A DNA stretch of 36,807 nt from an uncultured Alloprevotella sp. GTDB lineage: Bacteria; Bacteroidota; Bacteroidia; Bacteroidales; Bacteroidaceae. The notes beneath the pieces are model-generated. The model saw only the letters and a list, made by a program, of their open reading frames with translations. It was not told the origin of the DNA and searched no databases. The stretch lies in contig CALUOQ010000019.1 of NCBI GenBank assembly GCA_944322325.1, forward strand, positions 1 through 36,807, written 5' to 3'. Positions 1 through 36,807 of the stretch are shown piece after piece (the stretch's first letter is position 1; each line of letters starts with the position of its first letter). A program made the translations under genes and the position numbers.

Positions 1-34
1 TTCAGCACTATAAAGATACGACAATTTTCGCTAA

Positions 35-190
35 TCACCAAATTTTCAAGTACTTACAATTCGTCGAACTCACGTTAGTAAGGTCTCCCGCCACATTTCG
101 GCCGAGACCAGCGTCAAGGCTGCGCCGGGTTTCTACATTGTCGTGGCCGGGAACAGCAGTACGGGCGTGAAGGTCGTTGTGGAAGAGTAA
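35..190 (+). CDS. C-terminal tail of a secreted (T9SS-like sorted) protein, 5' part missing or broken
   Basis: The frame is open from an in-frame stop at 32-34 to the TAA at 188-190 and has no start codon. From about position 77 it reads like the end of a Bacteroidales secreted protein, with a run close to 'AAPGFYIVVAGNSS' followed by 'VKVVVEE' and stop. This beta-strand pattern is typical of C-terminal sorting-type tails. The first ~75 bases are AT-rich, unlike the rest, and do not keep this frame open, so the body of the protein is not visible. The cause could be a frameshift, a gene remnant or an assembly join at the window edge. A terminator-like hairpin follows on the same strand, which supports a real gene end here. 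Function cannot be stated. Confidence 0.4.
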   Translation, partial: SPNFQVLTIRRTHVSKVSRHISAETSVKAAPGFYIVVAGNSSTGVKVVVEE

Positions 191-231
191 TCGGAGCGGG
201 GCCCACGTCGTACGGTCTGCCGCCCTTTCAG

Positions 232-273
232 GCCGCGGGCGCTGTTCGGGAACCTCCGGAGGGCGCCCGCGGC
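232..273 (+). terminator. GC-rich hairpin after the truncated tail gene
   Basis: An 11-base perfect inverted repeat (232-242 with 263-273, GCCGCGGGCGC) lies 41 bases after the stop at 190. There is no clear T run, so it is a hairpin that probably ends the upstream plus-strand transcript, not a textbook intrinsic terminator. Confidence 0.45.
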
Positions 274-297
274 TTGTCGGGCTCACGTATGGATAAG

Positions 298-342
298 AAA
301 AAAGGACGACGGTCAGTCGGCATGTGCCAACTGACCGTCGTC
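298..342 (-). terminator. Rho-independent terminator of the beta-galactosidase gene
   Basis: A 13-base perfect stem (305-317 with 330-342, GACGACGGTCAGT) is followed on the minus strand by six T (A run at 298-303). It lies about 70 bases beyond the beta-galactosidase stop. Confidence 0.85.
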
Positions 343-414
343 AGTGTTTGTATGGAGGGGTGTATTGCCTAAGGGCTGCGCGTGGGCTGGCCCCATCCGG
401 TTATTCCCTTTGGC

Positions 415-3942
<3,528 letters not shown>

Positions 3943-3952
3943 TTAAACGTGT

Positions 3953-6454
3953 TTACTTGCGGATGTAGACCTTCTTGCCGCCCTGGATGTAGACGCCACC
4001 CTGGCGGGGCTGTCCGACGCGGCGGCCTTGCAGGTCGTAGCAGGGCTGGTCGGCCATCGGGCCGTCAGGCGTCTGTACGGAGCCGATGCCGGTGGTCTCG
4101 TCGTCGCCGAGGACGAAGCGGTAGCCGGCGGCCAGGGCCTGTGCGGGCGTGCCGTCGATGTAGGCCTTGTTGGCGGAGAGCTCGGTCTGTGCGGGGTTGG
4201 GCCGGTAGAACCCGGGCTTGCCCTGGTACTTGCCCAGTACGTAGATGTGGCTGCCATCGGCGAGGGGCTGGGCGGTGGTGGTGCCGGTGAGGTCGTTTTC
4301 GGGGAGCGTCCGGGCCTCGGCTTCGGGCCGGATGGCCAGGGTGTAGGCCTCGGCCGAGCCTTTGAGCACGACGCCGTTGCCGGCGGGTACAAGGCCGTCC
4401 TCAATCTCCGTCAGGGCCACGGTGCCGGCCTGGGTGTCGGCCTGGCCGGTGTAGGCCGTCAGGCCGTCGGGCGTCTCGACGGCGAAGGGCAGGTAGAGTG
4501 TGGCCCACGTGTCGGTGGCGGTGGCGTCGGCGTCGGCGCTGTGCATGGCCACCTCGATGTCCGTCACGGGCACGATGTGCCACGACGAGCCTGAGCCCTT
4601 GCCGTCATTCCAGGCGACGATGTAGTTGTTGGCCGCGCAGTGCATCACGCCGCCGTTGGCGCTGTTTCCCGGGTCGGCCAGTTTCCAGCAGGCGCCGCCG
4701 AGCGCGGTCAGGTTGTAGGTCGGGGCGGCATCCGCGTCGACGAGGGGCATGTGTACGTTGTTGTTGCCCGAGCCGTCGAGCGTGCCGGCATAGGCGGCGT
4801 AGTTGGCGTTGCGCAGCTTGTAGCCCTCGCCCGAGGTTTCGAACTGCCAGAGCTGGCCTACATTGCGGGCCGACGAGGCGGTGCCGAGGCCGACGTGGCC
4901 ATTGTCGTCGCCTCCGGTCAGGGCGACGGACTTTTCGCCGGCCTTGCGCAGCTCGTTGACGATGCGGTAGTACTGGCCCGGCTGGATGGCGACGGGGGTG
5001 GCGTCGTTCAGGGCGGTGAAGGCGGCGGAGTAGTCGTCTACCGTCTTGGCCTTGGCGAGGCCCGAGGAGGCGAGGTCTTCCGTCGAGTAGCCGCCGACGT
5101 AGCCCGTCATGGAGGTGTATTCGTCACGCAGGTCGGCGTAATCGCTCAGTACGTCGGTGAACGCGACGACGGAACCGATTTCGCCGCGGGCGGCGGTGCT
5201 GTTCCAGATGGTCAGTTTCTCGCCTTGCTTGTTGAGGAATTTGTTGCTGCCCGGTACGTTGAGGCACCATCCGCCGATGGTGTACGAGTTGTCCGGGTTC
5301 TGGCGGTAGTACCACAGCTCCATGGCCGTGCCGGCGGTGCCCATCGTGACGGTGCTGCCGTCGACGGTCAGGGCCTGGCTGGGGCCGGCGGCGCGGTTGT
5401 AGAGCTTGTAGGTGCCGTCGCCGGCGTCGGCTACGCACCAGAGGGCCTCGTCGCCGTAGGGCAGGCTGAGGCTGGCGTCCTTGAGGTCGATTTGGTTAGC
5501 CCCGCTGTTGTACACCCAATACGTGCCGCGCGTGAAGAGGGTGAACCAGCTCTCGCCGCCCGTCCACTGGCTGTCGCTGACGGTGCTCGTCTCGAACGGG
5601 AGCACCCCGTCCCACTCGTATTTGTACGTGACGGTTTCCGTCGCGCCCGGGCTTTCGATGGTCGAGCGGTTGGGCGTGCCGCCAGTGAAGTGGGCTATCT
5701 CAGGCGCGGCGGGCACGGTGTAGGCTTGGCCCATGGGTACGCTTACGGTTTTCGACGGGGCTATCGGGTAGCCTTTGGAGTCGACGTAGTTGAGCGTAAC
5801 GGTGCTTTTGTTGGACAGATTGATGCTTTCAAGGCCTATGAAGCACCCGATTGTCGGGTCTTTTGTGCCGTCGTTGGCAATGAATTTTATGCAGAGGTTG
5901 CCGCTGGCGTCGGTGGAGGTGGCAGAAGATAAAATAAAGGAGGGAGTGGTAGCGAGTGTTTCCGTGTTGTTTCCCGGACCGTTGTATAAGTCAAAATTCT
6001 CTAAGTTGGCAGTTGCTGTCAGGTTGTCGCTTGACGTTCCTGCTTGTACCGAGAGGTTCCAATAGCGGCCAGCATAAGTTTGCAGCACGCCGTTGCTGGT
6101 GAGGGCCCATGTAGTAGCTTCGACTTTGTTGAAGGTGAGGTCGGAGGGAAGTCCGGTGATGGATATCGTAAATTCAATATCGCTCCCGTTTGCGTTTTTG
6201 TTCTGGTTCGGGCAGATCACATTGGCTTTCTCCGACGTCAGCACTCCGTTGGTCAGCACGTTGTTCGGCTTGAGGGTGAGGGTGGCCGAGGCTCCGCTGA
6301 CGGGCTCTCCGTTCTCGTCCGTAACGTTCACGCTGATGCCGCTGGCGTCGCTTCCCGTCCGGCTGAACGTGAGGTTGACTTCGTCTTGTGCCTGTGCCGT
6401 AAGGCCTGAGGCCGATAGAAGCAAGGCGCCGAGTAGGGTAGATGTTTTTCCCAT
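3953..6454 (-). CDS. Secreted multidomain surface protein with two lectin-like domains and a C-terminal tail
   Basis: The protein has 833 residues, with a signal peptide (about 1-22, ending AQAQ) and then an Ig-like, beta-rich region. Residues about 218-281 look like a MucBP-type repeat ('VTLNYVDSKGYPI' to 'VTYKYEW'). Two regions of aromatic-rich repeats, about 283-435 and 487-635, resemble ricin-type or other beta-trefoil carbohydrate-binding domains ('GQYYRIVNELRKAGEKS', 'GQLWQFE'). A helical spacer (about 436-485) joins them. The last 30 residues ('CYDLQGRRVGQPRQGG' then 'VYIQGGKKVYIRK') are the C-terminal tail common on Prevotella and Bacteroides secreted proteins. No catalytic domain is recognised. 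It is likely an exported glycan- or mucin-binding adhesin, which is inference from domain resemblance. It has a near-consensus promoter 144 bases upstream and is followed by a 55-residue gene. Confidence 0.8.
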   Translation of the reverse strand: MGKTSTLLGALLLSASGLTAQAQDEVNLTFSRTGSDASGISVNVTDENGEPVSGASATLTLKPNNVLTNGVLTSEKANVICPNQNKNANGSDIEFTISITGLPSDLTFNKVEATTWALTSNGVLQTYAGRYWNLSVQAGTSSDNLTATANLENFDLYNGPGNNTETLATTPSFILSSATSTDASGNLCIKFIANDGTKDPTIGCFIGLESINLSNKSTVTLNYVDSKGYPIAPSKTVSVPMGQAYTVPAAPEIAHFTGGTPNRSTIESPGATETVTYKYEWDGVLPFETSTVSDSQWTGGESWFTLFTRGTYWVYNSGANQIDLKDASLSLPYGDEALWCVADAGDGTYKLYNRAAGPSQALTVDGSTVTMGTAGTAMELWYYRQNPDNSYTIGGWCLNVPGSNKFLNKQGEKLTIWNSTAARGEIGSVVAFTDVLSDYADLRDEYTSMTGYVGGYSTEDLASSGLAKAKTVDDYSAAFTALNDATPVAIQPGQYYRIVNELRKAGEKSVALTGGDDNGHVGLGTASSARNVGQLWQFETSGEGYKLRNANYAAYAGTLDGSGNNNVHMPLVDADAAPTYNLTALGGACWKLADPGNSANGGVMHCAANNYIVAWNDGKGSGSSWHIVPVTDIEVAMHSADADATATDTWATLYLPFAVETPDGLTAYTGQADTQAGTVALTEIEDGLVPAGNGVVLKGSAEAYTLAIRPEAEARTLPENDLTGTTTAQPLADGSHIYVLGKYQGKPGFYRPNPAQTELSANKAYIDGTPAQALAAGYRFVLGDDETTGIGSVQTPDGPMADQPCYDLQGRRVGQPRQGGVYIQGGKKVYIRK

Positions 6455-6550
6455 GATGGTTGAAGTTTGTTTGTAAATACCGATAGTTTAAGGAATAGAC
6501 ACCCGGCGGGGTGCACCTGTCCGTCCGGCGTTTGCTGAGGGGTTACGTGG

Positions 6551-6570
6551 TGTCCGGTTGCAGCCGGACA
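6551..6570 (-). promoter_or_regulatory. 5' leader hairpin of the lectin-like surface protein
   Basis: A perfect 7-base stem (TGTCCGG 6551-6557 with 6564-6570, 6-base loop) lies in the ~135-base untranslated leader between the promoter and the start codon. It may stabilise or regulate the leader; no riboswitch class is recognised. Confidence 0.4.
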
Positions 6571-6597
6571 CAGGGTGTATCCTCTTTTCCTTGGCCG

Positions 6598-6628
6598 CAA
6601 ATATAGGTATGATTGCTTAAAGAGACAA
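6598..6628 (-). promoter_or_regulatory. Near-consensus Bacteroidetes promoter for the surface protein
   Basis: On the minus strand TTG (6626-6628), a 20-base spacer and TATATTTG (6598-6605) match the TTG-N19/20-TAnnTTTG consensus exactly. Transcription would begin near 6590, giving a long leader before the start at 6454. Confidence 0.8.
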
Positions 6629-6825
6629 TCTGGGGGGGGGTAAAAAATGTTAATTTCGGGATTTTTTTCATGCACAGCCCCCTTGGACTACGCTCCGGGG
6701 CCGAGCGGGGGCGGCGGGAGCGCTCTTGCGGAAGCAACGCAGCGCCGGGCAAAACGCGCACTGCCCCCGTGCCGACCGGGGCACCGACCGGTGGCGCCTC
6801 CAGGCGGGCTGTGGCCCGAGGGGGG
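6629..6825. other. GC-rich intergenic stretch with no recognisable gene
   Basis: About 200 bases between the surface-protein promoter and the terminator of the pseudogene. It contains a G-run, short inverted repeats and no frame with a recognisable protein. It may be eroded coding DNA belonging to the degraded hydrolase next to it, but nothing identifies it. Confidence 0.4.
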
Positions 6826-6862
6826 AAAATTGCGGGCGCGCCGAATTCTGGACGCGCCCGCA
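6826..6862 (-). terminator. Terminator retained behind the degraded DUF5054 gene
   Basis: A 10-base perfect stem (TGCGGGCGCG 6831-6840 with 6853-6862) is followed on the minus strand by TTTT (6826-6829). It lies just beyond the pseudogene's C-terminal stop, as expected for the original gene's terminator. Confidence 0.7.
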
Positions 6863-6885
6863 GGGTATGGGAGGAGGGTGGTGTG

Positions 6886-7591
6886 TTACTTACCGGGCAG
6901 CCATTCGATGGTGAAGCGATAGGTGAGGGAGCCTTCGTTCCACATGCTGAAGTTTGTGCCCCACAGGTTGTTGCTTAGGTTGAAGTGGATGCCGCCCTCG
7001 GGGTCGCGCCAGCGGCAGAAGGGGGGGGCACGCCGGGCACGGTGCAGGCGGGGTTGACGCCGACGTGGAGGAAGCGTATGCCCGCGCGGGCGAGGGGGGC
7101 GATGATGCTGCGCGTGTGGCCGGGCACGTCGGTCATCTTGGCGGCGACAGTGTGGCGGTGTAGCGCTTGTCGAGGCGGGCCGAGAGGGCCAGTCCGCCCT
7201 CGAAGAGGGCCCGATTCATGACTTCGGACTCGACGGTGTAGGGCACGCCGTTCCAGACGATGTCGCCGCGGCGTATGGCGCGTTCGAGGCGTTTGACGTC
7301 GGCAGGAGGGGCTTGGTGCAGGTATTCCCATACGAGCCAGGCGCCGGTGGTCCAGACGTAGCGTTCGCCGCTGCGGTCGGCTCTCAGCCGTTCGGCTACG
7401 TCGAGGGCTTTGGGGATGAATTCGTTGAGGTAGTTTTGCTCGACTTTGGAGCTGAGGTCGGTGAAGCCGACGTCGAGGTGAGTCTTGAAGATGACGTAGA
7501 CGGTGGTGATGCTGTCGCGCGACTGGGCGTGGACCGCGAGCAAGGACAGGGCAGCGACGGCCAGGACTGCGATGCGTTTGAGTAGGTTCAT
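6886..7591 (-). pseudogene. Degraded GH38-like / DUF5054 family glycosidase (frameshifts and large internal deletion)
   Basis: The N-terminus is intact: signal peptide MNLLKRIAVLAVAALSLLAV, then 'VYVIFKTHLDVGFTD', whose HxD (H38, D40) is the metal-site motif of GH38-like enzymes. Near 7150 the reading frame shifts and similarity continues as 'VAAKMTDVPGHTRSI' and 'HVGVNPACTVPGVPP'. At a run of eight G (7021-7028) the frame shifts again into 'FCRWRDPEGG', which joins straight to 'IHFNLSNNLWGTNFSMW' and ends 'FTIEWLPGK' at the stop 6886-6888. Full-length relatives have several hundred residues between those two last motifs, so most of the enzyme is missing. The three parts lie in three different frames. 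The product cannot be a working enzyme. Family naming is from motif memory; the broken state is seen directly. Confidence 0.85.
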
Positions 7592-7616
7592 GGTGGTGGT
7601 ATTGCTTTTGTTCGTA

Positions 7617-7844
7617 TTATAGGATGGTGCGTCGTTGCGGATGGATCCGGGGAATGCCGCGGGTGGTGTGCGTCATTTGTGAGGTTTTCTCTTCGAGCGT
7701 CATGCGCGCCAGGAGGTCGTTGACGCGTGTATCCACTGGCAGGTCGGGGTTGAGGTAGGCCGGTTCGCTTTGGGCATGGAGCGCGGGCGGGGCAAGGTGA
7801 AGGCTTATCGCAAGCAGGGTTATGAGTGTCGGTTTATTGTTCAT
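7617..7844 (-). pseudogene. N-terminal remnant of a GH3 beta-glucosidase/xylosidase
   Basis: The 75-codon frame begins with a signal peptide (ends LHAQ) and the characteristic GH3 start 'YLNPDLPVDTRVNDLLARMT' followed by 'LEEKTSQM'. Intact GH3 proteins continue after 'xIPRLGIP' for about 650 more residues; here the sequence reads 'GIPRIHPQRRTIL' and stops. The catalytic barrel, nucleophile and C-terminal domains are absent. The next gene, the broken DUF5054 enzyme, starts 25 bases later, so both were probably one operon for glycan breakdown that is now decaying. An intact, different GH3 gene lies at 14379-16601. The short product might still be exported but would have no GH3 activity. Confidence 0.8.
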
Positions 7845-8003
7845 CAGGAATGGAGGGTTGTTATTTGGTTTATGAGTAGTAGCGCTTTAAGTCAAGTACA
7901 GAAAAAGTGCGGGCGGGCGTTGCAGTCCCCTCCACCTCTTGCCATTTGCGAGTAAAAACGCATTTGCGGCGACCAAAGCCCGCAAAGCAGGCATCAGCCA
8001 CCG

Positions 8004-8011
8004 CAAAGTTA
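8004..8011 (-). promoter_or_regulatory. -7 element ahead of the decayed hydrolase pair
   Basis: TAACTTTG on the minus strand matches TAnnTTTG, about 160 bases before the GH3 remnant start at 7844. No good TTG box is at the expected distance. The rest of 7845-8109 holds no gene. Confidence 0.4.
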
Positions 8012-8064
8012 AAATATAAATAGAAGTCCTGCGGCCCTTGCCGGGACTGTTTCGCGCGGAAATG

Positions 8065-8078
8065 TTGACTTAAGTCAA
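8065..8078. promoter_or_regulatory. Perfect 14-base palindrome, possible operator
   Basis: TTGACTTAAGTCAA is fully self-complementary and lies upstream of the -7 element for the decayed hydrolases. A related half (TTTAAGTCAAG) lies near 7884-7894. It is the size of a dimeric regulator site, but no regulator gene is adjacent. Confidence 0.35.
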
Positions 8079-8109
8079 GGCTTCTGTACCTTGGCTGAGT
8101 CCGGTCATG

Positions 8110-8802
8110 TCAGTGCCACTCGGGCGGGGTGGTGCCGGCGCGGTAGTAGGCCTTGAGCTCGACCTCGTAGATGAGGGTGGAGGAGGCTGGGATATACGTT
8201 TGGCCCGTCGTGCCGTAGCCGAGGTTGGCGGGGACGTAAACGCGCCACAGATCGCCGATGTGCATGTACATCAAGGCAGTGCCGAAGCCTTGTACGACCT
8301 CGCTGACGCGGAACATCTGGGGGGCGGCGCTGACAGGGTCAAACACGTCGTGGTAGTCGCGCGAGGGGCCGCTGAATCCGAACACATAGCCGTTGCGGTA
8401 GACCTCGGCCTCAGATAAGGGGTTGGGCATAAGGGCGCCGCGGTAGTTGATGCGGACGGAGTCGGTGTATAGCGGACAACCGCTGCCCGTGCCGCGGTTG
8501 ATTATCTGGACGCAGATGGAGTCAAACGCCGTGCCGGGATCGTCGACGGCGAGGCGATAGTTCTTGTAAACGCGCCAGTCGCAGTGGGCCTCCCACTGGT
8601 CGCCGTAGGTAGCCTGTGCCTGAGCGATGGCGGCGCGAGCCGTCGCCATCTGCTCGAGGAAGTAGGCTTCGTTGCGTATGGCCCAGTCGGTCCACTCGAT
8701 TGTGGTGTCCTCGTCGGTCTCGCTACAAGCCGTCACGAAGGGAGTGAGGACCAGCAGGAAAACGGCCAAAAAGGCGTAGAGGGCATGTTTGGGAGTGTTC
8801 AT
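8110..8802 (-). CDS. FKBP-type peptidyl-prolyl cis-trans isomerase, lipoprotein
   Basis: The 230-residue protein has a lipoprotein signal: hydrophobic helix and lipobox ending in C26 ('PFVTAC'), followed by the acidic stretch 'SETDEDT' that in Bacteroidetes favours export to the cell surface. The C-terminal half carries FKBP landmarks: 'SVRINYRGALM' strand, 'VVQGFGTALMYMHIGD', 'RVYVPANLGYG' and a last strand 'PASSTLIYEVEL'. It would catalyse proline isomerisation or act as a chaperone for exported proteins in the periplasm or at the outer membrane. It begins 5 bases after the glyS stop, so it is co-transcribed with glyS; a glyS-FKBP arrangement looks like shared transcription, not shared function. 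The FKBP domain departs from E. coli FkpA/SlyD in its N-terminal helix region. Confidence 0.85.
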   Translation of the reverse strand: MNTPKHALYAFLAVFLLVLTPFVTACSETDEDTTIEWTDWAIRNEAYFLEQMATARAAIAQAQATYGDQWEAHCDWRVYKNYRLAVDDPGTAFDSICVQIINRGTGSGCPLYTDSVRINYRGALMPNPLSEAEVYRNGYVFGFSGPSRDYHDVFDPVSAAPQMFRVSEVVQGFGTALMYMHIGDLWRVYVPANLGYGTTGQTYIPASSTLIYEVELKAYYRAGTTPPEWH

Positions 8803-8807
8803 AAGGC

Positions 8808-10349
8808 TCAGGCGAGTTTCTTGAGCAGCGACGTGAGGCTGACTGCTTCCTCAAGACGCTGGCGCAGGCTTTCTACAGGGACGCGTTCCTGCTGCATCGT
8901 GTCGCGGTCACGCAGGGTCACGCAGCCGTCAGTGGCCGTGTCGTGGTCGACGGTGATGCAGTAAGGCGTGCCGACGGCGTCCTGGCGGCGGTAGCGTTTG
9001 CCGATGGAGTCTTTTTCGTCGTACTGGCAGTTGAAATGGAATTTGAGGTCGTCGTAGATGGCGCGGGCCTGTTCGGGCAGACCGTCTTTCTTTGTGAGCG
9101 GCATGACAGCGAGCTTCACCGGTGCCAGAGCGGCCGGCAGACGCAACACGACGCGTGTCTCGCCGCCTTCGAGCTGCTCCTCGGTGTAGGCGTGGCAGAG
9201 GACGGAGAGGAACATGCGGTCGACGCCGATACTTGTCTCAATGTCATAGGGGGTGTAGCTCTCGTTGGTCTCGGGGTCGAAGTACTTGATGGAGCGGCCG
9301 GAGAACTTCTCGTGCTGGCGCAAGTCGAAGTCGGTACGGCTGTGTATTCCCTCGACCTCCTTGAAACCGAACGGCATGCGGAACTCGATGTCGCAGGCAG
9401 CGTTGGCGTAGTGGGCGAGCTTCTCGTGGTCGTGGAAGCGATAGTTTTCGGCGCCGAAGCCGAGGGCCTGGTGCCACTTCATGCGCGTCTCCTTCCAGTA
9501 GCGGAACCAGTCCATCTCGGTGCCGGGCTTGACGAAGAACTGCATCTCCATCTGCTCGAACTCGCGCATGCGGAAGATGAACTGGCGGGCGACGATTTCG
9601 TTGCGGAATGCCTTTCCTATCTGCGCGATGCCGAAGGGAAGCTTCATGCGGCCCGTTTTCTGCACGTTGAGGTAATTGACAAAGATACCTTGTGCCGTTT
9701 CTGGACGCAGGTAGATGGTCGAAGCGCCGTCGGCAGTAGAGCCGACTTCGGTCTTGAACATGAGGTTGAACTGGCGTACGTCGGTCCAGTTGCGCGTGCC
9801 GCTGATGGGGCAGACGATTTCCTCGTCAAGGATGATTTGCTTGAGCTCGGCGAGGTCCATGGCGTTCATGGCGCGGCTGTAGCGCTCGTGCAGGGCGTCG
9901 CGTTTGGCCTGATGTTCGAGCACGCGGGCGTTGGTGGCGCGGAACTGGGCTTCGTCGAAAGCATCGCCGAAGCGCTTGGCTGCTTTGGCAACTTCCTTGT
10001 TAATCTTCTCGTCGTATTTGGCTATCTGGTCCTCGATGAGCACGTCGGCGCGGTAGCGCTTCTTGCTGTCGCGGTTGTCGATGAGGGGGTCGTTGAAGGC
10101 GTCGACGTGGCCCGAGGCTTTCCAAACGGTGGGGTGCATGAAAATGGCACTGTCAAGCCCGACAATGTTGTCGTGCAGCAGCACCATACTCTGCCACCAG
10201 TATTGCTTAATGTTGTTTTTCAGTTCTACGCCGTTCTGTCCGTAGTCATAGACGGCTGCCAAACCGTCGTAGATATCGCTGCTGGGGAACACGAAGCCGT
10301 ACTCCTTGCAGTGCGAAACGATTTTCTTGAACACATCTTCTTGTGCCAT
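8808..10349 (-). CDS. glyS: Glycyl-tRNA synthetase, dimeric (alpha2) class II type
   Basis: This 513-residue cytoplasmic enzyme charges tRNA-Gly with glycine. The start MAQEDVFKKIVSHCKEYG fits the family; a longer frame to 10676 would cross the promoter. It is the eukaryote-like single-chain GlyRS used by Bacteroidetes, not the two-subunit GlyQ/GlyS form. Class II landmarks are visible: a motif 1 region ('NGVELKNNIKQYWW'), motif 2 ('FRNEIVARQFIFRMREFEQM') and motif 3 ('ETSIGVDRMFLSVL'). The C-terminal anticodon-binding domain begins near 'PVKLAVMPLTKKDGL'. Length is normal. The FKBP lipoprotein gene follows after 5 bases. Its promoter lies in the divergent region shared with GH84. Confidence 0.97.
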   Translation of the reverse strand: MAQEDVFKKIVSHCKEYGFVFPSSDIYDGLAAVYDYGQNGVELKNNIKQYWWQSMVLLHDNIVGLDSAIFMHPTVWKASGHVDAFNDPLIDNRDSKKRYRADVLIEDQIAKYDEKINKEVAKAAKRFGDAFDEAQFRATNARVLEHQAKRDALHERYSRAMNAMDLAELKQIILDEEIVCPISGTRNWTDVRQFNLMFKTEVGSTADGASTIYLRPETAQGIFVNYLNVQKTGRMKLPFGIAQIGKAFRNEIVARQFIFRMREFEQMEMQFFVKPGTEMDWFRYWKETRMKWHQALGFGAENYRFHDHEKLAHYANAACDIEFRMPFGFKEVEGIHSRTDFDLRQHEKFSGRSIKYFDPETNESYTPYDIETSIGVDRMFLSVLCHAYTEEQLEGGETRVVLRLPAALAPVKLAVMPLTKKDGLPEQARAIYDDLKFHFNCQYDEKDSIGKRYRRQDAVGTPYCITVDHDTATDGCVTLRDRDTMQQERVPVESLRQRLEEAVSLTSLLKKLA

Positions 10350-10388
10350 GGGTCTCTTCTCGTTTATGGTAGTTTTACTTGCTGGCCG

Positions 10389-10396
10389 CAAAGTTA
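10389..10396 (-). promoter_or_regulatory. -7 element for glyS
   Basis: TAACTTTG on the minus strand, 40 bases ahead of the glyS start, matches TAnnTTTG. The 326-base gap 10350-10675 holds this element, the opposing GH84 element, and an AT-rich patch with two 'AATTGAC' copies (about 10433-10459). Confidence 0.55.
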
Positions 10397-10606
10397 GCGA
10401 TTCCCCGCGATAAATCTGCGACAGGAGGTTGATAATTGACAGGGGTGATGAACAATTGACGGTAGGCGATGTACGACGGATGATCGGGAGTGGACTTTGT
10501 TTTAGCGTGGCGACAAAGTCATTCTGTGTTGTTTCCGTAGGAAGGAAAACGGTTGCGGGGGAACTTTTTTGTACGCAAGTCGTGTGCATAACCGCGGTGG
10601 ATTGCT

Positions 10607-10614
10607 TAACTTTG
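10607..10614 (+). promoter_or_regulatory. -7 element for the GH84 gene
   Basis: TAACTTTG on the plus strand, 62 bases before the GH84 start, matches TAnnTTTG. The -33 position has GTG instead of TTG, so strength is uncertain. Confidence 0.5.
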
Positions 10615-10675
10615 GCGTCACGACGGCCAACGTATGTCGCGGGCCGTCCGGATTCAAACTCAAATACCAGAACCA

Positions 10676-13231
10676 ATGCGAACCATTACGAAGACATTGC
10701 TCCTGTCGCTGTGTGCCTGCTGGGCGGGCGCGCTGCCGGCGCAGGAAAACGATTTTGACCTGTCGTCGCAGCGACGGGAAGTGCAGCACACCTCCGCCAT
10801 ACCGGGACGGAAACTCGACCATCACGGTTTAATCGTCAGTCCCGTTCCCCACGCAATGACGGTCGACTCGACGCGTCGTCTCGACGTAGCCGGAGGTTTC
10901 CGCCTCAAGGACCGGCAGAAGGCTTTCGCTGACGTCACGGTTTTTGTCGTGCAGAACAAAAAAGGTCCTGAGCTCTCCATTGATTTCGGCGCGAAGAAGG
11001 CCCGCAAGCACGGTGTCCGGGTCACGTCGGGAGCTTATGCCCTGACGGTGAATGAAGATGGCGTCGACATCGTGGGTTACGACGAGCGCGGCGCTTTCTA
11101 CGGCTTGCAGACGCTCCGTCAGCTCATGACCAGCCCCGTGGCGGACGGCGGACGCCTGCCCTACGTCAGCATCAACGATTATCCCGACCTGCCCAACCGT
11201 GGAGTAGTCGAGGGGTTCTATGGCACTCCTTGGTCCCACCAGGTGCGCCTTTCGCTCATCGACTTCTACGGCCGTTTCAAGCTGAACACCTACCTGTACG
11301 GTCCCAAGGACGACCCTTATCACAGCAGCCCCAACTGGCGCGAACCCTATCCCGATAAGGAAGCTCGCCAGCTTGGCGAGCTCGTTGAGGCCTGCCGGCG
11401 CAACCGTGTGGACTTCGTCTGGGCTATTCATCCCGGCAAGGACATCCGTTGGAACGACGAGGACTACGCCCACCTTGTCGATAAGTTCAACCACATGTAC
11501 GACTTGGGCGTACGCCACTTCGCTATTTTCTTTGACGACATTTCCGGGCCCGGCACCGACCCTCGCAAGCAAACCGAACTGCTTAACCGTCTGACCCGCG
11601 ACTTTGTCGAAGCCAAGGGGGACGTCGGGCCGCTCACCGTCTGTCCTACGGACTATTCCAAGCTCTGGGCCAATCCCTCGCCGCAGGGCAGTCTGGCCAT
11701 CTACGGGCAGACCCTTGCACCCGGCATCAAGGTGATGTGGACGGGCGACTACGTTTGCAGCGACCTGACCAAGGCCACGATGGACTGGCTCAACGCCCGC
11801 ATCAAGCGGCCCGGATACTATTGGTGGAACTTCCCCGTGACGGACTACGCCCGCCACATTGTGATGCAGGGACCCACCTATGGGCTCGACCCGCAGCTGA
11901 CGGCTGACGACCTGTGCGGCATCGTGAGCAACCCGATGGAGTATGGCGAGGCCTCGAAACTGGCCCTCTATGGCGTGGCGGACTATGCGTGGAACGTAGC
12001 CGCCTATAACGCGCTCGACAACTGGGAGCGCGGACTCGCCGAACTGGTCCCGGGCGCCGCGGCGGCGTATCGCACGTTTGCCATTCACTCGGGCGATACC
12101 GAGACGGGCTACCGCCGCGACGAGTCGTGGGAGACGCAGACTTTCCGACTGAACGAGTGGACCGATCCCGCTGCCGACGCGCTCGAGGCGGAGTTCCGGC
12201 GCATTGAGGCTGTGCCCGGCGAAATGGAGCGGGGCTGCGCCAACCGCGCTTTGCTCTCTGAGTTGCGTCCGTGGCTGGAGGAGTTTGGCCGCCTCGGTAC
12301 GCGCGGACGTCAGGCCTTGGAGTTGGGCCGCATTTATCGGAAGGGCGAGGATCCAGCTGCCTTTTGGAACCTCTACGTCCGCAACCTGATGAGTCCGGAG
12401 GACCGTAAGCGCTACGACGCGCACCGTTGCGGTACGCTCAAGTTGCAACCTTTTTATGAGCGGATGATGGACGATATGGCCCACGCTTACCTCGAGCGGC
12501 TCAGCGGTGAAGTACCCTGCGACTACGTAGGCATGGGTTCGTTTCGCAGTGCCGCCACCACGCAGACCAAACTGATGTTCGACGCTGATACGAAGACCTT
12601 CTACACCTCCGGTATCTCGCAGAAGGCGGGCGACTGGATTGGCGTCGACCTGCGCGCCGTGCGCGATGTCTCCGAGGTTAACATTTTGCAAGGGCGCAAC
12701 TCCGTGGACGATGTGGACTACTTCGACCATGCCCGTCTGGAGTGCTCGACCGACGGCACGACGTGGCAGCCCCTCCTGCCCGAGTTGAAGGAACAATACG
12801 TCGTGCGCTGGAAAGGCGAACCTGTGCGGGCTCGCTACGTGCGACTGCTGCGCCTCGACTCCAAACGCACCAATTACGCCTCGGTGCGCACTTTCGAAGT
12901 CAACCCGCTGCGCACCTCCGCACTGGGTTTCCCCATCGAGGCCGCCGATACCTGCGACGCGCTCCGCGCGTTTGACCAAAATCTCGGTACGTCCTGCCGC
13001 GTCGACGGACGGCTGGCTTTCGGCGTGCCCGCGGGTACCAAGGGTTGTACCCTGTTGCTTGGTGCCCGGACGGACGGCGTGCGTGTCGTGCAAAATCTGG
13101 CTGATGGCACGCTGGCTGGCGAGACGCGCACGACTTCCTCCTACGTCGACCTGAAGCTGGCCGACGGTGTGGCGTCGGTGGCTGTCGAAGGACCAGCCGA
13201 GGTCTACGAAATCATTCTGCACAAGGAATAA
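10676..13231 (+). CDS. Secreted beta-N-acetylglucosaminidase, glycoside hydrolase family 84
   Basis: This 851-residue enzyme is predicted to remove terminal beta-N-acetylglucosamine from glycans by substrate-assisted catalysis, outside the cytoplasm. The start at MRTITKTLLLSLCACWAGAL gives a signal peptide; an upstream in-frame ATG at 10634 would add a non-signal leader. Order: N-terminal GH20b-like domain (about 50-165), catalytic barrel starting 'NRGVVEGFYGTPW' (about 174-186), paired catalytic aspartates in 'FAIFFDDISGPG' (D287, D288), a helical domain, then an F5/8-type carbohydrate-binding domain (about 615-750, 'GDWIGVDLRAVRDVSEVNI', 'ARYVRLLRLD') and a last beta-sandwich. This resembles BtGH84-type enzymes but is longer. 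In gut bacteria such enzymes usually act on mucin or host glycans. The zinc dehydrogenase follows after 19 bases. Confidence 0.93.
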   Translation: MRTITKTLLLSLCACWAGALPAQENDFDLSSQRREVQHTSAIPGRKLDHHGLIVSPVPHAMTVDSTRRLDVAGGFRLKDRQKAFADVTVFVVQNKKGPELSIDFGAKKARKHGVRVTSGAYALTVNEDGVDIVGYDERGAFYGLQTLRQLMTSPVADGGRLPYVSINDYPDLPNRGVVEGFYGTPWSHQVRLSLIDFYGRFKLNTYLYGPKDDPYHSSPNWREPYPDKEARQLGELVEACRRNRVDFVWAIHPGKDIRWNDEDYAHLVDKFNHMYDLGVRHFAIFFDDISGPGTDPRKQTELLNRLTRDFVEAKGDVGPLTVCPTDYSKLWANPSPQGSLAIYGQTLAPGIKVMWTGDYVCSDLTKATMDWLNARIKRPGYYWWNFPVTDYARHIVMQGPTYGLDPQLTADDLCGIVSNPMEYGEASKLALYGVADYAWNVAAYNALDNWERGLAELVPGAAAAYRTFAIHSGDTETGYRRDESWETQTFRLNEWTDPAADALEAEFRRIEAVPGEMERGCANRALLSELRPWLEEFGRLGTRGRQALELGRIYRKGEDPAAFWNLYVRNLMSPEDRKRYDAHRCGTLKLQPFYERMMDDMAHAYLERLSGEVPCDYVGMGSFRSAATTQTKLMFDADTKTFYTSGISQKAGDWIGVDLRAVRDVSEVNILQGRNSVDDVDYFDHARLECSTDGTTWQPLLPELKEQYVVRWKGEPVRARYVRLLRLDSKRTNYASVRTFEVNPLRTSALGFPIEAADTCDALRAFDQNLGTSCRVDGRLAFGVPAGTKGCTLLLGARTDGVRVVQNLADGTLAGETRTTSSYVDLKLADGVASVAVEGPAEVYEIILHKE

Positions 13232-13250
13232 ACAGGAAAGGGACAAAGCG

Positions 13251-14291
13251 ATGAGAGCCTATACTTACGTGGAACGGGAACGTTTTGAGCTGCGCGACAA
13301 GCCACGGCCCGCGCTCGTGGATGCGCGCGACGCCATCGTGCGCGTCACACTGGCGAGCATTTGTACCAGTGACCTGCACATCAAACATGGCAGCGTGCCC
13401 CGCGCCGTGCCCGGCATCACCGTGGGGCACGAGATGGTGGGCGTCGTCGAGGAAACAGGCGCCGACGTGCATACCGTGCGGCCCGGCGACCGCGTCACGG
13501 TGAACGTCGAGACCTTTTGTGGCGAGTGTTTTTTCTGCCGCCACGGGTATGTGAACAATTGCACCGACCCTAACGGCGGTTGGGCACTGGGTTGTCGCAT
13601 TGACGGCGGCCAGGCCGAGTATGTCCGCGTGCCCTATGCCGACCAAGGACTCGACCGCATCCCCGACGGCGTCAGCGACGAGCAGGCGCTGCTTGTGGGC
13701 GACGTGCTCGCCACGGGCTATTGGGCGGCGCGTATCGGCGACATCACGCCCGACGCCACCGTGCTCATCATCGGGGCCGGCCCGACAGGACTCTGCACCC
13801 TGCTCAGCACGAGACTCCACCGGCCGCGGCGCGTTATTGTCTGTGAGCGTTCGGCCAGCCGGCGGCGTTTTGTCAGCGAGCACTATCCCGACGTGCTCGT
13901 CGTGGGGCCGGAGGAGTGCGAAGCCTTCGTGCGCTGCCACAGCGACCACGGCGGCGCCGACGTCGTCATGGAGGTGGCCGGGACGGCGGATACGTTTCGC
14001 CTGGCCTGGCAGTGCGCGCGTCCCAACGCGACGGTGGTGCTCGTGGCGCTCTACGACGAGCCTCAGGTGCTTCCCCTTCCCCAGATGTACGGGAAAAACC
14101 TGACGTTCAAAACGGGCGGCGTCGACGGCTGCGACTGCGCCGAAACGCTCCACCTCATCGCGACGGGCGCCTTGGACACTGTGCCCCTCGTCACCCACCG
14201 CTTTCCGCTCAGCAGGGTGGACGAGGCTTACCGCCTTTTTGAAAGTCAGGCCGACGGTGTGCTCAAGGTTGCCCTCGAGCCCGGGCGTTGA
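13251..14291 (+). CDS. Zinc-dependent medium-chain alcohol/polyol dehydrogenase
   Basis: This 346-residue cytoplasmic NAD(P)-dependent dehydrogenase begins at MRAYTYVERERFEL, preceded by a purine-rich stretch (AGGAAAGGG) that could serve as a ribosome site. The catalytic zinc ligands are C38 ('SICTSDLH') and 'GHE' (H60, E61). Four structural-zinc cysteines lie in 'CGECFFCRHGYVNNC' (C90, C93, C96, C104). The nucleotide-binding glycines are in 'LIIGAGPTGL'. The family includes sorbitol, threonine and alcohol dehydrogenases; the substrate cannot be told from sequence. It sits 19 bases after the GH84 gene on the same strand, so it is probably co-transcribed, which hints at but does not show a sugar-derived substrate. 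A long hairpin terminator follows. Confidence 0.88.
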   Translation: MRAYTYVERERFELRDKPRPALVDARDAIVRVTLASICTSDLHIKHGSVPRAVPGITVGHEMVGVVEETGADVHTVRPGDRVTVNVETFCGECFFCRHGYVNNCTDPNGGWALGCRIDGGQAEYVRVPYADQGLDRIPDGVSDEQALLVGDVLATGYWAARIGDITPDATVLIIGAGPTGLCTLLSTRLHRPRRVIVCERSASRRRFVSEHYPDVLVVGPEECEAFVRCHSDHGGADVVMEVAGTADTFRLAWQCARPNATVVLVALYDEPQVLPLPQMYGKNLTFKTGGVDGCDCAETLHLIATGALDTVPLVTHRFPLSRVDEAYRLFESQADGVLKVALEPGR

Positions 14292-14309
14292 GCGGTGGCC
14301 GACTTGTGA

Positions 14310-14356
14310 AAACGCAGAAGCGCGTGACGGACGTTCCGTCGCGCGCTTCTGCGTTT
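14310..14356. terminator. Long near-perfect hairpin, bidirectional terminator
   Basis: Arms of 15 bases (AAACGCAGAAGCGCG, 14310-14324, with 14342-14356) enclose a second 6-base stem (GACGGA/TCCGTC) and a 3-base loop, giving an almost perfect 47-base palindrome. A tracts on the left and T on the right suit both converging transcripts (dehydrogenase and GH3). Confidence 0.85.
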
Positions 14357-14378
14357 ATGGCAGCCCGGAGGCTGTATT

Positions 14379-16601
14379 TTACTCTAAGTCGAAAGCGACT
14401 TTACCTTTGATGTCGGCGGCTGAGGCGGCGATGAGCGCTTCGAAGCGCCCGGGCTCGGCCACCCACTCGTGTTTCGTCGCGTCGAAGAAGCAGAGCGCGT
14501 CGCGTCCGATGGTGAACGTTATGGTCTTCTCCTCGCCCGGGGCGAGTGCCACTTTCTTAAAGCCTTTCAACTCCTTGACGGGGCGCTCTACCGAAGCCTT
14601 CTTGTCGCTGACGTACAGCTGAACGATTTCCTGTCCCTCACGCTCTCCGGTGTTCTTCACCGATACGCTGACCGTTACCTGCCCGTCGGCCGTCAGGGTC
14701 TTGCGGTCGATGGTCGGACGGCCGTACTCGAAGGTCGTGTAGCTGAGTCCGTAGCCGAAGGGGAAAAGGGGCTTTGTCTTCTTCTGCCGGTCGGCCCAGC
14801 GATAGCCGACGAAAATGCCTTCGTTGTAACGGATGTCAATGGTGTCGCGGCTGCCCTTGGCGTGGTAGTCGCCCAAGGCGTGGGCACCGACGTCCTCGAT
14901 GCGGGCCGGGAAGGTGAAGGGTAGTTTGCCGCTGGGGTTGACGTCGCCCATGAGGACGGCGGCCAGCGAGTTGCCGGCTTCCGAGCCGTTGTACCAGGTC
15001 TGGACGATGGCGGGCACGCGGTCAACCCACGGCATGGCGACGGGCGAACCCGATACGTTGACCACGACGAGCTTGGGGTTGGCTTCGGCCAGCGCCACGA
15101 TGAGGCTGTCCTGGCCGTAGGAGAGGCCGAGACGGATGCGGTCGGCATCCTCGCAGTCCTGTCCACGGCTCTTGTTCAGACCGCCGACGAAGATGACGCA
15201 GTCGGCCTGGCGTGCGGCCTCGACGGCCTCGGCGCGCAGTTCGGCGGCGCTGCGGTCGTCCTTGAGGTTCTGTCCGGTCGTCACGCCGTCGGCCTCGCCG
15301 CTGGGGTCGCCTACGTAGCCGCGGACGAAGGTCACTTCGGCCAGCCCGGCCAGGCGGTTACGGATGCCGTCGAGGGGGAGCACTTCGCGCTGCACCTTGA
15401 GCGACGAGCTTCCGCCGCCCACGGTCATCATCTTGATGGCGTTCTCGCCGACTACAAGTACGCGCTTCGTTTTGGCCGGGTCGATGGGCAGCAGGCCGTC
15501 GTCGTTCTTCAACAGCACGATGCCTTCCTCGCCGATGCGCCGGCTGGCGGCGTAGTGTGCCTCCGAGCACATCGAACCGAAGCCGGCCTTCGTGTTCATG
15601 CACGTACGGAACATGAGGCGCAACACGCGGCGCACCTTGTCGTCCAGTTCCTTCGTGCCCACTTTCCCGCTCTTGATGCGTTGCAGGTAAGGCGCTGCCA
15701 TGTAGTAGTAATCGTACGTTTTGCCCGGCGCGCCTTTGGGTTTTCCTACCCAGCTGTCGAACTCGATGTCGAGTCCGTTGGTGATGGCTTCGTCGGTGTT
15801 GTGCGTGGCGCCCCAGTCGGAAACGACTACGCCGTCAAAGCCCCATTCGCCTTTCAGTATGTCGTTCAGCAGGCGCGCGTTGTGGCTGCAATGTTGGCCT
15901 TTGTAAAGATTGTAGCTCCCCATGAGGCTCCACACGTGGGCTTCGGTGACGGCGGCTTTGAAAGCGGGCAGGTAGATTTCGTAAAGCGTGCGGTCGTCGA
16001 CGACTGCGTTGCCCGTGTGGCGGTTGATTTCCGTGTTGTTCAGGGCAAAGTGTTTCACGCAGGCCGCTACGCCGTTCTGCTGTACACCTTGGATGTAGGG
16101 GACCACCATGCGGCTGGCGAGGTACGGGTCCTCTCCCAAGTACTCGAAGTTGCGCCCGCAGAGGGGGGTGCGGCAGATGTTAACGCCCGGTCCGAGGATG
16201 ACGTCCTTGCCGCGGAAGCGGGCCTCTTCGCCCAGACACTGACCGTAGAGCAGGGCAATGTCGGGGTTCCACGTGGCGGCCAGACAGGTCAGCGCGGGGA
16301 AGGCCACGCACGAGTCGTTGGTCCATCCGGCCTGACGCCACTGGTCCCAATACACCTCGGGGCGCACGCCGTGCGGGCCGTCGTCGGTCCAGAGTTCAGG
16401 GATGCCCAGGCGCGGCACGCCGGCACTGCTGAATTTCGACTGGGCGTGGATGACGCCGATTTTTTCTTCGAGTGTCATGCGGCTGAGCGCGTCTTCCACT
16501 CGTTCTTCGATAGGCCGGCTTTCGTCCAGATAAACCGGCTTCTGCTGTGCCGCAAGGGGCAGGGTGATGGCCACGGCCAGCAGCGTGATGACTCTTTTCA
16601 T
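14379..16601 (-). CDS. bglX: Periplasmic beta-glucosidase, glycoside hydrolase family 3
   Basis: This 740-residue exported enzyme removes terminal beta-linked glucose (or a related sugar) from oligosaccharides. The start MKRVITLLAVAITLPLAAQQ is a signal peptide. The barrel domain shows 'RMTLEEKIG', 'DGPHGVRPEVYW', 'GRNFEYLGEDPYLA', 'VKHFALNNTEINRH' and 'GVVVSDWGATHNT', whose D262 is the nucleophile. The alpha/beta sandwich follows ('GIVLLKNDDGLLPI') with a GGGSS loop, then a C-terminal fibronectin-III-like domain ('GQEIVQLYVSDKKASVERP'). Length and order are complete, unlike the GH3 remnant at 7617-7844. Exact specificity is unknown; GH3 also holds xylosidases and N-acetylglucosaminidases. 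The gene is alone on its strand, with a nested palindromic repeat 93 bases upstream of its start. Confidence 0.93.
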   Translation of the reverse strand: MKRVITLLAVAITLPLAAQQKPVYLDESRPIEERVEDALSRMTLEEKIGVIHAQSKFSSAGVPRLGIPELWTDDGPHGVRPEVYWDQWRQAGWTNDSCVAFPALTCLAATWNPDIALLYGQCLGEEARFRGKDVILGPGVNICRTPLCGRNFEYLGEDPYLASRMVVPYIQGVQQNGVAACVKHFALNNTEINRHTGNAVVDDRTLYEIYLPAFKAAVTEAHVWSLMGSYNLYKGQHCSHNARLLNDILKGEWGFDGVVVSDWGATHNTDEAITNGLDIEFDSWVGKPKGAPGKTYDYYYMAAPYLQRIKSGKVGTKELDDKVRRVLRLMFRTCMNTKAGFGSMCSEAHYAASRRIGEEGIVLLKNDDGLLPIDPAKTKRVLVVGENAIKMMTVGGGSSSLKVQREVLPLDGIRNRLAGLAEVTFVRGYVGDPSGEADGVTTGQNLKDDRSAAELRAEAVEAARQADCVIFVGGLNKSRGQDCEDADRIRLGLSYGQDSLIVALAEANPKLVVVNVSGSPVAMPWVDRVPAIVQTWYNGSEAGNSLAAVLMGDVNPSGKLPFTFPARIEDVGAHALGDYHAKGSRDTIDIRYNEGIFVGYRWADRQKKTKPLFPFGYGLSYTTFEYGRPTIDRKTLTADGQVTVSVSVKNTGEREGQEIVQLYVSDKKASVERPVKELKGFKKVALAPGEEKTITFTIGRDALCFFDATKHEWVAEPGRFEALIAASAADIKGKVAFDLE

Positions 16602-16693
16602 GGTAAGTAGTTGAGTTGATGTATGAATGTGAACAGTAGAATGCGGAAAGAGGTCGGTTTCCCGTGTTTTGCCCGCCGGTGAGGGCGGTGTGA

Positions 16694-16752
16694 ACAAGTA
16701 CTACGACAGGATTTTCTATCGCTGCGATAGGATTTTCTGTCGTAGTACTTGT
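16694..16752. repeat. 21-base-period nested palindromic repeat, locus 1
   Basis: Perfect 16-base arms (ACAAGTACTACGACAG, 16694-16709, with 16737-16752) enclose GATTTT, an inner palindrome CTATCG-CTG-CGATAG (16716-16730) and a second GATTTT. The half-sites CGAYAG and CTRTCG each recur at exactly 21 bases. It lies between the RNA methyltransferase stop (2 bases away) and the GH3 start. The same grammar occurs at 28365-28442. Confidence 0.85.
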
Positions 16753-16754
16753 CG

Positions 16755-17612
16755 TTACGTGGGCGGCACTTGTCCGTCGGCCCCACTGTCCTCGCCGTCG
16801 GTCGGGGCGGGTGAGGGGGTGCGCAGTTCCCAGAACGCCACGGCAGAGGCTGCCGCCACGTTGAGCGAGTCGACGCCGTGGGCCATAGGGATACGCACCA
16901 CGTAGTCGGCCTCGGCGATGACGGAGCGGGGTAGGCCGTCGCCCTCAGTGCCCAGCACGATGGCCAGGCGCGGTTCGTCCTTCAGCACGGGGGTGTCGAG
17001 ACTCAGGGCACCGGGCGCAAGGGCCATGGCCGCGGTGCGGAAACCGAGGCGGCGCAGTTCGGCAATCGGGCGGTCCATCCACGCCCACGGCACGAGGAAC
17101 ACCGAGCCCATCGACACACGCACGGCGCGGCGGCAGAGGGGGTCGCACGAGTCGGGCGTGACGAGTACGGCGTCGATGCCCAGCGCGGCGGCCGAGCGGA
17201 AGATGGCGCCGACGTTGGTCGAGTCTACGACGCCGGCAATGACGGCCACGCGGCGGGCCGGGCGGCACACCTGCTCCCACGCCGCCGGGCGGGGACGCCG
17301 CATGGCGCAGAGCACACCGCGTGTCAGCACGTAGCCCGTCAGCTGGGCGAGCAGTTCGCGCGAGCCGGTGTAGACGGGCAGGTCAGCGCAGCGGGCGACG
17401 AGGTCGGCGGCGTCGCCGTCGATGTGGCGCCGCTCGAGCAGCAGGGCCAGCGGTTCGTAGCCGGCCGCGAGAGCGACGCGGATAACCTTGGGGCTCTCGG
17501 CGACAAATACGCCCTTGTCCGGTTCCAAGCGGTTGCGCAGTTGCGCTTCGGTCAGCGCGCTGAACACTTCCACTCCCGGATGGGCGAGCGAGGTGATTTC
17601 GATGATGGGCAT
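16755..17612 (-). CDS. TrmH/SpoU-family RNA 2'-O-methyltransferase
   Basis: This 285-residue cytoplasmic enzyme should methylate a ribose 2'-OH in rRNA or tRNA using S-adenosylmethionine. The start MPIIEITSLAHPGVEVFSAL is chosen because the longer frame to 17798 runs through the ackA terminator region. An N-terminal substrate-binding region (about 1-110) precedes the knotted SPOUT domain with motif 1 'VDSTNVGAIFRSAAALGID', motif 2 'VLGTEGDGLP' and motif 3 'MAHGVDSLNVAAASAVAFWE'. The exact RNA target cannot be read from sequence; RlmB-like and tRNA enzymes share these motifs. It is downstream of ackA's terminator in the same direction, with a weak promoter element of its own. Confidence 0.9.
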   Translation of the reverse strand: MPIIEITSLAHPGVEVFSALTEAQLRNRLEPDKGVFVAESPKVIRVALAAGYEPLALLLERRHIDGDAADLVARCADLPVYTGSRELLAQLTGYVLTRGVLCAMRRPRPAAWEQVCRPARRVAVIAGVVDSTNVGAIFRSAAALGIDAVLVTPDSCDPLCRRAVRVSMGSVFLVPWAWMDRPIAELRRLGFRTAAMALAPGALSLDTPVLKDEPRLAIVLGTEGDGLPRSVIAEADYVVRIPMAHGVDSLNVAAASAVAFWELRTPSPAPTDGEDSGADGQVPPT

Positions 17613-17674
17613 GGTCGGTCGGTCTGACGGCCTTTGGGGGGATGAGCGGGGCAGTCCCGTGCGGCCTGACGGGG

Positions 17675-17682
17675 CGAAGTTA
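17675..17682 (-). promoter_or_regulatory. Weak -7 element for the RNA methyltransferase
   Basis: TAACTTCG on the minus strand has one mismatch to TAnnTTTG and sits 63 bases before the start codon. No -33 box was identified. Confidence 0.3.
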
Positions 17683-17748
17683 CAGTTTTTTCCGCAGTAG
17701 GCGGTGGCCCCTATCGGGCTTTTTGCAGGGCCGATAGGCCGATAAGCG

Positions 17749-17785
17749 AAAAAAAGCGGGCCGCCCCATGTGTGGGACGGCCCGC
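17749..17785 (-). terminator. Intrinsic terminator of pta-ackA
   Basis: The stem GCGGGCCG (17756-17763 with 17778-17785), extended by a further partly paired CCCA/TGGG, is followed on the minus strand by seven T (A run 17749-17755). It lies 23 bases past the ackA stop. Confidence 0.88.
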
Positions 17786-17808
17786 CTGTCGGTTGCAAGG
17801 GGTTCTGT

Positions 17809-19005
17809 TTATTTCGTGACGAGGGCCAAGGTGTCGCTGGCGATGAGCAATTCCTCGTCGGTGGGCACTACGGCCACAGTGACGGGGCTATCGTAGGCCG
17901 AGATGACGGCCTCTTCGCCATTGACGCTGCGGTTCTTCTCGCGGTCGAGCTTCACGCCGAGGAACTCGAGGCCTTCGAGGGCACCCTCGCGGACATCGGC
18001 CTGATGCTCGCCGACACCGGCGGTGAAGACGATGATGTCGACGCCGCCCATCGCAGCGGCGTAGGCGCCGATGTACTTCTTGATGCGATAGTCATACATG
18101 GCCAAGCCCAACTGAGCGCGCTCGTTGCCGTTTGCTGCAGCCTGCTCGACTTCGCGGATGTCGCTCGAAACGCCCGTGAAGCCCTTCATGCCGCTCTCCT
18201 TGTTGAGCAAATCGCTCGCCTGGTCGGGCGTCTGTCCCTCCTTCTTCATGATGTAAAGAATAGCGGAGGAGTCGATGTCACCGGTGCGGGTGCCCATCAT
18301 GAGGCCCTCCAAGGGAGTGAGCCCCATTGAGGTGTCTACGCATTTGCCGTGGTCGACAGCACTGATGGAGGCTCCGTTGCCGATGTGGCACGTGATGATG
18401 CGCTTCTCGCGCACGTCGACACCGAGATATTCGCCTACGCGCTGGGTGACGAAACGGTGGCTTGTGCCGTGGGCGCCGTAGCGACGGATGTGGTAGTCGG
18501 TGTAGTAGCGGTAAGGCAGGGCGTACATGTAGGCCTTGGGCGGCATGGTCTGATGGAAGGCCGTATCGAACACGAATACCTGGGGCAGTTCGGGCAGGAG
18601 CTGCTTCACTGCCTCGTAGCCCTTGAGGTGGGCGGGGCTGTGCAGGGGAGCCAGTTCCATGTATTTCTCCCACTCCTTGATCATCTCGGGGGTGACGATG
18701 AGGCTCTGCGTGAAGACGCCGCCGTGCACGATGCGGTGGCCGGCGGCTCCAATCTCGTCGAGCGACTGGATGGCGCCGTACTCGGGATGCAAGAGGGTGT
18801 CGAACATGAGCTTGATGCCCTCGGTGTGGGTAGGCACGTCGGCTTCGATGATTTTGGAACTGCCGTCGGGCAGCTTGGCTTTGAGGAAGGCGCCGGGAAG
18901 GCCGATTTTCTCGATGCCGCCGGCGGCCAGCACGCTCTTGTCGTCCATTTCGTAAAGTTTGTACTTGATGGACGAGCTGCCGCAGTTAATGACCAGAATT
19001 TTCAT
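17809..19005 (-). CDS. ackA: Acetate kinase
   Basis: This 398-residue cytoplasmic enzyme converts acetyl phosphate and ADP to acetate and ATP, the energy-yielding last step of acetate fermentation. The start MKILVINCGSSSIKYKL carries the phosphate-1 motif of the ASKHA fold. Other family marks are 'HRIVHGG', 'FDTAFHQTMP', 'YGAHGTSHRFV', 'CHIGNGASISAV', 'SMGLTPLEGLMMGTRTGDID' and 'FTAGVGEH'. Length is exactly that of the family. It follows pta by 111 bases on the same strand with a hairpin in the gap that may reduce read-through. Confidence 0.97.
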   Translation of the reverse strand: MKILVINCGSSSIKYKLYEMDDKSVLAAGGIEKIGLPGAFLKAKLPDGSSKIIEADVPTHTEGIKLMFDTLLHPEYGAIQSLDEIGAAGHRIVHGGVFTQSLIVTPEMIKEWEKYMELAPLHSPAHLKGYEAVKQLLPELPQVFVFDTAFHQTMPPKAYMYALPYRYYTDYHIRRYGAHGTSHRFVTQRVGEYLGVDVREKRIITCHIGNGASISAVDHGKCVDTSMGLTPLEGLMMGTRTGDIDSSAILYIMKKEGQTPDQASDLLNKESGMKGFTGVSSDIREVEQAAANGNERAQLGLAMYDYRIKKYIGAYAAAMGGVDIIVFTAGVGEHQADVREGALEGLEFLGVKLDREKNRSVNGEEAVISAYDSPVTVAVVPTDEELLIASDTLALVTK

Positions 19006-19060
19006 ATCGGATTTTGAGTTTGTTTGAGCAATGAGGATTGGACAGGGAATAACTGAAAAT

Positions 19061-19102
19061 GGAGAGCGGGCAACTGACGGGTACATCAGTCTCCGGCTCT
19101 CC
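19061..19102 (-). terminator. Hairpin between pta and ackA, possible partial terminator
   Basis: GGAGAGC (19061-19067) pairs with GCTCTCC (19096-19102), with an inner ACTGA/TCAGT pair; on the minus strand ATTTTC follows. It could lower ackA transcription relative to pta or act as an mRNA processing site. Confidence 0.5.
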
Positions 19103-19116
19103 ATGAACGGTCTGTT

Positions 19117-20139
19117 TTATTGTTTTTCCATCTCCTTGAGGGCGATGGCTTGATTGGCCGTTACGGCAATCATTTTGTAGACGTCGTCGGTGCTACAGCC
19201 GCGGCTCAGGTCGTTGACGGGGCGGGCGATGCCTTGAAGGATGGGGCCGATGGCCTCGGCGCGGCCCAGGCGCTGCACGAGCTTATAGCCGATGTTGCCC
19301 ACTTCGAGGTTGGGCACGACAAGCACGTTGGCGTTTCCGGCGATGGGCGAACCCGGAGCCTTGCTGGCGCCGACCGAAGGAACCAAGGCGGCGTCGGCCT
19401 GCAGGTCACCGTCGACTTTGAGCGTCGGGTCCAGTTCGCGGGCGCGCTGGGTGGCGGCTACGACCTTGTCGACGCATTCGTGCTTGGCCGAACCCTTGGT
19501 CGAGAAGCTCAGCATGGCTACGCGGGGGTCGGTGAATCCGGCCACGGCCTTGGCTGTGCGTGCTGTGCAAACGGCTATCTGGGCCAGCTGCTCGACGTCG
19601 GGGACGGGCGTCACGGCGACGTCGCCCATGACGAGCACGCCGTCTTCGCCGTATTCCTGTGCCTTGGTCAGGAGCAGCATGGCGCCCGACACGCACGTGA
19701 TGCCCGGCGTGGTCTTGATGATTTGCAGGGCGGGGCGAAGCACGTCGCCCGTGGTGTTGCGCGCGCCGGCTACCTGGCCGTCGGCGTCGCCGCTCTTTAT
19801 CATCAGGCAGCCCAGATAAAGGGGATCTTTCACCAGTTCGCGGGCTTGCTCGATGGTCATGCCTTTTTTCTTGCGCAGTTCGGCCAGCAGTTCGGCGTAG
19901 GTTTCGGCTTTCGGGTTGTTGCTGGGGTCGATGATGGTGGCTCCCCCAATGTTCATGAGGTTCCACTCGGCGGCCAGACTCTTAATCTCTTTCGGATCGC
20001 CCAGCAGGATGATGTCGGCGAGGCCTTCGGCAATGGCGCGGTCGGCAGCACGCAGCGTGCGGCCCTCGCTGCCTTCGGGAAGCACGATACGTTGCTTCGA
20101 GGCGCGGGCGCGGGTGATAAGTTGACTGATAATGTCCAT
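19117..20139 (-). CDS. pta: Phosphate acetyltransferase
   Basis: This 340-residue short-form Pta makes acetyl phosphate and CoA from acetyl-CoA and phosphate, feeding acetate kinase downstream. The start is MDIISQLITRARASKQRIVL, with 'VLPEGSEGRTLRAADRA' following. Later landmarks are 'YLGCLMIKSGDADGQVAGA', 'TTGDVLRPALQIIKT', 'DPRVAMLSFSTKGSA' and 'NVLVVPNLEVGNIGYKLVQR'. It lacks the N-terminal regulatory domains of the long enterobacterial Pta, as usual in Bacteroidetes. pta is first in the unit, promoter just upstream at 20166, ackA second. A longer in-frame extension to 20625 covers the DUF4834 gene and was rejected. Confidence 0.96.
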   Translation of the reverse strand: MDIISQLITRARASKQRIVLPEGSEGRTLRAADRAIAEGLADIILLGDPKEIKSLAAEWNLMNIGGATIIDPSNNPKAETYAELLAELRKKKGMTIEQARELVKDPLYLGCLMIKSGDADGQVAGARNTTGDVLRPALQIIKTTPGITCVSGAMLLLTKAQEYGEDGVLVMGDVAVTPVPDVEQLAQIAVCTARTAKAVAGFTDPRVAMLSFSTKGSAKHECVDKVVAATQRARELDPTLKVDGDLQADAALVPSVGASKAPGSPIAGNANVLVVPNLEVGNIGYKLVQRLGRAEAIGPILQGIARPVNDLSRGCSTDDVYKMIAVTANQAIALKEMEKQ

Positions 20140-20165
20140 TATTCTGAGGATTAGATTTGCATGTG

Positions 20166-20173
20166 CAAAGGTA
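20166..20173 (-). promoter_or_regulatory. -7 element for pta-ackA
   Basis: TACCTTTG on the minus strand matches TAnnTTTG, 27 bases before the pta start. No clear TTG box at the expected spacing. Confidence 0.5.
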
Positions 20174-20252
20174 AGCCTTTTTCCGCTGGCGGGTGCGACG
20201 GGCGGCGCTTTTTTCGCGCTGATAAATGGCCGCACGGAGATAGAATGACGGG

Positions 20253-20280
20253 AAAAGCCGGCAGAACAATGGCTGTCGGC
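20253..20280 (-). terminator. Terminator after the DUF4834 gene
   Basis: GCCGGCAG (20257-20264) pairs with CTGTCGGC (20273-20280) with one G-T pair; TTTT follows on the minus strand (20253-20256). It lies 5 bases beyond the stop of the small membrane protein. Confidence 0.65.
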
Positions 20281-20285
20281 GGGAA

Positions 20286-20531
20286 CTATTTCTTGATTTC
20301 TTCGAAATCTACGTATTCGCCTTCGCTTTTGTCGAATATCTTTCCTTGCTTTTTCGGGGAGTGTGTGGACTTTGCGTGGGGCTGTCCGCCTTGTGTGTTC
20401 CGTTGCGACTGACGCGTGGTGTCCTGCGGCCGTTGCGGCCCGAACAGGAAGCTGAGCACGGACTTCGCCGCGGCAAGCATCAGAAAGAGTCCGAGAAACA
20501 ACAGGACAAACAGACAACCGAGGAACTTCAT
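20286..20531 (-). CDS. DUF4834 family small membrane protein
   Basis: The 81-residue protein has one N-terminal transmembrane helix (about 4-31, very Leu/Phe-rich), a polar, Gln/Ser/Lys-rich linker and a conserved-looking acidic end 'IFDKSEGEYVDFEEIKK'. This layout, and especially the last motif, matches the Bacteroidales family DUF4834, whose function is not known to me. Its ATG overlaps the pssA stop by 4 bases (ATGA), so translation is coupled. Being the last gene of psd-pssA suggests a link to membrane lipid synthesis, which is inference from position only. Confidence 0.75.
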   Translation of the reverse strand: MKFLGCLFVLLFLGLFLMLAAAKSVLSFLFGPQRPQDTTRQSQRNTQGGQPHAKSTHSPKKQGKIFDKSEGEYVDFEEIKK

Positions 20532-21259
20532 CGCTGCGAAGAATTAGCGCCAGCTTGCGGACGGCGGGCGGCGAGCACGGAAAGAACGACGTAGAGCACG
20601 ATGGCGGCGGAGAAGCCGGCTGCACCCATGACGAGCAACAACGCCAGACTGACGAGCAGGAAAGAGTAGCGAAGCCGGTTGTCAGCCCAACGGAACGACT
20701 TGAACTTCAGCGCAAACATAGGGATTTCGCTGACCATCAGGTAGCACGAGAGCAACACACCCAGCAGGAGGACGTACGGGCTATAGGCCCAAGCCATCAG
20801 GGCATCGCCCCAACCCACGGCAAGGGCGCCCCAGAAGAGAGCATTGGCAGGGGTGGGCAGACCAATGAACGACGTGGTCTGACGTGTATCCAGATTGAAT
20901 TTGGCCAAGCGCAGAGCTGAGAAAGCGGCCATCAGAAAGGCGAGGTAGGGAAGCAGTGTTCCGGCGGTACTGTCGGCGAGGGGCCACTGCGCATCGCGCA
21001 GCAGGGCGTACACGATAGTAGCGGGGGCAAAGCCGAACGTAATGTCGTCTGCCAGTGAGTCAAGCTCAACGCCTACGGGCGACGACACGCCGAGCAGGCG
21101 CGCTACGAAGCCGTCGAAAAAGTCGAACACCGCGCCGCCCACGATAAAGGCCAGCGCCCAACCGAAACTGCCGGAAAAAGCAAAGCCGGTGGCGATGCAA
21201 CCACAGATAAGGTTGCAGCACGTCAGCGCGTTGGGTAGGTTCTTGCGGATTACGGACAT
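20528..21259 (-). CDS. pssA: CDP-diacylglycerol-serine O-phosphatidyltransferase
   Basis: This 243-residue inner-membrane enzyme makes phosphatidylserine from CDP-diacylglycerol and serine. The CDP-alcohol phosphotransferase signature is complete: D49 G50, A53 R54, G63, D67, D71 (DG-x2-AR-x8-G-x3-D-x3-D). Several hydrophobic helices span the rest. Its product is the substrate of Psd, encoded just upstream with a 10-base overlap. It is the type II, membrane-bound form, not the peripheral E. coli form. The last residues are Ala/Arg/Gln-rich and overlap the next start. Confidence 0.95.
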
Positions 21260-21948
21260 GTGGGGTGGAGCTTTGCGACGACGGTCTGGTTGCCTGTCGT
21301 GTATTGTCCGAACTTCACGAGAATTTCGGAGTTCAGCGGCAGGTAGACGTCCACGCGCGATCCGAACTTAATGAAGCCCATGTGCTCGTCGATGTAGCAC
21401 TCTTCGCCCGGACGGGCGTATGTGACGATGCGCCGGGCCACTGCACCGGCTATCTGGCGCACCAGGATTTCCTGGCCTGCCGGGGTTTCGATGACCACGG
21501 TCGAGCGTTCGTTTTCGATGCTCGCTTTGGGCAGCCACGCTTTGTGGTAGTTTCCGTTGTGGTGCTCTACCTTCTTCACGAATCCCTCTACGGGAAACCA
21601 GTTGGCGTGTACGTTGGTGAGCGACATAAATATGGAAACCATCACGCGCCGGTCGTGGAAGTATTCGTTTTCCTCGACTTCTTCGATGACGACAACCTTG
21701 CCGTCGGCGGCGGCTACGACGGTGTTTTCGATGTCACCGTTGAAAAGGCGGATGGGGCACCGGAAGAAATTGACAGCAATGCCGTACGCGACGAGGCTGA
21801 CGAACAGGACGAGGAAGAAAAGGAAAGAAAATCCGGTCAGACACCCTGTCAGCGCGTTGACCACGACAAGGAATACCGCCGCTGCGACGAGCGTGTGCGT
21901 TCCTTCCCGGTGTAGGCGTATGTGCTTGATTCTTTTTATTTTCCCCAT
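21250..21948 (-). CDS. psd: Phosphatidylserine decarboxylase proenzyme
   Basis: This 232-residue membrane-associated enzyme decarboxylates phosphatidylserine to phosphatidylethanolamine. Two N-terminal hydrophobic segments (about 20-60) are followed by the catalytic domain. Self-cleavage is expected at Gly196-Ser197 in '[14 protein letters not shown]', the serine becoming the pyruvoyl group. '[18 protein letters not shown]' is the other family landmark. It is the short, PSD-A-like type with an FGS site instead of LGST. It leads the psd-pssA-DUF4834 unit, overlaps pssA by 10 bases, and has a promoter element at 21992. Confidence 0.95.
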
Positions 21949-21991
21949 TTCCGGTGAGTGAAAGTCGGATGCGTTTTTGCTTAATTACGCG

Positions 21992-21999
21992 CAAAGATA
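21992..21999 (-). promoter_or_regulatory. -7 element for psd-pssA
   Basis: TATCTTTG on the minus strand matches TAnnTTTG, 43 bases before the psd start. It implies the lipid genes can be transcribed apart from the upstream folP unit. Confidence 0.55.
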
Positions 22000-22092
22000 C
22001 GGATAAATAACTAAACGGCACGACAAAAGGCGCGAAAATCGTCTTTTGTCGGGCTGGATGAGTTGTGAATGAGCCGGTTGCGGTGGAATTTT

Positions 22093-23613
22093 TCAGGGCT
22101 GAAATATGTTGAGCCCGGGTTCGACGAGCGGGGTACTGACACAGCCGCCACTCAGCAGGCTATGGTAGAGGAAGTCTGTGCGGTAGCGGCGGGTGGCGTT
22201 GCGGCGCAAGGCATTGACTTTCTGCGGGTAGCGCCGGGCGTAGTGGTCGGAATACCAGACGAGGGCGGCGGGGTGCTTGATGGCTTCGTTGTGGCTGGCG
22301 TGAAGCCAGTCACCGTTCTCACCCAACGCTTCGCCGTGGTCGGACAGGTAGACGAGCAGGGCGGTGCGCCTTTCGAGTCGGCGGATGACTTCGTCGAGAA
22401 ACTCGTCGGTGGCGAGTACCGTATTGTCGTAAGCATTGATGATTTCTTCCGGGCGATTGCGCTTCACTTCGCGGTTGCGCGTGACGGGCTGAAAGCGTGC
22501 CAGCCGCTTCGGGCAGTGGTTGACGTAGTACCAGTGGCTCCCGATGGTATGCAGGATCAGCAGTTGGCGTGTCGGGGCTTGATGTCCCGGCGCGAGGAGG
22601 CGGTCGAGGTGGGGCAGGATGTCGGTGTCGAGCCATTCGTCGTAGACGTAGACCGTCTTTTCGGGGTGGACAAAAATGGCACTGTCGCACTCGTGGATAA
22701 AGTCGACGTATGTGTCGGCCGCGTCTTGGTTGGCCACCCAAGTAGTACGGAAGCCGTCGCGCTTGAAGGAGGGGACGAACGATGTCTCGCTGAATGCGCG
22801 TTCTTCGTGGGTGCTGTCGGCACGTGTCAGCAAGTGGGGCAGACTGCGGTTAGTATAGGTGTATTCGCTGTATATGTAGGGCAGTACGACGAGGTTGCTC
22901 CGCCGGGCAAGGCGAGGCGTCGTGGGGCGGTCGTAGCCAGCGATGGCGAGGTGGTCGGTCCTGAGCGATTCGCCGATGACGAGGACCAGGGTCAGCGTGT
23001 CGGTGCGCGTCGGGGCCGGGCGCTGGGCGTCGGGGTCGGTGCGCTTCGTCGGAGCGGGGCGTGACTCCAGATAAAGTCGCAGGTTGTAGTACACATTACA
23101 CGGATAGCGCTGCATACACCCGCTATGGATGCGCGGATGACTGTTGACGTAGCCCGCGAGCAACAGAAGTCCGGCCGCAGCGTGCCATCCCCAGCCGGGC
23201 AGGCTGAGGCGCCGCCTGGCGCGTATGGCGAGGGCGGCGAAGGCCAGTGCCGCCGCGATGCAGCAGAGCAGTCCCGGTGTGATCAGTTCGAGCGAGGTAC
23301 GCCAGTCGTTGTGGAACGTGGCGTCGAGCAGCATGGGCGTCAGGGTGGCGCTGAACGCAAACCTGAAGTAGGCCACCACGGCACCCAACAGACAGTACAG
23401 CGGGAATACAACGTAAAATATCGGGCGGCACGCAGCCAGCGCATAGATCCACAGGAAGTTAGCCACGACGACAACGGCCCAGTATGCCGCGATTTGGGCT
23501 ATGCCCACCGCGCCTGTAACCGGGTTGTCCAGAAAGTCGGGCAGCACAAAGCCGATTCCGGCGAAGAGTGTCAGCGCACCGACGAAGTACAGGTATTTCA
23601 CAAAAGGTTTCAT
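22093..23613 (-). CDS. Phosphoethanolamine transferase, EptA-like, inner membrane
   Basis: The 506-residue protein has about five N-terminal membrane helices (about 8-155) and a periplasmic alkaline-phosphatase-fold domain. Metal and catalytic motifs are present: 'LVIGESLRTDHLAIAGYDR' (E215), a threonine in 'TYTNRSLPHLLT' (T254) at the place of the EptA nucleophile, 'HTIGSHWYY', and 'YLSDHGEALGENGDW'. The family moves phosphoethanolamine from phosphatidylethanolamine onto lipid A or core sugars. psd and pssA, which make that donor, follow 145 bases downstream. In Bacteroidales such modification affects cationic-peptide resistance, but the acceptor here is not known. It is the last gene of folP-cdaA-acyltransferase-ept, overlapping the acyltransferase by 4 bases. 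Confidence 0.88.
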   Translation of the reverse strand: MKPFVKYLYFVGALTLFAGIGFVLPDFLDNPVTGAVGIAQIAAYWAVVVVANFLWIYALAACRPIFYVVFPLYCLLGAVVAYFRFAFSATLTPMLLDATFHNDWRTSLELITPGLLCCIAAALAFAALAIRARRRLSLPGWGWHAAAGLLLLAGYVNSHPRIHSGCMQRYPCNVYYNLRLYLESRPAPTKRTDPDAQRPAPTRTDTLTLVLVIGESLRTDHLAIAGYDRPTTPRLARRSNLVVLPYIYSEYTYTNRSLPHLLTRADSTHEERAFSETSFVPSFKRDGFRTTWVANQDAADTYVDFIHECDSAIFVHPEKTVYVYDEWLDTDILPHLDRLLAPGHQAPTRQLLILHTIGSHWYYVNHCPKRLARFQPVTRNREVKRNRPEEIINAYDNTVLATDEFLDEVIRRLERRTALLVYLSDHGEALGENGDWLHASHNEAIKHPAALVWYSDHYARRYPQKVNALRRNATRRYRTDFLYHSLLSGGCVSTPLVEPGLNIFQP

Positions 23614-24719
23614 CGGTTGGATCGGTGTTTAAGGCCGGCCAGGGCCGGCATGAACCGGCGGACGAGCAGGATGAGTGGTACGGAGAGCATCAATGCGGCA
23701 GCGACCAACCCCAGCGACGCGACGGTCGAATCGTACAGGGTAAGGGGGCGGTGCAGCAGGAATACGGTGATGCCTTTTATGATGCTGAAGAGAGTCAGGT
23801 GGGTGGCCAGCAGGAGCAGCGTGTAGCGCCCTATGAACGTCAGGGGGTTGGCTGCGACGGGCCAGTGCGCCAAGCTGCGGGCTACGGCCAGCGTCAGGAT
23901 GATGCCGCCGGTGCCGCCGAGCAGGAAGAGGGCGAAACTGCCGAAACGGGCCTGGTGGACGGCTACCGTGGGGTTGCCCCACCAAGCCAGGAGGTAGCCT
24001 CCCAATGCGATGAGGATAAGCCCGCTTGCTTGCCGTCGCGGCCAAGTCGGGCGCAGGGCTGCGTCGCGCGTCAAAGCTCCCAGCCCGTAGAAAAGAATCA
24101 TGACGAGTGCCGCTGTCAGTCCCCATGGCAGTTCGACCTCCAAGGTCGAGAGTGACGCGCCGAGCAGGGCGAGTGCCGCCATGCGCAGCAACCGGGCCCG
24201 GCGGGTCAGCGCAGGGCGCACACCTATATAATATAGGGTTTCGGTGGAGAAGAGACAGGGCAGAAACCAAAGCGGTACGTACTGCGTCAGGCTGTCGGCG
24301 TTGCCCCAAACGAAGCCCCATAGCGGTTGCCACGCGGCGACCGTTGTCCCGGCGTCGGCACCGAAGTGCCGCCCCACCGTCCACCATAGCACATAGTGGA
24401 GCAGGCCAAAGGAAAAGTAAGGCAGTAGCAGCCGTCGCCATTGTCGTTGCAAGTAGACTTCCGGCGTCAGGTCCTTGTGGACGTCGGCAAAAAGGCCGGC
24501 GAGGTAAAAGAAAAGGGGAATCAGAGCGACGTATATGGCATGTTTCGCCGCGTCGGGAATGGCTGTGTGTACGAGCATCACCCCAATGATAGCCAAGGCC
24601 TTCGCGCAGTCTACCCATGCGATGCGCTTGCCGTCAGTTTGAGGCGTGGCGTAGGCAGTCCGGGCGTCCGGGCGCGGCGTGGTGTTTGCCCTCATCGGTT
24701 CGGTGTGCGTCAGTTCCAC
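23610..24719 (-). CDS. Acyltransferase 3 family membrane protein
   Basis: The 369-residue protein has about ten hydrophobic helices and the acyltransferase-3 start 'RIAWVDCAKALAIIGVMLVH', whose histidine is the family's likely catalytic residue. 'QRQWRRLLLPYFSFGLLHY' is the conserved Arg-rich loop before the third helix. Members add acetyl or succinyl groups to sugars of surface polysaccharide or peptidoglycan. The first Met at 24719 overlaps the cdaA end by 10 bases; a second Met at 24695 would avoid the overlap, and either is possible because the first 30 residues are not conserved. The ATGA overlap with the phosphoethanolamine transferase suggests both act on the same envelope molecule, which is inference. 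Confidence 0.85.
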   Translation of the reverse strand: MELTHTEPMRANTTPRPDARTAYATPQTDGKRIAWVDCAKALAIIGVMLVHTAIPDAAKHAIYVALIPLFFYLAGLFADVHKDLTPEVYLQRQWRRLLLPYFSFGLLHYVLWWTVGRHFGADAGTTVAAWQPLWGFVWGNADSLTQYVPLWFLPCLFSTETLYYIGVRPALTRRARLLRMAALALLGASLSTLEVELPWGLTAALVMILFYGLGALTRDAALRPTWPRRQASGLILIALGGYLLAWWGNPTVAVHQARFGSFALFLLGGTGGIILTLAVARSLAHWPVAANPLTFIGRYTLLLLATHLTLFSIIKGITVFLLHRPLTLYDSTVASLGLVAAALMLSVPLILLVRRFMPALAGLKHRSNR

Positions 24720-25471
24720 TCAGCCGTCAGGCGGGTTTCGAGTTCCTCGGCCGAGAGGCGCAGGTAGAACTGTCCGTTCTGTGCCATGGAGATGCCACCC
24801 GTTTCCTCTGATACGATGATGGCCAGGCAGTCGCTTTTTTGCGAGATGCCCAGTGCGGCCCGGTGGCGGAGTCCCAAGGCTTTGGGGATGTCCGAGTTGT
24901 GCGCCACGGGCAGGATGCAGCCGGCCGCCTTGATGCGCTTGTGGCTGATAATGACGGCACCGTCGTGCAGGGGGCTGTTTTTGAAGAAGATATTCTCGAT
25001 GAGCCGTTGGTTAATGTCCGCATTGATGATGTCGCCGGAGCGGATGTATTCGTTAAGGCCCACTTTTCGCTCGATAACGATGAGTGCGCCGACCTTTTGC
25101 TTGGCCATACTCATGCACGCCATGACGATGGGCATGACGTCTTCGCGGTGTACGTCGCTCTTCTTTTTGCCAAGCAGTCGGAACAGTACGTCTACCTTGT
25201 GGTGCGTGCCGATGGACGAAAAGAAGCGTCGTATTTCCTCCTGGAACAATATGATGAGCGCCAAACCTCCCATGCTGACCAACTTGTCGAGCAGAGTGCC
25301 CAGAAGGCGCATTTCGAACACCTGGCTCACCAATAGCCATACCACAAGGAAGATGAGGATGCCCGAGAATATATTGACGGCGCTCGATTCCTTCATCAGA
25401 CGAAAAACGTAGTAAAGGCCGAGTGCGACGCAGAGGATGTCTATGGCGTCTTTGATGCCGAAGTCAAGCAT
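24710..25471 (-). CDS. cdaA: Diadenylate cyclase (c-di-AMP synthase), CdaA type
   Basis: The 253-residue membrane protein makes cyclic di-AMP from two ATP. Three N-terminal helices (about 8-80) precede the DAC domain with 'LHDGAVII' (DGA 170-172) and 'GLRHRAALGIS' (RHR 202-204), both needed for ATP binding and catalysis. A cytosolic coiled region lies between. Length is typical. It overlaps folP by 8 bases and the acyltransferase by 10, so it is translated within one unit. In Firmicutes cdaA is linked to glmM and cdaR; here it sits with folP, as often seen in Bacteroidetes. A probable c-di-AMP phosphodiesterase (PgpH type) lies at 31266-33389. Confidence 0.95.
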   Translation of the reverse strand: MLDFGIKDAIDILCVALGLYYVFRLMKESSAVNIFSGILIFLVVWLLVSQVFEMRLLGTLLDKLVSMGGLALIILFQEEIRRFFSSIGTHHKVDVLFRLLGKKKSDVHREDVMPIVMACMSMAKQKVGALIVIERKVGLNEYIRSGDIINADINQRLIENIFFKNSPLHDGAVIISHKRIKAAGCILPVAHNSDIPKALGLRHRAALGISQKSDCLAIIVSEETGGISMAQNGQFYLRLSAEELETRLTAEWN

Positions 25472-26327
25472 GGTCGTCGTGTTTTGCGTTTTGCAGGGCT
25501 CGGACTATCGTTACGGCTTCGACGGCCGCTTTTACGTCGTGTACGCGCAGGATGGCCGCCCCTTTCATCAGCGCGGCGGTGTGGAGTGCGGTGGTACCGT
25601 TCAGGGCGTCGGCAGGACCGCCTCCGACGAGGCGGTACACCATCGACTTGCGCGACACGCCCACCAGTACGGGCAGGCCGAGCGCGGTCAGTTCCTCGAG
25701 GTGTGCAAGCAGGGTGTAGTTGTCCTCCAGCGTCTTGCCGAAACCGAAACCCGGGTCTACGACAACGTCCTTCACCCCGAGCGCGTGCAGACGTTGTACC
25801 CGTGGGGCCAGGTACTGCATGACGTCGCACACGACGTCGTTGTACTGCGGCGCGCATTGCATGGTCTGTGGCGTGCCGCGCATGTGCATCAGTACGTAGG
25901 CCACGCCGAGGCGTGCCACGGTGGAAAACATGTCTCCGTCGAGGTCACCGCCGGCGATGTCGTTAATCATCTCGATGCCGAACTCCTCGACCGCCATGCG
26001 CGCCACATCGGCGCGGAACGTGTCGACCGAGACGGGCAGTTCCGGCGCTTCGCGGCGCACGACGGCCAGTCCCCGCCTGAGGCGTTCCATCTCTTCGGCC
26101 GGCGTCACGTCGGCGGCTCCGGGTCGCGAGGAGTAAGCCCCGATGTCGATGAGGGCGGCTCCTTCGTCGCGTATCTGCCGTGCGCGGAGGGCGATGGCTT
26201 CGGTCTCGGTCGTGCGGCTGTCGGCGTAAAATGAGTCGGGCGTCACGTTGAGGATGCCCATGACGCAGGGTGTCGTGAGGTCCAGCAAGCGTCCGCCCAG
26301 GTTGAGCGTGTGGGTACGATAGGTCAT
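25464..26327 (-). CDS. folP: Dihydropteroate synthase
   Basis: This 287-residue cytoplasmic enzyme joins dihydropterin pyrophosphate with p-aminobenzoate in folate synthesis and is the sulfonamide target. The start MTYRTHTLNLGGRLLDL is chosen over an upstream Met that would lie over the promoter. Landmarks in order: 'GILNVTPDSFYADSR', 'IDIGAYSSRPGAADV', 'MINDIAGGDLDG', 'MHMRGTPQTM', 'VVDPGFGFGKT', 'VGVSRKSM' and 'ILRVHDV'. Length is normal and nothing marks a resistance variant. It is first of the folP-cdaA-acyltransferase-ept unit and divergent from murF. Confidence 0.96.
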   Translation of the reverse strand: MTYRTHTLNLGGRLLDLTTPCVMGILNVTPDSFYADSRTTETEAIALRARQIRDEGAALIDIGAYSSRPGAADVTPAEEMERLRRGLAVVRREAPELPVSVDTFRADVARMAVEEFGIEMINDIAGGDLDGDMFSTVARLGVAYVLMHMRGTPQTMQCAPQYNDVVCDVMQYLAPRVQRLHALGVKDVVVDPGFGFGKTLEDNYTLLAHLEELTALGLPVLVGVSRKSMVYRLVGGGPADALNGTTALHTAALMKGAAILRVHDVKAAVEAVTIVRALQNAKHDDHA

Positions 26328-26360
26328 GTCGTCGTTATGGGGGTAGTCCCTTTTTGCAGA

Positions 26361-26368
26361 CAAATATA
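26361..26368 (-). promoter_or_regulatory. -7 element for the folP unit
   Basis: TATATTTG on the minus strand matches TAnnTTTG, 34 bases before the folP start. No convincing -33 TTG. Confidence 0.55.
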
Positions 26369-26411
26369 CGAAGAACATCCGTACCCGTCGCCCTGTCTAC
26401 CTGAAAACCGC

Positions 26412-26419
26412 TAACTTTG
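26412..26419 (+). promoter_or_regulatory. -7 element for murF
   Basis: TAACTTTG on the plus strand matches TAnnTTTG, 31 bases ahead of the murF start, back to back with the folP element. Confidence 0.55.
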
Positions 26420-26449
26420 CACGCGGACAACGATTCTAATCTTTCAGGT

Positions 26450-27745
26450 ATGGCAGATATTACCGGGCTTTACGCCCTTTTTCAGCAGCACCCTGTCGTG
26501 ACGACCGATACGCGCGACTGCCCTCCCGGTTCCATTTTCTTCGCCCTTCGCGGCACGACGTTCGACGGTAACGCCTTTGCCCTTCAGGCCCTCAGGGCCG
26601 GTTGTGCCTGTGCCGTGGTCGACGACCCGGCCGTCGAAGGTGACGGCCGTCTGATTCACGTGCCCGATGCGCTCGAGGCGCTACAGCAGCTTGCCGCCTA
26701 TCATCGCCGACAGTTGGGGCTGCCGGTGATTCAGATCACCGGAACCAACGGGAAAACCACCACGAAGGAACTGGTGACGGCCGTGTTGGCCCGCCGGTAC
26801 AACGTGCTCGCGACGCAAGGGAATTTCAATAACCATATCGGCGTACCCAAGACGTTGCTCCGCCTCACGGCCCGCCACGAAGTGGCTGTCGTCGAGACCG
26901 GGGCCAACCATCCCGGTGAGATAGCCGCTCTGAGCCGCGTTGCCGACCCTGACTGCGGCCTGATTACGAACGTGGGCAAAGCCCATCTGGAAGGTTTCGG
27001 CTCGTTCGAGGGCGTCGTCCGTACCAAAGGTGAGCTTTATGACTACTTGCGGCAGAAGGGAGGCTACATTTTCCTTGATGCCGGCAATCCCCATCTGGCG
27101 CGCATCGCCGGAGGCCTCGAGGCCGTCCGTTACGGAGTGCCCGGACAGGGCTGTGATGTGGAGGGCGAACTGGCCGACAATGGCCCCATGCTGTCCTTGC
27201 GCTGGCGTCCGGCGGGCGGCGAGTGGCAGACGGTACAGACGAACCTTGTCGGTGCTTACAATCTGGGTAATGCGCTGGCTGCGGCGGCTGTGGGCGTGCG
27301 TTTCGGTGTAGCGCCGGCCGACATCAGTCAGGCGCTGGCGGACTATGTGCCGGCGCTGGGCCGGTCCCAGCTGAAGGACACCGGACGCAACCGCCTGGTT
27401 GTCGACGCCTACAATGCGAACCCGACGAGTATGGCTGCCGCCCTCACTGGTTTTGCCCGCATGGGGGGTGAGGCGAAAATGGTTATCCTTGGCGATATGC
27501 GCGAACTGGGCGACGCTTCGGCCGCCGAGCATCAGACCGTGGTCGACCGTTTGCCCGCTGTGGGCTGTCAGGATGCCTGGCTCGTGGGCCCCTGCTTCGC
27601 GGCGACGCGTCACGACGGTTGCCGCGTATTTCCCGACGTCGAGGCTGTCAAGGAGGAACTCCGCAATCACCCCCAGCAAGGGCGGCTGATTCTCATCAAG
27701 GGCAGTCACGGCACCCGCCTTTTCGAACTGGCCGATGTTCTTTAG
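26450..27745 (+). CDS. murF: UDP-N-acetylmuramoyl-tripeptide-D-alanyl-D-alanine ligase
   Basis: This 431-residue cytoplasmic ligase adds D-Ala-D-Ala to the muramyl tripeptide using ATP, the last cytoplasmic step before lipid-linked peptidoglycan synthesis. The start MADITGLYALFQQHPVVTTD lies just after the promoter. The N-terminal UDP-binding domain has 'TDTRDCPPGSIFFALRG'. The ATP site is 'ITGTNGKTTTKELV', followed by 'GNFNNHIGVPKTLL', 'VVETGANHPGEI', 'TNVGKAHLEGFGS' and, at the third domain, 'VVDAYNANPTSM' and 'ILGDMRELG'. It ends 'KGSHGTRLFELADVL'. It is complete and stands alone, outside the usual mur cluster, and ends at a bidirectional hairpin. Confidence 0.96.
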   Translation: MADITGLYALFQQHPVVTTDTRDCPPGSIFFALRGTTFDGNAFALQALRAGCACAVVDDPAVEGDGRLIHVPDALEALQQLAAYHRRQLGLPVIQITGTNGKTTTKELVTAVLARRYNVLATQGNFNNHIGVPKTLLRLTARHEVAVVETGANHPGEIAALSRVADPDCGLITNVGKAHLEGFGSFEGVVRTKGELYDYLRQKGGYIFLDAGNPHLARIAGGLEAVRYGVPGQGCDVEGELADNGPMLSLRWRPAGGEWQTVQTNLVGAYNLGNALAAAAVGVRFGVAPADISQALADYVPALGRSQLKDTGRNRLVVDAYNANPTSMAAALTGFARMGGEAKMVILGDMRELGDASAAEHQTVVDRLPAVGCQDAWLVGPCFAATRHDGCRVFPDVEAVKEELRNHPQQGRLILIKGSHGTRLFELADVL

Positions 27746-27769
27746 TCGCGCGACGAAGGTACGAAAACA

Positions 27770-27809
27770 CATTGCGGCCGCATCGGTTAAGTCCGGTGCG
27801 GCCGCAATG
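27770..27809. terminator. Bidirectional hairpin between murF and the CxxC lipoprotein
   Basis: A 13-base perfect stem (CATTGCGGCCGCA, 27770-27782, with 27797-27809) lies between converging genes. A-rich sequence precedes it on the left; there is no long T run on the right. Confidence 0.7.
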
Positions 27810-27840
27810 ATAGGAATAAGACTTGGCCCCCGCGACGGTG

Positions 27841-28431
27841 TCAGTTGTTGACGACGAGGCGGTCGGCGGCGTAGTACACGCGGTAGCGGAACAAGGAACG
27901 TCCGGCCCCGCCTTGGGTCACGATGCCGAAGTTGTTGAGATCGTAGTCGCGGTCGCAGCGCGTACAGTGGGCCGTTCCCTCGTCCGCGAAGGTGAGGCGG
28001 CGCTGTATGGTGCTCTCGCTGAAACAATTGGGGCATACGGCGTCGTACGCCACGAGGCTGAGCTGGCCTGAACTGAGGTCGGGCACATTGGTCGTGCCGA
28101 CAATGAAACCGCTGAGGCACTGCCACGTGGTGTAGGCGTCGGCCGCCGTGACGGGGTAGGTGCCCGTGCTGCCCGCCGCGTTCTGGAAGTAGTACTGGCC
28201 GGTGTCGCGCCAGACGAGGCAGAAGAGGCCGGGATTGTTGACCGCCTGATGGAGCTGGGAGACAGCCGTGACGGGCGTGAAGTTGAAGGAGGCGCGATAG
28301 TTGGCGTAAACGCTGTCCACGCTGTCCGCGCACGACGCGAAAACCATCGCGGCGAGGGTAAATCCTGTCGCAGCGATAGTTTTTCCTATCGCTGCGACAG
28401 AAATTCTTGGCGCTGCGACAGGAAATCTCAT
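27841..28431 (-). CDS. Lipoprotein with paired CxxC motifs (Rieske-fold/zinc-ribbon-like), signal peptide made of a DNA repeat
   Basis: The 196-residue exported lipoprotein has its lipobox 'VFASC' at C34. The mature part has 'AYDAVCPNCF' (C133, C136) and 'HCTRCDRDYDLNN' (C156, C159), followed by 'GRSLFRYRV'. Similar Bacteroidales lipoproteins have two CxxC pairs about 20 residues apart in a small beta domain, like a Rieske fold in which the histidines are replaced by cysteines; a bound zinc or structural metal is likely. Function is unknown. Residues 1-22 are encoded by the 21-base repeat array and read with a 7-residue period ('VAAPRIS', 'VAAIGKT', 'IAATGF'). The start codon overlaps the argH stop (ATGA), implying coupled translation. 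Confidence 0.75.
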   Translation of the reverse strand: MRFPVAAPRISVAAIGKTIAATGFTLAAMVFASCADSVDSVYANYRASFNFTPVTAVSQLHQAVNNPGLFCLVWRDTGQYYFQNAAGSTGTYPVTAADAYTTWQCLSGFIVGTTNVPDLSSGQLSLVAYDAVCPNCFSESTIQRRLTFADEGTAHCTRCDRDYDLNNFGIVTQGGAGRSLFRYRVYYAADRLVVNN

Positions 28432-28442
28432 CGCTGCAACAG
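28365..28442. repeat. 21-base-period palindromic repeat, locus 2, inside coding DNA
   Basis: In plus-strand order: CTGTCG-CAG-CGATAG, TTTTTC, CTATCG-CTG-CGACAG, AAATTC, TTGGCG-CTG-CGACAG, GAAATC, TCATCG-CTG-CAACAG. The core CGCTGCRACAG starts at 28390, 28411 and 28432, exactly 21 apart. 28365-28379 and 28386-28400 form a perfect 15-base inverted repeat. It covers the argH stop (28428-28430) and the first 22 codons of the lipoprotein. Same grammar as 16694-16752. Confidence 0.85.
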
Positions 28443-29768
28443 TTTGTTTTCGGCCTCGGCCACGCGGTCGAAACCGAAACGGGCGTAGGTGGCTTCGGCC
28501 ATTTCGCGGATGCGGTCGTTGCAGAGGTTGCCGATGCTGCCCTCGTGGGTGTGGCAGACGTGCTTGTCGGGCACGAAGCGGCCGGCTTCAATGTCGAGAC
28601 CTACCTTCCGGTACGCGTCGCGGAAAGGCATACCCGACGCGGCCAGGCGATTGACCTCCTCGACGGAGAACATGGCGTCGTAGCGGGTGTCGTCGAGGAT
28701 GTGCTCGTTGACGCGGATGCGTTCGACGATGTATTCCGCCATGCTGAGGCAGTCGTCCAGCGCGTCGAACGCCGGGAGAAACGCTTCCTTGATTTCCTGA
28801 AGGTCGCGGAAGTAGCCCACGGGCAGGTTGTTCATGATGAGCGTAATCTGCTGAGGCAGGGCCTGTAACTTGTTGCAACGGGCGCGGATGAGCTCGAATA
28901 CGTCGGGGTTCTTCTTGTGCGGCATGATGCTCGACCCGGTGGTGCACTCGTCGGGCAACTTGATGAAGGCGAAGTTCTGGGAGTTGAACATGCAGGCGTC
29001 GAATGCCATCTTGGCTACCGTTCCTGCAATGCCGGCCAGGGCAAAGGCGACGTTGCGCTCGTTCTTGCCACGGCCCATTTGGGCATAGACTACGTTGTAG
29101 TCCATGGAGTCGAAACCCAGCAGCCGTGTAGTCATGGAACGGTCGAGCGGGAACGACGAGCCGTAGCCGGCTGCCGACCCCAGCGGGTTGCGGTTCGTCA
29201 TGCGGTAGGCGGCTTCCAGCAGCAGCAAGTCGTCAGCCAGGCTTTCGGCGTACGCGCCGAACCACAGACCGAAGCTCGAGGGCATGGCTACCTGCAAGTG
29301 GGTATAGCCGGGCATCAGGACGTCGCGGTAGCGTTCGCTCTGGGCCTGAAGCGCGCGAAAGAGGGCCATGACGTGGTCCGCCACTTCGCGAATCTTGTCA
29401 CGGGTGAAGAGCTTGAGGTCTACGAGAACCTGATCGTTGCGCGAACGTCCGCTGTGGATTTTCTTGCCCGTGTCGCCGAGCCGTCGCGTAAGCATCAGCT
29501 CGACTTGCGAGTGGACGTCCTCGACACCCTCTTCGATGACGAAACGCCCGGCTTCGGCCTCGGCATAAATGGCGCGCAGCTCGGCAAGCAGGGCGTCGAG
29601 CTCGTCGCGACGGAGGAGGCCGATGTGCTCGAGCATGGTGATGTGGGCCATCGAACCAAGGACGTCGTATTTGGCCAGATAGAGGTCGAGCTCGCGGTCG
29701 TGACCCACGGTGAAGCGCTCGATGACTTCGTTCACCGCGATGTTCTTTTCCCAAAGTTTTGTAGGCAT
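28428..29768 (-). CDS. argH: Argininosuccinate lyase
   Basis: This 446-residue cytoplasmic enzyme splits argininosuccinate to arginine and fumarate. The fumarase/aspartase superfamily signature 'GSSIMPHKKNPD' is present, with 'SGRSRNDQVLVDLKLF', 'MPGYTHLQVAMPSSFG', 'NRNPLGSAAGYG' and the N-terminal 'LWEKNIAVNEVIERFTVG'. The last codons (LLQR, stop) lie in the 21-base repeat array, so the repeat has set or shifted the end of the protein. Its stop overlaps the lipoprotein start. No other arginine synthesis gene is in the window; upstream are an SRPBCC protein and pyrE. Confidence 0.95.
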   Translation of the reverse strand: MPTKLWEKNIAVNEVIERFTVGHDRELDLYLAKYDVLGSMAHITMLEHIGLLRRDELDALLAELRAIYAEAEAGRFVIEEGVEDVHSQVELMLTRRLGDTGKKIHSGRSRNDQVLVDLKLFTRDKIREVADHVMALFRALQAQSERYRDVLMPGYTHLQVAMPSSFGLWFGAYAESLADDLLLLEAAYRMTNRNPLGSAAGYGSSFPLDRSMTTRLLGFDSMDYNVVYAQMGRGKNERNVAFALAGIAGTVAKMAFDACMFNSQNFAFIKLPDECTTGSSIMPHKKNPDVFELIRARCNKLQALPQQITLIMNNLPVGYFRDLQEIKEAFLPAFDALDDCLSMAEYIVERIRVNEHILDDTRYDAMFSVEEVNRLAASGMPFRDAYRKVGLDIEAGRFVPDKHVCHTHEGSIGNLCNDRIREMAEATYARFGFDRVAEAENKLLQR

Positions 29769-29789
29769 AGTCTTATATAATAAGGTAAA

Positions 29790-29808
29790 GGCGCGGACAG
29801 GCCGCGCC
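29790..29808 (-). terminator. Short GC hairpin between the SRPBCC gene and argH
   Basis: GGCGCGG (29790-29796) pairs with CCGCGCC (29802-29808), 5-base loop; on the minus strand a T-rich but interrupted stretch follows. It may be a partial terminator or attenuator in the 48-base gap. Confidence 0.45.
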
Positions 29809-29816
29809 GTTTTGGT

Positions 29817-30296
29817 TCAGGCACCATAGGGGATGTTGCCCAGCAGGTCGGCCAGCCCGTCGACGGCCTGCTGCAGGGGCTTGCTCACCATGGCTTTCAT
29901 GAATACGTTGACTTCGGCGCGCAGCGTCACCCGCATCTTGCAGCTGTCGTCCCCGACGGGCAGCAACTGTATCCATACGTTGAAGGGCAGGGGCGAGCCT
30001 TCGGCCTCGAATTTGATACACTTCGGCTCTTCGCGGTCTATGATGCGCAGGGTAACCTTCCCCACGGGCGAGGCTACCGTGACGGAATCGGCGTCCAGCT
30101 CCATGTCCTGCAACTGGCGTTGCAGCTCTTCGGGTTGCACGTTGGGCACCCTTTCGGTCAGCTGCTGCGCCAGTGCCGGGTCGGACAGCTTGTCGCGCAA
30201 TCCGGACAGGTGGCGCAGGTCTGCCAACTGGCTGTAGACCGTCTGCTGGGGATAGGGGATGACCTTAACAGCGCTTTCGAACTGACTGTGGCTCAT
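29817..30296 (-). CDS. SRPBCC (START-like) superfamily protein, function unknown
   Basis: The 159-residue cytoplasmic protein starts MSHSQFESAVKVIPYPQQTV, the first strand and helix of the helix-grip fold ('VYSQLADLRHLSGL'), then a helical insertion with many Gln/Leu (about 40-70). The beta strands follow ('DSVTVASPVGKVTLRIIDRE', 'CKMRVTLRAEV') and a long C-terminal helix ('VSKPLQQAVDGLADLL'). Such folds bind hydrophobic ligands; no ligand can be named. It lies between pyrE and argH on the same strand, probably one transcript, but its link to nucleotide or arginine synthesis is unknown. Confidence 0.75.
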   Translation of the reverse strand: MSHSQFESAVKVIPYPQQTVYSQLADLRHLSGLRDKLSDPALAQQLTERVPNVQPEELQRQLQDMELDADSVTVASPVGKVTLRIIDREEPKCIKFEAEGSPLPFNVWIQLLPVGDDSCKMRVTLRAEVNVFMKAMVSKPLQQAVDGLADLLGNIPYGA

Positions 30297-30303
30297 AGGG
30301 AGT

Positions 30304-30345
30304 AATTGAGAGTTGACAATTGATAATTGAGAGTTGGCAATTGGC
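30304..30345. repeat. Two tandem 21-base AT-rich repeats
   Basis: Copies at 30304-30324 and 30325-30345 (core AATTGAGAGTTGRCAATTG) agree at 18 of 21 bases. The sequence type (runs of AATTGA) is common between Bacteroidales genes; a related patch lies near 10433-10459. It sits just upstream of the SRPBCC start. Confidence 0.7.
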
Positions 30346-30363
30346 TGTAGCGTAGCCCCGGAG

Positions 30364-30416
30364 GGCGAGTCTGTCGGCGCGTTCCAACTTTTTCCTGCCA
30401 GACAGCAGGACTCGCC
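30364..30416 (-). terminator. Interrupted inverted repeat after pyrE
   Basis: GGCGAGTC (30364-30371) pairs with GACTCGCC (30409-30416), and an inner TGTC/GACA adds to the stem with a 3-4 base bulge. It lies in the 180-base gap between pyrE and the SRPBCC gene and could end or attenuate pyrE transcripts. Confidence 0.45.
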
Positions 30417-30476
30417 TGACGGTTGACAGACGGTATGGGCGCGCTGCGATGTGGGGTTACTGCCTTTAGCTCTTTT

Positions 30477-31109
30477 TCAATTATTCCAATGCGCCGGATC
30501 CTTACGCCATGTGTTGAGCACCTCGACGTCCGCGCGCTGGATGTAGCCGGTGGCCACGGCGGCCTCGACGACAGCTTCGTAGTTGGTCAGTGTGAGTAAC
30601 TGCACGTTGGCGGCCTTGAAGGCCTCTTTGGCTACGTCGAAACCGTAAGTGTAGCTGGCCACCATGCCGATGACCTCGCAGCCGTCGCGGCGGATGGCCT
30701 CGCAGGCCTTAAGGCTGCTTCCACCCGTCGAGATGAGGTCTTCGACCACCACGACGCGCATACCGGGTTTCAGTTCGCCCTCGATGAGGTTTTCCAGACC
30801 GTGGTCTTTGGGTTTCGAGCGGACGTAGACAAACGGTAGGTTGAGCTCGTCGGCCACGAGTGCGCCTTGCGGAATGGCTCCGGTGGCTACGCCGGCGATG
30901 GCGTCGCACTCGGGGAAGTTTTCCATAATCAGGCGGCTGAGTTCCAGTTTGACGAAATTGCGCAGCGAGGGATAGGACAACGTCTTGCGGTTGTCGCAGT
31001 AGAACGGTGACTTCCATCCCGATGCCCAGGTAAAGGGGTTGTCGGGCTGTAGCTTTATGGCTTTAATCTTGAGCAGTTTCTCTGCAAAAATGTTCTCCAA
31101 CGTTTTCAT
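30477..31109 (-). CDS. pyrE: Orotate phosphoribosyltransferase
   Basis: This 210-residue cytoplasmic enzyme makes orotidine monophosphate from orotate and PRPP in pyrimidine synthesis. The PRPP-binding motif 'VVVVEDLISTGGSS' (about 119-132) is intact. 'WASGWKSPFYCDNRKTLSYP' and 'VATGAIPQGALVAD' are the other landmarks, and 'YVRSKPKDHG' holds the catalytic-loop lysines. Length is normal. A well-spaced promoter lies 28-57 bases upstream, back to back with that of the PgpH-like gene. Confidence 0.96.
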   Translation of the reverse strand: MKTLENIFAEKLLKIKAIKLQPDNPFTWASGWKSPFYCDNRKTLSYPSLRNFVKLELSRLIMENFPECDAIAGVATGAIPQGALVADELNLPFVYVRSKPKDHGLENLIEGELKPGMRVVVVEDLISTGGSSLKACEAIRRDGCEVIGMVASYTYGFDVAKEAFKAANVQLLTLTNYEAVVEAAVATGYIQRADVEVLNTWRKDPAHWNN

Positions 31110-31136
31110 AAGGCAAAGTTAAATTTCGTTTCCCGG

Positions 31137-31166
31137 CAAAGGTACGACTTTTTTTCCAGCCCGCAA
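31137..31166 (-). promoter_or_regulatory. Promoter of pyrE
   Basis: On the minus strand TTG (31164-31166), a 19-base spacer and TACCTTTG (31137-31144) match the Bacteroidetes consensus. A second -7-like TAACTTTG at 31114-31121 lies too close to the start to be the main one. Confidence 0.75.
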
Positions 31167-31199
31167 TCGTGGGTGGCGACCTTATAATACTTCCATGAT

Positions 31200-31230
31200 T
31201 TGGCCTTGTGCGAAGAAAGTCGTATCTTCG
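31200..31230 (+). promoter_or_regulatory. Promoter of the PgpH-type phosphodiesterase
   Basis: On the plus strand TTG (31200-31202), a 20-base spacer and TATCTTCG (31223-31230), one mismatch to TAnnTTTG. Start codon 35 bases further. Confidence 0.65.
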
Positions 31231-31265
31231 CCTCCAAATCGGAATGACAAATAATGAAATGACGG

Positions 31266-33389
31266 ATGAGTAAGTTCTCTTATAAGGGATATGCGACGCG
31301 TATCGCCGTGATATTGGTGTCGGTGTTCCTGATTGTATATTTCTTGCCGCGGGAAAATCGCTTCGGCTATGAATATGAGCTGAACCGCCCCTGGAAGTAC
31401 GGGCAGCTCATCGCTTCGTACGATTTTCCTATCGCCAAGACGGATGCCGAAATCCAGTCTGAGCAGGACAGCGTGCTGCGCTCGTACCAGCCCTATTTCC
31501 TTTTTGACCTGAGCGTGGAGAGTCAGAAGGTGAAGGCGCTGCGCACGGATTTTTATCAAGGCAAGATGAAGGGAGTCCCCGTTTCGGTACTGCCTCACTT
31601 GTCGGACCTGCTGCATCATATTTACGGTATGGGTATCCTTTCGGGCGACGCGGCTGACAACCTGCATCGTCAGCAAATCGCCAATATCCGGACGGTGATA
31701 GGACAGGAGGCTACGTCGAAATCCGTGCGTGACATCTACACGACGCGTACGGCCTACGAGTATATCATGCAGGCCGACACGGCCAATTATCCGCGGGACA
31801 TGCTGGTGCGCTGTCACGTCAACGATTATCTGGAACCGAACCTGACCATCGACAGCGTGCGGAGTCAGGCAATGTACGAAGATCTTCTCTCGACGGTGTC
31901 GCCTTCGAGCGGCATGGTGCTCAACGGGCAGAAAATCATCGACCGTGGCGAGATTGTCAACCATTCCACCTATAACATTCTCCGCTCTCTCGAAAAGGAG
32001 AGCCTGAAGCGCACGAATCCCGCTGACGGCCGGTGGATGGTGTTGCTCGGGCAGATAGTGTTCGTGTCCATTATACTCGGTATCTTCTCCATCTATCTGG
32101 GGATGTTCCGGAAGGACTATTACGACAAGCCGAACAGCCTGTTTCTGCTTTTTTCGCTTATCACGCTGTTTCCCATCCTTACGTCCATCATGGTCGAGCG
32201 CAACTTTTTCAGCGTCTATCTGGTGCCGTATGCGATGGTGCCTATATTCGTACGCATCTTCATGGATACGCGTACGGCGTTTATTTCGCTGATGGCCACG
32301 ATTTTCCTGTCGTCGCTGGCGCTCCACGGCCCTTACGAATTCATCCTCTTTGAGACTGTGGGCGGACTCACTGCCATTTACACACTCAAGGAGCTTTCCC
32401 AGCGTTCGCAGTTGCTGCGCAGTGCCATTGTCGTGACGGTGGTCACGGTGCTGTTCGCCGTTTCGTTCGACCTGGCCCAAGGAACCAAAATCACAGACCT
32501 CGATCGGCGTTTTTACACCTATCTCGTGATAAACGGCGTGTTGCTGCTCTTTGCCTATCCGCTGATGTACCTCATCGAGCGGGCGTTCGGCTTCACGTCG
32601 GCCGTCACGCTGGTCGAACTGACGAATATCAACAACAGTCTGCTGCGCAAGATGTCGAAGGTGGCGCAAGGCACGTTCAATCACTCCATGCAGGTGGGTA
32701 ATCTGGCCGCTGAGGTAGCCGACAAAATCGGCGCCAAGGTGCAACTGGTGCGTACCGGTGCGTTCTACCACGATATCGGCAAGATGGCCAATCCCGCTTT
32801 CTTTACAGAGAATCAAAGCGGCACGAATCCTCACGACGAGCTGAACGACGAGAAGCGCAGCGCGCAAATCATCATCAGTCACGTCAGCGATGGCTTGCGC
32901 ATGGCTGAGAAATATCACCTGCCCAAGAGTATCCGCGACTTTATCGCTACCCACCACGGCCGTAGCAAGGTGAAGTACTTCTACGTGCAATACGTGAACA
33001 AGCACCCTGACGAGCTGGTGGACGAGGAGGCTTTCACCTATCCCGGCCCCAATCCGTTCACGCGCGAGCAGGCCATCCTGATGATGGCCGATGCGGTCGA
33101 AGCCACTTCGCGCAGCTTGAAGGAATTCACCGACGAGAGTATCCGCGCCCTCGTCGACCGCATTGTCGACGCGCAGGTGGACAGTGGTTATTTCCGCAAC
33201 TGTCCCATCACGTACCGCGACATCACGGTGGCCAAGGACGTATTCGTCGAAAGCCTGAAGACCATTTATCACACGCGCATCGCCTATCCCGAACTCAAGT
33301 CCGGCCATACGGAGCCCGAGCGCGGTTCGCGCGGTCAGCGCGGCGGCTTTTTCGGCGGTGGTCTCCACTCTACGTGGACCCGGCGCTGA
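31266..33389 (+). CDS. 7TM-HD family membrane phosphodiesterase (PgpH-like, probable c-di-AMP hydrolase)
   Basis: The 707-residue inner-membrane protein has one N-terminal helix (about 10-27), an extracytoplasmic 7TMR-HDED domain (about 30-255), seven hydrophobic helices (about 257-440) and a cytoplasmic HD domain (about 465-670). HD metal ligands are visible: H473 ('TFNHSMQVGNLA'), H502-D503 ('GAFYHDIGKM'), H539 ('IIISHV'), 'ATHHG' (H563-H564) and D609 ('MMADAVEA'). Proteins of this layout, such as Listeria PgpH, hydrolyse c-di-AMP to pApA. CdaA, which makes c-di-AMP, is encoded 6 kb away. The last 30 residues are Gly/Arg-rich and probably disordered. Activity is inferred from family. Confidence 0.93.
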   Translation: MSKFSYKGYATRIAVILVSVFLIVYFLPRENRFGYEYELNRPWKYGQLIASYDFPIAKTDAEIQSEQDSVLRSYQPYFLFDLSVESQKVKALRTDFYQGKMKGVPVSVLPHLSDLLHHIYGMGILSGDAADNLHRQQIANIRTVIGQEATSKSVRDIYTTRTAYEYIMQADTANYPRDMLVRCHVNDYLEPNLTIDSVRSQAMYEDLLSTVSPSSGMVLNGQKIIDRGEIVNHSTYNILRSLEKESLKRTNPADGRWMVLLGQIVFVSIILGIFSIYLGMFRKDYYDKPNSLFLLFSLITLFPILTSIMVERNFFSVYLVPYAMVPIFVRIFMDTRTAFISLMATIFLSSLALHGPYEFILFETVGGLTAIYTLKELSQRSQLLRSAIVVTVVTVLFAVSFDLAQGTKITDLDRRFYTYLVINGVLLLFAYPLMYLIERAFGFTSAVTLVELTNINNSLLRKMSKVAQGTFNHSMQVGNLAAEVADKIGAKVQLVRTGAFYHDIGKMANPAFFTENQSGTNPHDELNDEKRSAQIIISHVSDGLRMAEKYHLPKSIRDFIATHHGRSKVKYFYVQYVNKHPDELVDEEAFTYPGPNPFTREQAILMMADAVEATSRSLKEFTDESIRALVDRIVDAQVDSGYFRNCPITYRDITVAKDVFVESLKTIYHTRIAYPELKSGHTEPERGSRGQRGGFFGGGLHSTWTRR

Positions 33390-33440
33390 CCCACTTAGGA
33401 CGACCAAAACATTACATAAATATATAGTTACAGTACAACA

Positions 33441-34382
33441 ATGATGAACAGCGAATTTGTCAAGGGAAATTTCGACAATTACGTCGCACTCGACGGTGAA
33501 GCCACCGAACTTTATTTGAAAGAGGATTTGCGCCCCATCCGCGGATTGCTGATGGAGTCGGCCGACGGAACCAAAAAAGGCTTCATCCCCACCATCAGCC
33601 TGAAGGGACGCCGCATCACGGCGCACACCTCCTATCAGTGCTTTGAAAAAGATGTGCTCAACACGACTGACGGCACTTATTATATGCTTTATCTCGACCT
33701 GCGGCTCTACCCCTATCCGTCGCAGACGAGCCGTCAGGAGAACGACAGCGAGAATCACACTAACTACGTGCCCTATAACCTCCTTTATGCCTGTGCGATG
33801 AACGCGTTGCAGCTCATCTCGCTCCAGAAGCCGGAACTCGGCGACATCCTACAGACTCAACACGGCGAGGACCGCTTCCGCCAGGCTAACGAGCTGGTCC
33901 GCTCCGTGCTGCGTGAGCACTTGCTCAACGGGATGGAAGAACGCGAATACGTGCCCGCCATGGAAAGCGATTTTGTCGAGAATAAAAGTTCGTTTGCCTC
34001 GGAGGAGAAAATCTTCCAGACGATGGCGGCCATGTGCTCCTCCAACTTCAAGAAGGACGGGGTCAGCATCATCCGCATCGGCGTCGACGACAAGTCGCTC
34101 CAGGTCACCGGGCTGGAGAATCACCTCTCGAAAATGGGCGACATCGACTACCTCACGCGCAGCTGGCTCAACAAAATCAAGCAGTGCTTCGGCGAGGATA
34201 TGATCGACGCTTTTCATATCAATTTCTATAAGACCCCCGACCGTCACCTGTATTGCGAGGTCACCATCGACAACGCCAAGGTGCATCCGGTCGACTACAA
34301 GGGGCGTTACTTCGTGCGTCGTGCTTCCATCACGGACGAGGTGAACAAGAACGCTTGGTACAAGCTGATTACGGCAGTTTAA
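33441..34382 (+). CDS. Uncharacterised protein with a Schlafen/AlbA_2-like C-terminal region
   Basis: The 313-residue protein is predicted to be soluble, with no signal peptide. Residues 1-110 are beta-rich ('LRPIRGLLMESADG', 'RRITAHTSYQCFEKDV'). A helical middle (about 110-175) includes 'YNLLYACAMNALQLIS' and 'QANELVRSVLREHLL'. The C-terminal third ends 'HLYCEVTIDNAKVHPVDYKG' and 'RYFVRRASITDEV', close to the end of AlbA_2 (divergent AAA-4/Schlafen core) domains, where 'FYVRxGxST' follows a similar strand. This resemblance is from pattern only. No nuclease or ATPase motif is clear. A Met one codon after the annotated start is equally possible. It lies between the PgpH-like gene (51-base gap) and GT4 (16-base gap) on the same strand. 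Confidence 0.7.
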   Translation: MMNSEFVKGNFDNYVALDGEATELYLKEDLRPIRGLLMESADGTKKGFIPTISLKGRRITAHTSYQCFEKDVLNTTDGTYYMLYLDLRLYPYPSQTSRQENDSENHTNYVPYNLLYACAMNALQLISLQKPELGDILQTQHGEDRFRQANELVRSVLREHLLNGMEEREYVPAMESDFVENKSSFASEEKIFQTMAAMCSSNFKKDGVSIIRIGVDDKSLQVTGLENHLSKMGDIDYLTRSWLNKIKQCFGEDMIDAFHINFYKTPDRHLYCEVTIDNAKVHPVDYKGRYFVRRASITDEVNKNAWYKLITAV

Positions 34383-34398
34383 CCCTCGGTCAACTTCC

Positions 34399-35685
34399 AT
34401 GCGCGTCCTCCTCGTCAACACGTCCGAGCATACCGGCGGCGCCTCCATTGCGGCGGCGCGCCTGCTCGAGGCGCTGAATGACAACGGTATCAAGGCCAAA
34501 TTGCTGGTGAGCCGTAAGGTGTCGGAGCGTCCTACGGTGACGGCACTGCCCAGTTATGCAGCCCATCGGGCCCATTTCCTGACTGAGCGTCTGGCGGTGT
34601 GGGCAGCGTGCGGTTTCCGTCGCGACCATCTTTTCGACATCGATCCGGCCCTTTGCGGCACCGACATCACGACCTTGCCCGAATTCCGCGAAGCCGACGT
34701 CGTCCACCTGCATTGGGTGAACCAAGGCTTCCTCTCGTTGCGCGGAGTGCGGCGTATTCTGCGTTCGGGAAAACCGCTGGTATGGACGCTTCATGACATG
34801 TGGCCCTTTACGGGGGTGTGTCATTACGCCCGCGAGTGTCAAAAGTGGCGCACAGGGTGTCACCACTGCGAACTGCTTCCGGGTGGAGGCGGACGGCGCG
34901 ACCTGTCGGCCCGTACGTTCGGTCGCAAGTCAAGCGTCTACGCCGCGGGACGGATGGCTTTCGTTGCCTGTAGCCATTGGTTGGCCGACCTTGCTGCGGC
35001 CAGTCCGTTGCTTGCAGGCCACAAACTTTACTCCATACCGAACCCTATTGACACGGGACGCTTCTGTCCTGCCGACCGCAGCGAAGTCCGTCGCAGGCTC
35101 GGTCTGCCTGAAGACCGGCAGCTCATCCTGTTTGTCGCGTACAAGGTGACGAGCCCCCTGAAGGGCGTCGATTACCTGTGCGACGCCCTTCAGCGCCTGG
35201 TGGCGGCACGTCCGGAATTGCGCCAGCAGTGGCAGCTGGTTGCCGTAGGGCGAGAGTCAGGCCGCTTGACGGATCGCGTCCCCGTCCCCGTCACAGCCAT
35301 TGATTACGTCAGCGAGGAGGAACAAATCATCGACCTTTACCGCGCGGCCGACGTGCTGGCCATGCCCAGCCTCCACGACAACCTGCCCAACACCATAGCC
35401 GAGGGAATGGCCTGCGGCCTGCCCTGCGTAGGCTTCAACGTGGGTGGTTTGCCTCAGATGATAACCCATCGCGTCAACGGTTATCTTGCCACTTATCGTG
35501 ACGCCGACGACTTCGGCCGAGGACTGCTCGACACCCTTCAGCCCGAACACCATGCCCAGCGTAGCCTCGAAGCACGTCGTACGGCAGTGACCGCCTATGC
35601 CCAACGCGCCGTGGCGGCCCGTTATACAGCCGTTTACGAAGAAATGATAGCCTTAGCAAAATCACAGATACCGCACAATCGATAA
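34399..35685 (+). CDS. Glycosyltransferase family 4
   Basis: This 428-residue GT-B enzyme, probably cytoplasmic at the inner membrane, transfers a sugar from a nucleotide donor. N-terminal 'VNTSEHTGGASIAAARLLEA' is the acceptor-side loop; 'WTLHDMWPFTGVCHYAREC' with 'TGCHHC' is a cysteine-bearing segment typical of a subset of Bacteroidetes GT4 enzymes. The donor-binding end has 'NPIDTGRF', 'ADVLAMPSLHDNLPNTIAEG' and 'CGLPCVGFNVGGLPQMI' with the EX7E-type glutamates. The sugar cannot be told. The next gene, a GT2, starts at the base after its stop, so both likely build one surface polysaccharide or glycan. Confidence 0.92.
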   Translation: MRVLLVNTSEHTGGASIAAARLLEALNDNGIKAKLLVSRKVSERPTVTALPSYAAHRAHFLTERLAVWAACGFRRDHLFDIDPALCGTDITTLPEFREADVVHLHWVNQGFLSLRGVRRILRSGKPLVWTLHDMWPFTGVCHYARECQKWRTGCHHCELLPGGGGRRDLSARTFGRKSSVYAAGRMAFVACSHWLADLAAASPLLAGHKLYSIPNPIDTGRFCPADRSEVRRRLGLPEDRQLILFVAYKVTSPLKGVDYLCDALQRLVAARPELRQQWQLVAVGRESGRLTDRVPVPVTAIDYVSEEEQIIDLYRAADVLAMPSLHDNLPNTIAEGMACGLPCVGFNVGGLPQMITHRVNGYLATYRDADDFGRGLLDTLQPEHHAQRSLEARRTAVTAYAQRAVAARYTAVYEEMIALAKSQIPHNR

Positions 35686-36540
35686 ATGGACAACGAATCC
35701 ACAAACACGGGCAGCGACCCTGCGCCTGCCACACCTTATCCCCCGTCAGCGGGTGCCGAACCTCCGCTGAAATTCACTGTAGCCACCGTTACTTACAATG
35801 CGGCGACTCAATTGGCCCGCACCATTGAAAGCGTGGAACAACAGACTTATGCCCACGTGGAGCACCTCATTGTTGACGGAAATTCCCAGGACGGTACGAT
35901 GGAGCTCGTTCATCACTATCAGGGGCGCAACAGCAATGCTGCGGTCCGTCACGAAGTGGCCTGTCTGAGCGAGCCCGACCGGGGGCTTTACGACGCGATG
36001 AACAAGGCGATTGAAATGGCTACAGGCGACTACATCCTCTTTCTGAACGCCGGCGACCGTTTTCATGCCGACGACACCTTGGCGCGCATAGCGGCCCAGG
36101 TAGGGACCTCGTCGCCGCTGCCTGCCGTGATTTACGGCGATACGGACATTGTCGACGCACAAGGCCGCTTCCTGCGCCACCGTAGGCTTTCGCCCCCCCG
36201 CGACGGGCTGACGTGGCGCAGCTTCCGCCGTGGTATGCTCGTTTGCCATCAGGCCTTTTTTGCCCGGACGGATTTGGCCCGGCTTTACCCCTACGACCTT
36301 AATTACCGCTATTCGGCCGATTTTGACTGGTGCATCCGTCTGATGGTCGACGCCGCGCGGCGCAAGCTCCCTTTGCAGCGCGTTCCACTCGTTGTGACGG
36401 ACTACCTCAGCGAAGGACTCACCACCGCCCACCACCGTGCTTCGCTCCTTGAGCGTTTTCACATCATGCGACGCCACTACGGCCTTGGGCTTACGCTCTT
36501 GGAACACGTTTGGTTTCTGGTGCGTGCCGTGGTCAAGTAA
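35686..36540 (+). CDS. Glycosyltransferase family 2
   Basis: This 284-residue GT-A enzyme has a variable first 28 residues rich in Pro/Ser, then 'FTVATVTYNAATQLARTIES' and 'HLIVDGNSQDGTM', the nucleotide-sugar site. 'YDAMNKAIEMATGDYILFLN' continues into 'AGDRF', with the D of 'NAGD' at the metal-binding position. 'CHQAFFARTDL' and 'YSADFDWCIRL' are the acceptor-side motifs usual in this subfamily. The C-terminal 'RRHYGLGLTLLEHVWF' is amphipathic and may attach to the membrane. Its ATG follows the GT4 stop directly. Donor and acceptor unknown. Confidence 0.92.
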   Translation: MDNESTNTGSDPAPATPYPPSAGAEPPLKFTVATVTYNAATQLARTIESVEQQTYAHVEHLIVDGNSQDGTMELVHHYQGRNSNAAVRHEVACLSEPDRGLYDAMNKAIEMATGDYILFLNAGDRFHADDTLARIAAQVGTSSPLPAVIYGDTDIVDAQGRFLRHRRLSPPRDGLTWRSFRRGMLVCHQAFFARTDLARLYPYDLNYRYSADFDWCIRLMVDAARRKLPLQRVPLVVTDYLSEGLTTAHHRASLLERFHIMRRHYGLGLTLLEHVWFLVRAVVK

Positions 36541-36577
36541 CGCGGGATTTTTATTTTGAACCGGTAGACTGTAGCGA

Positions 36578-36603
36578 GCGAACCGCCTCAACAGGCGGTT
36601 CGC
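36578..36603. terminator. Hairpin between converging GT2 and AraC-type genes
   Basis: An 11-base perfect stem (GCGAACCGCCT, 36578-36588, with 36593-36603) and a 4-base loop lie directly against the AraC-type stop codon. No T run on either side, so it may work as a bidirectional barrier only. Confidence 0.6.
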
Positions 36604-36807
36604 CTATGTTCTCTGGTATTGGGTGGGGGAACACCCGACCTTGTCCTTGAAGTATTTTCCAAAGAAAGACTGGTTGGCAAAATTCAGTGCGCCCGCAATC
36701 TGCTGTACGGTGTATTTACGGCTTTTGAGCATGTTGGAAAAGCCACGCGACTTTGACCCTTTTGGCCAAGCAGGATTTGCCCACCTTTGGCTACAATATG
36801 ATTGACC
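36604..36807 (-). CDS. AraC-family transcription regulator, C-terminal part only (cut by window end, frame uncertain upstream)
   Basis: The last ~43 residues before the TAG at 36604-36606 are clearly the second helix-turn-helix of an AraC-type DNA-binding domain: 'NMLKSRKYTVQQIAGALNFA', then 'NQSFFGKYFKDKVGCSPTQY'. Such regulators control nearby sugar or stress genes. The ~24 residues before 'NMLKSRK' (toward the window end) do not look like the first helix-turn-helix in this frame; a neighbouring frame gives an equally unconvincing reading. A frameshift, decay or a join at the contig end could explain this. The target cannot be inferred. Confidence 0.65.
   Translation of the reverse strand, partial: GQSYCSQRWANPAWPKGSKSRGFSNMLKSRKYTVQQIAGALNFANQSFFGKYFKDKVGCSPTQYQRT

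Follow-up and report, generated by a model that had tools for sequence, protein, structure and literature searches.

Palindromic repeat arrays on a 21-bp step in Alloprevotella: a common grammar with species-specific words

In the Neisseriaceae, the dialects of the DNA uptake sequence represent one system with species-specific words that occur in many genomic copies, often as inverted pairs, and no two-turn lattice is known among them. REP, BIME and REPIN elements are described as short, mostly intergenic palindromes that exceed 100 copies per genome, whose units are clustered in alternating orientation and whose doublets fold as hairpins (PMC2817692, PMC3116915, PMC3733652). By definition, the palindrome of a REP carries at one end a GTAG or CGTC tag that is unpaired (PMC3733652). 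The palindromic elements of Rickettsia are about 150 bp long and are inserted in-frame in protein genes (PMC10969869), while the BrickBuilt repeat of Porphyromonas gingivalis is described as a 23-nt unit without spacers, accompanied by leader and tail segments that end in inverted repeats (PMC4596501).

The arrays considered here were noticed at two loci in a 36,807-nucleotide stretch of DNA, referred to as the window, and a literature search returned, in the portions it covered, no description of such arrays in this bacterial group. The nearest known kind is the BIME/REPIN-type palindrome, with which the arrays share high-copy intergenic palindromes, clusters of alternating units and doublets that fold as hairpins. 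Compared with the published accounts of those elements, they differ in forming a 21-bp, two-turn lattice of 15-bp units, in the lack of a Y1 transposase in the window's own genome (G000, 90.67% complete) and its nearest relative (G023, 86% complete), and in inner paired letters that do not co-vary. The unpaired GTAG or CGTC tag was not noticed by eye; GTAG was instead found inside some units, those of the form CTRTC-GTAGT-ACTTG. Species-specific words in many copies recall the uptake sequence dialects. In-frame palindromic repeats within protein genes are a possible likeness to the Rickettsia elements as described, but the unit here is 21 bp, not about 150 bp, and coding arrays account for 5 of 58 by manual reading (3 by the gene finder). 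BrickBuilt is likewise intergenic tandem DNA with a short unit, and the main text of its description does not contain the word stem "palindrom-" (PMC4596501).

The initial annotation had proposed one rule for both loci, CGAYAG, six AT-rich bases, CTRTCG and then CTG, repeated every 21 bases. The letters and positions that it gave were correct: in locus 1, CGACAG is at 16704, CTATCG at 16716, CTG at 16722, CGATAG at 16725 and CTGTCG at 16737, and in locus 2, CGCTGCRACAG is at 28390, 28411 and 28432. The 21-base repeat was real, but CGAYAG/CTRTCG was too narrow a definition, the true unit being wider (15 bp in locus 1), and the CTG is not constant on one strand, since locus 2 has CAG at 28371 and CTG at 28392. 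Locus 1 can be written CAAGTACTACGACAG-GATTTT-CTATCGCTGCGATAG-GATTTT-CTGTCGTAGTACTTG (16695-16751), a near-perfect inverted repeat that starts right after the RNA methyltransferase gene on the minus strand, whose stop codon is at 16755. When both strands of the window were searched with up to two mismatches, CTRTCGCTGCGAYAG gave 7 matches versus 0.25 expected, with a maximum of 3 in 100 shuffles. The looser CGAYAG-N6-CTRTCG alone, with 2 mismatches, gave a weak signal (9 versus 5.3 expected, equalled in 5 of 100 shuffles).

Locus 2 is protein-coding and its units are flanked on both sides by degenerate ones, the decayed units lying at 28344-28358, 28407-28421 and 28428-28442. The lipoprotein-like product has 34 residues up to the lipobox cysteine versus 20 in the nearest relative, a difference of 42 bp, or 2 x 21; NCBIfam and Pfam searches with this reading frame gave no match. 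At the other locus, the ATG at 16601 of the glycoside hydrolase agrees with the start of its relative in G050.

Table 1. Arrays and neighbouring genes in the window
Feature	Coordinates	Strand	Description
Array 1	16694..16752		Three 15-bp units (16695-16709, 16716-16730, 16737-16751); two GATTTT spacers
Array 2	28344..28442		Clear units 28365-28379 and 28386-28400; 6-bp spacers; period 21
Lipoprotein-like ORF	27841..28431	-	Signal peptide MRFPVAAPRISVAAIGKTIAATGFTLAAMVFASC encoded by array 2
argH, argininosuccinate lyase	28428..29768	-	Final codons fall in array 2, inside its outermost decayed unit
TrmH/RlmB-type RNA 2'-O-methyltransferase	16755..17798	-	Upstream neighbour of array 1; scores under the NCBIfam cut-offs
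Beta-glucosidase/xylosidase-type glycoside hydrolase	14379..16601	-	Downstream neighbour of array 1; scores under the NCBIfam cut-offs

The CTRTCGCWGCGAYAG core occurs in 133 copies in the 2.7-Mb genome, whereas the reversed control gave 0, and 600 kb of this genome contain 56 arrays, mostly intergenic. The genome-wide count, together with the excess in the window, rules out a coincidence of two loci and clearly disposes of chance-level abundance; the suggestion of a REP-like dispersed element in 21-base steps was borne out. The unit is a palindrome or quasi-palindrome of about 15 bp, composed of a 5-bp half-site, a 5-bp centre and a second 5-bp half-site, and successive units are separated by an AT-rich 6-bp spacer to give the period of 21. 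The vocabulary of half-sites is small (CTRTC/GAYAG, CAAGT, CxGGG). Pairs of CTRTC and GAYAG at a spacing of exactly 5 bp numbered 72 in 800 kb of G000, 41 in G023 and 6 in G049, compared with 0-3 at each of the remaining spacings from 2 to 10, and the centres between them were species-specific in these three genomes; 16 further genomes had 0-1 pairs at 5 bp. The centres CTG (27) and CAG (36) were used about equally, but this does not speak for a symmetric reader, because each is the other on the opposite strand. Identical words recur at unlinked loci in G000, and its array ends are variable and decaying, with no fixed termini seen. An exact 27-base pattern had 4 single matches in genome_contigs and 3 in viral_contigs, scans from which the nearest genomes are possibly absent, and by rough estimate these matches were taken as chance. 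The form of the pattern with the CAAGTACTA end had 0 matches in viral_contigs, a scan that may omit the genomes nearest the window's own.

Comparison across the genus, with one genome per species, located the CTRTCGCWGCGAYAG core in 2 of 58 genomes. Outside predicted genes, however, 21 was the top lag among the 29 from 12 to 40 in 15 of the 19 sampled genomes, that of the window included, and 4 did not show it. The self-similarity at lag 21 was 118 versus a mean of 12.0 in G000 and 12 versus 0.6 in G049, and the words behind the signal mostly differ from those of G000. Arrays in which 11 or more of 12 bases match in inverted orientation were more numerous than in shuffles in 17 of the 19 genomes (at least 60 arrays in G000). 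By eye, no arrays were seen in 100 kb of G004 or in 60 kb of G065. These comparisons show that the 21-bp grammar is conserved in most sampled congeners, with the words as species dialects. Period-7 heptamer arrays contributed a few lag-21 counts.

The explanation that we prefer, although it falls short of an even chance, is that the arrays act at the level of DNA as sites for a dimer, kept in phase by a step of two helical turns; some mechanism would have dispersed them and a putative reader would serve them. Each unit would be recognised by a predicted DNA-binding protein in the form of a symmetric dimer, and with a step of two turns all sites would lie on the same helical face, where the dimers could assemble side by side. 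The initial annotation had also placed the sites on one face; the 21-bp step of most sampled species lends support to this putative arrangement. The arrays would lengthen by whole 21-bp units and reach new intergenic sites over species time, and the recognised word would drift with its reader, leaving the layout intact and a dialect in each species. The role would be at the level of DNA rather than RNA, in nucleoid organisation or in recognition during the spread of the repeat itself. The inner paired letters of the half-sites (24/29/9/12, Fisher p = 1.0) did not co-vary, and the outer paired positions in G000 had a weak lean to complementarity (p = 0.067); the half-site letters are independent, as for a degenerate protein contact rather than a base pair.

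No reader protein was found for the arrays. Lrp/AsnC proteins bind 15-bp palindromes, but the SRAAIHQRV recognition-helix letters, compared in the 8 of 16 sequences that were readable, were the same in G000, G036, G040, G050 and G049 despite different words, and G023 had no Lrp/AsnC match at all; this family was rejected. The layout is kept across much of the genus while the words change, which is the signature of a fast co-evolving recognition system and points to an undescribed, fast-changing system for marking or copying DNA. Less likely than not, though well within reach, is a dimeric reader that evolves fast, perhaps doubles as the spreading enzyme, and throughout the genus writes or maintains hundreds of mostly intergenic two-turn arrays of its own palindromic word, this word being replaced across the genome from one species to the next. 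If true, such a lattice would parallel in bacteria the rapidly evolving pairs of satellites and their binding proteins. The reader, once found, would allow tests of how hundreds of sites in a bacterium are rewritten together and of whether the arrays organise the chromosome or merely exploit it, and the 21-bp lag offers a word-free means to detect relatives elsewhere.

A selfish REP/BIME-like palindromic repeat, mobilised by a non-Y1 (non-RAYT) enzyme whose recognition sites are the words, and tolerated in gaps and linkers, is an alternative that we regard as doubtful though well within reach. The copies are many and mostly intergenic: on the two contiguously sampled contigs, 1 and 2, arrays occupy 53 of 244 gaps of at least 60 bp, more than a fifth of these larger gaps, and others lie in low-complexity linkers within genes, dnaX among them. 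The placement analysis, which used the Bacteroidota promoter motif TAnnTTTG, assigned the 58 arrays of G000 to 30 tandem, 17 divergent and 8 convergent gaps and 3 coding positions, with no preference for gene orientation against the gap background. The sites also differ between G000 and G023 (median protein identity 66%), where the 5' flank was shared in 1 of 14 cases and the 3' flank in 0 of 13 (gaps of at least 60 bp on both sides; 12 gaps comparable by gap-by-gap orthology), and a positional role is therefore not evident, a point against the preferred explanation. Against such a repeat, the array ends are variable and decaying rather than fixed termini, and Y1_Tnp (PF01797, RAYT; E <= 0.001) had no match in G000 or G023, yet was present in 28 of 58 congeners. 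A RAYT/REPtron system was rejected on the missing PF01797 match in these two genomes.

RNA elements at the ends of transcripts, whether terminators or processing hairpins, are unlikely. Single copies are predicted to fold strongly (z of -9.2 and -8.0), many arrays are close to 3' ends, and a simple terminator scan was positive in both loci (16703-16746 on both strands and 28365-28379), with 27 sites per 16 kb versus 14.0 in shuffles. However, convergent gaps were not enriched (8 of 58 arrays versus 41 of 223 background gaps), divergent gaps were well used and Rfam had no match within the window. Intrinsic terminators were rejected on this placement, the scan matches standing against the rejection, and RNA structure under selection was rejected for want of compensatory changes at the inner and outer pairs. 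The independent letters and the orientation-free placement speak against the RNA hairpin array raised at the outset, and the claim that any pair of units forms a hairpin was overstated, being restricted to reverse-complementary units. Even less probable is a minisatellite inside a MITE, as in BrickBuilt, which shares the short tandem unit and mostly intergenic location and whose host probably belongs to the same order of bacteria. Among 116 flanks of the 58 arrays, compared from 45 to 205 bp beyond the ends, only 7 pairs matched at E <= 1e-4, and the arrays therefore lack a shared leader or tail over this range; the match exceeded 45 bp in 2 of the 7 and reached at most 153 bp, in a pair of arrays separated by 5 kb. 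Very improbable, finally, is an origin with neither function nor mobility, in which slippage and mutation alone give the 21-bp periodicity or coding periodicity mimics it. Lags at multiples of 3 were raised once coding DNA was included, and heptamer arrays add some counts, but the excess remains when predicted genes are left out and in most genomes belongs to lag 21 specifically, and the words shared by unlinked loci contradict slippage alone.

The sister species G051 and G063 are 86-93% identical across long aligned blocks. Two arrays of G063 were unmatched in the parts of G051 that were compared, which may not cover them; three more lie in a 40-kb collinear segment, each with a syntenic array in G051. 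In favour of the preferred explanation, the words of these three arrays diverged less than their spacers, with differences at 8 of 117 positions in the words and at 15 of 48 in the spacers (p = 1.1e-4).

The letters of the two window arrays agreed on re-reading with the initial annotation, which had described a rule of CGAYAG, six AT-rich bases, CTRTCG and CTG at 21-base steps. With up to two mismatches, CTRTCGCTGCGAYAG had 7 matches in the window where 0.25 were expected. The half of the rule placed first, CGAYAG-N6-CTRTCG, was unconvincing alone, with 9 matches against 5.3 expected at two mismatches. The genome-wide search that the annotation had proposed gave 133 copies of the exact core CTRTCGCWGCGAYAG in the 2,721,972 bases of the window's own genome (G000), and a control with the core read backwards gave none. 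Locus 1, used as a DNA query, matched none of 20 relatives; in G000 it had 78 matches (40 of 204 candidates scored). Contiguous sampling of contig 1 (400 of 433 kb) and contig 2 (200 of 259 kb) yielded 56 clusters with at least two family words in 600 kb (38 and 18), which extrapolates to about 250 per genome. When ten 20-kb pieces picked for containing hits and the window were counted in, there were 85 clusters in 837 kb. In 400 kb of contig 1, a generic two-unit expression hit 113 times, compared with 0.1 in Markov shuffles; 400 kb from six congeners, whose words differ, gave no hit.

The unit was 15 bp long, two 5-bp half-sites around a 5-bp centre, and was followed by a 6-bp spacer. Common units were CAAGT-ACTAC-GAYAG, CAAGT-GTAGT-CCCMG and CTRTC-GCWGC-GAYAG, together with units having a CxGGG half-site, and common spacers joining GAYAG and CTRTC half-sites were AAATTC (14), GATTTT (13), AAAATC (12) and AAATTT (10). 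CTRTC-N-GAYAG was restricted to N = 5 in G000 (72), G023 (41) and G049 (6), and the centres differed among these three genomes. By eye, arrays tended to have a palindromic middle unit with oppositely oriented side units reading outward, and their end units were decayed. Mixed units, CTRTCGnnnCGAYAG, were skewed in the G000 stretches, with 29 CTGTCG..CGATAG on the contigs' plus strand and 9 of the reverse complement, CTATCG..CGACAG (binomial p = 0.0017); since contig strand is arbitrary, the skew may reflect replication direction.

Most sampled genomes of the genus shared the layout, mostly in other words (Table). The exact core occurred in 2 of 58 genus genomes, G000 and G023 (15 copies), and a longer form in G000 alone among 393 genomes of the order. 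G023, the nearest relative by score, shared the layout but only part of the words, and had 41 clusters over 315 kb of stretches largely picked around hits. A word-free test took the self-match of 21-base windows outside predicted genes at lags 12-40, and lag 21 had the top count in 15 of the 19 genomes, G000 among them. These counts are upper bounds, since they include some heptamer arrays (period 7) or coding remnants. The exceptions were G004 (1 vs 9), G065 (1 vs 7), G064 (7 vs 9, lag 22) and G051 (8 vs 11, lag 12), the last two of which carry arrays by eye despite failing the test. A small sample (80 kb, 28.6 kb outside genes) of four genomes outside the genus, three from other genera of the family and one from another family, gave 3 at lag 21, the mean being 1.5, and showed no array by eye.

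G051 and G063 were collinear across 40 kb, most long blocks being 91-93% identical and one 86%. Three G063 arrays had syntenic partners in G051, just one of which was recovered by a stricter array finder; partners of two more were not found in the G051 stretches fetched. Across the three arrays, 8 of 117 word positions and 15 of 48 spacer positions differed, and the asymmetric centre was flipped in one unit. Between G000 and G023, there was no excess of shared array sites (14 comparable 5' flanks and 13 comparable 3' flanks).

A purpose-written codon-usage gene finder placed 58 arrays, the window's among them, in tandem (30), divergent (17) and convergent (8) gaps or in coding sequence (3); the background of gaps of at least 80 bp was 129, 53 and 41, respectively. 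Reading of the frames showed that 2 of the 55 arrays called non-coding, locus 2 and one on contig 1 near 236,005, are coding, which brings the coding total to 5 of 58. All five have an open frame that yields Ala/Thr-rich heptapeptides (e.g. TNAATG four times in one protein), located in N-terminal regions or low-complexity linkers. The hosts were the dnaX product, two proteins with LysM (one of them an HU-domain protein), the window lipoprotein and, by reading of the frame without a family call, an outer-membrane-type protein. The distance from array to downstream gene start was at least 70 bp in 61 of 64 measurements. Arrays occupied 53 of 244 gaps of at least 60 bp in contigs 1 and 2, 79 of 346 with the hit-chosen pieces added, and 29 of 123 in G023. 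Flanks taken at 45-205 bp from the ends of the 58 arrays had no common segment; among these 116 flanks, seven pairs matched, over 153 bp in one, 72 bp in another and shorter lengths in the rest.

At locus 2, the lipoprotein ATG overlapped the argH stop in G000, G023, G045 and G050. The distance from Met to the lipobox Cys was 34, 20, 34 and 18 residues, respectively, the G045 stretch having letters unrelated to the window's; the difference from G023, 42 bp, is two whole units. Both genes flanking locus 1 were matched in G023 and G050, where they are non-adjacent, while in six other genomes a good match was limited to the methyltransferase region. Nine stretches were read there, seven next to the methyltransferase and two on the glycosidase side; two of the nine carried further arrays of the 21-bp type in words of the relative itself, downstream of the methyltransferase in G039 and upstream of the glycosidase in G050, which may be chance given array occupancy.

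The data agree with arrays of dimer sites on one helix face, which would have been dispersed and re-worded over species time. The R/Y letters in the two half-sites of a unit were independent (p = 1.0); the outer pair within a unit leaned to complementarity (p = 0.067) and half-sites neighbouring across the spacer leaned the opposite way (p = 0.051). Single copies had good predicted folding, as inverted repeats must. A selfish element spread by an unrecognised enzyme would explain the dispersal about equally well. The RAYT transposase family PF01797 had no match in G000 or G023, while 28 of the 58 genus genomes have one. From the portions consulted of PMC2817692, PMC3116915 and PMC3733652, REP/BIME/REPIN elements are the closest known kind, and the RAYT that marks them is a point on which the 21-bp arrays depart from it. 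The P. gingivalis element BrickBuilt (PMC4596501) and the Rickettsia palindromic elements (PMC10969869), as described in the parts consulted, match in part. The selfish element and the dimer-site system could be one and the same. Lrp/AsnC as the reader protein was not supported by the 8 of 16 sequences that were readable.

Heptamer repeats of the AATTGAC and CCATTGA types, the latter in arrays of G012 and G037, are a period-7 family apart from the 21-bp arrays.

Table. Species words and located features (G, genomes; L, fetched stretches)
Genome	Position	Feature	Sequence
G027		species word	TACCTCAGAGGTAG
G049		species word	AAACTATCGCCGCGATAGTTT
G008, G036		species word	CTGCAGTGCTTGTAG
G051, G063		species word	TCCATCCCATGGA
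G040		species word	TTACAAACTTTGTAA
G064		species word	CAAACGATAGTTTG
G037		species word	ACCAAACTTTGGTTT
G049	L157:15415-15495	one array mixing two types of unit	CTGTCGCCGCGATAG, CTCGGAGATATTT
G063; G051	C2:110,001-150,000 in each (L146, L204; L150, L203)	intergenic modules rich in palindromes, several hundred bp long and mutually ~70-80% alike, containing 21-bp arrays alongside other palindromes	
G000	contig 1, 57,957 and 63,236	arrays with the longest flank shared among the 58 (153 bp, 89% identity), perhaps a local duplication	
G008	L137:9162-9676	dispersed palindromic repeat of a second, longer kind	CCCCTACCTTAGGGG with GGGAGCTCCC
G004	L120:8805-10490	long repeat (~70 bp), which we take probably to code for a leucine-rich-repeat surface protein	CCCAACTCCGTTACGAGC
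G000	window 30303-30343	21-bp heptamer-like repeat, two copies	AATTGAC type
G063; G051	L143:7400; L150:8963	arrays resembling the preceding repeat	TTGACAATTGACAAT
G000	window 22093-23613, minus	protein of the phosphoethanolamine-lipid A transferase family, under all curated cut-offs
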